Program-made: the position numbers and the translations under genes
Shown: positions 1 to 64,000 of the stretch, in pieces
How positions within the stretch are numbered: position 1 is the first letter of the stretch
How the letters are laid out: each line of letters opens with the position of its first letter
Notes under the pieces: generated by a model
Seen by the model: the letters and a program-made list of their open reading frames with translations, nothing else
Database searches by the model: none
What the model was told of the DNA's origin: nothing
Source: an uncultured Flavobacteriaceae bacterium
GTDB taxonomy: Bacteria > Bacteroidota > Bacteroidia > Flavobacteriales > Flavobacteriaceae
Assembly (NCBI GenBank): GCA_943842245.1
Contig: CALTAJ010000001.1
Location: 825,919-889,918 of the forward strand
DNA length: 64,000 nt
Direction: 5' to 3'

Positions 1-199
1 AAGTATTTAGTCTTTTAATCCAAAATCCCATGCCAAAAAGAACAAAAGGAGACCAAATGTTTCTGGCAATCCAATAAAGGTATTTATAACCATTAGGAAT
101 TGTTACAAAAAAGGCCAACGGAATAAAAAGTACCAGAACGGGAAGCGTGCAGAGAAGATAAAACCAAATTCGCCAAAGCATTAAGAGTAATTTTCTCAT
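1..199 (-). CDS. PlsC-like 1-acylglycerol-3-phosphate acyltransferase, N-terminal part (runs off the left edge)
   Basis: From the ATG at 199 the minus strand is open for 66 codons up to the window edge. The product starts MRKLLLMLWRIWFYLLCTLP, followed by a second hydrophobic stretch and a segment ending FVLFGMGFWIKR. This aromatic, membrane-embedded N-terminus resembles Bacteroidota lysophospholipid acyltransferases, which acylate lysophosphatidic acid at the inner membrane and are often encoded divergently from trpS, as here. The HX4D catalytic motif would lie outside the window, so the call rests on the N-terminus and the neighbour. A promoter box ends only 4 bases before the ATG. Confidence 0.6.
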   Translation of the reverse strand, partial: MRKLLLMLWRIWFYLLCTLPVLVLFIPLAFFVTIPNGYKYLYWIARNIWSPFVLFGMGFWIKRLNT

Positions 200-203
200 A
201 TAT

Positions 204-211
204 CAAAGATA
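204..211 (-). promoter_or_regulatory. TAnnTTTG -7 promoter box (TATCTTTG) of the acyltransferase gene
   Basis: TATCTTTG on the minus strand matches the Bacteroidota sigma-A -7 consensus TAnnTTTG. It ends 4 bases before the ATG at 199, so transcription would start at or next to the start codon. Confidence 0.55.
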
Positions 212-373
212 TTATTTAAAGTAGTTTCAATCTTATGATTTTAAGGGATATATATTTGATTTTAATTTTACGATATGTGTTTTTAGCAAAGGTAACTCTA
301 TTGCTATTCTTATGAATATTTATTTATTTGTAAAAATTTATATCCTATAGTTGGTCTCCTATTTGAGGAACCG

Positions 374-381
374 TACATTTG
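374..381 (+). promoter_or_regulatory. TAnnTTTG promoter box (TACATTTG) of trpS
   Basis: TACATTTG lies 14 bases before the trpS ATG at 396, and a TTG triplet about 17 bases upstream (near 355) could serve as the -33 element. Position and sequence fit the flavobacterial promoter model. Confidence 0.6.
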
Positions 382-395
382 TTTAAAATTTTGAT

Positions 396-1364
396 ATGGC
401 AAGGATTTTAACAGGAGTTCAATCAACAGGGACACCTCACTTAGGAAATCTATTGGGGGCTGTTCTGCCTGCTATCGAAATGGCAAAAGCAACAAAAGAT
501 GATTCCTTTTTGTTTATAGCTGATTTACACTCGCTCACTCAAATCAAAAATGGTAAAAAACTTCGTGAAAATACTTTTTCGACTGCAGCAACTTGGATGG
601 CCTGTGGACTAGATGTTGAAAAAACCCATTTCTATCGCCAAAGTGATGTAAGTGAAGTAACAGAACTTACATGGTATCTGAACTGTTACTTCCCATATCA
701 ACGTTTAACACTTGCACATTCTTTTAAGGATAAATCTGAAGATCTAACTGATGTAAATACCGGTTTGTTCTCCTATCCAATGCTTATGGCCGCTGATATT
801 CTTCTCTATGACGCTGAAGTAGTCCCTGTGGGAAAAGATCAGCTTCAACATCTTGAAATCACACGTGATGTTGCTTCGCGATTTAACCATCAGATGGGTG
901 AAACGTTTGTTATTCCTAGAGCTAAAATACAGGAAAGCACTCAAAATATTCCTGGCACAGACGGGCAAAAGATGAGTAAGTCAAAAAACAACACAATAAA
1001 CATTTTTCTGTCTGAAAAAAAACTCAGAAAACAAATAATGAGTATTCAGACTGATAGCACTCCCATGGAAGCTCCTAAAGATCCAACTAAATGTAATGTA
1101 TTTGCTATTTATTCCTTAGTAGCTCCTGATTCTTCTTCTGAAGAATTAAGAGCACAATATAAAGCTGGCGGAATGGGTTATGGCCAAGCTAAACTTCAAC
1201 TTTTTGAATTTATTTTAGAGCATTTTGCTAAAGAAAGGAAGTTTTACGATTATTTACACCAAAACCCAGATGAGGTATATATTGCTTTGGCTAAAGGAGC
1301 AGAAAAAGCTCGTAAAGTTGCCCGCGAAGTAATACTTCGTGTTCGTGACAAGGCTGGTTATTAA
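396..1364 (+). CDS. trpS: Tryptophanyl-tRNA synthetase
   Basis: Charges tRNA-Trp with tryptophan in the cytoplasm. The 322-residue length is normal for a bacterial class Ic synthetase. The HIGH-type signature is P14-H15-L16-G17-N18 inside GVQSTGTPHLGN, and the KMSKS loop is intact at residues 192-196 (GQKMSKSKNN). The Rossmann-fold specificity segments (SYPMLMAADILLYDAEVVPVGKDQ) are also present. The ATG at 396 follows a TAnnTTTG promoter and begins directly with MARILTGVQSTG, the usual family N-terminus. The gene is transcribed alone, divergent from the acyltransferase gene. Confidence 0.98.
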   Translation: MARILTGVQSTGTPHLGNLLGAVLPAIEMAKATKDDSFLFIADLHSLTQIKNGKKLRENTFSTAATWMACGLDVEKTHFYRQSDVSEVTELTWYLNCYFPYQRLTLAHSFKDKSEDLTDVNTGLFSYPMLMAADILLYDAEVVPVGKDQLQHLEITRDVASRFNHQMGETFVIPRAKIQESTQNIPGTDGQKMSKSKNNTINIFLSEKKLRKQIMSIQTDSTPMEAPKDPTKCNVFAIYSLVAPDSSSEELRAQYKAGGMGYGQAKLQLFEFILEHFAKERKFYDYLHQNPDEVYIALAKGAEKARKVAREVILRVRDKAGY

Positions 1365-1412
1365 TGCCTTTGCTTCATTAAAAACATCTGAAATATTTTA
1401 ATATAATTTTCT

Positions 1413-1420
1413 TACTTTTG
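1413..1420 (+). promoter_or_regulatory. TAnnTTTG promoter box (TACTTTTG) of the HU-SPOR gene
   Basis: TACTTTTG ends 5 bases before the ATG at 1426. With the usual 5-7 base distance to the transcription start, the mRNA would be leaderless. Confidence 0.6.
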
Positions 1421-1425
1421 ATTTG

Positions 1426-2388
1426 ATGCATTTAAGCCGATCTATAGAAAAATTACTTTACCAGTACGAGTGTGTTACCATTCCCCAATTTGGTGCATTT
1501 TTAACACGTTCTTTTGGAGCAAAAATAGATTATAAGGGTTTATTTCACCCCCCCAGGAAAGAGGTGAATTTCAATCAACTTTTATTAGCAAATGATGGTG
1601 TATTAGCTAATTTCATTGCTCAAAAAGAAAATATTTCATACGAATCTGCACTCCGAATTTTAGAAAAAGAAGTAAGAAATTGGAGAAAAAGATTACTGAC
1701 TCAGACCCTACTATTTCCTGGTGTAGGAAAAATTCAACTAAATCAAGATAAAAAAATTCAATTTATCCCCTTGGATAAAGTCAATTTTGAATTGAAGTCC
1801 TTTGGTCTTCATACATATGAACGCTACCCCATTTTAAAAACTGTAAATAAATCAAACCCTAATGATATTATGGATGATACAAGTAATGACAATTTAATGT
1901 TTACTCCGGAGCAAAAAGAAAATGAAAAAAAGTCTACAATATTGCGTTATGCTGCAATTGGTATAATAGCAATAGCATTGGTGGGAGCCTCGTACTTTTT
2001 CGGTGATCGCTATGTAACTGAACAGCGTGTAGTCGAACAAGAAAAGGCCCAAAAGCAAATAGAAATTAATGTTCAAGAAGCCACTTTTGATATTGGCAGC
2101 TTAAATTCTGTAAATATTTCAGTTTCAACAAGTCAAGTGAAAGAAGTAGTTTTAGATCAAATATATTTTAGTGTAATAGCGGGATCTTTCCGCTCTATAA
2201 AGAATGCCGAAAATAAAGTTGCAATTTTAAAAGCTGAAGGATATCCTGCTGCACTAGCAGAGTTAAATCCAGAGGGGCTTTATAGAGTTGCATACGGAAG
2301 ATATAATTCTAAAAAAGAAGCTATCAACATGTTGTATTTCTTAAAATATACTTTAGAGGAAGAAGCGTGGTATCTTGAAGAGCGTTAA
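1426..2388 (+). CDS. HU-like (CCDC81-type) domain protein with one membrane segment and a C-terminal SPOR domain
   Basis: About 320 residues in three parts. Residues 1-135 resemble the two CCDC81-like prokaryotic HU domains found in Bacteroidota (IPQFGAFL, FNQLLLANDG and LFPGVGKI motifs). Residues about 176-194 form one transmembrane helix (YAAIGIIAIALVGASYFFG). Residues about 245-320 are a SPOR domain (YFSVIAGSFRSIKNAENKV...), a fold that binds denuded septal peptidoglycan. Expected topology is HU part in the cytoplasm and SPOR part in the periplasm, so a role in division or envelope organisation is an inference. A TTG directly before the ATG extends the frame by one codon; the ATG is the better start. 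Its stop lies 1 base from the stop of the convergent EnvC-like gene. Confidence 0.85.
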   Translation: MHLSRSIEKLLYQYECVTIPQFGAFLTRSFGAKIDYKGLFHPPRKEVNFNQLLLANDGVLANFIAQKENISYESALRILEKEVRNWRKRLLTQTLLFPGVGKIQLNQDKKIQFIPLDKVNFELKSFGLHTYERYPILKTVNKSNPNDIMDDTSNDNLMFTPEQKENEKKSTILRYAAIGIIAIALVGASYFFGDRYVTEQRVVEQEKAQKQIEINVQEATFDIGSLNSVNISVSTSQVKEVVLDQIYFSVIAGSFRSIKNAENKVAILKAEGYPAALAELNPEGLYRVAYGRYNSKKEAINMLYFLKYTLEEEAWYLEER

Positions 2389-2389
2389 T

Positions 2390-3607
2390 TTACATCTGAT
2401 AAACCCATTCTTTTGGATTAAGAGCATCAACATTATTGAAAATTCCAAACTGAAACTGTGTTTTCCCAGTTTGTTGGTTTGTAAAAACCTCCCCTATGGC
2501 TTGCTTAGCATTTACTTTCTCCCCTTTTGTAACATAAAGTTTTGCCAAGTTGGTATATAAGGTAATGAAATTTCCGTGACGTATTAATACTGAGGGATTA
2601 CTACCTTTAATTACAATTACTGACATAACCTCTCCCTCAAAAACTGCACGAACTTGTGCTAAAGGCTCTGTTGCTAAAATTACTCCGTTACTTTGAATAG
2701 TAGTTGTTTTTACAACAGGGTGCCTTTGTCTACCAAAACTTTGAACTACTACCCCTTTTTCTAATGGCCAGGGTAGACGTCCCTTATTTGCCTTGAAATT
2801 ATCTGCAATCAATTTTGCCTCAGGTGTCAACTGAAAAGTTTTCTTTCGTTTTTTGCCCAAAGCTTCATTTGATGCAGCAATTGCTTCTCGAATTAATCGA
2901 TTTATCTCACGGTCAATTGCTTTTTGTTGTTTTTCTTTTTTTGAAATTTGAGAAGCTAATGAAGTTTGTTTTCGTTCTAAAGTTTTAATCAAAGATTTTT
3001 GATCCTGTGCATCTTTTTCTATTTGTTGTTGAACAAGTCGATTTTCCTCAATTAAAAGAATTTTTTCAGCTTTTTCATTATTTAATGTTTGGTTGAGTTC
3101 TTGGAGTAATTTTGTTTTATTTGCAATAGCTTTCCCCTGTTTTCTTCTGTAGCTGGCATATTGTTTTAAATATTGAACTCGTTTATATGCCTGAAGAAAA
3201 CTTTCTGAGGAAAATAAAAACATTAATCGATTTTGCAAAGATTTACTTTCGTATGATTTTTGAATCAAATTAGCATATTCATCTTTGAGATTCCTTAATT
3301 CTAAACGATTTGTTGAAATATTTCTTTCATTTATACTAATCCTTGTTGTAAGAAGATTAGCTTGCTCATTAGTTACTTTTATAAGTTCTAAACGGACATT
3401 GAGTTTGACCTGAAGGTCTTCAACTTGAGTCAATGCACTTTTTCTTGTTTTTATATTATTAAAAAGAATACTATTAATTTGTTTTATCTCTTTTTTTAAG
3501 CGGAGTCTTTGAGCTTCTAATTCCTTTTGTTTTTTTGAGGTTTGCTGAGCTTGAATAATTACAAATCCCAAAACAAAAAATATTAGGAAATAAAAACTTT
3601 TCTTCAT
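2390..3607 (-). CDS. EnvC-like murein hydrolase activator (coiled coil plus degenerate M23/LytM domain)
   Basis: 405 residues: a Sec signal peptide (to about residue 20, ending IIQAQ), long coiled coils over about 22-245, and a C-terminal LytM domain (about 275-405, from GRLPWPLEKG). The zinc ligands of active M23 peptidases are not conserved: the HxxxD region reads QSNGVIL and the HxH region reads TQFQFGIF. That pattern fits EnvC, a catalytically dead factor that activates periplasmic amidases during cell separation. It is encoded directly after the DUF4292 lipoprotein gene, with which it shares an operon. A scaffold role other than amidase activation cannot be excluded. Confidence 0.88.
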   Translation of the reverse strand: MKKSFYFLIFFVLGFVIIQAQQTSKKQKELEAQRLRLKKEIKQINSILFNNIKTRKSALTQVEDLQVKLNVRLELIKVTNEQANLLTTRISINERNISTNRLELRNLKDEYANLIQKSYESKSLQNRLMFLFSSESFLQAYKRVQYLKQYASYRRKQGKAIANKTKLLQELNQTLNNEKAEKILLIEENRLVQQQIEKDAQDQKSLIKTLERKQTSLASQISKKEKQQKAIDREINRLIREAIAASNEALGKKRKKTFQLTPEAKLIADNFKANKGRLPWPLEKGVVVQSFGRQRHPVVKTTTIQSNGVILATEPLAQVRAVFEGEVMSVIVIKGSNPSVLIRHGNFITLYTNLAKLYVTKGEKVNAKQAIGEVFTNQQTGKTQFQFGIFNNVDALNPKEWVYQM

Positions 3608-4387
3608 TTAAAGCTTAATTTTAGAATAACCTTGGGGGATTTCAAAGGGAAAAGTTAGTCCTTCCGTTAAATAAGTCCTTGTAAATTCAAGATCTAAAGA
3701 TTGGGTTTCTTCACCATCAAAGAGAATAACTTTTATGAAACTAGGAATAGATTTACCTTCTAGTCTGATATGTCGTATATATTTTATTGAAATTGAATAT
3801 TTACTCCCTGGGACAATAATCCGCTGTTCCTTCAATAAAAAACTTACAGGATCAAAAAATAAAGTAGGCTTTAGACCTAAACGTTTAACCTGAGGAATAA
3901 GAATGTAATACTGAGGATTCGATATTTGTTTCCACTTTCCAAGTCCTGGATCCAGTATAGGCTTTCCCAAAAATATATTTTCAATATCTGAATACCTAAA
4001 ATTTGTTCCAAAGGGTCTATTTATTAGATCGAACCCTCCCTCAAAATAAGTTTTTTGGAATTTTTCATAAAAAGAAACCTTATCGGGAGTTATCATTAAT
4101 TTAGCAATTGGAATCAACATAGTTGCGGTTAACCATAATTTTTTTTTGTTTTCCATTCTAAGTTGAACAATAACTTGTTGTTCACGCTTACCGTTGTCAT
4201 ATGTGGCTTTAATACGAGAACGAACTTTATCTACTCTAGGATAATTACTTTTTATCTTGGAAACTAGGGACTCTAAATTGACATTTTTAAGGGGTCTATT
4301 AGTCGGTAGAACAGCAACAGTTTTACAAGAAATTAGAAACAGTATTGAGGAGAATAAAATTAAACCACTATTAAAATACTTTTTCAT
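3608..4387 (-). CDS. DUF4292 family lipoprotein
   Basis: 259 residues starting with a lipoprotein signal (SSILFLISC, lipidated Cys at about 22). The body matches the Bacteroidota DUF4292 pattern (VRSRIKATYDNGKREQQVIVQLRMEN, KLWLTATML, PDKVSFYEKFQKTYFEG, FLGKPI), which resembles LolA/LolB-like beta-rich lipid carriers. It is probably anchored in the outer or inner membrane facing the periplasm. The stop codon abuts the start of the EnvC-like gene, so the two are translationally linked. A TPR gene that often stands upstream in relatives is absent. The specific function is unknown. Confidence 0.85.
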   Translation of the reverse strand: MKKYFNSGLILFSSILFLISCKTVAVLPTNRPLKNVNLESLVSKIKSNYPRVDKVRSRIKATYDNGKREQQVIVQLRMENKKKLWLTATMLIPIAKLMITPDKVSFYEKFQKTYFEGGFDLINRPFGTNFRYSDIENIFLGKPILDPGLGKWKQISNPQYYILIPQVKRLGLKPTLFFDPVSFLLKEQRIIVPGSKYSISIKYIRHIRLEGKSIPSFIKVILFDGEETQSLDLEFTRTYLTEGLTFPFEIPQGYSKIKL

Positions 4388-4390
4388 AGA

Positions 4391-5407
4391 CTATTGTAAA
4401 TGTGAATAATCACCTATACTAACAAAAGTAGAGTTTCCTTTATAATGTACCTGATTCCCTATCATTGCCTTTTCAAGTGTTAGGTTTTCAAGATAACTAT
4501 CGTTCTGTATTAAACAATTTTTAAGCTGGCAGTTATCAATTTGGGCTCTTTCACCAATGGATACACCAGGACCAATCGTGCTGTTTTTAATCTTTACATT
4601 TTCACCTATAAAACACGGAGGAATAATAATACTGTTATTTAACTCGGCTGAGGAATGTTGTAAATTCTCTCCTTCTGCTTTTTTTATTTCTAACATCTCT
4701 GAGTTGGTCCCAAGTGTCACTTCTGGATTTCCACAGTCCATCCAAATTTGAACCTCTCCAGTTTTAAAAACTGACCCTGATTTAATCATGGTATGAATTC
4801 CATGATTGATTTGGTATTCCTCTCCAGGTAATAAATCTTGAGCAACTACTTTTTTTAAAGCTTCTTTTAAGTCTTCTGAATTCTTAAAGTAATAAATACC
4901 TATCACAGCCAAATCGGATACGAATTCTTTTGGTTTTTCTACTAAATTTATAATTCTTCGTTTCTTATCTAATGCAACTACTCCAAAAGCTTCAGGACAA
5001 GACACCCTTTTTACCCAAATAACCGCATCTGCTTTTGGATCTAATTTTAACTTTGAGCGAATTAGGGTATCGGGATAGGCTATAATAGCCGGTCCACCAA
5101 GGAGTCTTTCTGCGCACATGATAGCATGGCCTGTTCCCAAAGGATGGTCTTGCCTAAAAATATGTGGTTTTGCACCTAGTTCTTTTGCTAGTTCCTTTAA
5201 ATAAGTAACAACGTCAACCCCAAAAAAAGCTGGGTTGCCAATAATAAATCCTATATCAGTTATTGGATCATCAACAGCTTTTACAATTTCATAAATCAGT
5301 TGGCTCACAATAGGGGTTCCAGCAACTCTAATTAAAGGCTTTGGAGTTGTCAAAGTATGAGGTCTAAGACGGGATCCTCTTCCGGCCATAGGTACAATTA
5401 TCTTCAT
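4391..5407 (-). CDS. Sugar-phosphate nucleotidyltransferase with C-terminal left-handed beta-helix
   Basis: 338 residues. The N-terminal nucleotidyltransferase domain opens with MKIIVPMAGRGSRLRPHTLT and continues TPKPLIRVAG, the pyrophosphorylase signature (G-G-x-G-x-R-L-type loop and PK lysine). The mid part contains GTGHAIMCA and YPDTLI (metal-binding Asp). Residues about 255-338 form hexapeptide-like repeats (IIPPCFIGENVKIKNSTIGP) of a left-handed beta helix. It would activate a hexose-1-phosphate for envelope polysaccharide; substrate (glucose, mannose or other) cannot be read from the sequence. It sits 3 bases after dut in the same operon. Confidence 0.88.
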   Translation of the reverse strand: MKIIVPMAGRGSRLRPHTLTTPKPLIRVAGTPIVSQLIYEIVKAVDDPITDIGFIIGNPAFFGVDVVTYLKELAKELGAKPHIFRQDHPLGTGHAIMCAERLLGGPAIIAYPDTLIRSKLKLDPKADAVIWVKRVSCPEAFGVVALDKKRRIINLVEKPKEFVSDLAVIGIYYFKNSEDLKEALKKVVAQDLLPGEEYQINHGIHTMIKSGSVFKTGEVQIWMDCGNPEVTLGTNSEMLEIKKAEGENLQHSSAELNNSIIIPPCFIGENVKIKNSTIGPGVSIGERAQIDNCQLKNCLIQNDSYLENLTLEKAMIGNQVHYKGNSTFVSIGDYSHLQ

Positions 5408-5410
5408 TCT

Positions 5411-5848
5411 TTATGTTTTTCCAGTACTCCCAAACCCATTAGATCCTCGAGCTGTAGATGAAAGGTTTTTATCAATTTTCCATTGAATTTGTTCGTGCTT
5501 TGCTAGGACCAATTGTGCAATTCGTTCCCCTGGATTTATTGTAAAGGCGTCATTAGATAGATTAATTAGTATTACACCAACCTCTCCACGATAATCAGCA
5601 TCAATTGTCCCAGGTGAATTTAACACAGAAATACCATGTTTAGCAGCGAGGCCACTTCTAGGACGAACTTGGGCCTCATACCCAATAGGTAAGGCTATTT
5701 TTAATCCAGTTCCAATTATTTTCCTTTCTAAAGGATTTAGGACCAATGGCCTGTCTAAAACAGCTTTCAAATCAACTCCTGCTGAACCGGTTGTTGCATA
5801 AGCAGGAAGCTCATAAGGACTATCATTTTGCACAGAAACTTCTATCAT
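5411..5848 (-). CDS. dut: dUTP diphosphatase (dUTPase)
   Basis: Hydrolyses dUTP to dUMP and pyrophosphate, which keeps uracil out of DNA and feeds dTMP synthesis. The 145-residue length is typical of the homotrimeric enzyme. All five motifs are visible: AGVDLKA (motif 1), [12 protein letters not shown] (2), [15 protein letters not shown] (3), [10 protein letters not shown] (4) and the C-terminal [10 protein letters not shown] (5) that closes over the active site. First gene of the dut - nucleotidyltransferase - DUF4292 - EnvC run. Confidence 0.97.
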
Positions 5849-5938
5849 TTGACTTATTTTGTAATACTTAAATTTACAAAATCAACCGTTTTTTTATATG
5901 ATATTAAAAAATTCTTTCACGTTTTTTGTTAACCAAAC

Positions 5939-6321
5939 TTATTCTTTTGGATATCTCGTTTTTAGCTCTTTTTCAACTTCAAGAATCATTAAAACAGGCA
6001 TTAAAACCGATATTATTATACCAAGCCAAAGAGACCACATTAACTCTATGTTTAAAAAACTCAAAAATGCACCTATAATAAAAATGTATAGTGAGATATA
6101 TTTCATTTTTTTTGATGTGTAATTTTGCGCAAATTCCCATGATTCTTGACTTTTCATAGATGCTTTTGTACGATATCCATAGAAATAATTTATCTTTTTT
6201 GGTGGGAATTTAGAGAGTACTAGTGCTACTAAATAAAAGATTCCTCCTGAAAGAAAAAGTATAGAAGGTAACGGGTAATTGATAAAATATTTAAACTGAT
6301 TAAAAAAATCTTAAGAAGCAT
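5939..6321 (-). pseudogene. SdpI/YhfL-family membrane protein, frame interrupted in a T7 homopolymer
   Basis: The downstream part (5939-6157) encodes MKSQESWEFAQNYTSKKM plus two hydrophobic segments and the end TRYPKE. Upstream, the same frame stays open and encodes the conserved SdpI N-terminus (hydrophobic segment, then KFPPKKINYFYGYRTKASMKSQ) but reaches a TAA before any ATG, GTG or TTG. In another frame an ATG at 6321 reads MLLKIF and runs into the tract of seven A at 6302-6308 (seven T in the coding sense). One extra T would join it to the SdpI frame and give a full-length protein of about 127 residues starting 10 bases after the upstream stop. This is a single-base frameshift, slippage-dependent expression, or a sequence error. 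SdpI-family proteins are small integral membrane proteins; the original member gives immunity to a killing factor. Confidence 0.7.
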
Positions 6322-6331
6322 ACTGCTTAAT

Positions 6332-6925
6332 TTAAGAGCAATCAAAATATCTTATACCCTCCCAATTCCTTTTAAAAAAATTGTTTTTATCTCTAATAAA
6401 TTCTTCTAATGGAGTATTTGATGGAAGAACTGAAAGCCACATTACCGGATAGTCATCAGGTGCTGCAGTACACTCAGATGATTCACAGGGGTGCCGATAT
6501 TTGTAACGCGCATGCCCCGCCTCGTGATAAAAGGTATAAAGCCTTTGTACAACAGAGTAATCCTCCCAAAAAGACTTAATTATTTCAAAGCTAACTGTCT
6601 CTTGATTACATATGTCATAGGCCCTCCCGGCATGATCTGATGTAACGCCTGAAGCAAAATCTGGCTCAGTACCAAAAAAAATATTAATGTTTCTTCCAGT
6701 TCCTGGGTCTGGTTTTCCAGAACGAATTGCATCTGCAACAAATAGATTCCAGTAATCTTCTAATGAACTGGCTTCATTTAGATCTGCATAAAAGGGGTCA
6801 ATAATAGCTTTTACAATCTCTTCTTCAGGTAAAGATTCTTCTTGGACGATATCTTTTTCACAATCAGTTATAAGAGTAATTAAAAAAACAGATAAAATCA
6901 GTGATATTTTAGGAATCCTCTTCAT
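6332..6925 (-). CDS. Putative metalloprotease-like lipoprotein with a HEAGH motif
   Basis: 197 residues. A lipoprotein signal (LILSVFLITLITDC, Cys at about 22) is followed by an acidic linker and a globular part. Residues about 134-138 read HEAGH in YTFYHEAGHARYKYRH, which fits the HExxH zinc motif of gluzincin/metzincin peptidases. Four downstream Cys are present (CESSEC, CTAAP region, terminal FDCS). No named family was recognised, and the third metal ligand is not obvious, so activity is inferred only. Expected location is the outside-facing or periplasmic membrane surface. It has its own TAnnTTTG promoter and is followed by the SdpI-like gene. Confidence 0.7.
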   Translation of the reverse strand: MKRIPKISLILSVFLITLITDCEKDIVQEESLPEEEIVKAIIDPFYADLNEASSLEDYWNLFVADAIRSGKPDPGTGRNINIFFGTEPDFASGVTSDHAGRAYDICNQETVSFEIIKSFWEDYSVVQRLYTFYHEAGHARYKYRHPCESSECTAAPDDYPVMWLSVLPSNTPLEEFIRDKNNFFKRNWEGIRYFDCS

Positions 6926-6949
6926 GTTTCTTTTTCATTTTATAGCCTT

Positions 6950-6957
6950 CAAATATA
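6950..6957 (-). promoter_or_regulatory. TAnnTTTG promoter box (TATATTTG) of the HEAGH lipoprotein gene
   Basis: TATATTTG on the minus strand, 24 bases before the ATG at 6925, preceded by a ten-base A tract on that strand. Confidence 0.6.
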
Positions 6958-7115
6958 ATTTTTTTTTTTTCAATTGAAATCTAAGTTAATAAAACAGTAA
7001 TTGAGATATAACTAAATAAATGTTTTGTTACTAAAATAATACTCTTTTGATGCCAAATAATTTTTAAGTATTTTTAATTATCAGCTTCTGTGTTTATTAA
7101 AGTTATCTAATTCAC

Positions 7116-8243
7116 ATGCGCATCCTAATAATTCCTGATTCATTTAAAGAGAGCTTGACAGCAAATGAAGTTAGTCAATCAATTCATAAGGGTATAATAG
7201 ACGTTTTACCAAATGCAGAAGTAGTAAAAATTCCATTTTCAGATGGAGGAGAAGGTGCACTAGAAGTTTTAATGGAGCACTCAAACGGAGAACTTGTAAA
7301 ATGTGTAACCAAAAATGCATTAGGAGAAAAATGTAATGGGAAATATTTTCTTTTTAAGGAAAAGAAAGCAGCTTGGATAGAATTATCACAAGCATCAGGC
7401 TTAGCGCAAATTAATCCTGAAAAGCGTGATATTTTAAGAGCTTCTACTTATGGAACAGGTTTGCTGATAAAAGATGCTCTCTCTAAAGGTTGTACAGAAA
7501 TTATTCTAGGGGTCGGAGGAAGTGCAACTAATGATGGTGGAGCTGGAATTTTTGAGGCCTTAGGGGGTCAACTTTTAGATCATCAAGGAAATAAACTTGA
7601 AAGAGGGGGGGGCTTTTTGAATAAACTAGAATCTATTATTTCTTTTCGTATTTCTAAAAGTATAAAATGGAGGGTTGCTTGTGACGTTAAAAATAAATTG
7701 CTCGGAAATTATGGTTCTGCAGTTATTTATGGCCCACAGAAAGGGGCAAATTTAGCTGAAGTCAAATTATTAGAGAATAGTCTTACTCAATTTGCAAGAG
7801 TAGTAAAAAATCACTTTGGGCGGCCTATAACTAAAATTGAAGGTGGTGGCGCAGCGGGTGGAGTTGCAGCTGGCATGCATGGTTTTTTTAATGCTTCTTT
7901 GGAGTCTGGGTTTTCGCTTTTGGCAAGGATGATCAATCTTGAAGAGAAAATAAAAAAAGCTGATTTAATTTTTACTGCAGAAGGAAGAATCGACAAACAA
8001 TCTACAAAAGGTAAGCTTACTGGAAGTGTGGCTAGACTGGCAAAAAAAAATAATATTCCAGTCATTGGTTTAGCAGGGTCTATAGAGGGTCCTTATTCCA
8101 ATATGTATAAGGCTGGATTTTCAGGCATTTTTACGATACAAAACGGCCCTTTAGATATAGAATACTCAAAAAAAAATGCAGCTAATTTATTATGTGACGC
8201 TTCGGGAAGAGTTTTTAATCTTTATATTAAAAAAAAGCATTGA
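7116..8243 (+). CDS. Glycerate kinase (GlxK/GarK type)
   Basis: Phosphorylates D-glycerate with ATP, feeding glyoxylate- or serine-derived glycerate into glycolysis. 375 residues is the usual length for this family. Visible motifs: MRILIIPDSFKESLTANEV at the N-terminus, PFSDGGEGALEVL, YGTGLLIKDAL, ILGVGGSATNDGGAGIFEALGG, GGGAAGGVAAGMHGFF and TAEGRIDKQSTKGKLTGSVA, all hallmarks of glycerate kinase type I. Whether the product is 2- or 3-phosphoglycerate cannot be read off. Single gene, convergent with the ATP synthase operon. Confidence 0.95.
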   Translation: MRILIIPDSFKESLTANEVSQSIHKGIIDVLPNAEVVKIPFSDGGEGALEVLMEHSNGELVKCVTKNALGEKCNGKYFLFKEKKAAWIELSQASGLAQINPEKRDILRASTYGTGLLIKDALSKGCTEIILGVGGSATNDGGAGIFEALGGQLLDHQGNKLERGGGFLNKLESIISFRISKSIKWRVACDVKNKLLGNYGSAVIYGPQKGANLAEVKLLENSLTQFARVVKNHFGRPITKIEGGGAAGGVAAGMHGFFNASLESGFSLLARMINLEEKIKKADLIFTAEGRIDKQSTKGKLTGSVARLAKKNNIPVIGLAGSIEGPYSNMYKAGFSGIFTIQNGPLDIEYSKKNAANLLCDASGRVFNLYIKKKH

Positions 8244-8257
8244 ATTCTTTTTAACAT

Positions 8258-9121
8258 TTAACTTTTTAACGCCTCAGCACCACCCACAATTTCAAGAATT
8301 TCATTTGTAATTGCTGCTTGACGTGCTTTATTATAAGTTAATTTTAACTGATCTCTTAAATCAGTTGCATTATCGGTTGCTTTGTGCATCGCAGTCATTC
8401 TTGCACCATGTTCACTAGCAAAAGAATCCCGAAGAGCTTTAAAAAGTTGCATCTTTAAAGATTTTGGTAAAAGTTCACTTATAATTTCTGATTTACTAGG
8501 CTCAAAGATATAATCAACATTTGAATTATTCTCGCTTTTTTTCTCTGCAACAATTGGTAGAAAAGATTCCACTTCTATTATCTGAGTCGCAGCATTTTTA
8601 AAACGATTATAAACTAAAACAACTTGATCAAATGTTTTTTTCTCGTAATGGTTCATCACTATTTCTGCAATATTACTCACATTATTATAAGTTAAGTTGT
8701 CAAAAACAGAATCATAGCTTGAAATTACTTTACCTGTTTTGTTTAAAATTTCTGAACCTTTTTTACCTATTGTTATCAAAGAAACTTTTTGATTCTTAAA
8801 TTCTTTATCAAATAATTGTCTTGTTTTTTTTATGATATTGGCGTTAAAAGCACCACATAGCCCTCGATTTGATGTAATTGAAATAATTAAAACTGATTGT
8901 TTTGGTCGTACCTGAGTATATAGGTTTTGAGTGTCTCCGTCCATAGAACCACTTAGATTTTGAATTAACTCAGTCAAAGTATTGGCATAAGGACGCATAC
9001 TAGTAATTGCGTCTTGGGCTTTTTTGAGCTTAGCTGCAGACACCATTTTCATTGCACTAGTTATTTGCATGGTTGATGATACCGAAGCAATCCTATTTCT
9101 TATTTCCTTGAGGTTCGCCAT
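8258..9121 (-). CDS. atpG: ATP synthase F1 subunit gamma
   Basis: The rotating central stalk of F1. 287 residues with conserved N-terminal (MANLKEIRNRIASVSSTMQITSAMKMVSAAKL) and C-terminal (ITNEILEIVGGAEAL) helices that form the coiled-coil shaft, and the middle TSNRGLCGAFNANI motif. Last gene of the leftward atp block; atpD and atpC do not follow, as is usual in flavobacteria, where they form a separate unit. Confidence 0.98.
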   Translation of the reverse strand: MANLKEIRNRIASVSSTMQITSAMKMVSAAKLKKAQDAITSMRPYANTLTELIQNLSGSMDGDTQNLYTQVRPKQSVLIISITSNRGLCGAFNANIIKKTRQLFDKEFKNQKVSLITIGKKGSEILNKTGKVISSYDSVFDNLTYNNVSNIAEIVMNHYEKKTFDQVVLVYNRFKNAATQIIEVESFLPIVAEKKSENNSNVDYIFEPSKSEIISELLPKSLKMQLFKALRDSFASEHGARMTAMHKATDNATDLRDQLKLTYNKARQAAITNEILEIVGGAEALKS

Positions 9122-9124
9122 TAT

Positions 9125-10702
9125 TTACTCGAATTGAGCTGAAGTTTCTTTTGCTACTGCATTAAGTGTATCTAATACTGCATCTGTAAGTTTTCCTGCT
9201 TTAAGTTCTTCCAGGGTTTTTTTGTGCTTATTACGCAATGTTTCCAAATAGTTTTGTTCAAACTCTTTGACGCTTTCAACTGGCACGGAACGTAATAAGT
9301 TTTTCGAGCCCGCATAAATAATTGCAGTTTGCTCTTCTACTGTAAAGGGATCGTTTTGTGCTTGTTTTAAAATCTCAACATTTCGTTTTCCTTTTTCAAT
9401 GACATTTAGGGTTGCAGCATCTAAGTCAGAGCCAAACTTGGCAAAAGCCTCCAATTCACGAAATTGTGCTTGATCAAGCTTTAAGGTTCCTGATACTTTT
9501 TTCATTGATTTAATTTGTGCAGATCCCCCTACTCTTGAGACTGAAATTCCAACATTGATAGCAGGACGCACACCAGAATTAAAAAGGTCTGACTCCAAGA
9601 AAATCTGTCCATCAGTAATTGAAATTACATTAGTTGGTATATAGGCTGAAACATCACCTGCTTGTGTTTCAATAATCGGCAAAGCAGTAAGAGATCCTCC
9701 ACCTTTTACCTTGTTTTTTAATGCTTCTGGAAGGTCATTCATCTCTTTAGCAATACTGTCATCGGCAATTACTTTTGCTGCACGCTCTAGTAAGCGAGAA
9801 TGCAAATAGAACACATCTCCTGGATATGCCTCTCTTCCTGGTGGACGCCGAAGTAGTAAAGATACTTCACGATAAGCTACTGCCTGTTTTGATAAATCAT
9901 CATAAATAATTAAAGCTGGTCTACCTGTATCTCTAAAATACTCCCCTATAGCTGCTCCAGAAAAAGGAGCATAAACTTGCATAGGCGCTGGATCAGACGC
10001 GTTTGCGGCAACAATTGTAGTGTAAGCCAACGCTCCTTTATCCTCTAGTGTTTTTGCAATCGCAGCAACTGTAGATGCTTTTTGACCAATAGCAACATAA
10101 ACACAATATACTGGCTCCCCTGCATCATAAAATTCTTTTTGATTTAATATTGTATCGATACAAACTGTTGTTTTTCCCGTCTGACGATCACCAATTATTA
10201 ACTCTCTTTGCCCACGACCGACCGGGATCATAGCGTCAATAGATTTAATTCCCGTTTGAAGAGGCTCGTTTACAGGTTGGCGAAAAACTACTCCTGGTGC
10301 TTTTCGCTCTAGTGGCATTTCGAAAACTTCGCCTTCAATTGGTCCCTTGCCGTCAATAGGTTGTCCAAGAGTATTCAAAACGCGTCCAACAACACCTTCA
10401 CCTACCCTAATTGAAGCAATACGCTGGGTGCGCTTTACTGTATCCCCTTCTTTAACTCCTTTTGAAGGTCCAAGCAAAACAACACCTACGTGATCTTCTT
10501 CCAAATTTAATACCATTCCTTCTAGCCCTTCCTCAAAAGAAACTAATTCTCCATATTGAGCATTCGAGAGGCCAAAGACTCGAGCAATTCCATCGCCTAC
10601 CTCAAGCACAGTTCCAATCTCATCCATTGCAGATGATGAATTGTAGCCTTCCAGTTGATTTTTAAGTATTGCTGACACTTCAGCTGGGTTTATATCTGCC
10701 AT
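9125..10702 (-). CDS. atpA: ATP synthase F1 subunit alpha
   Basis: Non-catalytic nucleotide-binding subunit of F1. 525 residues, slightly longer than the roughly 513 of E. coli because of C-terminal additions. Walker A GDRQTGKT at about residues 170-177, Walker B-type ALIIYDDL, and the [20 protein letters not shown] segment are all intact. Starts with [17 protein letters not shown]. 12 bases follow atpH and 3 bases precede atpG, consistent with one transcript. Confidence 0.99.
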
Positions 10703-10714
10703 GATCGTTTATCT

Positions 10715-11260
10715 TTAGATCGTATTAGTTTTTGTTAATGTTGATTTGATTGCTTGTAATTGATTTGAAACACTACAGTCAAGTTGCATGTCACCAATTT
10801 TTAATATAAACCCTCCCATTAGGCTTGGGTCTATTTTGTTTTCGATATTTAATTTTTGTTTTGAATATCTTTTAGCCTTTTCAAGTATAGTTTTTTCTAA
10901 TTCTATTGAAAGTGACACCGCAGAGGTAACAGTTGCATTTACTTCACCTTTATGATAAGAATATAATTCAAGGAATTTTTTCCCTGTTTCTGACAGTATG
11001 GCCAAACGGTTATTCTCTGCCAATAAGGAAAATAACTTTTTGCTAGGCTCTGAAGCTTCTGGAAATAATTCATTTAAAAGGCTAAGCTTTTTTTCAATTT
11101 CTATTAGCGGATTCTCGAGAGCTATTTGTAAAGCATCGCTTTGTTGAATTATTTCATTCATTTTTTGCATATCTTTAGCCACTACCTCAGATGAATTATT
11201 TTCTTGAGAAAAGGCTAGAATCGCTTTAGCATATCGAAGTGCTGCTCGTGCTCCTTTCAT
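10715..11260 (-). CDS. atpH: ATP synthase F1 subunit delta
   Basis: Peripheral-stalk subunit linking F1 alpha to the b subunit. 181 residues. The N-terminal helical domain begins RAALRYAKAILAFSQE, and the C-terminal part carries the conserved IDPSLMGGFILKIGDMQLDCSVSNQLQ strand pair. Separated from atpF by one base. Confidence 0.95.
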   Translation of the reverse strand: MKGARAALRYAKAILAFSQENNSSEVVAKDMQKMNEIIQQSDALQIALENPLIEIEKKLSLLNELFPEASEPSKKLFSLLAENNRLAILSETGKKFLELYSYHKGEVNATVTSAVSLSIELEKTILEKAKRYSKQKLNIENKIDPSLMGGFILKIGDMQLDCSVSNQLQAIKSTLTKTNTI

Positions 11261-11261
11261 T

Positions 11262-11762
11262 TTACTTCATATCAGAATTTTGCAATAGTTTACTGACTAA
11301 TTGCATTTGTTTATCCTTACTTTCTAACTCATTTTGAAGCACTTTTGTCGCAATATCAAGAGCTATTGAACTGACATGATCTTTTAACTCATTTACAGCG
11401 GTTCTTTTTTCATTTTGGATTGCTTCCTGGGCTTGACTCAAAATCTTATTAGCCTCACTTTGAGCTTCAACTTTGGCTGTGTTAATCATTTCTGATCTTA
11501 TCGTACGCGCTTCCTTAAGCAGGGCCTCTTTTTGTGCTCGAGCCTCCTTGAGAATACGCTGATTATCAGATTGTAAACTTTCCATTTCAGATCGGGCCTC
11601 TTTAGCTGCTTCTAAAGCATCCTTAATAGAAGCTTCACGTTCATTTACAGCCGACAATATTGGCTTCCAAGCATATTTTTTTAATAAAAATATTAACCCG
11701 ACGAAAATCAACGTTTGCCAAAAAAATAAACCTAATGAAAATTCACTAATTAATTTTTCCAT
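11262..11762 (-). CDS. atpF: ATP synthase F0 subunit b
   Basis: Peripheral stalk. 166 residues: one N-terminal membrane helix (FFWQTLIFVGLIFLLKKYAWKPI, about 12-34) followed by a long alanine/glutamate/lysine-rich helix to the C-terminus, the normal b-subunit architecture. Lies between atpE and atpH. Confidence 0.97.
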   Translation of the reverse strand: MEKLISEFSLGLFFWQTLIFVGLIFLLKKYAWKPILSAVNEREASIKDALEAAKEARSEMESLQSDNQRILKEARAQKEALLKEARTIRSEMINTAKVEAQSEANKILSQAQEAIQNEKRTAVNELKDHVSSIALDIATKVLQNELESKDKQMQLVSKLLQNSDMK

Positions 11763-11804
11763 CTTTTAAAAACTTAATTAAAAAAAGCCTCAAGGGCAAA
11801 TAGA

Positions 11805-11996
11805 TTAAACTGCAAATAAGGCTGCAAAACCAAATCCTTCAACCAAGGCAGCAGCAATTAACATTGCTGTTTGAATTTTTCCATAAGCATCTGGCTGACG
11901 CCCAATTGCTTCCATTGCAGAACCACCGATTCTACCAATTCCAATTCCTACGCCGATTACTGCTAATCCAGCTCCAACTATTACAGGGATTTCCAT
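11805..11996 (-). CDS. atpE: ATP synthase F0 subunit c
   Basis: Proteolipid of the rotor ring. Only 63 residues, which is short for the family, with two membrane helices joined by the polar loop RQPDAYGK (about 33-40). The ion-binding carboxylate is E53 in AALVEGFGF. The Na+-type ligand set (Q in helix 1 with ES/ET in helix 2) is not seen, so proton coupling is likely. Confidence 0.97.
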   Translation of the reverse strand: MEIPVIVGAGLAVIGVGIGIGRIGGSAMEAIGRQPDAYGKIQTAMLIAAALVEGFGFAALFAV

Positions 11997-12058
11997 ATTT
12001 TAAAAATTTAAATTAAACATTATATTAAGAACTTATTTCAATATTATTATATCTATTA

Positions 12059-13159
12059 TTAATGACTTTCATGCTCTTGAGCTGCAAAACCAAAATAAAG
12101 TGCAGATAGCATTGTAAAAATATATGCCTGGAGAAAAGCTACTAACAATTCAATAATGGCAATTGCAAATGTAAGACCAAATGATAAAGAACTTCCTATC
12201 CAACTTTTAAAAATAAACATTAATCCTATTAAACTCATTATTACTATATGGCCGGCTTGCATATTTGCATACAAACGAATTAATAAAGAGAATGGTTTAA
12301 TAAATATTCCTAATATTTCTATTGGAATTAAAATAATGTATAGAAAGATTTTAGAATACCATTTCATTGATCCTCCTAAAGGATCAAAAATATGTAACCA
12401 GTAATCTTTTGTTCCTGTTAGATTTGTTATAATAAAAGTCGTTATTGCCAAACCGAATGTTACTGCAATATTACCTGTAACATTTACTCCTAGTGGGGTT
12501 AATCCTAACATATTTAAAAACCAAATGAAGAAAAATACAGTTAACAAAAAACTCATATAAGATCTGTATTTTCTTTCTCCAATATTAGGCTTTGCAATTT
12601 CATCCCTTAGATAAATAATGATCGGTTCGAAAAACCTTCCTATACCAGTTGGAACGCCACCATTTTTCAAGTAAGACTTTGCTAGTCTGTTGAAAAGAAA
12701 AAACATTAAAAAAGCAATTAATAACATGCTAAAAACCCCTTTAGTTACAGAAAAGTCAAGAGGGGCTTCGTTAGTTACCTGTTTACCTGCATCTAAATTT
12801 ATTACTCCTAAAGCGTTTGTTTTGAAAATTTTTCCGTGATCTAATTTATAAAAGTTAGAGCCAACTTGAGCTACGCCTTCTCCATGTTGAAGTTTTGATG
12901 AAGAAAAAATTTGAAGCCCATTATCCCAAAGTATAACAGGTAGTGGCATCCCAATATATTTATGATCACCATTGTCTTTAGTATAAGAAAAGAGGCTGAA
13001 ATCATATGCGTCTTCCAAATGATGAAAGATATATTCTTTTATTTCAGTTTTTAAATCTCCCGAAGGTTTGCTGTCTTTTGCTTGAATTAAGAAGGGCATA
13101 AAAAGCAAAGCTATAGGAAGGGCAAAATGAGCTCTGATTTGGATCCTCATTGACAGCAT
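12059..13159 (-). CDS. atpB: ATP synthase F0 subunit a
   Basis: Stator channel subunit. 366 residues, longer than E. coli because of an N-terminal, probably cleaved, signal-like segment and a polar extramembrane region of about 100 residues, as in other Bacteroidota. The essential arginine lies in LLIRLYANMQAGHIV, and the last helices carry ELLVAFLQAYIFTMLSALYFG. Two ATGs (13159 and 13150) are possible starts. A TAnnTTTG box lies 32 bases upstream, so the F0F1 genes may be transcribed from here as well as from the sprE block. Confidence 0.97.
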   Translation of the reverse strand: MLSMRIQIRAHFALPIALLFMPFLIQAKDSKPSGDLKTEIKEYIFHHLEDAYDFSLFSYTKDNGDHKYIGMPLPVILWDNGLQIFSSSKLQHGEGVAQVGSNFYKLDHGKIFKTNALGVINLDAGKQVTNEAPLDFSVTKGVFSMLLIAFLMFFLFNRLAKSYLKNGGVPTGIGRFFEPIIIYLRDEIAKPNIGERKYRSYMSFLLTVFFFIWFLNMLGLTPLGVNVTGNIAVTFGLAITTFIITNLTGTKDYWLHIFDPLGGSMKWYSKIFLYIILIPIEILGIFIKPFSLLIRLYANMQAGHIVIMSLIGLMFIFKSWIGSSLSFGLTFAIAIIELLVAFLQAYIFTMLSALYFGFAAQEHESH

Positions 13160-13191
13160 AAGTGATTATAAAAATAGTAGTTTTAAAGCTG

Positions 13192-13199
13192 CAAATGTA
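13192..13199 (-). promoter_or_regulatory. TAnnTTTG promoter box (TACATTTG) upstream of atpB
   Basis: TACATTTG on the minus strand, 32 bases before the atpB ATG at 13159, inside the 154-bp gap that separates atpB from the small membrane gene. This is the only sizeable gap in the sprE-atpG block. Confidence 0.6.
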
Positions 13200-13313
13200 A
13201 AGCTTTCGTGTAAATAAAGAAATATTTAAAAGGTTTTTTAAACTCCTTTCTTTTTTGGTGAATTTTATTGTGTTAATATAGAATGCTGACGCTTTAAAAT
13301 AAGGCTTTTTAAT

Positions 13314-13670
13314 TTATCTAAATCGTCTTGCTAAAAGAAAAATCTCCGCAATTAATCCTAATGAATAAGGAACAAAAAAAATGAAAAACTCCTTTTTTAA
13401 AATATTACCGTCTAATCTGAATTTGGGGTAGAAAAACAGAAAATATATTATTAGTTTTAAAGCAATCGTTAATAAATATATGCTAGCAAGATTTTTATTA
13501 TTCTTATGGATCCCATAGTTTAACAAAAATAAAGCCAATAAAGCCATAAGTATGTTCACAATATAGCTTTGAATCAAAAAATGTTTAAATTCTGGTAAAA
13601 ATTTTAAGTGTATTGCAAAAACGCTTATAAAGGTGAATAAAAGAAAAATAAAATAGAGAGTATATCTCAT
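13314..13670 (-). CDS. Small four-helix membrane protein of the atp locus (AtpI-like position)
   Basis: About 118 residues, almost entirely four hydrophobic segments (YTLYFIFLLFTFISVFAI, YIVNILMALLALFLL, IYLLTIALKLIIYFLFFY, FFVPYSLGLIAEIFLLARR). I chose the ATG at 13670 because it overlaps the stop of the preceding gene as ATGA; an ATG four codons upstream is also possible. Gene order atpZ - this gene - atpB is typical for flavobacteria, where such proteins stand where AtpI stands elsewhere and may help c-ring assembly or Mg uptake. It may belong to the DUF6168 group; I am not certain. Confidence 0.75.
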   Translation of the reverse strand: MRYTLYFIFLLFTFISVFAIHLKFLPEFKHFLIQSYIVNILMALLALFLLNYGIHKNNKNLASIYLLTIALKLIIYFLFFYPKFRLDGNILKKEFFIFFVPYSLGLIAEIFLLARRFR

Positions 13671-13882
13671 GACTGGTCCCAAAAACTTTTGCTTTGTTTA
13701 TAAATCATAAAAACTATTGAAACCAATCCTAAAGTGCTTGAAATTAAAACATAAAGTTTTCCAGATGACTGAAGCGCGAAGTCTAAATATTGCCCTAAAC
13801 GAATACTCGCCCACATTATTAATGCGATCTGAAAGGCTAGACTAGAGAATATTAGCCACTTTTTTGGCTTTTTTCTCTTCAT
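13667..13882 (-). CDS. AtpZ/AtpI-like two-helix membrane protein
   Basis: 71 residues with a basic start (MKRKKPKKW) and two membrane segments (LIFSSLAFQIALIMWASIRLGQYLDF and LYVLISSTLGLVSIVFMIY). This is the standard F0F1-ATPase-associated AtpZ/AtpI pattern with an xxGxxLD-type turn between helices. It overlaps the 3' end of the bactofilin gene by 41 bases and the next membrane gene by 4, showing tight co-expression. Confidence 0.85.
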   Translation of the reverse strand: MKRKKPKKWLIFSSLAFQIALIMWASIRLGQYLDFALQSSGKLYVLISSTLGLVSIVFMIYKQSKSFWDQS

Positions 13883-14249
13883 TAATATTATTTAATTTCT
13901 TAACTCCATCTTGTTCTGAATGCATCGCACAATTCGCATTAAAAGTAGCCCCAGACTCAACTATAAGTTTTTGAATGTGAACCTTCCCTTCTACATTTGA
14001 ACCCTTTTTTAAATTCAAAATTCCAGAAGCAGTAAGTTCTCCATTGAAAACACCTTCTATATCAGCATTTTCGCAAAACAGCTTACCTTTTACTTGTGCA
14101 TCTTTTCCAATAATAACTTTTCCTGTTGTAATCAAATGACCATCTAAGGTCCCATCAATTCGTATATCTGTTTTCGCATTAATTGTACCTGTTAGAATAG
14201 TATTCTTATCAATCTTACTATACTGTCCATTACTATCTACTGCTCTCAT
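13842..14249 (-). CDS. Bactofilin (polymer-forming cytoskeletal protein)
   Basis: 135 residues with the bactofilin beta-helix core: NTILTGTINAKTDIRIDGTLDGHLITTGKV is followed by repeated GKD/GKLF-type turns to about residue 105, then a short charged tail. Bactofilins assemble into filaments without nucleotide and often recruit cell-wall or secretion factors to the inner membrane. The start ATG overlaps the sprE stop (TAATG), so translation is coupled to the type IX secretion lipoprotein gene. Confidence 0.92.
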   Translation of the reverse strand: MRAVDSNGQYSKIDKNTILTGTINAKTDIRIDGTLDGHLITTGKVIIGKDAQVKGKLFCENADIEGVFNGELTASGILNLKKGSNVEGKVHIQKLIVESGATFNANCAMHSEQDGVKKLNNINEEKKAKKVANIL

Positions 14250-16714
14250 TATAATTTAATTTTCCAAGTTTTATTTTTTAAATAATCTTGATATTGGGAC
14301 GTTAAAGCTACAAAATTATGTTCTTTTAACAGATTAGATGACTTAAATTGCATTTTTGCCTTACACATTTCAATATTTTTTGGGTCACGAATTCCGTGTA
14401 CTACAACGAATATATAATCTTTGTTATAAGTGTCTATGCTTAAAGTCCATCTTTTATTATGCTTAGCTAAAACTTCCTTCAATGAATTAAAGAATATTTC
14501 TGTTTTTTCTCTTTCTAATTCCTTAAAAGGAAAAATCCACTTGTAGTTCTTATAAACTAGCCCTGTGTCTTCCAAATTATTTAATTTTTCAATTTGATTA
14601 ATAAGGCCTTTAGCATAAATACCTTCCTCAAATGCACTAAATGTTGTTGCAACTTCCATTAAAGATTCTTTCCAGGTCTGTATTCCATTTAAACGTCCTA
14701 AAGAATTAGCCTTTAGCAAACTTATTTTTGATTCCAATTGCTTGCCACTTGCCATTACTGTTAATAATTCTATCTCTTCCAAGGTCTCTATAAGCTTTTG
14801 CTCTTTATAGAGCTTAAGAGCATTTTCATATAGCTTTTCTGGTGTTACTGTTCCAGTAGAGTTATAGTTTTTTTGATTAGATAATATTCTCGCAAATGGT
14901 GTATCAGGATAGTTTTTAATTAGATCTATTTTATAGTTTTCTGCTACATCAGTTTTCTTTTTTTCTTCCATTCGATAAAGGTGATATAACGCTTGGACTC
15001 GAATCTCTTTGGGGGGATTAAGTGATAGAACTTTTTTTAAGCGCTCCGTAGCTAACGGAAAATCATTAAACTTCTCCTTATAAATTAGTCCTATTTGTAA
15101 GTAAGCTTTTTGATTGGTTAGAATTAAGCTATCCTTTTCTTTTTGGGTTTGAGGTAATGATGCAACAAAATTTTCTGGTTTTTCTTGAATAATTGCTTTA
15201 ATTGAAATTGGCTGATTACTTTTCGACTCTATCGCAATTGAATTCAAAATTGAACTTGCATTTCTCCAGTTATCTGTATTTGGACGATTACCCCAATTCG
15301 CTAAGTAAGCCTGTCTTCCCTTAGATACCTGACTTGGATTGTAAAAATAAAAAGAGGTTTTAGATCTGTTTAAAAGTTGAAACCGTTTTTCATTAACCTC
15401 TTCTTTCAGCTTCAAAGCTTCTTTTTCTTGTTTTGAGTTGATCAGGTTTTCAAAATAAATAAGTTGTTCTTTTTTTGAAAGCGTCATTAAATATATAATA
15501 CTATCGGTTTGTTTAATATTTTGTTCATAGAAAATAACTTCTGAAAGATTTTCCCTTTTTCTTTTAATTTTTTTAAAGGCTAAACTAGTTTCATCAAAAA
15601 GTGGTAATAGTTTGTCTAAATACTTTCCTGAAATAAAATAGTTTCCCTCCTTAAAGTGATAGTCTGCTAAGTCTTTATTATTTTCTATCTGAGTATATGG
15701 ATCTAAATATGGTGAGTCTATTGATCGGTCAAAATAAACTAAAGCAAGACTGTCTTCTTTTTGCTTTAAATATAAATTTCCTATAGCACGATTTACGAAA
15801 TGCTCAAAAGGCTGATTTTCATAGTTTTTTAAAATCTTTTGTAAAAAACTAACCCGGTCAGTTAAAGTATTTAAGGTGTCTAAAAGGGTTTTTTTTATTT
15901 TGGCCTGAAGCAAGAATTTTTTAGGAGCTTTCCGTTTTAAAGCAATTATCCCCTTAAAAGCCCATTCCGCTGAGTCTCTTTTCCCTAAAGATTCAAAAAG
16001 TTGTCCCGTAATAAAAAGATAGCGTGCCTTATTCTTTCTTTTTGGCGCTTCTAAAGCTGCTCTTTTTATGTAGAATGAAGCAGAGTCTAACTGTTTTAAA
16101 TTCAAAAACGATTCAGCAAGAGTTGCGTTTGCAAGAGAGTAAAACTTATTACTAGGAAAAATCGAGCGAGCCAAAGGTCTTAGGTTCTCAATCGCCAATT
16201 CTTCATTTCTAAGTCGAATATTTGTTTTTTCTCTCCAAATTTTGCCTTCAACATAGCTGTTTCGATTTGTGGGGCTTTCCAACAAAAAATTAAAGGCTTC
16301 AAGTGCTGGGAAAAACCGCCTGTCAAAATAGCGCGCTTTGCCTAGCAATAAATAAGCATCGTCTATCTGACGGTTATATTGTATATCATTAATTTTAAGG
16401 GAATGCTTTTGTATTGCTTTGACGGCTTTTTCTTCTGCTCGATCAAAACCCGGAATTATAGTGGTTTCGTCAATATTTTCTCCTCTTAAATTTATCGGTT
16501 CTACGGGTAGTAATTCATAAAAATTTTCTTCAAACGCATCTGATAAAATTTCCTCCCCAATTGAAAAAGCCTCTTTTCCATTAAATAAAACATTGAATTT
16601 GGTTGTTAGAGTATGATACTCTTGATTTAATATCCCCTTTTTTGTTGTACTACAAGAGTTGAAAAAAAGAGTTACGATTAGGGGAAAATAAAATATTGAA
16701 CGTTTTAAATTCAT
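14249..16714 (-). CDS. sprE: Type IX secretion / gliding lipoprotein SprE (PorW)
   Basis: 821-residue lipoprotein (signal YFPLIVTLFFNSC, lipidated Cys at about 20) made largely of helical TPR-like repeats (ADYHFKEGNYFISGKYLDKLL, AYLQIGLIYKEKFNDFPLATERLKKVL, ALKLYKEQKLIETLEEIELL). The start of the mature part, STTKKGILNQEYHTLTTKFNVLFNGKEAF, is characteristic of SprE/PorW. SprE/PorW is an outer-membrane-associated periplasmic lipoprotein required for type IX secretion and, in gliders, for surface motility. The order sprE - bactofilin - atpZ - atpB is conserved in many flavobacteria. It links this region to the T9SS substrate and SprF gene at the right end. Confidence 0.93.
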   Translation of the reverse strand: MNLKRSIFYFPLIVTLFFNSCSTTKKGILNQEYHTLTTKFNVLFNGKEAFSIGEEILSDAFEENFYELLPVEPINLRGENIDETTIIPGFDRAEEKAVKAIQKHSLKINDIQYNRQIDDAYLLLGKARYFDRRFFPALEAFNFLLESPTNRNSYVEGKIWREKTNIRLRNEELAIENLRPLARSIFPSNKFYSLANATLAESFLNLKQLDSASFYIKRAALEAPKRKNKARYLFITGQLFESLGKRDSAEWAFKGIIALKRKAPKKFLLQAKIKKTLLDTLNTLTDRVSFLQKILKNYENQPFEHFVNRAIGNLYLKQKEDSLALVYFDRSIDSPYLDPYTQIENNKDLADYHFKEGNYFISGKYLDKLLPLFDETSLAFKKIKRKRENLSEVIFYEQNIKQTDSIIYLMTLSKKEQLIYFENLINSKQEKEALKLKEEVNEKRFQLLNRSKTSFYFYNPSQVSKGRQAYLANWGNRPNTDNWRNASSILNSIAIESKSNQPISIKAIIQEKPENFVASLPQTQKEKDSLILTNQKAYLQIGLIYKEKFNDFPLATERLKKVLSLNPPKEIRVQALYHLYRMEEKKKTDVAENYKIDLIKNYPDTPFARILSNQKNYNSTGTVTPEKLYENALKLYKEQKLIETLEEIELLTVMASGKQLESKISLLKANSLGRLNGIQTWKESLMEVATTFSAFEEGIYAKGLINQIEKLNNLEDTGLVYKNYKWIFPFKELEREKTEIFFNSLKEVLAKHNKRWTLSIDTYNKDYIFVVVHGIRDPKNIEMCKAKMQFKSSNLLKEHNFVALTSQYQDYLKNKTWKIKL

Positions 16715-16944
16715 ATGATTTAGTTACTTATTAATAACTGAAAATGATAAATTTTAGTATTTCATCATTATAAAAATAGATTTATTCGTATTCTAAAGTT
16801 TTTATTCTCATAAATTATTTGATTTATTAAGAGAAAGATTCGTTTACATTTTTAAATTTAATCCGTGTTCTATTAGAAAAAAATAATAGAATTAATTTAT
16901 CTTTTTTAGCAATTATCCTTCTATCCTATAAGTAATCATTTTTT

Positions 16945-16952
16945 TACATTTG
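16945..16952 (+). promoter_or_regulatory. TAnnTTTG promoter box (TACATTTG) of the ferredoxin reductase gene
   Basis: TACATTTG ends 12 bases before the ATG at 16965 and overlaps an upstream in-frame TTG, which argues against that TTG being the start. Confidence 0.65.
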
Positions 16953-16964
16953 TTAAAAAAAGTT

Positions 16965-18005
16965 ATGCCCCAATTCCACTCGATGCAAATCTCTACTATT
17001 GACCGGATTACTCCAGAAGCTGTTGTTCTTTCAATAAAGGTTCCTTCTAATTTAAAGACTTTATATGAATATAAAGCTGGGCAATACGTTAGTTTAGAAT
17101 TAAATATTGATAAAAAAAATATTCGCCGATCCTATTCTATTTGTTGTGAACCACAAATTGGTTTACTTCAAGTGGGCGTTAAAGAAGTTCCCTTTGGAGC
17201 CTTTTCGACATATGTAAACAAGCTGCTGAAGGCTGGAGATGAAATTAAGGTTGGAGTTCCTGAAGGGCGCTTTGTATTAAATCACATAGATAAGCAATCC
17301 CCTATTATGGCAATTGCAGTAGGAAGCGGAATTACTCCAATTATGTCTATTTTAAAATCATATTTAATAAATGATTCAGGCTCATCATTTACATTAATTT
17401 ATGGTAATAAAAGTCCAGAAAAAACTATGTTTTATAAGGAGTTGTGTTCTCTTGAAAAACTATATCCCAAACAATTAAATATTCACTGGATTTTTAGTGA
17501 AGCTAATATTGATGGTTCACGGTTTGGAAGAATTGACCCCGCTCTTATAAATTTCGCATTAAAAAATTGTGTTTCAAGCCAATTACGTTTTTACCTCTGT
17601 GGTCCTGAGAATATGATTAAAATTTCTCAAGAGCTTCTCATTGATCGTGGTATAGATCAGCAGAATATCTTTTTTGAACTATTCTCCGCAAGTAATGATA
17701 AATCGGGAGTTTTAGGAGCTGTGAATAAAGGAGTGCTAAAAATAACTTTTGATGAAATGACGCACACTTTAGATTTGGTGCCTGGAAAAACTTTACTAGA
17801 AATTGCGCTCAAGGCTAAATTAGATGTTCCTTATTCATGCCAAGGTGGAGTGTGCAGTAGTTGTATTGGAAAAATAACTAATGGTAAAGCGAGCATGGAA
17901 AAAAATCAGATTCTAACTGATGAAGAAGTAAATGAAGGGTTAGTTTTAAGTTGTCAAGCACAAGCACAATCCCAAGAAGTTTCCCTGGATTTTGATGAAA
18001 TTTAA
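16965..18005 (+). CDS. Ferredoxin-NADP reductase with C-terminal 2Fe-2S domain (PaaE-like)
   Basis: About 346 residues in three domains: FAD-binding (RRSYSICCEP, the RxYS motif), NAD(P)-binding (AVGSGITPIMSILK and the YLCGPENMI end motif), and a plant-type 2Fe-2S ferredoxin (CQGGVCSSC plus a fourth Cys in VLSCQAQ). It would carry electrons from NAD(P)H to an oxygenase or desaturase. Relatives are annotated as PaaE, but no paaABCD genes are nearby, so a phenylacetate role is not supported; a general reductase is likelier. The ATG at 16965 is preferred over the TTG at 16950. The 3' end overlaps the stop of the convergent DUF6427 gene. Confidence 0.9.
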   Translation: MPQFHSMQISTIDRITPEAVVLSIKVPSNLKTLYEYKAGQYVSLELNIDKKNIRRSYSICCEPQIGLLQVGVKEVPFGAFSTYVNKLLKAGDEIKVGVPEGRFVLNHIDKQSPIMAIAVGSGITPIMSILKSYLINDSGSSFTLIYGNKSPEKTMFYKELCSLEKLYPKQLNIHWIFSEANIDGSRFGRIDPALINFALKNCVSSQLRFYLCGPENMIKISQELLIDRGIDQQNIFFELFSASNDKSGVLGAVNKGVLKITFDEMTHTLDLVPGKTLLEIALKAKLDVPYSCQGGVCSSCIGKITNGKASMEKNQILTDEEVNEGLVLSCQAQAQSQEVSLDFDEI

Positions 18006-18943
18006 ATCAACCCATTTTCATACAGATTTGAAATTACTCCTGTAAAAAGTAAACTATAAAATAATATTTCTCTATATCTCTCTTTTGTGAGTGTTTCAAA
18101 TATATTGCCAATAAAAAAAGCAGTGGGAATATAACTTAAAAGCCACTTGCTTTCATCTTCATACAGGTCAAAAACTCTGAAAATTATACTTATTACTAGC
18201 CAAATTGACATAAAGTTTCCACTATTTCCAAGATCAAATAAACTTCTTTTTTGTAGTTTTTTTTGTTTCATGAAAAGGGAGGCTATAGAGGCAATTATAA
18301 CTGTACTAATCCAAACAAATTCAGAATTATTATTTTCAAAAGGAGTAAAAATATGCGATCCTAAAAACTCAGATTGAGTATAAAAAATGTTTCCTGTGAT
18401 GGCATGAGAAATTGTAATTAGGATTGATAATGCGGCTACAATTCCTAATAATATCGAGATTAACGCTTTTTGTTTACTAGGGATGTATGTAATGGTTAAA
18501 AGTATTGAGAAAAAAAACAAAGAAAGGTTAAGGTTAATATAGCTTAAAGAACTAAAAATAAAACCTAAAACGAAAAAGTCTTTTACAGGATTAATTTTAT
18601 TAATCTCTTTTGATAAAATATTCGCCGCAAAAAGAAGTGAAAATGCAATGATTAATTTTTGTGGATTTACAAATTGCCCCTGAGCAAATAAGATAATGCA
18701 AAGTGGAAAAGATATTAAGTGAGTGGCACCAAATTTTAGATTAAATCTTCTGGCCTCAGAAATAGCAGCCAGAACGATAATCAACAAGATATTTAAACTA
18801 AATATAAATGATTCTATGAAAATTTGTTTGTATAAATTACCAGCTGCACGACAAAATAAGACAAAAAGATTAGCAGAGTAAGTAAGAAAAAAACCGGTTA
18901 TGATAGCGCGAATAGTTAACCTTTTAAATATCTTTGTTATCAT
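18002..18943 (-). CDS. DUF6427 family polytopic membrane protein
   Basis: 313 residues with about nine hydrophobic helices and very short loops (AIITGFFLTYSANLFVLF, FIFSLNILLIIVLAAI, THLISFPLCIILFAQGQF, ALISILLGIVAALSILITIS, YREILFYSLLFTGVISNL). The motif PVKDFFVLGFIFSSLSYINL is typical of the flavobacterial DUF6427 group that is encoded next to DUF6341 and purD, as here. No function is known; polytopic topology is all that the sequence shows. Confidence 0.8.
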   Translation of the reverse strand: MITKIFKRLTIRAIITGFFLTYSANLFVLFCRAAGNLYKQIFIESFIFSLNILLIIVLAAISEARRFNLKFGATHLISFPLCIILFAQGQFVNPQKLIIAFSLLFAANILSKEINKINPVKDFFVLGFIFSSLSYINLNLSLFFFSILLTITYIPSKQKALISILLGIVAALSILITISHAITGNIFYTQSEFLGSHIFTPFENNNSEFVWISTVIIASIASLFMKQKKLQKRSLFDLGNSGNFMSIWLVISIIFRVFDLYEDESKWLLSYIPTAFFIGNIFETLTKERYREILFYSLLFTGVISNLYENGLI

Positions 18944-18984
18944 AATTGTAAAAAATAAAATACAATATAAACTATAGTTTTATT

Positions 18985-19212
18985 ATGAAAAACTTTTTTG
19001 AAGGAATAGCTTGGTTGTTTGAAGAGGTTTTTTTTATTCCTTTTGCAATTTTACGTGATCTTGAATTGACCAGCTGGACAATAGCAAATTCTGTAAATTG
19101 GATTTTTCTTTTGGTTGGATTTTCCGCAATGGTCTATTGGGTTCTTCAATTAAATCTTTTCGATAAAAATGGTGAAGAAGACAAAGATCCTTCCGCACAT
19201 TCTTTCCTATAA
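18985..19212 (+). CDS. DUF6341 family small membrane protein
   Basis: 75 residues: MKNFFEGIAWLFEEVFFIPF, then WTIANSVNWIFLLVGFSAMVYWVLQL as a single clear membrane helix, and a conserved acidic tail ending DPSAHSFL. This matches the DUF6341 pattern seen between DUF6427 and purD in flavobacteria. Its last 6 bases overlap the purD stop region in tail-to-tail arrangement. Function unknown. Confidence 0.85.
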   Translation: MKNFFEGIAWLFEEVFFIPFAILRDLELTSWTIANSVNWIFLLVGFSAMVYWVLQLNLFDKNGEEDKDPSAHSFL

Positions 19213-20472
19213 ATCGAATCCAATATCTTTTCGGTAATTAATCCCTTCAAAACTAAGTTTTGAAAGAGTTGTGTAGGAATTCAGTAACGCTATTTTATGT
19301 TCCTCTGCCATTGAAGTAACAGCTAATACTCGGCCCCCTGAGGTTTGAACTTGTCCATCGATTATTTTAGTCCCTGCATGGAAAATCATTTCCCCTTTTG
19401 ATAACCCTTTTATAGCCTTCCCTTTTTCATAAGCTTCTGGATATCCTTTTGAAACCGCCATTACGGTTGCTGCTACTTGAGATTCGATTTCGAGCTGAAT
19501 TTTGTCTAAAGTTCCTTCTTGTACCGCCTGAAAAAGCTCTCCTAAATCATTTTTGATTCTAGGAATGACAACTTCAGTCTCCGGATCTCCTAGTCGAACG
19601 TTGTATTCAATAACCTTTGGATCGTCACCAACTTTAATTAATCCTATAAAAATAAAACCCTTGTAAGGTATTTTATCTTTTTTTAAACCTTCAATAGTGG
19701 GTTTAATAATTTGATTACAGATTTTTTGTTCAAACGAATTATCCAAAAAGGGGACCGGTGAAACAGCTCCCATTCCACCTGTATTAAGTCCAGTATCACC
19801 TTCACCAATCCGTTTATAGTCTTTTGCCATAGGGAGTGTTAAGTAATTTTCTCCATCGGTTAGAACAAAGCAAGAAAGTTCAATTCCTTTTAAGAACTCT
19901 TCAATAACAACTTTTCTTGAAGCTTTTCCAAACTTCTTTTGTAAAAGCATTTGTCTCAATTCTTTTTTGGCTTGCATTAGGTCGTCTAATATCAGCACGC
20001 CTTTTCCAGCTGCTAACCCATCTGCTTTCAAAACATAAGGAGGCTTGCTTTTTTCTAAAAAGGCTTCCCCTTCAGTAATATTTTCAGATGTAAATTCTGC
20101 ATAATCAGCAGTTGGAATATTGTGCCTATTCATAAATGCTTTGGCGAAAGCTTTACTCCCTTCTAGTGTTGCAGCTTTTTTTTGAGGCCCTATAACTCCA
20201 ACCCTTGATAAGGTTACATCATTTATAAAAAAATCGTGAATCCCTAATACTAATGGTTCTTCAGGGCCAACTACAACTAAATCAATCTGATAATATATGA
20301 CTGCCTCCTTAATTTTTTTAAAATCTGAAACACCAATTGGTAGATTGGTTGCACACTCTGAAGTACCCGCATTTCCTGGGGCTGCAAAAAGTTTTTTGCA
20401 ATGTTTGCTTTGCTTTAATTTCCAGCACAGAGTGTGTTCTCTTCCGCCGCCACCAATCACTAATATGTTCAT
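19207..20472 (-). CDS. purD: Phosphoribosylamine-glycine ligase
   Basis: Second step of de novo purine synthesis: joins 5-phosphoribosylamine and glycine using ATP. 421 residues with the ATP-grasp layout: MNILVIGGGGREHTLCWKL, VVGPEEPLVLGI, YVLKADGLAAGKGVLI, LNTGGMGAVSPVPF, IEYNVRLGDPETEVVIPRI and a C-terminal GGRVLAVT. All key glycine-rich loops and the metal-binding N-R-G-D-P-E-T segment are present. Confidence 0.99.
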   Translation of the reverse strand: MNILVIGGGGREHTLCWKLKQSKHCKKLFAAPGNAGTSECATNLPIGVSDFKKIKEAVIYYQIDLVVVGPEEPLVLGIHDFFINDVTLSRVGVIGPQKKAATLEGSKAFAKAFMNRHNIPTADYAEFTSENITEGEAFLEKSKPPYVLKADGLAAGKGVLILDDLMQAKKELRQMLLQKKFGKASRKVVIEEFLKGIELSCFVLTDGENYLTLPMAKDYKRIGEGDTGLNTGGMGAVSPVPFLDNSFEQKICNQIIKPTIEGLKKDKIPYKGFIFIGLIKVGDDPKVIEYNVRLGDPETEVVIPRIKNDLGELFQAVQEGTLDKIQLEIESQVAATVMAVSKGYPEAYEKGKAIKGLSKGEMIFHAGTKIIDGQVQTSGGRVLAVTSMAEEHKIALLNSYTTLSKLSFEGINYRKDIGFDL

Positions 20473-20527
20473 TTAAAAAATTTTCATAAATATAACATGT
20501 AAAACCGCATCCTGTATTCTAATTAAT

Positions 20528-21475
20528 CTATTCTTTTAAAAAGTCCTTAATTTGCTTTTCAATGTTCTTTACAAAAGGAAGGTGTGTTTTAAAAGGTGTT
20601 GGAAATTTAGTTGCCCATTCTCTAAGATCTTTTGAATTAATTATCGGAAAAAATTGCTCCATCCCATCTAATCTACTTTTTTGATTAGGATGTTCTAATC
20701 CATCAGATAAGAATAAAACTGGTGTTCCAAATGCAACAGCAGGGAGGGCTGTATGAATCCGAGATGTAATTACAAGCTTTGCGCTTGCAATATTCTTAAG
20801 TTGAAGTTTTGCTTTTTCTATTCGCGCTTTTTCATCATACTCTTTTGTATCTATAAGCTGACTACAGTAATATATTTTTTCTTTATGATTTTGTAAAAAT
20901 CTCTCAAGTCTTTTTATTGCAGTTTCGAATTGCTTCTGTTTTATTGGTCTTTTTATCTGTTGGACTGCCTGCCCTAAAAACTCTTTAGGAATTAACTCAT
21001 TTTTTGGATTGAGTCTTTCAAGTGGGCTTATAACAAAAATGCCTTCACGTTTTGAATTTTTAGAAATAAAATTATCTCGATTTAAACAAAGGGTTAAACA
21101 TGCCGAATAATAAGCCTCGATTCCAAAACTTCTCAAAAGCTTTCGAGTATAGTGATCTCTACATCCAATTGGTTCATTTCTCTTAAGATAGCTAATTCCA
21201 TTTTTATTTAACATTCCTTTTTTTGCAGTTGGGTTAAGGTGGAAAGAAATAAATAGTGGATCAATTTGCTCGGAAGGGGGCCAATTTTTTGGTTTTTCCA
21301 TAAACCATCCATTCATTATTAATGCTGCCTTTTCGCCTTTATATGCATTTAATTTATCTCTGTCAATATCAAAAGTTTTTATTTTATTTAAAACCTGTTT
21401 AGCTGCCAAGCTTTGAATAAAATCTCCCAAGTTGTTAGAATTTGGATAGGATAATACAGCTGGTGATTTAGACAT
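20528..21475 (-). CDS. Polysaccharide pyruvyl transferase family protein
   Basis: About 315 residues. The N-terminal YPNSNNLGDFIQSLAAKQVL (N-x-G-D) and the C-terminal RIHTALPAVAFGTPVLFLSDG match the CsaB/polysaccharide pyruvyl transferase superfamily. Such enzymes add ketal pyruvate from PEP to cell-surface sugars. The GCRDHYTRKLLRSFGI segment is another family hallmark. I prefer the ATG at 21475, which overlaps the stop of the glycosyltransferase gene by 8 bases; a start 12 codons upstream (21511) is also open. Together with the upstream glycosyltransferase it forms a small surface-glycan pair. Confidence 0.85.
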   Translation of the reverse strand: MSKSPAVLSYPNSNNLGDFIQSLAAKQVLNKIKTFDIDRDKLNAYKGEKAALIMNGWFMEKPKNWPPSEQIDPLFISFHLNPTAKKGMLNKNGISYLKRNEPIGCRDHYTRKLLRSFGIEAYYSACLTLCLNRDNFISKNSKREGIFVISPLERLNPKNELIPKEFLGQAVQQIKRPIKQKQFETAIKRLERFLQNHKEKIYYCSQLIDTKEYDEKARIEKAKLQLKNIASAKLVITSRIHTALPAVAFGTPVLFLSDGLEHPNQKSRLDGMEQFFPIINSKDLREWATKFPTPFKTHLPFVKNIEKQIKDFLKE

Positions 21476-22529
21476 AAGTCCTGTTTTTAATAAAGCCGTT
21501 CTCAAAAGCATTTTTTCTTTTCTTGATAGGATAATTTTCTATAATCCTCTCTCTTGCCATTTGACCAAGTTTTTTGTTTTCTTTCTTTAAAAAAGCAGTT
21601 ATTTTTTCCAGCCCTTCTTTTGAATCAAATAACAACCCTGTTCTTCCAATTACATCTGGAATTCCAAATACTTTACTCCCAATAGGTATGCATTTACAAA
21701 GCATAGCTTCACATAGTACATTGGGTAAACCCTCTATTTTTGATCCTTGAAAATAATAGCTGTGTGAACCGTAGAGATCTTTCAGCTGATCTCTGGTTTG
21801 TTTACTTAAAATCGTTAAATTTTTAGGAATTGAATCATAAACAGAAAGATTTTTTTTTATTCCTGCTAAAGTAAATTTGAAATCAGGAAGTAGTTTAGCT
21901 AATTCAATAAACATTGAAATACCTTTTCTATCAAAGGTTCTTTTATCATTAATATTAGCAACTGTTATTACTGTTTTTTTAGATTTAACATTATTTGATT
22001 TCCAAAAGTTAGAATTATAAGCTGTTGGAACTTCTAGTATGGGTGTTTTTAATTTAGGAATAAAATTTTTAATTCCTGATTGAGTTTGATATTCTTGTTT
22101 TGAATTTGGACATCCTTCTGACAAGCTTTTATGGACCACCCATATACTATTTGCTTTAATATAATTTGTCTTTGCTATAGATTGTCTAAAATTATTTCTT
22201 AAAAAAATCCCATAGTCTAAACTTTTATTTGCTATTGCATCATATCCTCCTACAATAATAGTTGATGATTTACCAAAGAGTCCTGCAAGTCTGATAGGAA
22301 TTAAACTATGGTAATCATTAAACCAAGTAAATATGGCTTCTGATTGGGGTAAATAGTATATACCTAGAATCAATTCCCGTAATCTATTCCAAAGAAAACG
22401 AAATGGGTCTCTGTAAGCAGGAGAATAAATTAAAAAAACATGATACCCCATTTGCTCTAAAAGACTGATATCTTTTATTACAAATGTGTTCTTTTGATTA
22501 CATACTAAGATTACTTTTTTAGACGACAT
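21468..22529 (-). CDS. Family 4-type glycosyltransferase
   Basis: 353 residues with a GT-B fold. The C-terminal donor-binding motif is clear: YFQGSKIEGLPNVLCEAMLCKCIPIGSKVFGIPDVI (E-x7-E pattern). The N-terminal domain (KVILVCNQKNTFVIKDISLLEQMGYHVFLIY) is the acceptor half. Sugar and acceptor are unknown; coupling to a pyruvyl transferase gene points to an exported or surface polysaccharide. Lies 2 bases after the GH3-type gene. Confidence 0.85.
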   Translation of the reverse strand: MSSKKVILVCNQKNTFVIKDISLLEQMGYHVFLIYSPAYRDPFRFLWNRLRELILGIYYLPQSEAIFTWFNDYHSLIPIRLAGLFGKSSTIIVGGYDAIANKSLDYGIFLRNNFRQSIAKTNYIKANSIWVVHKSLSEGCPNSKQEYQTQSGIKNFIPKLKTPILEVPTAYNSNFWKSNNVKSKKTVITVANINDKRTFDRKGISMFIELAKLLPDFKFTLAGIKKNLSVYDSIPKNLTILSKQTRDQLKDLYGSHSYYFQGSKIEGLPNVLCEAMLCKCIPIGSKVFGIPDVIGRTGLLFDSKEGLEKITAFLKKENKKLGQMARERIIENYPIKKRKNAFENGFIKNRTYV

Positions 22530-22531
22530 AA

Positions 22532-24034
22532 TTAATCTTTAATTAAGTAATCCTTTAAAACATTTGCAATCTTACGATTGTCAGAAGCTCTAGGAACTTT
22601 ATTCTGTCCTCCAAGCTTTCCTATACTTTTCATGTATTTTTTAAATCCTTCTGTGACAACTTTTCTTAAAATCAAGGGGCGAAGAATTTTTCCAGTAATT
22701 AGATCGTTATAATAAATATTTTTTGCTCGCATTACATCATCTATTTTTTTAGCAAATACCTCTAAGTTTTTTGGAGGTGTCTCAAACTCAATAAACCATT
22801 CATGATATGGAAGTCCTAATTCTGGTTCAATTTGGGGAGCAACGCTAAATTCTCTAACCCTTACAATACTTGAATCTTGATCTATCGCTTCTTTCAATGA
22901 GTCCTCTATTTCGCTTACAATTACATGTTCACCAAAAGCAGAAATAAATTGTTTTATTCTTCCGCTTACTATAATTCGAAAAGGAGAAGTACTCGTAAAT
23001 TTAATAGTGTCTCCTAAATTATAGCGCCATAGGCCAGCTGAAGAAGATATGATCATTACGTAGTTTTTCCCTATCTCTACTTCAGCTAAATTGAAAACCA
23101 AAGGAGTTTCATCAAGAAACGTACTTGCCAATATGAATTCATAATAAATTCCATGATCTAAAAGTAGTAGTAATCCTTTGTCATTCTGTCTATCCTGATA
23201 AGCAAAAAAGCCTTCAGATGCTGGGTAAAACTCAATACTATCCGGAGTTTTTCCTATAAGTTTTTCAAAAATCCCACGATAAGGCTCAAAATTTACTCCT
23301 CCATATACAAAAAGAGAAAAATTAGGAAATAGCTGACTAATGTTTTTGCCTGTTTTTGCATTTAATCTTTCAAAATACATTTGAACCCAAGAAGGAATTC
23401 CTCCAATAATAGTCATGTTTTCTTTTTGTGTTTCACTCACTATTGCTTCAACTTTGGCTTCCCAATCTTCTATACAATTGGCCTCCCAGCTTGGCATCCT
23501 GTTTTTCTGAAGATATGATGGCACATAGTGGGCGACGATTCCAGACAAACGTCCTAAAGCAACTCCCTTTTTGTTTTCTAAAACAGGACTTCCTTGAATG
23601 AAAATATGTTTCCCTTTAACTACTTCAGTGTTTCCTGTTAAATAAATATAATTTAAAAGGGCTTCTCTTGCCGCTCGAATATGTTGAGGCATTGACGCCT
23701 TTGTTATTGGAATAAATTTAGCTCCAGATGTCGTTCCACTTGACTTAGCATAATAAAGGGGTCTTCCTGGCCAAAGAATATCTTTCCTTCCATCCAGAAT
23801 CATGTCGATATACGGCCGTAAGTCTTCGTAGTCTCGAATAGGTATTAATTCTCTAAAGGATCTTGAATCTTTAATTTCTTTAAAACTATGATCTTTTCCA
23901 AAACGGGTTGTTACTCCTTGCTTGATTAAATTTTTCAAAACTTTTTCTTGGGCTTCCAATGGATTTTTAATCCATTTACTGTTTTTTCTATCAGACCAAA
24001 ATGCATATATTTTTGCCCCTATTGACTTTATCAT
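22532..24034 (-). CDS. GH3-type acyl-adenylating enzyme
   Basis: 500 residues matching the GH3 family (plant auxin/jasmonate amido synthetases and their bacterial relatives). The ATP/AMP-binding motif YYAKSSGTTSGAKFIPIT lies at about residues 92-109. Further family blocks are FYPASEGFFAYQD and YRYNLGDTIKF-like LWRYNLGDTIKFTS. Family chemistry is ATP-dependent activation of a carboxylate and transfer to an amine; the bacterial substrate is unknown. It overlaps the M23 peptidase gene by 4 bases, an arrangement widespread in flavobacteria. Confidence 0.92.
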   Translation of the reverse strand: MIKSIGAKIYAFWSDRKNSKWIKNPLEAQEKVLKNLIKQGVTTRFGKDHSFKEIKDSRSFRELIPIRDYEDLRPYIDMILDGRKDILWPGRPLYYAKSSGTTSGAKFIPITKASMPQHIRAAREALLNYIYLTGNTEVVKGKHIFIQGSPVLENKKGVALGRLSGIVAHYVPSYLQKNRMPSWEANCIEDWEAKVEAIVSETQKENMTIIGGIPSWVQMYFERLNAKTGKNISQLFPNFSLFVYGGVNFEPYRGIFEKLIGKTPDSIEFYPASEGFFAYQDRQNDKGLLLLLDHGIYYEFILASTFLDETPLVFNLAEVEIGKNYVMIISSSAGLWRYNLGDTIKFTSTSPFRIIVSGRIKQFISAFGEHVIVSEIEDSLKEAIDQDSSIVRVREFSVAPQIEPELGLPYHEWFIEFETPPKNLEVFAKKIDDVMRAKNIYYNDLITGKILRPLILRKVVTEGFKKYMKSIGKLGGQNKVPRASDNRKIANVLKDYLIKD

Positions 24035-24906
24035 TTTTTAGAAAAATTAAAAAAAATTTCAGGGTTCATGGGGTAGCCATCAATCCAAAGTTCAAAATGG
24101 AGATGGTATCCCGTAGATAGCTCCCCAGTATTTCCAGCACTAGCAATAACTTCTCCAGCCAAAACAACATCCCCTTGTTTCTTGCTTAAAGATTCATTGT
24201 GTTTGTATACAGAAAGAATTCCTAAACTATGCTCCATTATAATTACAAAACCTGTTTCTATAGTCCATTCAGAAAAAATAACAGTTCCATCTGCTATTGC
24301 TTTTATTGGAGTACCCTTTTTTAGAACAATGTCCACTGCATAATGGGATTCATTTGAATTAAAAGGCTGAGAAATAGCTCCTAATGCTGGAGGAAATAAA
24401 ATTGTGTTTATTTTGGTTTCTTCATTAACCTTCGGATTGTATTTATCCTGTTGCGATACAAAAGCACGTAATAAAGAGTCCTCCAGGATTGGTTCAGTGA
24501 AGGGTTGTTGAGATTCTGTGTTTTTATCAGAATTTTCTGTGAAAATTTCTGAATCTTGAAATGAAATATCTTCTGTCAATGTTTGACGAACAGAATTTAA
24601 ATAAAGAATGTTTCTATTGTAAAGGGTTATCAAAGAGTCAGTTAAAAATAAGTTTTTCACTGCTTTTTTTCGTAATTCTGAAGAATCATAACCCGGAATT
24701 AATGTTTTTATTGGTGTGTAAGCGATAATTGAAAAAATAAAAGTCGAAAATATCCCTAAAAATAGTAGGGTTAAAAAAATTACTTTTATCCTGGAAACAC
24801 GAATTTGTCTTTGTTCCTCAAATGATTCCTCATCAATTATCATAACTAAATAAGAGTTGAGTAGTTTTCTAAGAATTCGTTTTCCTTTTTTTTCTTCTTG
24901 TGACAT
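24031..24906 (-). CDS. M23 family metallopeptidase (membrane-anchored)
   Basis: 291 residues. One membrane helix at about 41-63 (VIFLTLLFLGIFSTFIFSIIAY), a coil and linker, then a LytM domain at about 170-291. Unlike the EnvC-like protein near 3 kb, its zinc site is intact: H188 and D192 in HYAVD, and H268/H270 in YHLHFELW. It should cut peptidoglycan cross-links in the periplasm. A TAnnTTTG box ends 8 bases before the ATG. Encoded upstream of, and overlapping, the GH3 gene. Confidence 0.93.
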   Translation of the reverse strand: MSQEEKKGKRILRKLLNSYLVMIIDEESFEEQRQIRVSRIKVIFLTLLFLGIFSTFIFSIIAYTPIKTLIPGYDSSELRKKAVKNLFLTDSLITLYNRNILYLNSVRQTLTEDISFQDSEIFTENSDKNTESQQPFTEPILEDSLLRAFVSQQDKYNPKVNEETKINTILFPPALGAISQPFNSNESHYAVDIVLKKGTPIKAIADGTVIFSEWTIETGFVIIMEHSLGILSVYKHNESLSKKQGDVVLAGEVIASAGNTGELSTGYHLHFELWIDGYPMNPEIFFNFSKK

Positions 24907-24914
24907 ATTAGAAA

Positions 24915-24922
24915 CAAAGATA
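24915..24922 (-). promoter_or_regulatory. TAnnTTTG promoter box (TATCTTTG) of the M23 gene
   Basis: TATCTTTG on the minus strand, 8 bases before the ATG at 24906; expected transcript start is at or within 3 bases of the start codon. Confidence 0.6.
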
Positions 24923-24987
24923 CGGAATCCTCAGGCCTATAAAATATGTGCTTATAATTTTCATGTTTATGAATCTAAATATTTCTG

Positions 24988-24995
24988 TACATTTG
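24988..24995 (+). promoter_or_regulatory. TAnnTTTG promoter box (TACATTTG) of tatA
   Basis: TACATTTG ends 16 bases before the tatA ATG at 25012. It lies in the 105-bp divergent region shared with the M23 gene promoter. Confidence 0.65.
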
Positions 24996-25011
24996 TTTAA
25001 ACTATACATTA

Positions 25012-25206
25012 ATGTTGGCTTTAAAAATTTTAGGTATGATAGGTGCTCCACAAATAATATTAATCATCGCGGTTGTGCTCTTGCTTTTTGGGGGGCGCAA
25101 AATTCCTGAACTTATGAAAGGTTTAGGGAGTGGGATTAAAGAATTTAAAAATGCTACAAAAGAGGACGAAGACAGTTCTAAGATAGAGAAAAAGAAAGAA
25201 AACTAG
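25012..25206 (+). CDS. tatA: Twin-arginine translocase subunit TatA
   Basis: 64 residues. N-terminal membrane helix ([20 protein letters not shown], about 9-28) followed by the hinge and amphipathic helix [22 protein letters not shown] and a charged tail: the complete TatA/E design. TatA forms the pore for folded proteins exported by the Tat system. tatB/C are not in this window. Its stop overlaps that of the convergent DUF4837 gene by 4 bases (CTAG). Confidence 0.97.
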
Positions 25207-26174
25207 TTTTTCGATTTAAACGTGTTGAGAATTGTGTTTAACTCAAACATATACTCTCTCTTGCTTACTGATGGAGCAAATGCAAAACCCTCAAACACAA
25301 TAATTCTTTTATTAATAGTGTCACTTATCATGTAGTTCACAAAAGGGCCAGCCATAAAGTCATTTTTAACTTCCCATGTTCCCTTAGTTAAATAGCCTTG
25401 TTTTCCATCTAAAAAGACCTTATAAAAATATGGTCTAAAAGCTCGCTCTGTTATTAAAAAACTACCGGGTAAACGTCCAGGCACAAAAATTTTACCAATT
25501 GAATCTCTTATGTTTAAAATCCTTTTATTAAATACTCCATTTAAAGCATTTAAGGGTAAAGCATACGCTATAATATTCAGATGCCCTTTTTGGATTGGCT
25601 TTTGAATCCAGACAAAATTGGTTGTATCCTTTACTGTTTTATACGCTGATGGATACTTAAGGTAGATTCCAAATCTGTCTGTCAAATTTTTTTCAGTTGA
25701 AAGCGATTTATTTATTCTTCTTAGTTTCTCTATTCTCTCGTTTTCTCCTAATGTCTGCATAAGCAATTCGATGTTTTCATTAAAAGTGAAGGCTTGGGCG
25801 TCAGTATCTTCACCTGTTACTAAAGCTAAAATTTGTGGTCTAGCAAACTGGTTTTTAGCTAATTGAAAGCGGGATATAGAGTCTTTTTGGAACCAAATGA
25901 TATTCCTGTTTTGGCGTGCAAATCCAGTGAATGCAATTGGATTCATGTATCTCATCGAATATCTCGGTTCATCTAGAGGTAAGCCCTCATATATAGACCC
26001 CATAGAGGTTCTAATAGTTTCACCTAAACTGGAGTTCCAATCGGACTCTGGCATTACAACTGTCACATGGTTCAGGTTGCCACTAGACTCTGGAACAAAT
26101 GCTTGAGATCTGTCTATCTTTGAATTACAGGAGGCCATAACACTGAGAAATAATAAAATGGCCCTTTTCTTCAT
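25203..26174 (-). CDS. DUF4837 family lipoprotein
   Basis: 323 residues with a short lipoprotein signal ([13 protein letters not shown], Cys at about 16). The body shows the DUF4837 pattern: [52 protein letters not shown] and a C-terminal [13 protein letters not shown]. It is probably an envelope lipoprotein. It follows pgk by 8 bases, so it is probably co-transcribed with it. Function unknown. Confidence 0.85.
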
Positions 26175-26181
26175 TGCTTTT

Positions 26182-27366
26182 TTATGATAATGCTTCGATT
26201 CCTGGGAGAACTTTTCCCTCTAAACTTTCTAACATAGCTCCCCCTCCTGTACTAATGTAACTCATTTTGTTTTCCAGACCAAACTGTTTAACGGCTGCAA
26301 CAGAGTCGCCGCCACCAACTAGTGAAAAAGCTCCTAAATTTGTCGCTTCAGCTATAGATTCTCCTGCAGCAATAGTTCCTTTTGAAAAATTTGAAAATTC
26401 GAAAACACCCATAGGTCCGTTCCAAAGGATCGTTTTACAATTCAATATTAAATTGTGAAATTTCTCTATGCTTTTTGGACCTGCATCCATAGCTTCCCAG
26501 CCTTCTGGAATATGCATGACTTTAAAAACCTTCTGTTTTGCATCATTAGAAAAGCTATCTCCAGCAACCACGTCTACTGGAAGATGAATTTTTATATTTT
26601 TTTGTTTTGCTTTATTCATGAGTTGTAAAGCATAATCGCAGTAATCCGGTTCACATATTGAATTTCCTACCATCCCCCCCATTGCTTTTGTGAATGTATA
26701 TACCATGCCTCCTCCTATTATTAAATGATCAACCTTGTCCAATAAGCTTTCAATAATTGTGATTTTAGAGGAAACTTTTGCTCCTCCAATAATTGCTAAA
26801 ATTGGAGAATCCCCTGTTTTCATTACCCTTTCAATTGATAATACTTCTTTCTCTAGTAGGCGGCCAAAACATTTCTTATCCTTGAAAAACTTAGCAATAA
26901 TAGTCGTAGATGCATGTGCTCTGTGGGCTGTCCCAAAAGCATCATTTACATAAACGGTCCCCAACTTAGAAAGTTCTTCAGAAAAATTGATATCACCTTC
27001 AGTCTCTTCAGAATGATAACGAAGGTTCTCCATCATTAAAACTTCTCCTGGTTGAAGTGCGGCAACCTGAGCTTGAGCAGAAGGCCCTACACAGCTTTCT
27101 GAGAAATATACTGTTACACCTAGAATTTGAGAAACGGTTTCAATTATATTTGATAATGAGTATTTGGGCTCTTGTCCTTTTGGTCTACCTAGATGAGATA
27201 TTAGAACACATTTACCTCCTTCAGATAATATATGGTCTATCGTTGGTTTTGCTGCTTCTATTCTGGTTGTGTCTGTGACTTCCATCTTATCATTCAGTGG
27301 AACATTAAAATCCACACGAATAATAGCGCATTCATTACTAAAGTTGAATTGATTTAAGGCTCGCAT
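26182..27366 (-). CDS. pgk: Phosphoglycerate kinase
   Basis: Glycolysis/gluconeogenesis: interconverts 1,3-bisphosphoglycerate and 3-phosphoglycerate with ADP/ATP. About 394 residues from the ATG at 27366. Motifs: IIRVDFNVPLND (substrate-binding signature), LISHLGRPKG, LMMENLRYHSEETEGD, AIIGGAKVSSKI, LWNGPMGVFEF and SLVGGGDSVAAV. The upstream extension to 27411 is open, but a TAnnTTTG box at 27382-27389 lies inside it, so ATG 27366 is the start. Confidence 0.98.
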   Translation of the reverse strand: MRALNQFNFSNECAIIRVDFNVPLNDKMEVTDTTRIEAAKPTIDHILSEGGKCVLISHLGRPKGQEPKYSLSNIIETVSQILGVTVYFSESCVGPSAQAQVAALQPGEVLMMENLRYHSEETEGDINFSEELSKLGTVYVNDAFGTAHRAHASTTIIAKFFKDKKCFGRLLEKEVLSIERVMKTGDSPILAIIGGAKVSSKITIIESLLDKVDHLIIGGGMVYTFTKAMGGMVGNSICEPDYCDYALQLMNKAKQKNIKIHLPVDVVAGDSFSNDAKQKVFKVMHIPEGWEAMDAGPKSIEKFHNLILNCKTILWNGPMGVFEFSNFSKGTIAAGESIAEATNLGAFSLVGGGDSVAAVKQFGLENKMSYISTGGGAMLESLEGKVLPGIEALS

Positions 27367-27381
27367 TATTTGAAATTTTTT

Positions 27382-27389
27382 CAAAAATA
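27382..27389 (-). promoter_or_regulatory. TAnnTTTG promoter box (TATTTTTG) of pgk
   Basis: TATTTTTG on the minus strand ends 15 bases before the pgk ATG at 27366 and settles the start-site choice. Confidence 0.6.
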
Positions 27390-27464
27390 CAATAATGCCA
27401 AAGTATGCCAACTTATTTTTAAAAAGATCTCAATAAGGGCACTTAGGAAAATGTATCTTTACTT

Positions 27465-28580
27465 ATGAATTGGTCACATCTTATAGGTCAAGAGCTGATT
27501 AAAAAAAAGATGGAATATCTTTTATCGTCAAATCAAGTCCCTCACGCTCAGCTATTTAGTGGGTCTCCTGGATATGGAGTGCTTCCGCTAGCTATTGAAT
27601 TTTCACTTATGCTTTTAAATCATAAAAGTGATTCTGGTTCTACTAACGGCTTAGGTAAAGTAAGTCAAAATCCAGATCTTCATTTTGTATTTCCTGTGGT
27701 TAAAAGAGGTAGTGAAAAAATAGTTTATTCTCATGACTATGCTAAAGAGTGGTCTACTTTTCTAAATGAAAGTCCATATGGTGATTATTCTAATTGGTTT
27801 GAGTTAATTTCTGTGGGGAATAAACAGGGTATTATAGGAATTGAGGAAATTAAAAATCTTCATAAAAAAATGTTTCTAAAAGCTTTTAGTGGCAAAAAAA
27901 AAGTGTGCATCTTGTGGGGGGTGGAGAAAATGAATTCTCAAGCTGCAAATAGCTTTTTGAAAATTTTAGAAGAACCGCCCAATAACACATACTTTTTCCT
28001 GATAGCTGAAAACACAGAATTAGTATTACCAACTCTCCTTTCTCGATGTCAACAAATTACTTTGGGACCTATAAATTCCGAAGCACTAAGAGCCATAATT
28101 CCTGATAAAAAATTAAATATTGATCAAATTATTCTTCAGGCAGAAGGAGACTATAATCTTCTAAAGGGTTTTCTGGAGGATAGTCGAAACGTAAAATATG
28201 AAGAGCTTTTGGTAAAAGGTTTACGCCTTGCATTTAAGGCAAAAGGAAACAAAAGCATTGTTGGTGACTTGATAAATTGGTCAGCTGAACTTTCGTTTCA
28301 AGGACGTGAGGAACAAAAGGCTTTTTTGGCTTATGGTATTCAGTTTTTAAGGGATGCTTTTTTGTTAAACTACAAATTAGAAAGTATTGTTTATTATCGC
28401 TCGAGCATTAATTTTGACCTTTCTAAACTAGCTCCTTACATCCACAATCAAAATGTTCTAGAGCTGATCAAACTATTTGAAAACACACATTATTATGTAT
28501 TGAGAAATGCTAATACAAAAATAATCTTCTCAAATTTAGCTTTAAAACTTACAAAACTTCTCAATCTTCCAAAAAACTAG
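27465..28580 (+). CDS. holB: DNA polymerase III subunit delta'
   Basis: 371 residues. Clamp-loader subunit: the N-terminal AAA+ fold starts MNWSHLIGQELIKKKMEYLL and has HAQLFSGSPGYGVLPLA where a P-loop would be (no GKT, as in delta'), followed by the sensor-type NSQAANSFLKILEEPPNNTYFFLIAE and TLLSRCQ. The SRC motif is present. The zinc-binding cysteines of DnaX are absent, which together with the missing Walker A supports delta' rather than tau/gamma. Its last 20 bases overlap the convergent methyltransferase gene. Confidence 0.92.
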   Translation: MNWSHLIGQELIKKKMEYLLSSNQVPHAQLFSGSPGYGVLPLAIEFSLMLLNHKSDSGSTNGLGKVSQNPDLHFVFPVVKRGSEKIVYSHDYAKEWSTFLNESPYGDYSNWFELISVGNKQGIIGIEEIKNLHKKMFLKAFSGKKKVCILWGVEKMNSQAANSFLKILEEPPNNTYFFLIAENTELVLPTLLSRCQQITLGPINSEALRAIIPDKKLNIDQIILQAEGDYNLLKGFLEDSRNVKYEELLVKGLRLAFKAKGNKSIVGDLINWSAELSFQGREEQKAFLAYGIQFLRDAFLLNYKLESIVYYRSSINFDLSKLAPYIHNQNVLELIKLFENTHYYVLRNANTKIIFSNLALKLTKLLNLPKN

Positions 28581-29418
28581 ATTCTTTTTCAAAAACGTAG
28601 ATCAATGATGAATACTCTCCTGAAAAAGAAGCCTTAATATTTGATATAAGACCAATAAAGGAGCCTCTTAATAACGGACAATTATTCCCTAAATATTTTT
28701 CTGATAAATACGCTATATAAATAGCATCAAACCATAACGGATACTTTTCACTCATGACAAAACCTGACTCCTTCATTAGGATTTGAATGCCAGGTGTTGT
28801 AAAATGCCAAAAATGCCTAGGAACGTCTAATGCTGCCCAGTGAGCTTGATAATATTGAGAATCAAAACTATTAAAATTAGGAACTGCAATTATCAGTTTC
28901 CCGTTTTTTTCTAGTCTTGATCGTAATTCCTCTAAAATTTTTTTTGGCCTTGATATATGTTCTAATACATGCCAGAGGGTTATAATGTTAAAGCTTTCTG
29001 TAGCTGGTATCTTTTTAAGACAGGAGACTACATTTATGCCTTTACTTATAGCAATATTCCTGGCTGTGGGGTTTGGCTCAATAGCAATCACTTTATATTT
29101 GTCCTTTGACATATACCTTGCAAAGTTTCCGATACCTGCGCCATAATCCAATAATTTTTTGCCCAAAGAATGACGCTTAATGAGAGTCATTTTAAAGTAC
29201 AGCATTATTCTTTGAATAAAAATATAAATAAGATCCGCTAAAGACTTTTCCTTGTTTTTATGTGATGCATAGTCGTCTGATTTATAATATTTTGACATGT
29301 CAGTTCCCAATGGAATCTCCGTTTGGGCCCAATGTTTGTCATTGTTCCAAATAACCTTAAATCGATCTTTGGAAACTAGATGGTCTTTTGCTGTAAAAAG
29401 CTGTTGTGTTGTTTTCAT
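28561..29418 (-). CDS. Class I SAM-dependent methyltransferase
   Basis: About 285 residues. SAM-binding motif I is LLDYGAGIGNFARYM, followed by acidic loop AIEPN and motif II/III region FNIITLWHVLEHI (the DxWHVLEH pattern of Methyltransf_23 proteins) and PNFNSFDSQYYQAHWAALDVPRHFWHF. Homologues often act on envelope sugars or lipids, but the substrate is unknown. The ATG at 29418 is preferred. An upstream in-frame TTG at 29436 would put a parS site inside the coding sequence. Confidence 0.85.
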   Translation of the reverse strand: MKTTQQLFTAKDHLVSKDRFKVIWNNDKHWAQTEIPLGTDMSKYYKSDDYASHKNKEKSLADLIYIFIQRIMLYFKMTLIKRHSLGKKLLDYGAGIGNFARYMSKDKYKVIAIEPNPTARNIAISKGINVVSCLKKIPATESFNIITLWHVLEHISRPKKILEELRSRLEKNGKLIIAVPNFNSFDSQYYQAHWAALDVPRHFWHFTTPGIQILMKESGFVMSEKYPLWFDAIYIAYLSEKYLGNNCPLLRGSFIGLISNIKASFSGEYSSLIYVFEKESSFLED

Positions 29419-29419
29419 T

Positions 29420-29435
29420 TGTTCCACGTGAAACA
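29420..29435. other. parS-like ParB binding site 1
   Basis: TGTTCCACGTGAAACA differs at one position from the canonical chromosomal parS palindrome TGTTTCACGTGAAACA. It fills the 23-bp spacer between the mnmG stop (29442) and the methyltransferase ATG (29418). The identical 16-mer occurs in the opposite orientation 1.9 kb away, on the other side of mnmG. Confidence 0.85.
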
Positions 29436-29441
29436 ATTAAA

Positions 29442-31313
29442 TTAACGTCCCATAGATACTAAGATTACACTGATATCGCTCGGATTTATTCCGCTAATCC
29501 TTGAAGCCTGGGCGAGTGTGTCTGGACGTAATTTGTTTAATTTTTCTTTAGCTTCATGTGATAGTGAGGCTAAAATATCAAAATCGAAATTTCTCGGTAT
29601 TTTTATGTTCTCCAACCTTTTTAACTTCTCTGCATTTCTTTTTTCTTTTTCAATGTAGCCTGCATATTTGACTTCTATTTCTGCTTGTTCAAAAATTGAA
29701 TCGTCCATTCCATTAAAATCTAAATAATCTTGTAAGGTTTTAAACTCTGAAAAATCTTTGCGTGTTATCTTCGGTCTGGCTAATAACTTGGCATACTTGT
29801 CTATTTGATTTACTCGGTTTTCTCCTTTTTGCTTAAGTAATCGATTTGCAGAATCTAAAGGATAGCTTTTCGTTTTTAAATAATTAAGTAATTCAGATCT
29901 TTTAGCCAATTTTTCATCAACCTTTCTGATACGCTCTTCAGATGCTAATCCTAAAGCATGGCCCTTAGGCGTGAGTCTTTCGTCTGCATTGTCCTGACGG
30001 AGTAGGGTTCTATACTCCGCTCTTGATGTAAACATTCTGTATGGCTCTTCAGCTCCTTTAAGAATAAGGTCATCAATAAGAACTCCTATATATGCCTCAT
30101 CTCGGCCTAGCACAAAAGGTGTCTGATTTTTATGCTTTAAATGTGCATTTATTCCTGCAATAATTCCTTGTGCACCTGCTTCTTCGTAACCTGTTGTGCC
30201 ATTAATTTGTCCCGCAAAAAAAAGGTTTTGAATTAGTTTAGTTTCAAGGCTATGGAAGAGTTGAGTGGGGGGGAAATAATCATACTCAATAGCATAGCCA
30301 GGTCTAAATAATTTAACATTTTCAAAGCCTCTTACTGCCTTAAGTGCTTTATACTGTATGTCCTCAGGTAAAGATGTTGAAAACCCATTAACATATACCT
30401 CAACTGTCTTCCATCCTTCTGGCTCAACAAATATTTGATGCTGAGGCTTTTCGCTAAAACGATTAATCTTGTCTTCAATAGACGGGCAGTAGCGGGGTCC
30501 TTTGCTTCGAATTGAACCATTGAACATGGGTGAACGATCAAAACCTTCTCTGAGAATATCATGAACATCCACATTTGTGTGGGTTATATGACAACTGCGT
30601 TGATTTATTAGTGGTTTGGTGATGTCGGAAAAAGAGAATTTTGATGGGTATGTATCGCCAGGCTGTTCCACCATTTTATCATAGTCTAATGAGCGCCCAT
30701 CTACTCGTGGAGGTGTACCAGTTTTCATTCTACCAGAATCAAAACCAAGTGTTTCTAATTTTTCTGTGAGACCAGTTGAGGCCTTTTCGCCCGCTCTTCC
30801 TCCTCCATAATTTTTTTCTCCAATATGAATTAAGCCATTTAGAAAAGTTCCATTAGTTAAAATAATTGATCTCCCATAGATTTTAATTCCTAAGGATGTT
30901 ATGATGCCAACAGCAACATCATTCTCTATAACAAGGTCAACAACCATTTCTTGATAAAAATCTAGCAAAGGGGTTTGCTCCAACAAAGTTCTCCATTCTA
31001 AAGAAAATAGACTTCTATCCGACTGGACCCTTGGGCTCCACATGGCGGGCCCTTTTGATTGATTTAACATCTTATACTGTATTGCAGAATGATCTGAAAC
31101 GATTCCGCTGTAACCGCCTAAAGCATCAATTTCTCTAACAATTTGGCCTTTAGCAATTCCGCCCATTGCCGGGTTGCATGACATTTGAGCTACAGTTTGA
31201 AGGTTCATCGTCACTAACAAAGTTTTTGATCCAAGATTTGCTGCTGCCGCTGCTGCTTCACAACCGGCATGGCCAGCACCGACGACAATAACATCGTAGT
31301 TTGTATCAAACAT
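29442..31313 (-). CDS. mnmG: tRNA uridine-5-carboxymethylaminomethyl modification enzyme MnmG (GidA)
   Basis: With MnmE it installs the cmnm5 group on U34 of certain tRNAs, using FAD. 623 residues. FAD-binding dinucleotide motif DVIVVGAGHAGCEAAAAAA at the N-terminus, GGRAGEKASTGLTEKLETLGF, RMKTGTPPRVDGRSLDY, the cysteine segment RSCHITHTN and GPRYCPSIEDKI, and the C-terminal helical domain with ISGINPSDISVILV. The gene is bracketed by two parS-like sites; gidA is commonly near the origin in bacteria. Confidence 0.99.
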   Translation of the reverse strand: MFDTNYDVIVVGAGHAGCEAAAAAANLGSKTLLVTMNLQTVAQMSCNPAMGGIAKGQIVREIDALGGYSGIVSDHSAIQYKMLNQSKGPAMWSPRVQSDRSLFSLEWRTLLEQTPLLDFYQEMVVDLVIENDVAVGIITSLGIKIYGRSIILTNGTFLNGLIHIGEKNYGGGRAGEKASTGLTEKLETLGFDSGRMKTGTPPRVDGRSLDYDKMVEQPGDTYPSKFSFSDITKPLINQRSCHITHTNVDVHDILREGFDRSPMFNGSIRSKGPRYCPSIEDKINRFSEKPQHQIFVEPEGWKTVEVYVNGFSTSLPEDIQYKALKAVRGFENVKLFRPGYAIEYDYFPPTQLFHSLETKLIQNLFFAGQINGTTGYEEAGAQGIIAGINAHLKHKNQTPFVLGRDEAYIGVLIDDLILKGAEEPYRMFTSRAEYRTLLRQDNADERLTPKGHALGLASEERIRKVDEKLAKRSELLNYLKTKSYPLDSANRLLKQKGENRVNQIDKYAKLLARPKITRKDFSEFKTLQDYLDFNGMDDSIFEQAEIEVKYAGYIEKEKRNAEKLKRLENIKIPRNFDFDILASLSHEAKEKLNKLRPDTLAQASRISGINPSDISVILVSMGR

Positions 31314-31737
31314 TTGATTTGTGTTTCACGTGGAACAAATCTATAAATTCTTCTTCTTTTATTCTCATTTTAGTCCTCTCGGCATCATTCATGTCTTTTA
31401 ATCCAATACAATGTAAAACACCATGTGAAATAACTCTAAGTGTTTCATTTACAATGCTTTGTGATTCTTCTTTGGCGGATAATCTTACGGCCCACATAGA
31501 AATAAAGAATTCTGCTTCAAGGATGTTCTTCTTCGAATAATCAAAGCTGATAATATCAGTGTGAGTGTCGTGATTTAAAAACTGTTTATTTATTTTCAAT
31601 AATCTCTCTTTAGAAACAAAATTATAAGAAAGCTTTCCAACAGATATGCCGTGCTTAGAGACAAAATCGATTAGGGCTTTTTCTAGTGTCTCTGAATTTA
31701 TAAACTCTGGTATGTTTGTAAACTGAATTATTTTAAT
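31306..31737 (-). CDS. ybeY: Endoribonuclease YbeY (rRNA maturation factor) with apparent non-ATG start
   Basis: Single-strand RNase needed for 16S rRNA 3'-end maturation. The C-terminal half has the metal-site motif HGVLHCIGLKDMND (H-x3-H, with Asp in place of the third His, as seen in Bacteroidota) and LNHDTHTDIISFDY. The frame extends well upstream of the first conventional start (TTG 31599): it encodes KIKIIQFTNIPEFINSETLE, and IIQF aligns with the family N-terminus. No ATG, GTG or TTG exists there. Candidate starts are ATT at 31737 or ATA at 31731, giving 141-143 residues, the normal length. A promoter box lies just upstream. The last 8 bases overlap mnmG. Confidence 0.85.
   Translation of the reverse strand: MKIIQFTNIPEFINSETLEKALIDFVSKHGISVGKLSYNFVSKERLLKINKQFLNHDTHTDIISFDYSKKNILEAEFFISMWAVRLSAKEESQSIVNETLRVISHGVLHCIGLKDMNDAERTKMRIKEEEFIDLFHVKHKSNV
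31322..31337. other. parS-like ParB binding site 2
   Basis: TGTTTCACGTGGAACA is the reverse complement of the site at 29420 and lies 8 bases upstream of the mnmG ATG, within the 3' end of ybeY, where it encodes the unusual tail LFHVKH. One mismatch from the canonical parS. Confidence 0.85.
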
Positions 31738-31744
31738 TTTTTTA

Positions 31745-31752
31745 CAAATATA
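31745..31752 (-). promoter_or_regulatory. TAnnTTTG promoter box (TATATTTG) of ybeY
   Basis: TATATTTG on the minus strand ends 7 bases before the ATT codon at 31737. Transcripts would start close to the inferred non-ATG start, well upstream of the TTG at 31599, which supports the long form of YbeY. Confidence 0.6.
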
Positions 31753-31813
31753 CAGGATTTGCTTATGACGGGGGTGTCAATAAACTAGAAGCGCTTATAT
31801 TAGCATAAAAAAG

Positions 31814-33286
31814 ATGACACGTGTTAGATTTGCTCCAAGTCCTACGGGGCCTCTTCACATAGGAGGATTAAGAACTGCTCTTTTTAACTATCTGGAAGCT
31901 AAAAAAAATAAAGGCGTTTTTATATTAAGAGTTGAAGATACGGATCAAAACCGATATGTTGAAGGAAGTGAAGATTACATCCAGGAAGCGCTTGAGTGGT
32001 GTGGAATGATTCCTGATGAGGGTCCGAAGAACGGAGGAGATTTTGGTCCATATAAACAAAGTCTAAGAAAATCTATTTATAAAGAACATATAGACAGGCT
32101 GATTCAGGAGGGATCCGCTTACTATGCTTTTGATCTTCCTGAAGAATTAAGCAAGGCGCGTTTAGATGCAGAAAAAACTGGAGAGACTTTTAAGTATGGA
32201 AGCGAAAACCGAATGAACTTTAAGAATAGTTTAACGCTTAATGAATCTGATAAAAATAAAGCATTAAGAGGGAACTATGTGATACGATTAAAGGTAATGC
32301 CAGGTTGTAAAGTAAGTGTTTATGATGAGATTCGTGGAAATATTACAGTGGAAACAGATTTATTAGATGACAAAATTCTAATGAAAAGTGATGGAATGCC
32401 AACTTATCATTTTGCTAATGTAGTAGACGATAAACTAATGGAAATCAGTACTGTGATCCGAGGAGAAGAGTGGTTGCCATCGCTACCAATGCATAAACTT
32501 ATATACGATGCTTTTAATTGGAGTGTTCCAAAATTTATGCATCTACCTTTAATATTAAAGCCTAAAGGAAAAGGTAAATTATCCAAAAGAGACGGAGAAA
32601 AAGAGGGATTTCCAGTTTTTCCATTAAGGTGGAATAAAGAAATAATTGGGTTTAAAGAAATAGGTTTTTTGCCAGAAGCTTTGGTAAATTATCTAGCGTT
32701 ATTGGGTTGGAATGATGGAAGTGAAAATGAGTTGTTTAATTTAAACGATTTAGAAAAAGTCTTCACTATTGACGGAATTCAAAAAGCTGGTGCTCGATTT
32801 AATTATGAAAAAGCTAGATGGGTAAATCATCAGTACATTGCAAAAACCAAAAACAGTATTCTTGCTAAAAACACATTGGTTAGTGATGAGCTTTTAGATT
32901 ATCCTTCTGAAAAACATGAGAATATTGTTGGTTTGCTAAAAGAACGCCTTTATACGCTAATCGACTTCAAAAAAGAAGTTTCTTTTTTAAAGGAACCTGA
33001 TAAATTTGATGAAAAAGCAGTTGCTAAACTAAAGGAAAAAAACCCAAAAACAGTGCTTTACAAAATTCTTTCTCTTGTTAATGAAAGCGAAGATGGATTC
33101 AAAATAAAAGAGCCGTTATTTCAATGGGCGAATAAAGAAAAAATTTCATTTGGTGTAGTAATGCAATCATTACGATTGAGTCTTATTGGTAATCTTACCG
33201 GACCGGACATATTTAGTGTTTGTTCTATCTTAGGAAAAGCAGTAACTTTAAAAAGAGTTTCGAATTTCATAAACCATATTAAGTAA
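31814..33286 (+). CDS. gltX: Glutamyl-tRNA synthetase
   Basis: 490 residues. The class I HIGH motif is H15-I-G in RFAPSPTGPLHIGGLRTALF; the KMSKS equivalent is KGKLSKRDGEKEGFPVFP at about residue 255. YHFANVVDDKLMEISTVIRGEEWLPSLP is the typical catalytic-domain block. Charges tRNA-Glu. Whether tRNA-Gln is misacylated is unlikely because glnS is encoded nearby at 34.2-35.9 kb. Followed after 10 bases by the SPFH gene. Confidence 0.98.
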   Translation: MTRVRFAPSPTGPLHIGGLRTALFNYLEAKKNKGVFILRVEDTDQNRYVEGSEDYIQEALEWCGMIPDEGPKNGGDFGPYKQSLRKSIYKEHIDRLIQEGSAYYAFDLPEELSKARLDAEKTGETFKYGSENRMNFKNSLTLNESDKNKALRGNYVIRLKVMPGCKVSVYDEIRGNITVETDLLDDKILMKSDGMPTYHFANVVDDKLMEISTVIRGEEWLPSLPMHKLIYDAFNWSVPKFMHLPLILKPKGKGKLSKRDGEKEGFPVFPLRWNKEIIGFKEIGFLPEALVNYLALLGWNDGSENELFNLNDLEKVFTIDGIQKAGARFNYEKARWVNHQYIAKTKNSILAKNTLVSDELLDYPSEKHENIVGLLKERLYTLIDFKKEVSFLKEPDKFDEKAVAKLKEKNPKTVLYKILSLVNESEDGFKIKEPLFQWANKEKISFGVVMQSLRLSLIGNLTGPDIFSVCSILGKAVTLKRVSNFINHIK

Positions 33287-33296
33287 AAAAACGAGT

Positions 33297-34235
33297 ATGA
33301 CAACATATATTATTATTGGTCTTATTGCGCTGATTTTATTGTCTGGGCTTTTTATTGTTAAACAACAAACCGCTGCAATTGTAGAACGATTTGGGCGGTT
33401 TGTTTCAATTCGCCAATCAGGATTACATTTTAAGATTCCTGTTATTGATCGTATAGCAGGAAGGATAAGCCTGCGTATACTTCAATTAGATGTCATCGTA
33501 GAAACAAAAACTAAAGATGATGTATTTGTAAAATTGAAAGTTTCGGTTCAATATAAGGTTGTGCAAGAAAATGTTTATGATGCATTTTATAAGTTAGACT
33601 TCCCTCAGGATCAAATTACTTCTTATGTTTTTGACGTTGTTCGAGCGGTGGTGCCCAAAATGAAACTGGATGATGTATTTGAAAAAAAAGATGAGATTGC
33701 AAACGCCGTTAAGGGTGAGTTAAATGTAGCAATGACAAACTATGGTTATGATATAATTAAGGCGTTAGTTACAGATATAGATCCAGATCAAGAGGTAAAA
33801 GTAGCCATGAATCGTATCAATGCCGCTGAGCGAAATAAAGTGGCTGCTCAATATGATGGAGATGCTGAACGAATTTTAATTGTAGAAAAAGCAAAAGCAG
33901 AGGCAGAAAGTAAGCGTCTTCAAGGTCAAGGTATCGCCGATCAGCGTAGGGAAATTGCTCGTGGACTTGAAGAATCTGTCGATGTTCTGAACAAGGTTGG
34001 TATTAATTCTCAGGAAGCTTCTGCTCTTATTGTTGTAACGCAGCATTACGATACCCTTCAGGCCATTGGTGGAGAAACCAACACCAATTTAATCCTTTTA
34101 CCAAACTCTCCTCAAGCAGGAAGCGAAATGCTGAATGATATGGTTGCATCTTTTACTGCAAGTAACCAGATTGGTGAAGCAATGAAAAATCAATCAATCA
34201 AAAACCTAGACAAGGGTGACAAAAAGACTAAGTAA
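33297..34235 (+). CDS. SPFH/Band 7 (stomatin/prohibitin-like) membrane protein
   Basis: 312 residues: an N-terminal membrane anchor (TYIIIGLIALILLSGLFIV), the SPFH core (VKQQTAAIVERFGRFVSIRQSGLHFKIPVIDRI ... LRILQLDVIVETKTKDDVFVKL), and a long charged coiled coil rich in AEAESKRLQGQG. Such proteins form ring-shaped membrane scaffolds that control proteases or lipid domains. Co-oriented with gltX 10 bases away. No NfeD partner is adjacent, so its specific role is open. Confidence 0.92.
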   Translation: MTTYIIIGLIALILLSGLFIVKQQTAAIVERFGRFVSIRQSGLHFKIPVIDRIAGRISLRILQLDVIVETKTKDDVFVKLKVSVQYKVVQENVYDAFYKLDFPQDQITSYVFDVVRAVVPKMKLDDVFEKKDEIANAVKGELNVAMTNYGYDIIKALVTDIDPDQEVKVAMNRINAAERNKVAAQYDGDAERILIVEKAKAEAESKRLQGQGIADQRREIARGLEESVDVLNKVGINSQEASALIVVTQHYDTLQAIGGETNTNLILLPNSPQAGSEMLNDMVASFTASNQIGEAMKNQSIKNLDKGDKKTK

Positions 34236-34243
34236 ACGAAGAA

Positions 34244-35902
34244 TTACTTTGACCATGTGTCTCTCAGACCCACTGTCTTGTTAAAGACTATATGAGATTT
34301 TGTGCTAGTTTTATCCAAAACAAAATATCCTAAGCGCTGAAATTGAAAATGATCACCTGGGCTTGCGGATAGAAGACTTGGTTCAACAAAAGCTTTTATT
34401 ATTTTTAGAGAATCTGGATTAAGATAAGTTTTGAAATCCACCTCTTTATTTTGATCAGGTGCTGAAATATTAAAAAGGCGATCATATACGCGTACCTCTG
34501 CTGACAAAGACTCTTTCTGAGTAACCCAGTGTAAAGTTCCTTTAACTTTTCGTTTGCTTGCCTCGGTGCCGCTTCCGCTTTTACTTTCAGGGTCATAAGT
34601 ACAAAGAATCTCAACAATATTTCCCTTAGTGTCCTTAATTACTGATTCTCCTTTAACGATATATGCATTTTTTAGGCGTACTTCTTTTTCAAGAGTCAAA
34701 CGAAAAAACTTCCGGTTTGCTGTCTCCTTAAAGTCATCTCTTTCTATAAAAAGGTGTTTTGAAAATGGGAAACTTCTTTTTCCAAGTTCGGGTTGTTCAG
34801 GGTTAATTTCTCCTTCAAGTTGTTCTGTCTTGTCCTGAGGATAATTCATTATGGTAAGTTTTATTGGATCCATAACTCCCATGACGCGGGGAGCTGAGAA
34901 ATTTAAATCCTCTCTAATAGAGTGTTCTAAAAGTGATATGTCTATTATATTTTCTCGTTTTGCGACTCCTGCTGAATCAACAAAATTACGAAGTGCCCTG
35001 GGCGTGTATCCTCTTCTTCTTAGGCCGGAGATAGTTGGAAGTCTCGGGTCATCCCAATCGTTCACTATTTTATTTTCGATAAGCTCTAAAAGTTTTCTTT
35101 TACTGGTTACGGTATAAGATAAATTCATACGTGCAAATTCACGCTGCTTGGGTCTTAAATTATTAAGTTTTAAAGAGTTTAAAAACCAGTTGTATAGGTC
35201 TCTATGTGGCTTGAATTCAAGTGTACATAATGAGTGAGATACTTCTTCAATATAGTCTGACTGGCCATGAGTCCAATCATACATTGGATATATACACCAG
35301 TCGTCTCCAGTACGATGATGAGTTTTGTAAAGTATACGATACATAACTGGGTCACGCATTAACATATTTGCTGAGGCCATATCAATTTTAGCTCGTAAAA
35401 CATATTCTCCTGCCTTAAATTTTTTTTCTTTCATTTGAGAAAAGAGCAACATGTTTTCATCGATAGATCTGTCCCGATGGGGGCTATTTGTTCCTGGTTT
35501 TGTTGGTGTTCCCTTTTGTTTAGCAATTTCTTCCGAACTTTGTGAATCAACATAGGCTTTCCCTTCTAAAATTAAATGTTGTGCCCAAGAATACAATTGA
35601 TCAAAATAGTCAGATGCGTAACATTCAAGATTCCATTTATATCCTAGCCACTTAATATTTTCTTTTATAGAGTCAACAAATTGCTGTTCCTCCTTAGCTG
35701 GATTAGTGTCATCGAATCTTAAATTTACGGGGGCCTTGTATCGCTCACCCAAATTAAAATTAATGCAGATGGCTTTTACGTGGCCGATATGAAGATAACC
35801 GTTTGGCTCAGGAGGAAAACGAAAGCGTAATTGGCTAAGTTCATAACCCTGGCCTAAATCTTCTTCAACAATGTGTTCAATAAAGTGCAAAGCACGGTCC
35901 AT
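34244..35902 (-). CDS. glnS: Glutaminyl-tRNA synthetase
   Basis: 552 residues. HIGH motif in RFPPEPNGYLHIGHVKAI; YDWTHGQSDYIEEVSHSLCTLEF is diagnostic for GlnRS over GltX, and the KMSKS-like loop reads TVTSKRKLLELI. The C-terminal anticodon-binding beta barrels are present (VKGTLHWVTQKESLSAEVRVYDRLF). Its presence indicates direct glutaminylation rather than the amidotransferase route. A TAnnTTTG box lies 19 bases upstream. Confidence 0.98.
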   Translation of the reverse strand: MDRALHFIEHIVEEDLGQGYELSQLRFRFPPEPNGYLHIGHVKAICINFNLGERYKAPVNLRFDDTNPAKEEQQFVDSIKENIKWLGYKWNLECYASDYFDQLYSWAQHLILEGKAYVDSQSSEEIAKQKGTPTKPGTNSPHRDRSIDENMLLFSQMKEKKFKAGEYVLRAKIDMASANMLMRDPVMYRILYKTHHRTGDDWCIYPMYDWTHGQSDYIEEVSHSLCTLEFKPHRDLYNWFLNSLKLNNLRPKQREFARMNLSYTVTSKRKLLELIENKIVNDWDDPRLPTISGLRRRGYTPRALRNFVDSAGVAKRENIIDISLLEHSIREDLNFSAPRVMGVMDPIKLTIMNYPQDKTEQLEGEINPEQPELGKRSFPFSKHLFIERDDFKETANRKFFRLTLEKEVRLKNAYIVKGESVIKDTKGNIVEILCTYDPESKSGSGTEASKRKVKGTLHWVTQKESLSAEVRVYDRLFNISAPDQNKEVDFKTYLNPDSLKIIKAFVEPSLLSASPGDHFQFQRLGYFVLDKTSTKSHIVFNKTVGLRDTWSK

Positions 35903-35921
35903 AAGTTTAATTTATATCAAG

Positions 35922-35929
35922 CAAAGATA
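35922..35929 (-). promoter_or_regulatory. TAnnTTTG promoter box (TATCTTTG) of glnS
   Basis: TATCTTTG on the minus strand ends 19 bases before the glnS ATG at 35902; it lies in the short region divergent to folB. Confidence 0.6.
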
Positions 35930-35968
35930 ATGAATGCTTTCTTTGAAAGAAAAGAAGAAAACAGTCTT

Positions 35969-35976
35969 TATCTTTG
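35969..35976 (+). promoter_or_regulatory. TAnnTTTG promoter box (TATCTTTG) of folB
   Basis: TATCTTTG ends 8 bases before the folB ATG at 35985. It lies within the longer open frame that starts at 35934, so the downstream ATG is the real start and the mRNA is probably leaderless. Confidence 0.6.
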
Positions 35977-35984
35977 TTCGAATT

Positions 35985-36359
35985 ATGGGAAAGATCTATT
36001 TGAATAATATTCGTTTATATTCTTATCATGGTTGTATGGATGAAGAAGAAAAAATTGGCAGTGACTATGTTGTAAACTTAAAAGTGAAAACTGATTTAAG
36101 TACTTCTTCAAAAAGTGACATCCTTGCAGATACTGTTGATTATGTAAGCTTACACACAATTGTAAAACAGGAAATGGCCCAAAGGTCAAAACTTTTAGAG
36201 ACTGTTGCTGATCGTATCATAAATAGAGTTATAAAAGAACATCCAGCCGTTGTTAAAGTTTCTGTAAAAGTTGCAAAAAAAAATCCCCCCATAGGTGGTA
36301 ATGTTGAAGAAGTTGCTGTTAAAAGAGAACTAAAAAGAACTCGTTTAGATTTGAATTAA
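35985..36359 (+). CDS. folB: Dihydroneopterin aldolase
   Basis: Folate pathway: splits 7,8-dihydroneopterin to 6-hydroxymethyl-dihydropterin and glycolaldehyde. 124 residues from ATG 35985 (MGKIYLNNIRLYSYHGCMDEEEKIGSDYVVNL), the normal size for the FolB octamer. Conserved blocks: YHGCMDEE, DTVDYVSL, LLETVADRI (substrate Glu) and VKVAKKNPPIGGNV. The promoter position excludes the 17-codon upstream extension. Directly upstream of tRNA-Cys. Confidence 0.95.
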   Translation: MGKIYLNNIRLYSYHGCMDEEEKIGSDYVVNLKVKTDLSTSSKSDILADTVDYVSLHTIVKQEMAQRSKLLETVADRIINRVIKEHPAVVKVSVKVAKKNPPIGGNVEEVAVKRELKRTRLDLN

Positions 36360-36364
36360 ATTAC

Positions 36365-36372
36365 TACTTTTG
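36365..36372 (+). promoter_or_regulatory. TAnnTTTG promoter box (TACTTTTG) of tRNA-Cys
   Basis: TACTTTTG ends 6 bases before the first base of the mature tRNA (36379). This is an internal calibration of the box-to-start distance in this genome. Confidence 0.65.
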
Positions 36373-36378
36373 ACCAAT

Positions 36379-36449
36379 GGCATCGTGGCCGAGTGGCTAG
36401 GCAGAGCTCTGCAAAAGCTTTCACAGCGGTTCGAATCCGCTCGATGCCT
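36379..36449 (+). tRNA. tRNA-Cys (anticodon GCA)
   Basis: A complete cloverleaf: acceptor stem GGCATCG pairs with CGATGCC at 36442-36448, the D-arm reads GCCGAGTGGCTAGGC, the anticodon loop CTGCAAA carries GCA, and the T-arm reads GCGGTTCGAATCCGC. The 3' CCA is not encoded and must be added by the nucleotidyltransferase. Confidence 0.96.
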
Positions 36450-36452
36450 CTA

Positions 36453-37130
36453 TTATTCTTCAAATACAACTTTTGCACCTAATGTTTTATGAATAGTCCT
36501 TTTTTTTGTGTTTCCTAGAATCCTAAGTGTTCCTCCATAAAGTTTTGCATCTACTAGCAAGTTGACAAAAAGATAAGCATATGCGCCCCCGATGCTCTTG
36601 ATTTTAGATTGCTCTGATATTAATTTATCAGACTCACATATACCGCTAGAAGCAAACAAAAGATCATGATTTATTGTTTTTCCCTTCAGAAAGACTTTTC
36701 CTCCATAGGTTGCATTAGTGTCTAAACGATCGCAATAGACTTCAAGTTTTATAATGGCGTTGTTTTTTGATTCTAATTTAAGACTTGTCTGTCTAATTGG
36801 AAAAGAAGAGCTAATAATACTTCCTTGATAGGCGCCTAAAAACTCAATGGGCTCACTATGATATAGGTCAATTTTAATTGGCCCGGTTGTAAGAATTCTT
36901 CCCCCGGAAACACGAATTTTTAATATTTTATTCTTAGAAGAAAGAACTACAAAATCAGAATTTTCACCACTAATAATTGCTTTATTGACATCAGAAGAGA
37001 TAAGGTTAACATCTATATTTGAATAAACCTTAAGCCCAATGAAGGGATTCATTGTCAGTTTTTTTGTTTCTTGTGACCAAAGGTTTGTGATGAAAAGAAG
37101 AAAAGAAAAGAGGAAGAATGATTTTTTCAT
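36453..37130 (-). CDS. DUF2807 (GIN domain) exported protein
   Basis: 225 residues with a Sec signal peptide (SFFLFSFLLFITNLWSQ). The rest is beta-strand-rich repeats (FIGLKVYSNIDVNLISSD, LKLESKNNAIIKLEVYCDRLDTNATYGGKVFLKG), matching the putative autotransporter-adhesin head GIN domain DUF2807 that predicts a right-handed beta-helix. Probably periplasmic or surface-exposed. Lies 16 bases after rnr. Function unknown. Confidence 0.85.
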   Translation of the reverse strand: MKKSFFLFSFLLFITNLWSQETKKLTMNPFIGLKVYSNIDVNLISSDVNKAIISGENSDFVVLSSKNKILKIRVSGGRILTTGPIKIDLYHSEPIEFLGAYQGSIISSSFPIRQTSLKLESKNNAIIKLEVYCDRLDTNATYGGKVFLKGKTINHDLLFASSGICESDKLISEQSKIKSIGGAYAYLFVNLLVDAKLYGGTLRILGNTKKRTIHKTLGAKVVFEE

Positions 37131-37146
37131 ATATCAAACAAGCTTT

Positions 37147-39297
37147 TTATTCTACAGGAATAAAGTCTAGAAACCTTCTTATTACGTTGACTTTACTTAC
37201 TTTGATGCGGATGGGATCGCCCAAACGATAAGACTTTTTAGTTCGCTCGCCAACTATCGCATGATTTTGCATGTCAAAATTAAAATAGTCTTCTTTTAAA
37301 TCTACTAATCGTATCATGCCCTCACATTTATTTTCAATTATTTCAACGTACATTCCACGATCAGTGACACCAGAAATTATACCATTAAACTCTAGCCCTA
37401 CTTTGTCTTCCATAAAAATGATTTGCATATACTTTATAGAATCGCGTTCTGCTTTTGTTGCGAGCTGTTCTCTTTGGGATGAGTGCTTACACGCTTCTTC
37501 AAGGGCCTGCTGCTGCTGCTGCCGTTTCTTTTCGATAAAAGAATGTAATAATCTATGAACCAACACGTCTGGATATCTTCTTATTGGGGAGGTAAAATGA
37601 GTATAGTGTGAAAAAGCTAACCCATAATGTCCAATATTATTAGTTGTGTATTCCGCTTTTGACATAGTCCTTAGGGTTAGAGTATCAATCATGTTTTGCT
37701 CGCGTGATCCATTACAATCCTTTAATAGTTTGTTTATTTCCTTACTTACGTTTTTACCTTTTGGATTAAAGCTGTATCCAAAAGCTGATATCGTCTGTTT
37801 AAGATTATATAGTTTTTCTTCGTCCGGATCATCGTGAATCCTGTATACAAAGGGGTATGCCGGTTTCTGTTTACCTATGAATGCCGCAACTTTTTTATTT
37901 GCCAACAACATAAATTCCTCAATTAATTTATTAGAATCTTTGGATGACTTAAAGAAAACTTTTTCAGGTTTATTTCTATCATCTAGATTAAAGCCCACTT
38001 CAACCCTATCAAATGAAATAGCGCCGCTGTCCATTCTTTGTTTCCTTAGTTTTTTTGCTTGCCTATTTAGAGTACTAATTGCTTCATAAACCTTACTCGA
38101 TACCTTGTATTCTTTTCCAGTTAGTGAAGTTTTGGTGTCTACTTTATTGGTTTTGTTTTCAATCATGAACTGAACTTCTTCATATGAAAAACGGTGGTCT
38201 GAATATATTACGCTTTTACCATACCACTCTTTTTTTACTCTTCCATTATTATCTAAAATGAAAACTGCTGAAAAAGTGTATTTTTCTTCTTTTGGTCTTA
38301 AAGAACAAAGCCCATTTGATATAACTTCTGGCAACATAGGAACTACTCGGTCCACAAGATAGACTGAGGTTGCTCGTTCATATGCTTCTTTATCAAGTAA
38401 ACTGTTTGGTTGAACGTAATGGGATACATCTGCAATATGAATTCCTACTTCGTTTAAATTGTTATCAATTTTTCTAAATGATATAGCGTCGTCAAAATCC
38501 TTGGCTGTAATTGGATCTATTGTAAAAGTCAGTGTGTCTCTAAAATCTCTTCTTTTTTTTATCTCTTCAAATTCAATTTCTTTGCTTAAGCTTTTAGCTT
38601 CTTTTATTACTGGTTTCATAAAACTATATGGCAGTCCGTACTCATGTAATATAGAATGAATTTCTGTTTGAGTTTCTCCTGGATTACCTAAGCTTTTTAT
38701 AATTGTTCCGTTAGGTGTATCGCGTCCATCATTCCATTCTTTAAATAAGGCTACTACTTTGTCTCCGTCATTATAATTTTTAAGCTCACTTTTAGGAATA
38801 AAGAGATCTGTATACATTTTACCCTTTTTACAAAGAACAAAACCAAAATCTTTCTGTCTCTCTAAGATGCCAACGTACTCCTTTTTATTTCTTTTTATTA
38901 TCTTTTCTACATGTGCTTCGACAACATGTTTTTTCTTATGAAGACTAATTGATACTCTGTCACCGTCCAATGCTTTATTTAATTTTTTATTTGGGACGAT
39001 AAACTCCTCAGTGTCTAACTTAACGATGCCTTTTCCGGACGGTAGTATCATAAGATCAACTTCTTTTATCTTTTTTTGTGATATATTAAATTGATATTTA
39101 CCCCTAAATTTTGTTGAAATTATTTTATTCTTTTCTAACTTATTCAAAACAAATATTATATTATTCCTTCCCTTAGTATCTTTGATTTCTAAAAAAGAGG
39201 CTATTTGCTTATAATTGTAGACTTTTGATGAGTTAGATTTAAAAAAACTTAGTATTCTGCTTTCAAGCCTTTTCAAATTGTTTTTATTTTTGGACAT
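37147..39297 (-). CDS. rnr: Ribonuclease R
   Basis: Processive 3'-5' exoribonuclease that degrades structured RNA. 716 residues: N-terminal winged-helix part (IASFLEIKDTKGRNNIIFVLNKLEK), cold-shock OB domains, the RNB catalytic domain with DPITAKDFDDAISF (Mg-binding aspartates) and a C-terminal S1 domain (GLEFNGIISGVTDRGMYVEIIENKCEGMI). The C-terminal Lys-rich tail of E. coli RNase R is absent. Divergent from rpiB across a 502-bp gap. Confidence 0.97.
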   Translation of the reverse strand: MSKNKNNLKRLESRILSFFKSNSSKVYNYKQIASFLEIKDTKGRNNIIFVLNKLEKNKIISTKFRGKYQFNISQKKIKEVDLMILPSGKGIVKLDTEEFIVPNKKLNKALDGDRVSISLHKKKHVVEAHVEKIIKRNKKEYVGILERQKDFGFVLCKKGKMYTDLFIPKSELKNYNDGDKVVALFKEWNDGRDTPNGTIIKSLGNPGETQTEIHSILHEYGLPYSFMKPVIKEAKSLSKEIEFEEIKKRRDFRDTLTFTIDPITAKDFDDAISFRKIDNNLNEVGIHIADVSHYVQPNSLLDKEAYERATSVYLVDRVVPMLPEVISNGLCSLRPKEEKYTFSAVFILDNNGRVKKEWYGKSVIYSDHRFSYEEVQFMIENKTNKVDTKTSLTGKEYKVSSKVYEAISTLNRQAKKLRKQRMDSGAISFDRVEVGFNLDDRNKPEKVFFKSSKDSNKLIEEFMLLANKKVAAFIGKQKPAYPFVYRIHDDPDEEKLYNLKQTISAFGYSFNPKGKNVSKEINKLLKDCNGSREQNMIDTLTLRTMSKAEYTTNNIGHYGLAFSHYTHFTSPIRRYPDVLVHRLLHSFIEKKRQQQQQALEEACKHSSQREQLATKAERDSIKYMQIIFMEDKVGLEFNGIISGVTDRGMYVEIIENKCEGMIRLVDLKEDYFNFDMQNHAIVGERTKKSYRLGDPIRIKVSKVNVIRRFLDFIPVE

Positions 39298-39799
39298 GCA
39301 CTGTTAATTCTTAATAAAGGTAAGATAATAGGTCTTCCATTCTTACTAACATTACTAACATTATTAAAAACCTTTTTTTATTTTATATTTTATAAATGAT
39401 GTTGTATATAGTGTGTTAATAATAGTTATATGTTTTATTCCAGAACCAATCATGTTTCTAAAAAAGAAAATTGTTAACCGTTTATACCATCTTTTAATCT
39501 TAATTAACAAGTGATAATCAATTAATTATTGAGTTGTAAACAAGTGTCTTAAAACTAAAAATGCTTATAAAAAAAATAAAGAATGAGCCATTTTAATGTT
39601 TAAAAAAAGAAATTCTTTGGTGATTAAATTGAATAAAAAAGAAAAAATAATTTGTAAAAAAAAAGAATAATATGCAGGTATAAAGAAAAAATAAAAAAAG
39701 TTTCTTTTATTCTTTTTGTTGTCAACAAATTATTAATAAACAAATAAACACCCTATTAACATAAAAATAACATTCATTAACTTTAATAATAAAAAGAAA
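39298..39799. other. 502-bp AT-rich intergenic region between rnr and rpiB (candidate origin or long leader)
   Basis: Longest non-coding stretch in a very compact window; no reading frame of note. Contains a tandem pair of TTACTAACA at 39343-39360 followed by the related TTATTAAAA, several TTAACA/TGTTAA sites (near 39302, 39414, 39471, 39502 and 39755), and a strongly A-rich, strand-asymmetric stretch at about 39550-39710 just upstream of rpiB. Canonical DnaA boxes (TTATCCACA) were not found. It lies 8 kb from the nearer parS-like site. Could be a replication origin, a bent regulatory region, or an untranslated leader. Confidence 0.4.
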
Positions 39800-40231
39800 A
39801 TGCAAATAAGTATAGGAAATGATCACGCAGGACCAGAATATAAAAAAGAGATAGTAGATTTTCTTATAGGCTCTGGTCATAGCGTAATTAATCATGGCAC
39901 GAACGACATTAAAAGTGTTGATTATCCCGATCTAATACATCCTGTTGCTAAAGATGTTTCAAACGGAAAATCATCTTTGGGAGTAATTATTTGTGGAAGT
40001 GGTAATGGAGCTGCCATGACCGCTAACAAGCACGAAAAGGTAAGAGCTGCGCTTTGTTGGAACAAAGAAATTGTTCATTTAGCCAGGCTTCACAACAATG
40101 CTAATATTTTAAGTATCCCTGCGCGCTTTGTTACTATTCCAGAGGCTCTTTCAATGGTAAAAATCTTTATAGAAACCAAATTTGAAGGAGGCAGACACCA
40201 AGCGAGAATTGATAAAATACCATGTAATTAA
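39800..40231 (+). CDS. rpiB: Ribose-5-phosphate isomerase B
   Basis: Interconverts ribose-5-phosphate and ribulose-5-phosphate in the pentose phosphate pathway. 143 residues of the RpiB/LacAB family: ISIGNDHAGPEYKKEIVDFL, VDYPDLIHPVAKDV, GVIICGSGNGAAMTANKHEKVRAAL (catalytic Cys in CGSG) and HNNANILSIPARFV. The stop overlaps the next gene's start (TAATG), so translation is coupled. Confidence 0.96.
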   Translation: MQISIGNDHAGPEYKKEIVDFLIGSGHSVINHGTNDIKSVDYPDLIHPVAKDVSNGKSSLGVIICGSGNGAAMTANKHEKVRAALCWNKEIVHLARLHNNANILSIPARFVTIPEALSMVKIFIETKFEGGRHQARIDKIPCN

Positions 40232-40680
40232 TGGTTTCATTTTATTTAAAAAAAACAAAAGAATTAAGCTCCTCTGAACTACATGACATTTTTGCATTAC
40301 GTTCTGAGGTTTTTGTTGTTGAACAGGAATGTATTTATCAAGATATAGATGGTAAAGATATTGAAGCCTTACATGTTTATGGAAAAAATAAAAACGAAAT
40401 TGTTGCATATGCAAGAATATTACAACCAGGAGTCTCTTATTCAGACTATATATCAATCGGAAGGCTTTTAGTAAAAAAAAAAGACAGGGGAAAAGGCCTC
40501 GGACATGAGCTTCTTTCTTTTTGTTTACACTCTATAGAAAGGAAAAACTTAAAGAGTTCAATAAAAATATCTGCTCAGTCTCATCTGGAAAATTTTTATA
40601 ATATACATGGTTTTAAAAAATATGGAGAGGGTTATTTAGAGGATGGAATTCCACACATGGCAATGATAAAAAAAATATAA
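40231..40680 (+). CDS. ElaA-like GNAT family N-acetyltransferase
   Basis: 149 residues. N-terminal LRSEVFVVEQECIYQDIDGKDIEALHVY is the ElaA-type block, followed by the acetyl-CoA pyrophosphate loop IGRLLVKKKDRGKGLGHELL and QSHLENFYNIHGFKKYGEGYLEDGIPHMAM. The acceptor is unknown. Translationally coupled to rpiB. Its stop directly abuts the convergent rnpA stop, without any spacer. Confidence 0.92.
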   Translation: MVSFYLKKTKELSSSELHDIFALRSEVFVVEQECIYQDIDGKDIEALHVYGKNKNEIVAYARILQPGVSYSDYISIGRLLVKKKDRGKGLGHELLSFCLHSIERKNLKSSIKISAQSHLENFYNIHGFKKYGEGYLEDGIPHMAMIKKI

Positions 40681-41031
40681 TTAATCCCCCATTTTTTTAA
40701 ACAACTCCTTCATCAGACTGGGAAGTGTATTAGATTTAGGAAGATTAATCCCAGTATATAAAACAAAACAAGCACCCGAAAAACAAAGATCCCCCTCAAT
40801 TTTTTTCAAAGCAACACGCATTTGTCTCTTAATATAATTTCTATCTACAGCGCGGGTAAAGTTTTTTTTAGAAACAGCAACAGCAACAGCTAAAAAAGGC
40901 AATTTCTCTTCCTTTTTTAAACGAATTAAAATTTTTTTTGAACGAAACACTTTTCCATTTTCAAATAAATCTAGAATTTTAGTCCTCCCTTTTAATTGCT
41001 GTAGTTTTATTTCATTTTTCTTCAGGCACAT
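40681..41031 (-). CDS. rnpA: Ribonuclease P protein component
   Basis: 116 residues. Binds RNase P RNA and helps process pre-tRNA 5' ends. KGRTKILDLFENGKVFRSKKILIRL and AVAVSKKNFTRAVDRNYIKRQMRVAL match the family; the RNR motif reads RNYIKRQMR with Tyr replacing the second Arg. Overlaps the end of the M1 peptidase gene by 20 bases. rpmH and dnaA are not adjacent. Confidence 0.94.
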   Translation of the reverse strand: MCLKKNEIKLQQLKGRTKILDLFENGKVFRSKKILIRLKKEEKLPFLAVAVAVSKKNFTRAVDRNYIKRQMRVALKKIEGDLCFSGACFVLYTGINLPKSNTLPSLMKELFKKMGD

Positions 41032-42835
41032 AAAAGTTATTGCTTTTGTCTATGTCAGCCATTAACCCAGTTGGATCAATGATAATTGTCTGTATTTTAC
41101 TTTTAGGATGATCTACTAAAAACGAGTATTCTATGTGAGCCCAAGCCCAATCTGGATGAACTAACCACTTTACTGGATACGGGTTTCCTTTTTCAGTTCG
41201 CATTAAAGATATTGGGATATAATGTATTTCAGATTCACCATTTTTTAAAACAACTAATATTTCCAGAGGCATAGGCATTAGTTCATTTCGTTTCAGATAA
41301 ACCTTGCAATTATTCCCTTTATCTTTAACATTTGTTATTGCATAATCTATCTTATTTGTAGTTTGTGTCCAGTCTGTTAAATACCATTGCAGCTGCATTC
41401 CAGAAACCCGCTCAGCAATTCTTCTAAAGTCGTTTGGTAGAGGATGTTTAAATTTCCATTCTTCATAGTAAGCTTTGAGCGTACTAAATAAATTATCGTA
41501 TCCAATTAAATACCCAAGCTGACCAAGGAAGACGGCTCCTTTGCTATACGCCGTGCGCTCATATGCGTAGTTATGGTAATAGCGATTTGCGTTAGTGCTT
41601 TGAGGCATTTCCCCTCCAAGCGAAGCCAGGGAGAAATACCCTCTGTATGATCCTTCTAATGGAAAATCAAGCCCCTTTTTTAAAATCTCGTTCTCAGCAA
41701 GAGCAGAAATAAAAGAAGTAAACCCTTCGTCCATCCATTCGTGTTTTGTTTCATTGGTTGCTAATACGTGCTGAAACCAGGAGTGTGCTAATTCGTGAGC
41801 AGTAACTCCAAAAAGACCTTCGTAATTCCGACCGCCGGTTATTAATGTGAGCATAGCATATTCCATACCCCCATCTCCACCCTGAACCACAGAATACTGA
41901 TTGTATGGGTAGAGGCCTATTTTTTCGTTATAATATTTCATCATTTGAGCCGTGTGAGGCTGAAGTTTTTTCCAATTTTCTATAATGTCAGGATTGTTTT
42001 TATAGAAAAAATGGAGGTCAACACCATTTGGACCAGGATGTATATCATGTATATAGTCTGGATCAGCGGCCCAAGTAAAATCATGAACCTGGGGAGCAAC
42101 AAAATGCCAAGTAATTTTCCCCTTTTTTGTTTTTGACCGCTTTTTATTAGAATAACCTTTCCCTATTTCATCTGCGTTTTGAAGATAACCGCTTGCTGCA
42201 ACCATGAAATCTTTATCTAGAATGATTTTTACATCAAAATTACCCCAAACACCATGAAATTCTCTTCCGATATAAGGATCAGCATTCCACCCCTCAGAGT
42301 CATATTCTGACATTTTAGGATACCATTGTGCCATAGAAAAGGCAACACCTTCCTTTGAGTTTTTCCCAGCTCTCCGGATAACATCAGGAACATGACCGAC
42401 GAAGTTAAGCTTAAAAGTTGAAGACCCTCCTGGCGGAATGGGTTTACTAAGAGCAACTTCAAGGATAGTTTCCGAATTTACTGGATTTAAAACAACACCA
42501 TCCTGAGTCAAGTTTGAGACTCTTAAAAAACCTTGCTGTTCTTTAGTTAGGCTGTCAAGATCAACTTTAAACCGTGTATTACGATCAGGAGAATTTTTTA
42601 ACTGAACAGCCATCTCGCTTCCTGGCTGAAAAGCGTTGAAATAAAGATGGTAAAACACTTTATGTAGCGTTTCAGGAGAATTGTTAGTGTAAACTAGTTT
42701 TTGGGTCCCAGAATAATTTGCTGTTTCATGATCTAAAGCAACGGACATTTCATAATCAACTGATTGTTGCCAATATTGAGACTGAACCAAATAAGAACAG
42801 AAGAAAAGAGTCAAGGAAAGATAAAAAAGCTTCAT
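41012..42835 (-). CDS. M1 family metallopeptidase (aminopeptidase N-like), exported
   Basis: 607 residues with a signal peptide (LFYLSLTLFFCSYLVQSQ). The zinc site is HELAH in GVTAHELAHSWFQHVLATNETKHEWMDEGF, with the third ligand Glu in DEGF, and the exopeptidase motif appears as GGDGGMEYAML (GxMEN variant). An N-terminal beta domain (YEMSVALDHETANYSGTQKLVYTN) precedes it. Likely a periplasmic or outer-membrane-associated aminopeptidase that trims peptides. Its 3' end overlaps rnpA by 20 bases. Confidence 0.93.
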   Translation of the reverse strand: MKLFYLSLTLFFCSYLVQSQYWQQSVDYEMSVALDHETANYSGTQKLVYTNNSPETLHKVFYHLYFNAFQPGSEMAVQLKNSPDRNTRFKVDLDSLTKEQQGFLRVSNLTQDGVVLNPVNSETILEVALSKPIPPGGSSTFKLNFVGHVPDVIRRAGKNSKEGVAFSMAQWYPKMSEYDSEGWNADPYIGREFHGVWGNFDVKIILDKDFMVAASGYLQNADEIGKGYSNKKRSKTKKGKITWHFVAPQVHDFTWAADPDYIHDIHPGPNGVDLHFFYKNNPDIIENWKKLQPHTAQMMKYYNEKIGLYPYNQYSVVQGGDGGMEYAMLTLITGGRNYEGLFGVTAHELAHSWFQHVLATNETKHEWMDEGFTSFISALAENEILKKGLDFPLEGSYRGYFSLASLGGEMPQSTNANRYYHNYAYERTAYSKGAVFLGQLGYLIGYDNLFSTLKAYYEEWKFKHPLPNDFRRIAERVSGMQLQWYLTDWTQTTNKIDYAITNVKDKGNNCKVYLKRNELMPMPLEILVVLKNGESEIHYIPISLMRTEKGNPYPVKWLVHPDWAWAHIEYSFLVDHPKSKIQTIIIDPTGLMADIDKSNNFYVPEEK

Positions 42836-42861
42836 AAAAAGTTTTTTTTGCTACTAAGTTT

Positions 42862-43716
42862 TTAGCTAAAGTAAGCATCTAAATGAAAATTTTCATCCAT
42901 TCGAATTCCTTTTTCTGTTTCTTTTAAAGAGACAAGCTCGTGGAAAGGATCGTGCTCCATGAAAAGCAAAGTGTTTTTTTGAACGGCGTCTTTAAGAAAA
43001 GTAGTTTTTTCAGATAACGTTTTCAAAGGACGAGTGTCATAACCCATAATATAATTAGTAGGGAGGTGACCAACAGTAGGAATTAAATCAGCTGCATAAA
43101 TAATTCTATTTCCTCTATAATTAATTATAGGCAACATCTGTTTTTCAGTATGTCCGTCAACAAGATAGACAGAAAAAGGAAAAGGCAAATCATTAAGCAG
43201 AGGACCATTTCCTTCGATAAATTTTAACCGTCCACTTTGTTTAATGGGCATAATATTCTCAGACAAAAAAGAGGCTTTTTCTCTTACGTTTGGATTTACC
43301 GCCCAACGCCAATGATTTTTATGAACCCAATAAATAGCATTTTTAAAAGCTGGCTCAAGCAAACCCTCAACAGATCTATTAATGGCGCCGCCACAATGAT
43401 CAAAGTGAAGATGTGTTAAAAAAACATCTGTAATTTCGTCCCTATGAAAGCCATTATCTGAAAGGGATTTATCGAGCGAGTGTGTACCCCATAAATTGTA
43501 ATGACCAAAAAACTTTTCGCTTTGCTTATTTCCCATGCCTGTATCGATTAGAATTAAGTGATCATGATCTTCAACCAAGAGACAGCGTGTAGCCATTTCT
43601 ATCTGATTATTCTTGTCAGCAGGATTAGTTCGCTCCCAAAGGACTTTTGGCACAACACCAAACATAGCACCACCGTCTAGTTTAAAATTTCCAGCCTCTA
43701 TAGAATAAAGCCTCAT
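42862..43716 (-). CDS. MBL-fold metallo-hydrolase
   Basis: 284 residues. The metallo-beta-lactamase signature is LTHLHFDHCGG (HxHxDH), with LIDTGMG upstream and further ligands in YLVDGHTEKQML and IYAADLIP. The opening GAMFGVVPKVLWERTNPADKNNQI resembles lactonase-like (AHL lactonase/AttM) MBL proteins. Substrate unknown. Its stop-start junction with the SMP-30 gene (1 base apart) suggests an operon of two ring-opening hydrolases. Confidence 0.9.
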   Translation of the reverse strand: MRLYSIEAGNFKLDGGAMFGVVPKVLWERTNPADKNNQIEMATRCLLVEDHDHLILIDTGMGNKQSEKFFGHYNLWGTHSLDKSLSDNGFHRDEITDVFLTHLHFDHCGGAINRSVEGLLEPAFKNAIYWVHKNHWRWAVNPNVREKASFLSENIMPIKQSGRLKFIEGNGPLLNDLPFPFSVYLVDGHTEKQMLPIINYRGNRIIYAADLIPTVGHLPTNYIMGYDTRPLKTLSEKTTFLKDAVQKNTLLFMEHDPFHELVSLKETEKGIRMDENFHLDAYFS

Positions 43717-44697
43717 TCAGTTTAATTTTACTCTAGCTAAAACGTCGGTAGAAGTAAGATAAAGATACTGTTCATCTTTATCAAAACTACAATTTGCCGT
43801 TTTTTTGCCTGGCATAATTGTCCCCAAATGCACACCCATAGAATCTAACAAAAGTACACCACCAGGACCAGTAGCGAAAATGATACCTGAAGAATGCATC
43901 TTAAGACCATCAAAAAGGCCCTCACGAGTTTGGCTTAATATGTTACCATCAAAAAAAATACGCCCATTTGAAAAACCATCCTCAAGGACATCAAAAGCCA
44001 TAATAATATCATTAGCAGGGTCTGAATTTGCAACATACGCTGTTTTTTCATCTAGAGAAAGAGCAATACCATTTGGAAGAGACATGTTTTTTTCAACAAG
44101 CTTAACCTCTTCTCTATCGCTCCATTTAAAAACACCATTGAAATTAAGCTCTTTTAGATCGTCCTCGTCCCCATTTCTTAAACCATAAGGAGGATCAGTA
44201 AAATAAATGGAGCCTTGTTTATCAAAAACAAGATCATTAGGACTATTTAGCCACTTTCCATTAAAGCGGTCAACCAAGACGTCATATTTTGGTTCTTCAA
44301 AAAACCAACTATTTAAACGGGAAATAGATCGATCTCCGTGTTGACATAAAATCAAATTTCCATCAGAATCCAACCCTAAACCATTTGATCCAGCAGACTT
44401 GTTATTGGGCGCGTGATTAGTCATTCCGCTTGGATAGAGAAAAAGACTTAACCCCTTTTTTTCAGTCCACAAGTATGCTTTATTATTGGGAACATCTGAA
44501 AAAAGGATTCCATTTAATTCAGGAATCCAAACAGGACCCTCTGCCCATCCGAACCCTTCAGCTAGAATTTCAATTTTAGCATTCTTAGAAATAAGAATTT
44601 CCATCCTTGGGTCTAAAATCTCTAAAACCTGAGGGCCATCTTGTGCCCAGAGGGTATAAAAACAAAAACTAAAAAAAAGGAGGGTTAGATATTTCAT
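43717..44697 (-). CDS. SMP-30/gluconolactonase family protein, exported
   Basis: 326 residues with a signal peptide (YLTLLFFSFCFYTLWAQ). Six-bladed propeller repeats with AEGFGWAEGPVWIPELNGILFSDVPNNKAYLW, NSPNDLVFDKQGSIYFTDPPYGL and LPNGIALSLDEKTAYVANSDP, all typical of the SMP-30/LRE family; these residues bind the divalent metal. Likely hydrolyses sugar lactones in the periplasm. Encoded directly upstream of the MBL hydrolase gene. Confidence 0.92.
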   Translation of the reverse strand: MKYLTLLFFSFCFYTLWAQDGPQVLEILDPRMEILISKNAKIEILAEGFGWAEGPVWIPELNGILFSDVPNNKAYLWTEKKGLSLFLYPSGMTNHAPNNKSAGSNGLGLDSDGNLILCQHGDRSISRLNSWFFEEPKYDVLVDRFNGKWLNSPNDLVFDKQGSIYFTDPPYGLRNGDEDDLKELNFNGVFKWSDREEVKLVEKNMSLPNGIALSLDEKTAYVANSDPANDIIMAFDVLEDGFSNGRIFFDGNILSQTREGLFDGLKMHSSGIIFATGPGGVLLLDSMGVHLGTIMPGKKTANCSFDKDEQYLYLTSTDVLARVKLN

Positions 44698-44767
44698 TGT
44701 AAAAGAATCTTTAAAGACACAATTTACAAAAACAAAGATAATTTTAAATTACTAACAGGCCGGAGAC

Positions 44768-46966
44768 CTATTTTATTAAAAACGCAGAAAGCTCTTCCGC
44801 AAAACTGAGCATTAATTTGATCTCTTGGATACTAGACAAGCGATCCTTTCCTTTAATCAACAGATCAGAACCGTTTGATTCTATATGGAAAACAGGGTGG
44901 CTTTCAAAAAAATAAATCAATTCAGGAGTAAATAAATTACGGATAGCAGAATTATCATTGCCACTTAAATAAAATCGTTTTGAAAAGTCAGGGTGCTTTT
45001 TAAAATTTATATCGCTAAAACCAGCCCAATGATAAAGAGTTGTTCGAATGTCTTCTTTGTCCAAAACGAAAACAGGAAGCTTTATCGGACTTTTAAAAAG
45101 TAGAAATGTAGCTTTTAAGTCTTCTTTTGTTATAAAAGCACCTTCGGAAAATGAAAGGTCAAAAACACTAAAATTATTTTTCTTATTAAGTAATTTATTT
45201 AAGCCGTAATTAATAACCTTAGATTCAAAAAATAAAAACTGGCTAAGCCCTTTTGGGTTGTTATCGATTTTAGAAACATATTCCCAATTTAATTGTTGAC
45301 CAAGATCTTTTAAGTCATTCTGGCGGTTGGTTAACGAGTTACGAAGTCCAATTAAGGCATTTAGCGGAAGACTTTTTCGAACTGAAAAAGGATGATCAGT
45401 TTCTGAGGCGTGTATATCCAGACCTATTGTTTCAAAGATCCCTTGTTTTCTTTCAAAAGATCGATGATAATCATTTAATCCCTCCATTACAGTATGATCG
45501 ACAAAATCACAAAGAGAAAAGTCAACAATAGCATGTTCGTTTTCAGGAATTTGATCTAACTTCTTTTTTAGACGATAGAAATTCAAAAAACTGCAAAAGT
45601 TCTTAACGCTTACATAATAGTTTCCTGTTTGATCTTCCTGATACATTAATACGTTCGGTTTAAAAATATTTAAAGTGAAAATCAAAAGGTTTTTACTTAA
45701 AAATAGATGTGTTAAGAAAGTAAATACGATCCCAACTATAATCCCAAAAATTAGATTTGTAAGAAGAGTACTTACAAGTGTAATGGTAAAAATAAACGCT
45801 TGTTCGGGCCCAATTTTATAAATACGCAAGAAATTATCAGGTGAAGCTAGCTTATATCCTGTATAAACTAAAATAGCAGCCAAAGAAGTCAAAGGAATCA
45901 TTTGAATTTGTTTTCCCAAAAGCAAAACAAATAATACAAGAAAGGCAGAGTGAAAAAAGTTTGCAGAACGGTTTGTTGCACCATTATTTGTATTCACAGA
46001 GCTTCTTGCAATGACCGTAACAACATTTAGCCCCCCAAGAAAACCACTTACAATACTTGCAAGGCCTAGTGCACGAAGATCTTTATTTACGTTAGACCGC
46101 CTTTTTTTAGGGTCTAATTTATCAACAGCCTTTATGCTCAAAAGAGACTCAATAACAGCAATAAGGGTTATGGAAAAAACAACTCCAAGAAATTTCAAAT
46201 CAAAACTTTTATCAAACTCAGGCCTTGGAAAATCTGTCAATAAATTACTAGGAATACTAATCATTAAATCTTTACTAATCGGAGGGGCTTGATTTAAAAC
46301 CAAACTATAGTAATAACCAATCCCAACAGAAGCAACAACCACCCACATAGGTGCAGGAATCAAGTGGAACATGGGGTTGCGAATACGGCTATACAAAAAC
46401 AAGAAAATTAAACTTAAAAGCCCTAAAACTCCAGCAAAAGGATGAACTTTTAGGAAAGTCAAAAAGGATTCTGGAATCGAAACGAGCTGTTCTATAGTGT
46501 CACCTTTTACTGAACGAATTCCAAGCATTAAGTGAAACTGTTTAGCTAAAATTCCAATTCCAATCGCTGCTAACATTCCCTGAAGTGCGGTAGCTGGAAA
46601 AAATTCGCTCATCGCACCCATCCTCAAAACACCAAAAATAAAAAGCAGTACTCCAGAAAAAATAATAGCAGCCAAAGTATAAAGATATCCTTGATATAAG
46701 TCACCTTCCCCCAATATTGTGATTGCACCGAGCAAGACAATGACTAGACCATTACCAGGGCCCGCTATAGTAACATGAGAACCACCAAAAATTGAAACAA
46801 CTAGTCCACCTGCTATAGCGGCTATAATCCCAGATAAAGGAGGGGCCTCTGAGGCAATTGCAAGACCAAGGCCTAATGGTAATGCAATTAGAGAAACGAC
46901 AAAACCAGCAAAAACATTTTGAGGTAATTCTTTTACAAAAGAAAGCACAACATTTTTTTTACCCAT
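44768..46966 (-). CDS. SulP-family anion transporter with STAS-like and extra C-terminal region
   Basis: 732 residues. Residues about 1-430 form the membrane transporter (FVVSLIALPLGLGLAIASEAPPLSGIIAAIAGG, FGGSHVTIAGPGNGLVIVLLG, ALGLASIVSGFLGGLNVVTVIARSSVNTNNGA). About 465-560 is a STAS-like domain (HAIVDFSLCDFVDHTVMEGLNDY). A further 170 residues at the C-terminus have no family that I recognise. SulP proteins move sulfate, bicarbonate or other anions with Na+ or H+. The gene overlaps the UspA gene upstream by 8 bases, suggesting a transporter-regulator pair. Confidence 0.92.
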   Translation of the reverse strand: MGKKNVVLSFVKELPQNVFAGFVVSLIALPLGLGLAIASEAPPLSGIIAAIAGGLVVSIFGGSHVTIAGPGNGLVIVLLGAITILGEGDLYQGYLYTLAAIIFSGVLLFIFGVLRMGAMSEFFPATALQGMLAAIGIGILAKQFHLMLGIRSVKGDTIEQLVSIPESFLTFLKVHPFAGVLGLLSLIFLFLYSRIRNPMFHLIPAPMWVVVASVGIGYYYSLVLNQAPPISKDLMISIPSNLLTDFPRPEFDKSFDLKFLGVVFSITLIAVIESLLSIKAVDKLDPKKRRSNVNKDLRALGLASIVSGFLGGLNVVTVIARSSVNTNNGATNRSANFFHSAFLVLFVLLLGKQIQMIPLTSLAAILVYTGYKLASPDNFLRIYKIGPEQAFIFTITLVSTLLTNLIFGIIVGIVFTFLTHLFLSKNLLIFTLNIFKPNVLMYQEDQTGNYYVSVKNFCSFLNFYRLKKKLDQIPENEHAIVDFSLCDFVDHTVMEGLNDYHRSFERKQGIFETIGLDIHASETDHPFSVRKSLPLNALIGLRNSLTNRQNDLKDLGQQLNWEYVSKIDNNPKGLSQFLFFESKVINYGLNKLLNKKNNFSVFDLSFSEGAFITKEDLKATFLLFKSPIKLPVFVLDKEDIRTTLYHWAGFSDINFKKHPDFSKRFYLSGNDNSAIRNLFTPELIYFFESHPVFHIESNGSDLLIKGKDRLSSIQEIKLMLSFAEELSAFLIK

Positions 46967-47822
46967 TTGATTCAGATTGAATTATAAGTACGTCGGTCGG
47001 AAGTTCTGCAAGTATATGCTCCAAATCTTTTGGGAAAAAGCGATTCAAAAAAGTAGATTCTTCTTGAGCATTCATTATCAAAAGATCAGCTCGAACAATA
47101 CGAGCATAATGACCAATTGAATATCCTCTTCTTCCAAAAATACTTTGTGTTTCCCATTTGAGATTTCCTTTCTGCAGAGGAGGAATCTTTTTAACGATAT
47201 CACCTACTCGTATTTTTTCTTCTCTGTTAATTTTTTCTTTTTTCAAAGTAGCTTTCCTTAAGCTTCTATCGTCATCAACAGTGACGTTAACACGAGATTC
47301 ATCAATTTCTTCAACAAGAGTAATTTTTTGAGCCTCTATAGTATTACCAAAATAAAAAGACGCTTCGACGGTATCTTTTGTTTGAGGGCTGTCAAAACCG
47401 TTAACAACAATATGTTTACAGGGATTTCTTTCTACGGAGGGATTTAGCATCAATAAAACCGAGCAAGGAGCTTTTCGGGTCAGTTTACGCGCAATTGAAC
47501 CAAGATAAAAAGCCACTACTTTCTCACGCTTTAGAGCCCCTAAGAGAAGCAGGTCAACACTAAAATCAAAACATGCTTTAACTAATATTTTGACTGGTTC
47601 TCCCTGGATCCAATGTATATCTAATCTTTCAGGCTTTAAAGGACACTCATCTAAAAGCTTTTTAAAAGAAATTTCTTTTTCTGATGTTTTTTCACCAACA
47701 TGAATAAAAATCAAACTAGAATTAAAAAAAGAAGCCAGGCGAGTAACCTCAAAAATATTTGCCCTTAATGAGGGTGAAAAGGCAAAACCAAAAAGTAAGG
47801 TTTTAAAGGGTTTAAATGCCAT
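46959..47822 (-). CDS. Universal stress protein, tandem two-domain
   Basis: 287 residues holding two UspA domains. The first has LLFGFAFSPSLRANIFEVTRLASFF, VDLLLLGALKREKVVAFYLGSIARKLTRKAPCSVLLM (nucleotide-binding G-x2-G-x9-G(S/T)-type loop); the second has HIVVNGFDSPQTKDTVEASFYF and RADLLIMNAQEES. It may sense nucleotide or stress and control the SulP transporter encoded immediately downstream (8-base overlap); that link is inferred from gene order. Confidence 0.9.
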   Translation of the reverse strand: MAFKPFKTLLFGFAFSPSLRANIFEVTRLASFFNSSLIFIHVGEKTSEKEISFKKLLDECPLKPERLDIHWIQGEPVKILVKACFDFSVDLLLLGALKREKVVAFYLGSIARKLTRKAPCSVLLMLNPSVERNPCKHIVVNGFDSPQTKDTVEASFYFGNTIEAQKITLVEEIDESRVNVTVDDDRSLRKATLKKEKINREEKIRVGDIVKKIPPLQKGNLKWETQSIFGRRGYSIGHYARIVRADLLIMNAQEESTFLNRFFPKDLEHILAELPTDVLIIQSESNG

Positions 47823-47877
47823 GGTATAAAGCCGATTATTCTTAAACTGAATATAAGATTTTTTTTGGTTTCAAGCT

Positions 47878-48795
47878 TTAGTTCAATTCATGAATCCAAT
47901 TGAAAAGTAATTGCGGCCAGTCTTCTAAAGACCCCTTTCCTCTTGCCAATGCATAACCATGTCCACCCTTGGGATATAAATGCATTTCTGCTGAAACACC
48001 ATTTTTAATTAATGCATTATAAAACAATAAGCTATTTGCTATTGGAACTGCTTTATCATCAGCTGAATGAACTAAAAAAGCTGGAGGAGTATTTGGATTT
48101 ACATTAAGGTCATTAGAAAATTCATCAACTAAATCAGCTGAGGCATTTGGACCAATTAAATTATTTTTTGATCCTCCATGGTAATGTTTTTTATCAAAAG
48201 TAATAACAGGATAAATAAGAGCCATAAAATCAGGACGGGCATTAAAATGATCTATAGAGTCTTTTGAGTGAACTAGTGTTTCTCTATCATAATGAGTTCC
48301 CAGTGTTGAGGCCAAATGTCCTCCAGCTGAAAACCCCATTATACCAACTTTATTAGGATCAACACTCCATTTTTTTGCATGGAATCTAACTAGACGTATC
48401 GCTCTTTGTGCATCTTGTAGAGGGGCCCATTTTGGATCAATTATCGATTCTGATGTTGGAAGGCGATACTTCAAAACGAAAGCTGCAATTCCACTCGCGT
48501 TAAGAGCCTTTGCAAAGTCTGTACCCTCCCAATCATATGCTAAAAAACGGTAGCCCCCACCAGGAAATATTACAACAGCTTTTCCTGTTCGAATACTTTT
48601 AGAGGGTAAATAAATTTCAATACTTGGATTTTGGACATTTTCAATTCTAACAATGTCTGTTTCAGTTATTCTTTCCTTTTCTTGACTAACCTTTTGATTG
48701 GGAACAAAACCCTCTTGCCAAAGCAATAATTTTTCCTGTCCTTGGGCTTTAACAGAAAAAAAAAGGAAAAAGGCAATTGAAATTAAGCGAAGCAT
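47878..48795 (-). CDS. Alpha/beta hydrolase (BD-FAE-like esterase), exported
   Basis: 305 residues with a signal peptide (LISIAFFLFFSVKAQG). Fold markers: oxyanion-hole motif VIFPGGGYRFLAYDWEG, nucleophile elbow GFSAGGHLAS, and HSADDKAVPIANSLLFYNAL with GGHGYALARG (catalytic Asp and His). Relatives are acetyl-xylan or feruloyl esterases and sialate esterases. A periplasmic carbohydrate esterase is likely; substrate unknown. Encoded 33 bases after lepA. Confidence 0.9.
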   Translation of the reverse strand: MLRLISIAFFLFFSVKAQGQEKLLLWQEGFVPNQKVSQEKERITETDIVRIENVQNPSIEIYLPSKSIRTGKAVVIFPGGGYRFLAYDWEGTDFAKALNASGIAAFVLKYRLPTSESIIDPKWAPLQDAQRAIRLVRFHAKKWSVDPNKVGIMGFSAGGHLASTLGTHYDRETLVHSKDSIDHFNARPDFMALIYPVITFDKKHYHGGSKNNLIGPNASADLVDEFSNDLNVNPNTPPAFLVHSADDKAVPIANSLLFYNALIKNGVSAEMHLYPKGGHGYALARGKGSLEDWPQLLFNWIHELN

Positions 48796-48828
48796 ATAGA
48801 CTTATTTATTTAAAGATATAAATTATCC

Positions 48829-50625
48829 TTAGTCATTTAGTTTGAGAACAGCCATAAATGCTTGCTGAGGTATTTCCACATTACCTACCTGACGCATTTT
48901 CTTTTTACCCTTTTTTTGCTTTTCTAGTAATTTTCGTTTACGAGAGATATCTCCTCCATAGCACTTGGCAGTGACATCTTTTCTTAAAGCCTTTATAGTT
49001 TCTCTAGAAATGATTTTAGCTCCTATAGCTGCTTGAATTGGAATATCAAATTGTTGGCGAGGAATGAGCTCCCTCAATTTTTCACACATTTTTTTCCCAA
49101 TATTGTAGGCATTATCTGCATGAATTAAAGCAGAAAGCGCATCAACTTGATTAGAATTCAAAAGAACATCAACTTTAACTAATTTTGAAGGACGCATTCC
49201 AATTGGACTATAATCAAAAGACGCATACCCTTTTGATACTGTTTTCAGACGATCATAAAAGTCAAAAACTATTTCAGCTAAAGGCATGTCAAACGTGAGC
49301 TCAACCCTTTCCGGTGTAAGATAATTTTGATTTGTTATTTCCCCACGCTTTTCTATACTTAGCGACATAACATTTCCTACAAATTCAGATTTTGTAATAA
49401 TAGAAGCCTTAATGTATGGCTCTTCAACTCTATCGATAGCAGATGGATCTGGGAGGTCTGAAGGATTGTTGACCCATAAAACTTCATCTGGATTTTTTCT
49501 TGTAAAAGCCTGATAGGAAACATTAGGAACTGTTGTGATAACTGGCATATTGAACTCCCGCTCCAAACGTTCCTGAATTATTTCTAGGTGTAACATCCCA
49601 AGAAAACCACATCGAAATCCAAAGCCAAGAGCTGCGGAGCTTTCCGGAAAAAAAACCAGAGACGCATCATTTAACTGAAGCTTTTCCATGGAAGCCCTTA
49701 ATTCTTCATAGTCTTCAGTATCTACGGGATAAATTCCAGCAAAGACCATAGGTTTTACTTCTTCAAAACCGTCAATGGCATTTTGAGTTGGATTTTCAGG
49801 ACTTGTTATAGTGTCTCCAACCTTAACCTCTTTAGCTTCTTTTATCCCAGTAATAAGATAGCCAACGTCACCTGCAAAAATTTCTTTTTTTGGCTCTTGT
49901 GTTAGCTTTAAAGTACCTATCTCGTCAGCAGTGTAATTTTTTTCAGTCGCAATAAACTGAATTTTTTGTCCCTTTTTAATAGAGCCATTGATTACTCTAA
50001 AGTAAGTTTCTATACCCCGAAAAGGATTGTAAACTGAGTCGAAAATTAAAGCCTGTAAGGGTTGATCAAGGCTTCCCTTTGGAGCCGGAATCCGTTCAAT
50101 GATTTCTGTTAAGATCTCCTTAATTCCTTGACCAGTTTTAGCAGAGGCAGGAATTACATCTTCAGCTTTACACCCAAGTAAATTAATTATATCATCCGTT
50201 ACTTCATCCGGATTGGCAGAGGGTAAATCAATTTTATTAAGCACGGGGATGATTTCTAAGTCATTTTCAAGAGCTAAATAGAGGTTTGAAATAGTCTGAG
50301 CTTGAATGCTTTGAGCAGCATCAACAATTAATAATGCACCCTCACAGGCGGCAATTGAACGAGAAACTTCATAAGAAAAATCTACATGGCCAGGAGTATC
50401 TATTAGGTTAAGGATATAGTCTATTCCTCCAAACGTATATTCCATTTGAATTGCATGTGACTTAATTGTAATGCCTCGTTCTCGCTCCAAATCCATGTTG
50501 TCTAAAAGTTGGTCTTGTTTTTCACGATCTGTTACTGATCCTGTGAAATCGAGGAGTCGGTCTGCCAAGGTGCTTTTACCGTGGTCAATGTGGGCAATAA
50601 TACAAAAGTTTCTGATATTCTTCAT
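48829..50625 (-). CDS. lepA: Elongation factor 4 (LepA)
   Basis: Ribosome-binding GTPase. 598 residues from ATG 50625 ([25 protein letters not shown]). G1 AHIDHGKS, G3 DTPGHVDF, G4 NKID, and the LepA-specific C-terminal domain ([46 protein letters not shown]). A nine-codon in-frame extension to a TTG at 50652 overlaps the promoter box and is not used. An AAGGATGGAG sequence lies upstream of the ATG. Confidence 0.99.
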
Positions 50626-50649
50626 ACAGCTCCATCCTTCATAGCAGTG

Positions 50650-50657
50650 CAAATATA
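50650..50657 (-). promoter_or_regulatory. TAnnTTTG promoter box (TATATTTG) of lepA
   Basis: TATATTTG on the minus strand, 24 bases before the lepA ATG at 50625; it overlaps the TTG that would otherwise extend the frame. Confidence 0.6.
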
Positions 50658-50774
50658 CAAGTTTGTATTTTGTGTCACCGCCCTTTAATAAAACTTTTAA
50701 ACTTGAGAAATGAATTATAAAGGATGAGAGAAAGCATGTTAATGAAAGAAATTTATAAAGCGCATTCTTTTCAT

Positions 50775-50782
50775 TACTTTTG
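50775..50782 (+). promoter_or_regulatory. TAnnTTTG promoter box (TACTTTTG) of dusB
   Basis: TACTTTTG ends 16 bases before the TTG start of dusB at 50799. Confidence 0.6.
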
Positions 50783-50798
50783 AAAAAATTTTAGCAAT

Positions 50799-51791
50799 TT
50801 GGTCAAAATCGGTGACATTAAATTAAATTCATTTCCATTACTTTTAGCCCCAATGGAGGACGTTAGCGATCCACCGTTTCGTGCTCTATGTAAGGAAGGA
50901 GGGGCTGATGTGGTCTACACTGAATTTATATCAAGTGAGGGGTTGATCCGTGACGCAGCTAAAAGTGTTCAAAAACTTGATATTTATGAGAAGGAGCGTC
51001 CAGTAGGTATTCAAATTTTTGGTGCGAATCTTGATTCGATGCTTCGCTCTGTAGAAATTGTAGAAGAAACGAATCCAGATATAATTGATATTAATTTTGG
51101 TTGTCCTGTAAAAAAAGTAGTTTGTAAAGGAGCCGGAGCAGGAATCCTCAAAGACATACCGAAGATGGTAAAATTAACTGAGGCCATGGTAAAGCACACG
51201 AATATTCCAGTTACTGTAAAAACTAGACTGGGGTGGGATCTTGATTCTATTAAAATTGTTGAGGTAGCAGAACGACTTCAAGATGCAGGTTGTGCAGCAA
51301 TATCTATCCATGGGAGAACACGTGCCCAAATGTATAAGGGGAATGCTGATTGGAGCCTCATTGCTAAGGTTAAAAATAATTCTAGAATGCATATCCCTAT
51401 ATTCGGAAATGGAGATGTTAACACACCTGAACGAGCTATGGAAATGAGAGACCAATATGGTTTAGACGGCGCTATGATAGGTAGAGCAAGTATTGGGAAT
51501 CCTTGGTTTTTCAACCAAGTAAAACATTTTATGGAGACGGGAGTTCATGCATCTTCACCCTCTATAGAAGAAAGAGTTGAAGTAGCACGAAGACATCTTG
51601 AAATGTCTGTTGCTTGGAAAGGAGAAGTATTAGGCGTGCTAGAAACACGTAGACATTACACAAATTACTTCAAGGGATATGATAATTTCAAGCCTTATCG
51701 AACAAGAATGGTTACATCTAATTGCTCAAGCGAAGTCTATAATGTCCTAAACGAAGTTCTTGAAAAATTCGCAACTCAAGAGGTGTCATAA
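50799..51791 (+). CDS. dusB: tRNA-dihydrouridine synthase (DusB type)
   Basis: FMN enzyme that reduces uridines in tRNA D-loops. 330 residues. Family motifs: LLLAPMEDVSDPPFRALCKEGGADVVYTEF, the catalytic Cys in INFGCPVKKVVCKGAGAGIL, VTVKTRLGWD, ISIHGRTRAQMYKG and DGAMIGRASIGNPW. The start is TTG at 50799, giving MVKIGDIKLNSFPLLLAPMEDV, which matches relatives; no in-frame ATG precedes the conserved block. The last 6 bases overlap the convergent permease gene. Confidence 0.96.
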   Translation: MVKIGDIKLNSFPLLLAPMEDVSDPPFRALCKEGGADVVYTEFISSEGLIRDAAKSVQKLDIYEKERPVGIQIFGANLDSMLRSVEIVEETNPDIIDINFGCPVKKVVCKGAGAGILKDIPKMVKLTEAMVKHTNIPVTVKTRLGWDLDSIKIVEVAERLQDAGCAAISIHGRTRAQMYKGNADWSLIAKVKNNSRMHIPIFGNGDVNTPERAMEMRDQYGLDGAMIGRASIGNPWFFNQVKHFMETGVHASSPSIEERVEVARRHLEMSVAWKGEVLGVLETRRHYTNYFKGYDNFKPYRTRMVTSNCSSEVYNVLNEVLEKFATQEVS

Positions 51792-52985
51792 TCTTATTTT
51801 TTTACTTAACCCACGAGTTGCCCAAGCCGAACTTATACTTCCAAGAATCATTAAAGTTCCAAATACAATTATAATATTCTTGAAATCAAAAATAATAGGA
51901 TATGCTAAGCTAGTTCCTGGGACATATATAAAAGGAAAATAGAATTGTATTAAAACCAATATAGACCCCAAAAACAAACCGATTAACCCCCCAAACCCAC
52001 AAATTAAAAGACCAAGAGAAAAGAATATTTTATGAATTCCCCTTGGATCTGCTCCAAAAGTTAACAGGGTATTTAGTTGAGACTTTTTATCTAAAATCAT
52101 CATTATAAGCGCACCAACTACATTAAATAAAGCTATAATCATCACAAGTGTAAAAATAAAATAGATAGCCAAATGTTCAATATTCAGCATACGATAAAGT
52201 GCCATATTTTGTTCTTCTCTTGAAACAATTCTGATAGGACTATTAAAAAAAGACCGGATACTATTTTCAAATGAAGACTTTTGAGTTCCAGGCATTGTTT
52301 TTAAAACAATAGAAGAATACTGGTTGGGTGCAAGCTCTAAAAGGTCTTGACCGAAAGATAGAGAAGAGAATATATACTTTTTATCTAAATCTTCACTAAT
52401 TTGATATAACCCTGAAACTATTGCTGGAGAGGAAGTGAAAGGATTTTGATCAAGTAAGGTTTGTCTATTTTTTTTTGGCATTGTGACATTTAAATACGAA
52501 TTGTAGTCATATACACTCAAACCCATGTTTCCAGCAATTCCAAATCCAACGACAACATCGGACCCTTTATGTGAAAGCCAGTCTCCAAGAGCAATCAAAT
52601 TTTCCAAGGGAACTACTTGTGTGTATTTAGGAGATACAGCTTTAAGAAAAGCAACTTGACTTTTTTCTTTAAAGGACAAAAAGACTTTTTCTTCAATTAG
52701 TGGTGCAACAGCATGAATTACTGAGAGATTTTCAATTTGATTTAAGGTTTGATCATTTACACTAAAAAATGAACCACGCTCAGGAAGTATTTCAAAGTCA
52801 GGATCAAAATTATTACTAAAAGAAAGGCCAAAGTCTTTAAGGCCAGAAAACGCACTTAGCACAATAAAAAGGCTAGTGGTAGAGACAACAACCATAAAAA
52901 AAGCAAAAGTGTTGATTCGATTTATTACGGTTTGTTTACTTTTCGAAAAAAAGTAGCGCAAAGCGATTTTTAAAGAGTATGTCAT
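51786..52985 (-). CDS. FtsX/LolE-type ABC transporter permease
   Basis: 399 residues: a first membrane helix (INTFAFFMVVVSTTSLFIVLSAFSG), a periplasmic MacB-like domain of about 200 residues, and three C-terminal helices (YFIFTLVMIIALFNVVGALIMMI, GLLICGFGGLIGLFLGSILVLI, IIVFGTLMILGSISSAWA). This topology is that of LolC/LolE and FtsX permeases, which work with a separate ATPase. In Bacteroidota such proteins may release lipoproteins. No ATPase gene is adjacent; it lies 7 bases after rbfA. Confidence 0.88.
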   Translation of the reverse strand: MTYSLKIALRYFFSKSKQTVINRINTFAFFMVVVSTTSLFIVLSAFSGLKDFGLSFSNNFDPDFEILPERGSFFSVNDQTLNQIENLSVIHAVAPLIEEKVFLSFKEKSQVAFLKAVSPKYTQVVPLENLIALGDWLSHKGSDVVVGFGIAGNMGLSVYDYNSYLNVTMPKKNRQTLLDQNPFTSSPAIVSGLYQISEDLDKKYIFSSLSFGQDLLELAPNQYSSIVLKTMPGTQKSSFENSIRSFFNSPIRIVSREEQNMALYRMLNIEHLAIYFIFTLVMIIALFNVVGALIMMILDKKSQLNTLLTFGADPRGIHKIFFSLGLLICGFGGLIGLFLGSILVLIQFYFPFIYVPGTSLAYPIIFDFKNIIIVFGTLMILGSISSAWATRGLSKKIRL

Positions 52986-52992
52986 TATTTAT

Positions 52993-53400
52993 TTAATGCT
53001 TATTTTTTCTCTGTTTTCCGTCATTATAAGAAATTTTGATTGGGTTCTCTCCGTTGCTTAGATCTTTTTCTATAGTCTCTATATAATCTAAGGAATCGTC
53101 TAGATAAAATTTTAATTCAGGAATTCTTCGTAGCTGGTTTTTCATCCTCTGAGATAAGTCGTGGCGAATTTGAAAACTACTATTCTTAATGTTTTCAAAA
53201 TAATTCAAAGCTGTATCGTTTGGAAAAACACTGAGATATATTTTAGCTATAGAAAGGTCAGCGGTTACGTGGACTTTGGTAATGGAAACCATTAGATTTG
53301 AGACACTACCTTTTCGAATCGCTTCTTGTAAAAGGGAAGCTATTTCTTGCTGTAGAACTGTATTAATTTTCTTTTGCCTAGGAGTTTCTTGTTTTTCCAT
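52993..53400 (-). CDS. rbfA: Ribosome-binding factor A
   Basis: 30S maturation factor. 135 residues with a KH-like fold: RQKKINTVLQQEIASLLQE, LMVSITKVHVTADLSIAKIYLSVFP, LRRIPELKFYLDDSLDYIETIE. Ends with a basic tail (DGKQRKNKH). Part of a leftward unit with the DUF2452 gene and the permease gene. Confidence 0.95.
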   Translation of the reverse strand: MEKQETPRQKKINTVLQQEIASLLQEAIRKGSVSNLMVSITKVHVTADLSIAKIYLSVFPNDTALNYFENIKNSSFQIRHDLSQRMKNQLRRIPELKFYLDDSLDYIETIEKDLSNGENPIKISYNDGKQRKNKH

Positions 53401-53427
53401 AATTTAAAAATAAAGAGAAAATAGAGC

Positions 53428-53823
53428 TTAAATACGCTCCCATTTATATTCACCATTTAAACGAAAAGATCCCAAATACTTTTTTTTCCATTGATTAGGC
53501 TCTATAAGAGAGAGGAAGGTGTTTTTTTCTCCCTGGTAAAGGAAATATAATTCACCAACAACCGGTTCAAATTTAAAATCTGCAGAATATACTTTTTGGG
53601 TGTCTGCAGCTTCAGAAACAAAGGATTTAATTTTTTTTTGAAGGTCAGTAAGTTCAGCTTGAAATTGTTTGGAAACTTTGTCAATCCCCTTTTTTTTAAA
53701 AGAATCAACATTAGGTACTTCAATGATTGGCCCATTTGGGCTACTTGCATAGGGTAAGAGTTTTGCAAAATAAGTTTCGTGATTTTCATTCCATACTATT
53801 GAATCTGACTTTTTTTCTTTCAA
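53428..53823 (-). CDS. DUF2452 family protein
   Basis: 131 residues, soluble, no signal or membrane helix. Recognised by PYASSPNGPIIEVPNVDSFKKKGIDKV, FKFEPVVGELYFLYQGEKNTFLSLIEPNQW and KYLGSFRLNGEYKW, the DUF2452 pattern widespread in Bacteroidota. Function unknown. Upstream of rbfA by 27 bases. Confidence 0.85.
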   Translation of the reverse strand: MKEKKSDSIVWNENHETYFAKLLPYASSPNGPIIEVPNVDSFKKKGIDKVSKQFQAELTDLQKKIKSFVSEAADTQKVYSADFKFEPVVGELYFLYQGEKNTFLSLIEPNQWKKKYLGSFRLNGEYKWERI

Positions 53824-53900
53824 AATAAATTTTTTAGTAAAGATAAGAAATGAGCAGTTAAAACTGGATTTCTAAAAAAAGCATTATATTAAAAGAAAAA

Positions 53901-54086
53901 ATGAACTTTTTAGAAAAATATTATCCTGTTCTACTTGCTTTTTTAAGCTTTCTTTACTCCATATATCTCTGGTTTTCAGGAAATCAGATGGAGGGAATTT
54001 ATGTTGGCCTATGGCCAGTAACTATATTAGCATTTGCTATTGCAATCCGTCAAAGACGAAACGAGGATAAAAACCCTGAAGGATGA
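53901..54086 (+). CDS. Small two-helix membrane protein, unknown
   Basis: 61 residues: two hydrophobic segments (YYPVLLAFLSFLYSIYLWF and GIYVGLWPVTILAFAIAI) with a charged tail QRRNEDKNPEG. No family recognised. Its TGA overlaps the start of the next small gene as ATGA, so the two are translated together and probably act together. Confidence 0.7.
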   Translation: MNFLEKYYPVLLAFLSFLYSIYLWFSGNQMEGIYVGLWPVTILAFAIAIRQRRNEDKNPEG

Positions 54087-54277
54087 ATAATCAAATAATG
54101 TTTGTTATCGGCTGTGTGATATTCGTCGTATATGTTTATTTTTTACTAAGCATAATAAGAAGACAGCACAAAATTCAAAATAAGGAGCACATGAACATTC
54201 ATGATTCAAATGATCTAGATGGCATGGGAAATCAAGGCCGAATTCCTGACAAAAAACCTCGAAACCGTGCAATGTAA
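54083..54277 (+). CDS. Small single-helix membrane protein, unknown
   Basis: 64 residues: one N-terminal membrane helix (IMFVIGCVIFVVYVYFLLSIIRR) followed by a polar, Asn/Asp/Lys-rich cytoplasmic-looking tail. No family recognised. Translationally coupled to the preceding 61-residue gene. Confidence 0.7.
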   Translation: MNNQIMFVIGCVIFVVYVYFLLSIIRRQHKIQNKEHMNIHDSNDLDGMGNQGRIPDKKPRNRAM

Positions 54278-54396
54278 TTTAGCTTAAATTGTTTGCTAAG
54301 CACCATTTCTATTAATTCTAGGTCTCCATCTAAGAAAGTTATAAATGAATTGCATAAGAAATCCATTTTAAAGTATCATTTTAACTTCCGCTAAAA

Positions 54397-56187
54397 GTGA
54401 AAAAGACTTTCATATTAATACTTCTTTCATCATTACTCATTTCTTGTAAGTCAAAGACCGATTCAAAATTACAGCCAAACGTAATTCTGTTTCTAACAGA
54501 CGATCAAGGGTGGGGGGATCTAAGTTATAATGGAAATAAAGATCTACTCACTCCTAACATAGATAAAATTGCTTTAAGTGGAGTAAAATTTGATCGTTTT
54601 TTTGTTAGTCCGGTTTGCTCCCCAACTAGGGCCGAAATTTTAACCGGTAGACATCATGTTAGAACAGGTGTATATGATGTTTCACTTGGTGGAGAAAGAA
54701 TAAATTCTGACGAGCAAACAATAGCAGATATTTTTAAAGCTTCAGGGTATAGAACAGCAGCCTTCGGAAAATGGCATAATGGAATGCAAGCACCTTATCA
54801 CCCTAATACAAGGGGATTTGATGAATTTTATGGATTTTGTTCAGGGCACTGGGGGAATTACTTTAACCCTGTTTTAGAAAACAATGGGGAATTAGTCAGA
54901 GGCAATGGTTTTATTACTGATGATTTAACAACTCATGGAATAGAATTCATTAATAAAAATAAAGACAACCCATTTTTGCTCTACATGCCATTTAATACTC
55001 CTCACAGTCCAATGCAAGTTCCAGACAAATATTGGGATAAATTCAAGAATAAAGATTTAACCCAAAAAGGTACATTATCAGATCTTCCTGAGGATAAATA
55101 CTCAGGCACTAATATTAAAGGAGAAAATCACTCAAGGGCTGCACTAGCAATGTGTGAAAATATTGATTGGAATGTTGGAAGAATAATAAAAACTTTAAAA
55201 GCACTTAAAATTTATGAAAACACAATAATTATTTATCTTTCAGATAATGGACCCAATGGTCACAGATGGAATGATGGAATGAAAGGGATAAAGGGATCAA
55301 CGGATGAAGGCGGAACTAGATCACCCATGATTATTAGTTGGAAGGGAAATATGCCTGAAGGGAAAAACGTAAAGAAGATAGCATCAGGAATTGATTTATT
55401 ACCAACTTTAATCGACCTAACCGGAATAAAGGCCAAATTAGATAAGAATTTAGACGGAATTAATTTAAGAAAGTTAATCTATCAGGAAGATAAAGATTGG
55501 CCTGACAGGTATATATACAACTATTGGAGAGGGAGATTGAGTTTAAGAAGTCAAAACTTCAGACTTGACAATAAGAATAATTTATATAATATGAATGAAG
55601 ATCCAAATCAACTGCAAAATGTTTCTTCAAGGTATAATGAAACTTTTGAGCTTATGAAAAAAGCCAAAACGAAATGGGAGAATGAATTTTTAACCAACAT
55701 AAAACCAAAAGTCAAAAGAGCTTTTGTGATAGGGCATCCTAAATTAAAAAACACTCAAATACCAGCTCGAGATGCAAAAGCAAACGGATTAATTAAACGA
55801 TCTAATTATTATCCAAATTGTAGCTATATGACTAATTGGGTCAATATAGAAGATACTATAACATGGGATGCTGAAGTTGCTGAGGATGGAAAGTTTGAAG
55901 TGGTTATCTATTACACTTGTGCAATGGATGCAGTAGGATCAGAAATTGAATTGAGTTTTTCAGATTCAAGTATTTCCAAGATTATAACTGAATTTTATGA
56001 TCCAAAAGAGCATGGAGATGAAAACGACAGGGCCCCTAGAATTGAATCCTATGTAAAAGATTTTATTTCCTTAAAAATGGGGGTTATTGATTTAAAAAAA
56101 GGGAAAGGAACTCTTTTACTAAAGGGATTAAAAATGACTGGTAAAGAGCTTATAGATTTTAGATTGATAATGCTTAAAAGAATTTAA
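54397..56187 (+). CDS. Sulfatase (arylsulfatase family), lipoprotein
   Basis: 596 residues. GTG start gives MKKTFILILLSSLLISC (lipidated Cys17). The formylglycine motif C74-S-P-T-R lies in FFVSPVCSPTRAEILTGRH; metal ligands are in ILFLTDDQGWGDL and IIYLSDNGPNG, and GKWHNG is the catalytic Lys/His block. The core runs to about 430. The last 150 residues (ITWDAEVAEDGKFEVVIYYTC ...) look like a beta-sandwich carbohydrate-binding-type domain seen in other marine sulfatases. Likely desulfates algal or animal glycans outside the inner membrane; substrate unknown. Followed by a serine hydrolase gene 35 bases away. Confidence 0.93.
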   Translation: MKKTFILILLSSLLISCKSKTDSKLQPNVILFLTDDQGWGDLSYNGNKDLLTPNIDKIALSGVKFDRFFVSPVCSPTRAEILTGRHHVRTGVYDVSLGGERINSDEQTIADIFKASGYRTAAFGKWHNGMQAPYHPNTRGFDEFYGFCSGHWGNYFNPVLENNGELVRGNGFITDDLTTHGIEFINKNKDNPFLLYMPFNTPHSPMQVPDKYWDKFKNKDLTQKGTLSDLPEDKYSGTNIKGENHSRAALAMCENIDWNVGRIIKTLKALKIYENTIIIYLSDNGPNGHRWNDGMKGIKGSTDEGGTRSPMIISWKGNMPEGKNVKKIASGIDLLPTLIDLTGIKAKLDKNLDGINLRKLIYQEDKDWPDRYIYNYWRGRLSLRSQNFRLDNKNNLYNMNEDPNQLQNVSSRYNETFELMKKAKTKWENEFLTNIKPKVKRAFVIGHPKLKNTQIPARDAKANGLIKRSNYYPNCSYMTNWVNIEDTITWDAEVAEDGKFEVVIYYTCAMDAVGSEIELSFSDSSISKIITEFYDPKEHGDENDRAPRIESYVKDFISLKMGVIDLKKGKGTLLLKGLKMTGKELIDFRLIMLKRI

Positions 56188-56222
56188 TATAAACCAGATT
56201 CATATTATTGGTACATTTAGAA

Positions 56223-57446
56223 ATGAAATATAAAAAAAGCATTCTTTTAATCGGGTTCTGGTTTTTTCTTTTTGTAAGTTCTTGCCGAACATACCTTACA
56301 AGCCCAGAATCAGTTGGTTTATCCAAAGACTCCCTAAAAGCCGCAACTAAAAAATTACATAAATATGTAGACGAGGGAAATCTAGCAGGAACCTTTGTCA
56401 GAGTTATTAAGAACGGCAAGGTTGTTTATGATGACAGATATGGTCTAATTGATATTGAAAGGGAAAAGCCGGTAGAAGAAAATTCATTATTTCGTATTTT
56501 TTCAATGACGAAGCCTATTACGGCAGTAGCTATAATGACTCTTTATGATAAGGGGAAATTAAATTTGGACGACAAGGTGTCCGATTATATCCCTGTTTTT
56601 GCAAAAACCAAAGTCTATAAAAAGCTCAACGGCGAACACACTACAGAACCACAAAAAACGCCAATGACAATAAGGCATTTGTTAACTCACACATCAGGGA
56701 TACCCTACGGATGGGAATGGAGTTACGTCGACTCTATTTATAATGCAAGACAGCATATGAGACAAGATTGGACAGTGGAAGAAATGACAAAAGACATAGC
56801 TTCCATTCCTTTGAAATTCCAACCCGGAACAAAATATAGCTATGGTCTTGGGATTGATGTGGCAGGATATATAGTTGAGCTCGTGTCGGGAATGAAATTA
56901 GATTCTTACTTAAAAAAAGTCATTTTTGATCCCTTGAAGATGAAAGACACAAGGTTTTATGTGCCAAAAGGGAAAAGTAATTTGTTATCAGAGTTATATA
57001 CTTACGATGAAAACTTAAAGTTAAAAATAATGGAGGATTCTGATATAAAAACTAAGGTAGGAGCGGATAATCCACCAAAACTTTTACTGGGTGGAGCAGG
57101 ATTGATTTCAACAATGCAGGACTATGAAAATTTCTGTAGAATGCTTCTCAACAAAGGAATATATAAAGGTAAAAGGGTATTGTCAGAAAGCGCTACGGGA
57201 ATACTAATGACAAATCAATTACCAAAAAAAGTTAGTAAAAAATTAAATTTTGGCCATGGTCTTTCAGGAACTGTTAATCTTTACAATGGTGAGTACAATT
57301 GGGGTGGCGCTGCATCAACTTCTTTTTGGATTAATCCAACGATAAATCAAATTGTTATTTGCTATACCCAATTATTTGGGGTATCAACAGAATATGCTAA
57401 TGAATTCAAATCTGGTATTGATAGAGCATTAATAGATCCAAACTGA
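56223..57446 (+). CDS. Serine hydrolase of the beta-lactamase/penicillin-binding family, lipoprotein
   Basis: 407 residues from ATG 56223 (the in-frame TTG at 56208 is less likely). Lipobox FFLFVSSC (Cys21), then a class C-type fold: S94-M-T-K97 in LFRIFSMTKPITAVAIMTLYDKGK, Tyr motif YSYGLGIDVAGYIVE, and a terminal GGAASTSFWINP. Such beta-lactamase-like esterases/peptidases cover many substrates; real lactam resistance is not implied. Co-oriented with the sulfatase gene. Confidence 0.9.
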   Translation: MKYKKSILLIGFWFFLFVSSCRTYLTSPESVGLSKDSLKAATKKLHKYVDEGNLAGTFVRVIKNGKVVYDDRYGLIDIEREKPVEENSLFRIFSMTKPITAVAIMTLYDKGKLNLDDKVSDYIPVFAKTKVYKKLNGEHTTEPQKTPMTIRHLLTHTSGIPYGWEWSYVDSIYNARQHMRQDWTVEEMTKDIASIPLKFQPGTKYSYGLGIDVAGYIVELVSGMKLDSYLKKVIFDPLKMKDTRFYVPKGKSNLLSELYTYDENLKLKIMEDSDIKTKVGADNPPKLLLGGAGLISTMQDYENFCRMLLNKGIYKGKRVLSESATGILMTNQLPKKVSKKLNFGHGLSGTVNLYNGEYNWGGAASTSFWINPTINQIVICYTQLFGVSTEYANEFKSGIDRALIDPN

Positions 57447-57575
57447 AATTCGTTATAGAGGAAACGAATGTTAAGGATAATCAACTTTTATTTTTGGAAA
57501 CCGAGACCAAATCACTTCTAAAAGATAATAGTCGATAATAGGGTGTAAGTGTTTACATTTTAGCGTAAAACTATT

Positions 57576-57583
57576 TATATTTG
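57576..57583 (+). promoter_or_regulatory. TAnnTTTG promoter box (TATATTTG) in the gap before the CAU tRNA
   Basis: TATATTTG lies 113 bases before the tRNA at 57697. The 250-bp gap around it otherwise holds a 7-bp inverted repeat (ATTCGTT...AACGAAT) directly after the serine hydrolase stop. It may drive the tRNA precursor. Confidence 0.45.
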
Positions 57584-57696
57584 CCTTTCGGTCATTGTAA
57601 TCTTAAATAGTATGTTTTTCTTTCATTTTGAGTTTCATATTGATCTTAATAATAAAAAAGAAAAATTATCTTTTAATTAATAAAAACAGTGAAACC

Positions 57697-57773
57697 GGTC
57701 CTATAGCTCAGTTGGTTAGAGTAGCTGACTCATAATCAGTTGGTCCCTGGTTCGAGCCCAGGTGGGACCACCA
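57697..57773 (+). tRNA. tRNA with CAU anticodon (Met elongator or Ile2)
   Basis: Complete cloverleaf of 77 bases with encoded CCA: acceptor GGTCCTA pairs with TGGGACC, D-arm AGCTCAGTTGGTTAGAGT, anticodon loop CTCATAA with CAT at 57731-57733, T-arm CCTGGTTCGAGCCCAGG. CAU can be elongator Met or lysidine-modified Ile2; I could not decide. Its downstream flank carries a Rep-like gene and a terminator, consistent with tRNA-linked insertion. Confidence 0.95.
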
Positions 57774-57779
57774 ACAAAT

Positions 57780-57818
57780 AAAGGCGTTAACAGTTATTTT
57801 ATTGTTTTCGCCTTTTTT
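57780..57818 (+). terminator. Intrinsic terminator after the CAU tRNA
   Basis: AAAGGCG (57780-57786) pairs with CGCCTTT (57809-57815), an inner AACA/TGTT pairing adds four pairs, and a run of T follows. It ends 45 bases after the tRNA and separates it from the Rep-like gene. Confidence 0.75.
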
Positions 57819-57976
57819 ATTTGTCCCTATATGTGTCCCCAATATTTCTGTTTACCTAAAAAACTGTATTCATTTTTGATTTAGCTTTGATGTCAGTAAA
57901 ATCAAGAGATAGAGGCGTTTTATACTAAAATTTATGTGGATGCCTTAATCCCTGCTATTATATAAACCAAAGCACT

Positions 57977-58345
57977 ATGAAAATACATAATGAATACGCA
58001 AGATTTATCCAGAACTTTGATTGGAACTACTTTATAACATGTAGAACCCCATATAAGATACACACCAAAACGGTAAGAGATTGGGTTGACAAACTATTTA
58101 GTAGATCATATAAGGTTGACAAAGTATTCTTTGTTTCTGAAAGAGATAAAGGAGATTGGAATAATCTACATGTACATATGTTGCTTGATACTAATACTGA
58201 TATGACTTATAAAGAAGTTAGATATGGATTAGGTAATATATCAGTAGGAGACTATCAACCTGTATACAACAACGAAGAGGTTTGTAAATATGTAACTAAG
58301 CACATTGGTAAAGATGTGGACTATGACATTGTACTTAAAAGCTAA
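57977..58345 (+). CDS. HUH-endonuclease (Rep-like) small protein
   Basis: 122 residues with the three motifs of HUH nickases in order: motif I WNYFITCRTPY (about 16-26), motif II LHVHMLLD (H65-x-H67), and motif III CKYVTKHIGKD with candidate nucleophile Tyr105 and Lys108 (Y-x2-K). Such proteins nick single-stranded DNA in rolling-circle plasmids, ssDNA phages or Y1 transposons. The size is minimal, with no helicase domain. It is followed by a 374-bp stem-loop-rich spacer and a 65-residue gene. Not a RAYT in strict sense, because motif III resembles plasmid/phage Rep. No integrase is nearby. Identity as HUH is inferred from motifs only. Confidence 0.65.
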   Translation: MKIHNEYARFIQNFDWNYFITCRTPYKIHTKTVRDWVDKLFSRSYKVDKVFFVSERDKGDWNNLHVHMLLDTNTDMTYKEVRYGLGNISVGDYQPVYNNEEVCKYVTKHIGKDVDYDIVLKS

Positions 58346-58545
58346 AACTTTTCATCCCTTTCTTATTTTCTTAAAGAGGGGTGGGTTTCAGAGATTCGTT
58401 TTCTTATTTAGAGTTAGTTCTGTGATATAGATATACCCTATCACCTCAGTATTTCTAACATCCCCACATTAAACCCTTGTTGATTATCATATGTAGCTGA
58501 ATAACATGTATCTACATATAACGCAATACCAGGGTTTCCCTAAAG

Positions 58546-58553
58546 TATATTTG
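58546..58553 (+). promoter_or_regulatory. TAnnTTTG promoter box (TATATTTG), first of a tandem pair
   Basis: First of two promoter-like boxes 28 bases apart and in the same direction, upstream of the hairpin cluster and the 65-residue gene. Confidence 0.5.
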
Positions 58554-58573
58554 GACATAAAGTAGTGTTATAT

Positions 58574-58581
58574 TATCTTTG
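58574..58581 (+). promoter_or_regulatory. TAnnTTTG promoter box (TATCTTTG), second of a tandem pair
   Basis: Ends 14 bases before the first of three abutting hairpins. A transcript from here would begin at about 58588 and carry all three hairpins. Confidence 0.5.
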
Positions 58582-58595
58582 AGTAAGTATCAAGA

Positions 58596-58661
58596 ACGCT
58601 TATGCGTACCAACCGATCCTCTCGAGACACGGTGGTTTAGAATACGAGACGCTCGTCTAAA
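58596..58661 (+). other. Three abutting stem-loops (candidate structured RNA or Rep nicking origin)
   Basis: Hairpin 1: ACGC-TTAT-GCGT (58596-58607). Hairpin 2: ACC plus ACCG pair with CGGT plus GGT, with one bulged A (58608-58636), enclosing the palindrome TCTCGAGA. Hairpin 3: TTTAGA pairs with TCTAAA, with an inner CGAG/CTCG stem and ACG loop (58636-58661). The segment is clearly richer in G and C than its surroundings. No T-run follows, so it is not a terminator. Confidence 0.6.
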
Positions 58662-58719
58662 ATAATCGAGAAATCATATTCATCTTGGTCATAATTAATG
58701 TCTAACTAAAACTATTATT

Positions 58720-58917
58720 ATGGCAGTATTTTCAGGAGAAGTAACAATTAGAGTAAAGTTTAATAAGATCCAGATCCCAGTTGGATTTGGCATGACCTCA
58801 GCAATTATAAAGCATAGATGCGTAGAACAAGCTTATGCCATCTCCCCATGGTCTCAAATAAAGGATTCCAGAGATAAAAGGTTTGAGGTTACAGTGGAGA
58901 AAGAGGACATTATATAG
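58720..58917 (+). CDS. Unrecognised 65-residue protein of the Rep-like locus
   Basis: Starts MAVFSGEVTIRVKFNKIQIP and ends FEVTVEKEDII. No signal peptide or clear membrane helix; alternating hydrophobic and charged residues suggest a small beta-rich soluble protein. It contains one Cys and CVEQAYAISPWSQIKDS. The leader of about 130 bases carries the hairpin cluster and two promoters. I do not recognise a family. Confidence 0.55.
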   Translation: MAVFSGEVTIRVKFNKIQIPVGFGMTSAIIKHRCVEQAYAISPWSQIKDSRDKRFEVTVEKEDII

Positions 58918-58997
58918 GGTTTTTCTTTTACACCAATGCCTCCAATCCAAATCCTTCCTAATCTATTGATATCATTGCCTTAAGGTAGGAATCCTTT

Positions 58998-59048
58998 ATA
59001 GTGGTTTTAGGGGGGAGTTGTTTGGAGGAGGTTTGTAATGTGGTGGGG
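58998..59048 (+). other. G-rich tract between the 65-residue gene and the sprF-like gene
   Basis: Plus strand has GG, a run of six G, GGAGGAGG and GGTGGGG within about 50 bases, exceptional in this AT-rich window. It could fold as a two-tetrad or mixed G-quadruplex. Just before it lie the palindrome CCTTAAGG and a TTCCTA...TAGGAA inverted repeat (58958-58991), in the gap between two convergent genes. Confidence 0.5.
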
Positions 59049-59049
59049 A

Positions 59050-59964
59050 TTACTCTTGACCCTCTGGTCCTTGTTCAGTTGATTGATCACCTTCTCCTAG
59101 ATTGATTCTTAACACGATCTCATGGGTCTTTAAGTTAAGCTGTGAGAGTGAACTCACTGTTGGTGTTTCATAAGCGTATCCAATATCAAATCCTCCAAGA
59201 GAGACCAAAGCAAGTAGTCCAAAAGCACTACTTGTTCGGTAGGAGATCCCAACATCAAATTGATTTTGCCAGCTTAGCATCCCTGTAAAGTCTGTTGTAA
59301 CAGGCAGTCCTTTTACTTTTCTCATCATTACTGACGGCTTTATTAATAAGCCAGACCCTATTGGAAGATCTACTCCACCACCTAGATATGAGTGCACTCT
59401 GTCTTTAGCAGTTACTGCCAGGTTATCGTTTTCTCTTTTAACATTAAAGAGTCTAGGGATAGAAAAAGAAGCCCAAAAAATTTCTCCCTTTAAAAAGGCT
59501 CCAGCTCCTACATTTGGATTAAAACTTGATAATTCTTGTTGAGCTGGATCAGTAGGTGAATATGTGCTTAGTGCTCTTGGATCAGCACTATAAAAATTCC
59601 CTCCAGCTTTAAGCCCTAAATATAGCTGTGTGGATTCCATATCTAACTTGTATGAAAAATCTACATAAGCAAAGGTCTGCTGTTCTATAAATACTTTGTC
59701 TGAGACAACAGAGAGTCCTAATCCTACATTATTTTCTCTTTCTGAAGAATAGGAAAAGGCAAGTGTAGAGGGTGCATCTTGCATAGAAGACCATTGTCTT
59801 CTTGAAGTGAAGGCAAAGACATTCTTTCCTAAAGCTCCAGCGTAGGCAGGGTTAATAACATTCATATTATAGCGATACAAAGTATAGTAGCTTTCCTGCT
59901 GACTAAAAACTATCAGTGGAATAAAAGCTAAACCAATAAAGAATAATAGTCTTTTCATCATCAT
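59050..59964 (-). CDS. PorP/SprF family type IX secretion outer-membrane protein
   Basis: About 304 residues. Signal peptide (RLLFFIGLAFIPLIVFSQ) and then a beta-barrel-type body: YTLYRYNMNVINPAYAGALGKNVFAFTSRRQW and FSYSSERENNVGLGLSVVSD are the PorP/SprF hallmarks. These proteins handle or tether specific type B T9SS substrates, and the gene overlaps the stop of such a substrate gene. Three consecutive ATGs (59964, 59961, 59958) form an ATGATGATGA overlap with that stop, so the two are coupled. The open frame extends two further codons-plus to 59982 but that start is unlikely. Confidence 0.92.
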   Translation of the reverse strand: MMMKRLLFFIGLAFIPLIVFSQQESYYTLYRYNMNVINPAYAGALGKNVFAFTSRRQWSSMQDAPSTLAFSYSSERENNVGLGLSVVSDKVFIEQQTFAYVDFSYKLDMESTQLYLGLKAGGNFYSADPRALSTYSPTDPAQQELSSFNPNVGAGAFLKGEIFWASFSIPRLFNVKRENDNLAVTAKDRVHSYLGGGVDLPIGSGLLIKPSVMMRKVKGLPVTTDFTGMLSWQNQFDVGISYRTSSAFGLLALVSLGGFDIGYAYETPTVSSLSQLNLKTHEIVLRINLGEGDQSTEQGPEGQE

Positions 59965-62900
59965 CTTGTTAAATAAAGCCATCCTTCAAAATCTACTGTA
60001 CTGTTACCATCAAGATCAATACGATAGTAATAACTACCCTCAGGTAGTGGATTACCGTTTTGAGTACCTGACCAGTCGTTTCTATAGTTCTGAGTATTAA
60101 ACACCTCATAGCCTGTTCGAGTAAAGATCCATACCTGATTATTTGGATAACGATCAATTTCTTTTACTTGCCAAGTATCGTTTACTCCATCACTATTAGG
60201 TGAGAAGAAACTTACAATATCGACAGAGGCTCTAAGAGCAGGATTATCAAAGCCTTGAGGAAAGCTATTCGGATCTAAAGGATTGGTCCCAGCAAGTTTT
60301 TCATCAAGGTTTGGATAACCATCTCCATCTTGATCGTTATAAGGGTCGTCATCTACTGAATCAAACTGATCTACTACTCCATCATCATCCTGATCTAATA
60401 ATGAAGATTCTAGATAATTAGCTTTACCGTCACTATCCGTATCATCATCTCTTGGATCACCATTACCATTAACGTCTTCTAATAGAGTATTTAACCCATC
60501 ACCGTCATCATCAATATCTAAAGGATCAATTACACCGTCTCCATCAGTATCTAGTGGTTGACCTAAATCATTTAATTCATTTATAGTATCAACACCATCG
60601 TTCTCATCATCTAAATCATGATAATCTGGAGTGCCGTCAACATCAGTATCTTTTAACCCTTCAACTATGGTTGTTAATCCGTCATTATCATCATCTGTGT
60701 CTAAATAGTCTGGTATACCATCTCCGTCAAAATCAAGTGCGTCAGAAGAATTACCGTCACCGTCTTGATCTGGCAATTCATTAAAAGTGTCTATCCCATC
60801 ATTATCGTCGTCCTGATCCAAATAATCTGGAGTACCGTCACCATCAGAATCAACGGCATCATCAGGTGCTCCATTACCATCAGGGTCACTGTATTCGTGT
60901 TGAGTAAATATCCCATCATTATCATCATCAGGGTCTTGAAAGTCAACATATTCGTCTCCATCGGTATCGAGAAGAACATCTTCCTCACTCAAAAGCACAC
61001 CACCTTTTTCAAATAATGACAGTATACCATCACCATCATCATCACTATCAAGAGAATTATTGATTAAATCCCCATCTAAATCTGATGTAATCTCAAAGCT
61101 CGCTGCTTCTTCTAGTGGAATTGGATTTGACTTTAACTCAATAACTTTTAATTCAAAGCCATTTGCTTTAATTTCACCTTTGTTTTCTGGTTCTGGAACC
61201 CTCTCATCACCACCAATGGTATTGATGTAAGAAACCTCTACCTCATAAATATTGTCTCTGTTATGATCCGTTGGATTATTTATATCAGGAGGATTTATAA
61301 ATACTAAATAACCTTCAGATTCCTCTGCTTTTTGCTGAGCAGTCTCTTTTCGAGAGGCAGGTTCACCTCCTTTGATTTTAAATTTATCCCTATCGGCTCC
61401 TCCAGAAATTCTCTTTCTAATCTTCCATTTTCCAACGTTTTTTCTCTCAATTGGAATTTTAGGTAAGGGAACAAAATTAGACTTATTACTACCTTGAATC
61501 TCAACTTTATAGTTTTGTCTAATCGTTATAAATTCATCTTCTGCAACATCCATTATACCATCTCCATCATCATCGGTATCAGCGTTGTTTCCTATACCAT
61601 CTAAATCAGTATCTTCATGTTCTGTCCCATCAAGGGGAAAGACATCCTCATCGTCATCATACCCATCTCCATCATCATCAGGATCGATTAAATTAGGGAT
61701 ACCGTTGTTATCTGTGTCTGTGTTATATCTACTGTCTAAAGGAAAATCATCCTGATCATCTAGAATACCATCATCATCATCGTCAGGATCATCAGTATCT
61801 GAAATTCCGTCTCCATCATTGTCTAGAGATCGAGTTGGATCTAAAGGAAATTGGTCTATATTATCAAACAAGCCATCACCATCACTGTCTTCTAGTGCAT
61901 CGGGTATGCCATTACCATTAAAATCAGATGGAGTGCTATTAACATCTAAAGGATCTGTTTCAAGCATTTTTTCATACACATCGCTAATACCATCTCCATC
62001 GTCATCAAAGTCAGTATTGTTTCCTATACCATCATTATCTGTATCCAACCATTCAGAAGAATCATTAGGGAAGGCATCCTGATAATCAAAAAACCCATCT
62101 CCGTCAGAATCGATCTCATCATCGATATTAGTAAGGGTAACATTATCAATTACAAGCCCATTATAGGTAACATCGTCAGAGACTGAATTGGTAGTAATAA
62201 GTTGATAGATCACATCACCATCAGCAAGACCATCATCCACACCTGTTATCGTTATTATTTGAGTAACATTCCAACTCTCAGGAGTAAATGTAAGTTGAGT
62301 CGTTGAAAGGCTCCCTTCAGTAGTATCTGAGAGACTTAGTCCAATTGTTACATTAGCTGTAGGCTGAGTTATTAATACAAACCCAATAGTTGCTGTTTCT
62401 GCCGATTCAGTGGTTTGAACATCTGTTTGTAGTGCTTGTACTCCAAAAGTGTCGTTAAGATCATTGATTTGAATAGTGACCGTTTGGGTTACCGTGAGTC
62501 CCACCTGGTCAATGGCTTTTACGATAATTTCATAGGTATTATCTGCTCCAGCATCTACAGGAACTTCAAAATCAGGAGCGGAGTTAAACGTTAGGTTACC
62601 TAATTGCTGATTAATAGAAATTAAAGCTTGATCAGCTCCTCCAATTATAGAAAAAACGACACCTTCACTTGCTGTTATAGTAGGTCCAGTGGTTGAATTT
62701 TCATCAGAAGCTAAATTGGCATTGCTTGTAATTGTAGGCGCGGTTCTGTTAATCACAATTCTATCTAGAAAAATATCATTATCAACTATACCAGTAGGGT
62801 TTCCAACAGGTACACCGGTTGATGTTACTTGATCTGTAGCACTAAATTCAAATAAGACATCTCCTTCAGGAAATGTATTTGAAACAGTAAATGAAAATTC

Positions 62901-64000
62901 ATGCTTATATTGACCTCCACCAAGAGCTGTATTTAAAACAGTGGTTAATGTGGGGGTAAATCCAGTAAAGGTCACTGTGAGACTACTTGCCAATAATTCT
63001 TTATCCGATTCAAAACTAAAAGTTGCTACATCACCATCATTAACTGCGGAGGTTGCAATTGGTGCTAAATTATTATTATCAGAAAGAGCGTAATTTGATA
63101 GAGTAGGATTTTTAGCGTCTAAAACAATATCTTTACTATCGGCAAGATTTGTAGTATTGGAAGTGACATAAGCAAGAGTTAAACTGGCTGTACTGGAAGA
63201 AGAATCAACTATCGTTCCTCCATTAAGTTCCAAAGCTGTAATATTTAAATCACTTGAACTAACCTCTTGCTCAACTATGCCATTAAATGTCAAAGTAGTT
63301 GTACCAGATCCATCAAAATAATATACATAAGAATCAGGAGTAGTGTTTAATAAGAGTCTTGGAGTATCTGTTACAATTACAGATTCAGAAAAAGTTACAG
63401 TTAAAGTTACCGTATCTGATTGAGCATTATTCCCATCATAATCCGTATAAGTTCCATTAGTCATTGGGCTTCTAATGTTAACTATAGTAGGTGTTATTGT
63501 ATCTACATTAAGGGAAATTGTAGTAGAAGCAGCATTTCCAGCAACGTCAATCATTTCAACGGTAAAAGTGACTACTCCGCTATAACTAGGTGGAGAGTAG
63601 GAATAGGTCCAACTACCACCAGAAGAAGTCATGCCGAAATCATTACTTCCTCCAGAAGTAATTATAGTTAGGGTTGGGGTACCCGAAATGGTTTCATCGA
63701 CACCTGCTGTTAGCAATACCGTCTCACCAACAGTTAAAACATTATCTGCATCATTTTCTACTAGAGTAATGGTAGGTGCTGTATTATCAATGGTGAAAGT
63801 GATACTAGTGGTTCCTGCGTAGGCTTTGCCTGAGACATCCGTTCCTGCTACGGTAGCTGAGACAATGCCACTAGTGGTGGTCGAGACCGTCCAAGGATAG
63901 GTCCATACATCAGCAGTAGTTGATGCGGTCATCGCAACATTGGATACCTCCCCTGTTATGTTAATCGTTGGAGCTGAAGCCATCGCCTCACTAAAAGTAG
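59961..64000 (-). CDS. Giant T9SS type B substrate with Ig-like, cadherin-like and TSP3 repeats (5' end beyond window)
   Basis: At least 1345 residues; the frame stays open through the right edge (TFSEAMASAPT..., an Ig-like repeat), so the true start lies outside. Order from an internal Met at 63983: bacterial Ig-like repeats to about 415 (SITFTIDNTAPTI), a cadherin-type domain (418-508), a Calx-beta-like domain (510-618), a first thrombospondin type 3 Ca-binding array (about 621-814), a distinct 150-residue insert (815-964), a second TSP3 array (966-1236), then the type B sorting signal FFSPNSDGVNDTW ... GWLYLTR. Predicted cell-surface adhesin exported by the T9SS and paired with the downstream sprF-like gene. 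Confidence 0.95.
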   Translation of the reverse strand, partial: TFSEAMASAPTINITGEVSNVAMTASTTADVWTYPWTVSTTTSGIVSATVAGTDVSGKAYAGTTSITFTIDNTAPTITLVENDADNVLTVGETVLLTAGVDETISGTPTLTIITSGGSNDFGMTSSGGSWTYSYSPPSYSGVVTFTVEMIDVAGNAASTTISLNVDTITPTIVNIRSPMTNGTYTDYDGNNAQSDTVTLTVTFSESVIVTDTPRLLLNTTPDSYVYYFDGSGTTTLTFNGIVEQEVSSSDLNITALELNGGTIVDSSSSTASLTLAYVTSNTTNLADSKDIVLDAKNPTLSNYALSDNNNLAPIATSAVNDGDVATFSFESDKELLASSLTVTFTGFTPTLTTVLNTALGGGQYKHEFSFTVSNTFPEGDVLFEFSATDQVTSTGVPVGNPTGIVDNDIFLDRIVINRTAPTITSNANLASDENSTTGPTITASEGVVFSIIGGADQALISINQQLGNLTFNSAPDFEVPVDAGADNTYEIIVKAIDQVGLTVTQTVTIQINDLNDTFGVQALQTDVQTTESAETATIGFVLITQPTANVTIGLSLSDTTEGSLSTTQLTFTPESWNVTQIITITGVDDGLADGDVIYQLITTNSVSDDVTYNGLVIDNVTLTNIDDEIDSDGDGFFDYQDAFPNDSSEWLDTDNDGIGNNTDFDDDGDGISDVYEKMLETDPLDVNSTPSDFNGNGIPDALEDSDGDGLFDNIDQFPLDPTRSLDNDGDGISDTDDPDDDDDGILDDQDDFPLDSRYNTDTDNNGIPNLIDPDDDGDGYDDDEDVFPLDGTEHEDTDLDGIGNNADTDDDGDGIMDVAEDEFITIRQNYKVEIQGSNKSNFVPLPKIPIERKNVGKWKIRKRISGGADRDKFKIKGGEPASRKETAQQKAEESEGYLVFINPPDINNPTDHNRDNIYEVEVSYINTIGGDERVPEPENKGEIKANGFELKVIELKSNPIPLEEAASFEITSDLDGDLINNSLDSDDDGDGILSLFEKGGVLLSEEDVLLDTDGDEYVDFQDPDDDNDGIFTQHEYSDPDGNGAPDDAVDSDGDGTPDYLDQDDDNDGIDTFNELPDQDGDGNSSDALDFDGDGIPDYLDTDDDNDGLTTIVEGLKDTDVDGTPDYHDLDDENDGVDTINELNDLGQPLDTDGDGVIDPLDIDDDGDGLNTLLEDVNGNGDPRDDDTDSDGKANYLESSLLDQDDDGVVDQFDSVDDDPYNDQDGDGYPNLDEKLAGTNPLDPNSFPQGFDNPALRASVDIVSFFSPNSDGVNDTWQVKEIDRYPNNQVWIFTRTGYEVFNTQNYRNDWSGTQNGNPLPEGSYYYRIDLDGNSTVDFEGWLYLTR

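Follow-up and report, generated by a model that had tools for sequence, protein, structure and literature searches.

Organization of the locus

The window, that is, the whole stretch of 64,000 nucleotides of flavobacterial DNA analyzed here, harbors a small island of only ~1.25 kb immediately 3′ of a tRNA-Met gene. The island and its left border are composed of the following features:

57697..57773, + strand: tRNA-Met (CAT), at whose 3′ end the island begins on its left side (ARAGORN, Rfam)
57822..57839, + strand: direct repeat TGTCCC-N6-TGTCCC with a 12-bp offset, resembling the pairs found after tRNA-Met genes elsewhere in the genus
57943..57959, + strand: CCTTAATCCCTGCTATT, kept directly 5′ of the HUH gene in relatives
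57977..58345, + strand: gene for a 122-aa Rep-type HUH protein, a predicted nickase
58370..58400, + strand: site GGGGTGGGTTTC... after the HUH stop codon, by eye a diverged form of the GGGGCATGGGTTTTAG site
58582..58674, + strand: SAM-I/IV riboswitch aptamer (RF01725), 51.9 bits
58720..58917, + strand: gene for a 65-aa cargo protein with 197 homologues
58916..59051, + strand: G-rich intercassette repeat of type B, which closes the cassette (nhmmer, repeat model R1)

A terminator-like tail lies between the tRNA-Met gene and the repeat pair, and a PorP/SprF gene on the opposite strand follows the G-rich repeat. The repeat pair is likely to represent integrase arm sites, as found after tRNA genes at islands. 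The GGGGCATGGGTTTTAG site recurs after the HUH gene in many relatives, as judged by eye. Among the ORFs between 57774 and 59049 there is no integrase gene; neither a regulator, a terminase-like ORF nor further phage genes were found in the window island (ORFs, Pfam), and no relaxase or mobilization module is seen there. Just 5′ of the tRNA, genes for a sulfatase (54397–56187) and for a protein of beta-lactamase fold (PF00144; 56208–57446) are located. The latter was tried as a synteny anchor and proved of no use, and the upstream flank common to relatives is the region around 50003–53434.

An earlier note on this DNA, made from the letters alone, had described the two ORFs of 122 and 65 codons behind a tRNA with a terminator, and all of these are present as described. 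It had also placed a stem-loop spacer between the two genes and had let the unit end before a G-rich tract. Stem-loops are indeed there, with the correction that they include the riboswitch, and the tract does lie at the end of the unit, with the correction that it belongs to a repeat of which further copies are scattered over the source genome and its relatives.

A conserved Rep-type HUH protein

The 122-aa protein has the H-V-H motif at H65-V-H67 and the Y-x-x-K motif at Y105/K108. E55, H65, H67, Y105, and K108 are unchanged in all 33 sequences of an alignment whose remote members are 23–40% identical. An AlphaFold2 model (pLDDT 93.4, pTM 0.88) adopts the HUH palm with the tyrosine borne by helix 99–107, so that both the histidine, tyrosine, and lysine residues claimed in the earlier note and the fold by which it proposed to check them are borne out. 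Rep nuclease domains top both structure-comparison lists for this model; in the Foldseek search against the PDB nothing reached E ≤ 0.001, the best match being at 3.6e-3. The nearest solved structure is SIRV1 Rep, ORF119 (2x3g), which is also the sole confident relative in the PDB by sequence. Profile searches place the protein loosely: the only Pfam matches at E ≤ 1 are the sub-threshold PF23343 (REP_ORF2-G2P) and PF21578 (117-like_vir; 19.8 bits against a gathering cut-off of 27 bits), an NCBIfam search gave no match, and the PHROG match is to an unnamed family (E 6.6e-5). A precomputed table gives PF21578.5 for a 100%-identical protein (P0001); PF21578 itself is not mentioned in the literature searched, whose coverage mostly excludes subscription papers. 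Thus the absence of helicase, DDE, and integrase domains stated before holds. The assignment to single-tyrosine Rep-type enzymes rather than Y1 transposases also holds; no match to the Y1_Tnp profile was obtained at E ≤ 1, and a transposase was rejected on this ground.

Homologues number 437 at E ≤ 0.001 in predicted proteins of genomes and metagenomes (the best 120 of the 437 are listed). Among 14 intact HUH copies including that of the window, the median dN/dS is 0.098 and the maximum 0.316 (69 of 91 pairs usable), and the gene is under strong purifying selection (median omega 0.10). The invariant residues, the modeled palm, and the low dN/dS therefore define a conserved and selected Rep-type HUH protein, and site-specific nicking is its predicted activity.

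HUH genes are linked to tRNA and tmRNA genes

The earlier note had suggested a reduced element behind a tRNA, and the HUH gene indeed heads a class of islands linked to tRNA or tmRNA genes. In 20 of 21 counted copies, the 3′ end of a tRNA or tmRNA lies ~200–300 bp 5′ of the HUH gene on the same strand, as a gene in 17 copies and as a 3′ fragment in three (L030, L064, L095). The tRNA species are Met, Ser(gct), Ser(tga), His, and Asn, besides tmRNA. The 21 are those among 36 copies that retain the N-terminus and at least 400 bp of upstream DNA; the 15 left out comprise five without upstream DNA and ten truncated at the N-terminus. The sole counted copy without a tRNA is C2:949 (L015). No T-loop motif occurs within 420 bp of any of the ten truncated copies, one of which (L063) has a tRNA-like fragment further upstream. 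As a control, 414 ORFs of at least 90 aa were taken from 23 stretches, partly picked because of HUH genes: a tRNA or tmRNA 3′ end lies 150–350 bp 5′ of 11 of them, and all 11 are HUH genes.

Furthermore, a direct repeat pair with an exact offset of 12 bp is found 155–181 bp 5′ of the HUH gene in 17 of these 20 copies, against any match in 37 of 1000 shuffles; the pair of L093 is located elsewhere and was not counted, and L099 and L110 have no pair. Such pairs are not confined to HUH islands. Thirty tRNA-Met-like loci were taken from the genus, 21 of them with a readable tRNA 3′ end, and a pair with an 11- or 12-bp offset follows within ~125 bp in 18 of the 21 (34 of 1000 shuffles). The exceptions are L118, with an imperfect pair by eye, L128, where the contig ends, and L134. 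The sequences of these pairs differ from locus to locus, and most of the loci have no HUH gene. At L123, a tyrosine integrase gene directly follows the tRNA-Met repeat pair, and at L072, in the source genome, a pair of this kind and then a gene for a 515-aa integrase come after a tRNA-Phe gene. The natural reading is that the pairs would be attachment sites of tyrosine integrases. The HUH islands carry the HUH gene at the place held by the integrase in L123 and L072.

tRNA 3′ fragments border other, neighboring islands at tRNA-Met. For HUH islands, a second copy of the tRNA 3′ end that would mark the right border (attR) was searched for with exact 12-mers and was found downstream neither in the window nor in L014, L016, L065, L066, L067, and L068, the downstream DNA covered being ~2 kb in L068 and 6 kb in the window. 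Excision by an integrase of the island as now bounded is thus unsupported. In L149 (G336) and L151 (G338), a mini-island of ~1.1–1.2 kb without an integrase lies 3′ of tRNA-Met. One border is this tRNA, and at the other, 14 bp of its 3′ end are repeated; the mini-island carries an ORF just below the DUF1569 cut-off and a second short ORF.

The motif CCTTAAT is present in 22 of 23 regions upstream of HUH genes, the remaining one having no exact motif; this count excludes copies whose upstream DNA has been replaced, for instance C2:949. We infer that CCTTAATCCCTGCTATT/CCTTAAT is a candidate nick site. A hairpin 5′ of the gene is a tentative candidate for an origin at most: it occurs only in a subset of the upstream regions, and several, including that of the window, have none.

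Movement of the left module

One genome (G340) has two HUH modules, one near tRNA-Ser(gct) and the other near tRNA-Ser(tga), that share 99.2% identity over 603 bp. The match runs from the 3′ end of the first tRNA to just past the HUH stop codon, after which the two diverge abruptly; a related module lies at the tmRNA of another genome (G325; 93.8%). In the HUH tree, copies do not cluster by tRNA species: nine label changes are needed against a mean of 10.1 after shuffling, and 46 of 200 shuffles are as low. The window copy groups with a tRNA-His copy of another genome rather than with other copies of its own genome, at a support of 84/87, which is below the starred level reached by only three of the 14 inner branches. 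At the orthologous tRNA-Met site, the HUH gene is present in three genomes (the source genome, G344, and G336), while three others (G338, G334, and G137) have a different sequence there and no HUH match anywhere in the genome. Comparison of the loci thus shows the left module, consisting of the tRNA 3′ end, the repeat pair, and the HUH gene, as a unit that evidently moves between sites.

A search of the 2.08-Mb source genome for further copies, proposed in the earlier note, found six besides the window copy, whole or broken; two of the eight matches are pieces of one copy, and several copies are broken. HUH matches, in part mere fragments, turned up in 17 of the 38 genomes covered in the genus and in nine of 299 genomes drawn from the family. 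A scan of genome contigs gave 11 named loci titled Bacteroidetes, Flavobacteriales, Flavobacteriaceae, or Polaribacter.

Since the same head gene stands beside several tRNA and tmRNA genes, the island is likely to be a stripped-down mobile element. The reading that we favor, and regard as fairly probable, is that the 122-aa HUH protein would be the nickase that starts the replication of a minimal tRNA island, which is satellite-like, has no integrase, and carries cargo under the control of a riboswitch. The main weaknesses of this satellite-like reading are the missing right border and an activity known from prediction.

The movement of the module could also be ascribed to the HUH protein itself, acting as an insertion enzyme that, with no integrase involved, cuts and pastes the module of tRNA 3′ end and HUH gene next to tRNA and tmRNA genes as a single strand and without target duplication. 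The window island, in which neither an integrase nor a right-hand tRNA copy was found, the 603-bp module that ends just past the HUH stop codon at the two tRNA-Ser loci, and the spread of left modules over tRNA-Met, -Ser, -His, -Asn, and tmRNA would all suit such an enzyme. The repeat pairs after 18 of 21 tRNA-Met genes, which mostly lack a HUH gene, fit tyrosine integrases instead, as do the pairs directly before the integrase genes of L123 and L072, the tRNA 3′ fragments at the borders of neighboring islands, and the integrase genes beside the HUH gene in four distant relatives described below. An insertion enzyme is quite unlikely.

Alternatively, the window locus may be dead, a remnant left behind by a satellite or an integrative element, with activity only in other copies elsewhere. 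The broken HUH copies of the source genome, the right border that was not found, and the mere ~1.25 kb of the island point in this direction; against it, the HUH frame of the window is intact, and the purifying selection was measured over a set of intact copies to which it belongs. We judge a dead locus to be quite unlikely.

Riboswitch-linked cargo and G-rich repeats

On the right side of the island, the genes that follow the HUH gene and the recurring site vary from island to island. In the window, the covariance model of the SAM-I/IV riboswitch (RF01725, Rfam) scores 51.9 bits, above the gathering score of 41.1, and the aptamer starts 138 nt 5′ of the ATG of the 65-aa gene. In folding energy the region does not differ significantly from shuffled sequence, 33 of 200 shuffles folding equally well; it is on the covariance model that the riboswitch claim is based. 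The 65-aa gene is likely to be under the control of this riboswitch, according to the level of SAM. An unknown family had been ascribed to this gene; the ORF exists as claimed, while a family of 197 homologous proteins was found, and an alignment of 38 members (A3) has 17 invariant positions. The AlphaFold2 model of the protein is poor (64.7), and no fold is claimed.

Within the genus, the 65-aa gene occurs at eight loci in five of 38 genomes (G304 and G337 have the same coordinates and are counted as one genome). The riboswitch exceeds the gathering score at four of the eight: the window, C2:367, G337, and G328. The aptamer sequence is almost invariant over these four; at the two loci of G340 the aptamer can still be made out in a decayed or cut form, and none was found at the truncated G316 and broken C4 copies of the gene. 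The second riboswitch and 65-aa gene of the source genome (C2:367) are 91.7% identical to those of the window over 841 bp and are accompanied by a truncated end of an HUH gene, and at the tRNA-Asn of G304 a homologue of 43% identity, also with a riboswitch, is found ~3 kb 3′ of the HUH gene. Judging from these loci, the riboswitch and the 65-aa gene behave as a single cassette. Other cargo recurs between genomes as well, for example between L017 and L030 (93.0% over 738 bp) and between L017 and L064 (87.8% over 469 bp).

With 96 candidates scored per genome, copies of the G-rich repeat were recognized in 30 of the 38 genomes covered in the genus. On the small contig C3 of the source genome, an array of small genes, mostly on the same strand, lies behind an HUH remnant. 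In its stretch L017 (1–8401, − strand), about eleven same-strand single-gene cassettes and one opposite gene are observed; many of the small ORFs have lipoprotein-like starts, and many of the cassettes are separated by a terminator, the G-rich repeat, and a promoter-like block. In another array (L015), one cassette with a 140-aa gene occurs twice (13552–14180 and 16246–16874; 98.6% identical). A hairpin shared by the cassette repeats was considered and discarded, as predicted foldings vary among 21 copies.

Such arrays of single-gene cassettes separated by repeats resemble chromosomal integrons. A classical integron was rejected, no integron integrase being above the cut-off: the best piece matching TIGR02249 reaches 76.6 bits against 265 (genome 89.9% complete). 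One may imagine an HUH-driven integron-like platform, in which a minimal SIRV-like Rep nickase instead of an integrase would bring the ~600-bp module to the 3′ ends of tRNA and tmRNA genes. Via shared repeats it would also collect and shuffle single-gene cassettes behind the module, including those with a SAM riboswitch; we hold this to be a distinctly unlikely scheme. Another reading follows the RAYT/REP systems, where a tyrosine HUH protein is likewise paired with dispersed genomic repeats (PMC6006769, PMC8266576): the HUH protein would process the G-rich repeat and build the cassette arrays, like an integron with an HUH enzyme. The same-strand array behind the HUH remnant, the identical cassettes at differing places and in differing genomes, and the lack of an integron integrase above the cut-off agree with this reading. 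So does the repeat count, whose median is 4 in the 17 genomes with HUH matches and 1 in the 21 without (p = 0.0024, with 96 candidates per genome). At a completeness of at least 80%, however, the difference is not significant (p = 0.099; 13 vs. 12 genomes), and we therefore claim neither a linkage between the HUH gene and the repeat nor a processing of the repeat by the HUH protein. Moreover, G137 has eight repeats and no HUH gene, and homologous recombination between repeats would account for the shared cassettes. Unlike RAYTs, the HUH gene is multi-copy, mobile, and tRNA-linked, and has no match to the Y1 transposase profile. A RAYT/REP-like role is thus very doubtful.

Distant relatives and origin

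Seven distant HUH loci (L056–L062) were looked at. In four of them (L056, L057, L059, and L061), the HUH gene is accompanied by a tyrosine integrase gene and an HTH_17 gene, and in L060 by HTH_17 alone; the listed stretches of L058, L060, and L062 have no integrase, and L058 and the truncated L062 also have no HTH_17. PHROG matches of the HTH genes of L057, L059, and L060 are excisionase-like. The gene after HUH in L057 encodes a Terminase_2 protein, i.e., a terminase small subunit; at this position, a DUF5681 gene is found in L058 and a short gene without match in L061, and both might possibly be terminase small subunits from the look of their sequences. In L059, the nearest of the seven, TTGCC-N7-TTGCC and a tRNA-Ser-like 3′ fragment are seen by eye beside the integrase gene, and HUH-only islands at tRNA-Ser likewise have a repeat pair and a tRNA-Ser 3′ end. 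A 40%-identical HUH relative in G136 combines integrase, HTH, and HUH genes with a repeat pair and a tRNA-Ser-like 3′ fragment. The best-supported origin of the HUH island is a satellite-like integrative element that has lost its integrase; its packaging is a guess.

In the source genome, an element at L071 (C1, ~1880–4245, − strand) encodes a 424-aa integrase (PF00589) near a tRNA-like 3′ fragment and is a possible helper. It has two further ORFs, one of 149 aa that looks HUH-like by eye and matches nothing in Pfam, and one whose match to HTH_17 stays below the threshold. Two loci (L015 4559–4774 and L016 13858–14073) contain a 71-aa ORF of the PRPKGSQNKIT.. type, whose 3′ tail is a dispersed 70-bp repeat that is also placed between cassettes and behind HUH genes. 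This ORF looks like a terminase-small-subunit remnant, but its L016 copy has no match in Pfam or PHROG.

A relic of an ssDNA phage or plasmid, as the earlier note had proposed among other readings, finds nothing specific in its favor, the gene being selected, mobile, and accompanied by integrase genes in its distant kin. Direct viral relatives were rejected as a source: the weak microvirus Rep match (E 9e-3) is the only one of the 122-aa protein in phage records, which contain no match for the 65-aa protein or for the DNA of the locus, and viral contigs gave no HUH relatives by the sequence patterns used. That the gene descends from the replication gene of a microvirus or inovirus is extremely improbable: microviral and other ssDNA-virus Rep models among the viral fold matches and the weak PF23343 and microvirus matches speak for it, and the SIRV1 Rep as the only confident solved sequence relative, the lack of further phage genes in the island, the viral contigs, and the kin beside integrase and HTH genes speak against it.

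Comparison with known systems

The nearest structure to the 122-aa protein, SIRV1 ORF119 (2x3g), is a rudivirus replication initiator. SIRV1 is an archaeal virus with a linear dsDNA genome and ORF119 is the rudivirus Rep (PMC4187194); the host settings thus differ, the one being an archaeal virus and the other a bacterial tRNA island.

Phage satellites, such as PICI and PICMI, share with the window island the form of a small site-specific island. Some of the distant HUH kin have PICI-like traits, namely an integrase, an excisionase-like HTH protein, and once a terminase small subunit, whereas the window island is without integrase, regulator, and terminase. PICMI has a minimal gene set, in which it is like the window island, and it is described as forming concatemers consistent with rolling-circle replication; it is set apart by integration beside fis and by a putative primase (PMC10803314). 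The Charybdis elements of marine archaea (PMC12324425) are a different thing from the HUH islands.

Another likeness concerns integrative elements of the same phylum. The HUH islands and their kin resemble NBU-like elements in the tRNA target and in the tyrosine integrase class found in the kin, and differ from them by a minimal Rep-type HUH domain and by the absence of any relaxase or mobilization module seen. NBU elements have a tRNA as target. NBU-like integrative and mobilizable elements of Bacteroidetes are named in PMC11389934.

The SAM-I/IV aptamer exceeds the gathering score of its class; what sets it apart is the gene behind it, a 65-aa island cargo. The parts, i.e., the HUH Rep fold, the tRNA island, and the SAM-I/IV riboswitch, are known, and their combination is unusual: an integrase-less class under a minimal SIRV-like Rep. 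In the literature searched, mostly without subscription papers, flavobacterial tRNA islands under an HUH gene were not found to be described.

A possible life cycle and its meaning

On the satellite-like reading, nicking, excision, and transfer of the HUH island are inferred steps that could be ordered as follows. The island starts 3′ of tRNA-Met with the terminator-like tail, the repeat pair, and the HUH gene, and the same left module, which moves between sites, stands at the tRNA-Ser, -His, -Asn, -Met, and tmRNA genes of relatives. Because the island has no integrase of its own, tyrosine integrases encoded by related elements, which have a similar repeat pair, would act in trans to excise and integrate it. 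Once the island is excised, the HUH protein would likely start its replication by nicking one strand, perhaps at CCTTAAT 5′ of its own gene, which would set off copying in the rolling-circle mode. A helper phage could conceivably package the island, because one distant relative has a terminase small subunit gene beside the HUH gene. The cargo right of the HUH gene varies, and the one found here, the riboswitch with the 65-aa gene, would be expressed according to the SAM level, as the aptamer match suggests.

Flavobacteria with small genomes, the present one among them, have small and quickly changing islands at their tRNA genes, whose mobility is poorly understood. If the satellite-like reading is true, a 122-aa Rep domain and borrowed integrases would suffice for the mobility of an island, which bears on the minimal gene set of satellites. 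The locus also places a mobile cargo gene behind SAM-I/IV, an established metabolite switch. Furthermore, the rule that combines an HUH gene with a tRNA is simple to apply and would flag like islands in further genomes and metagenomes.
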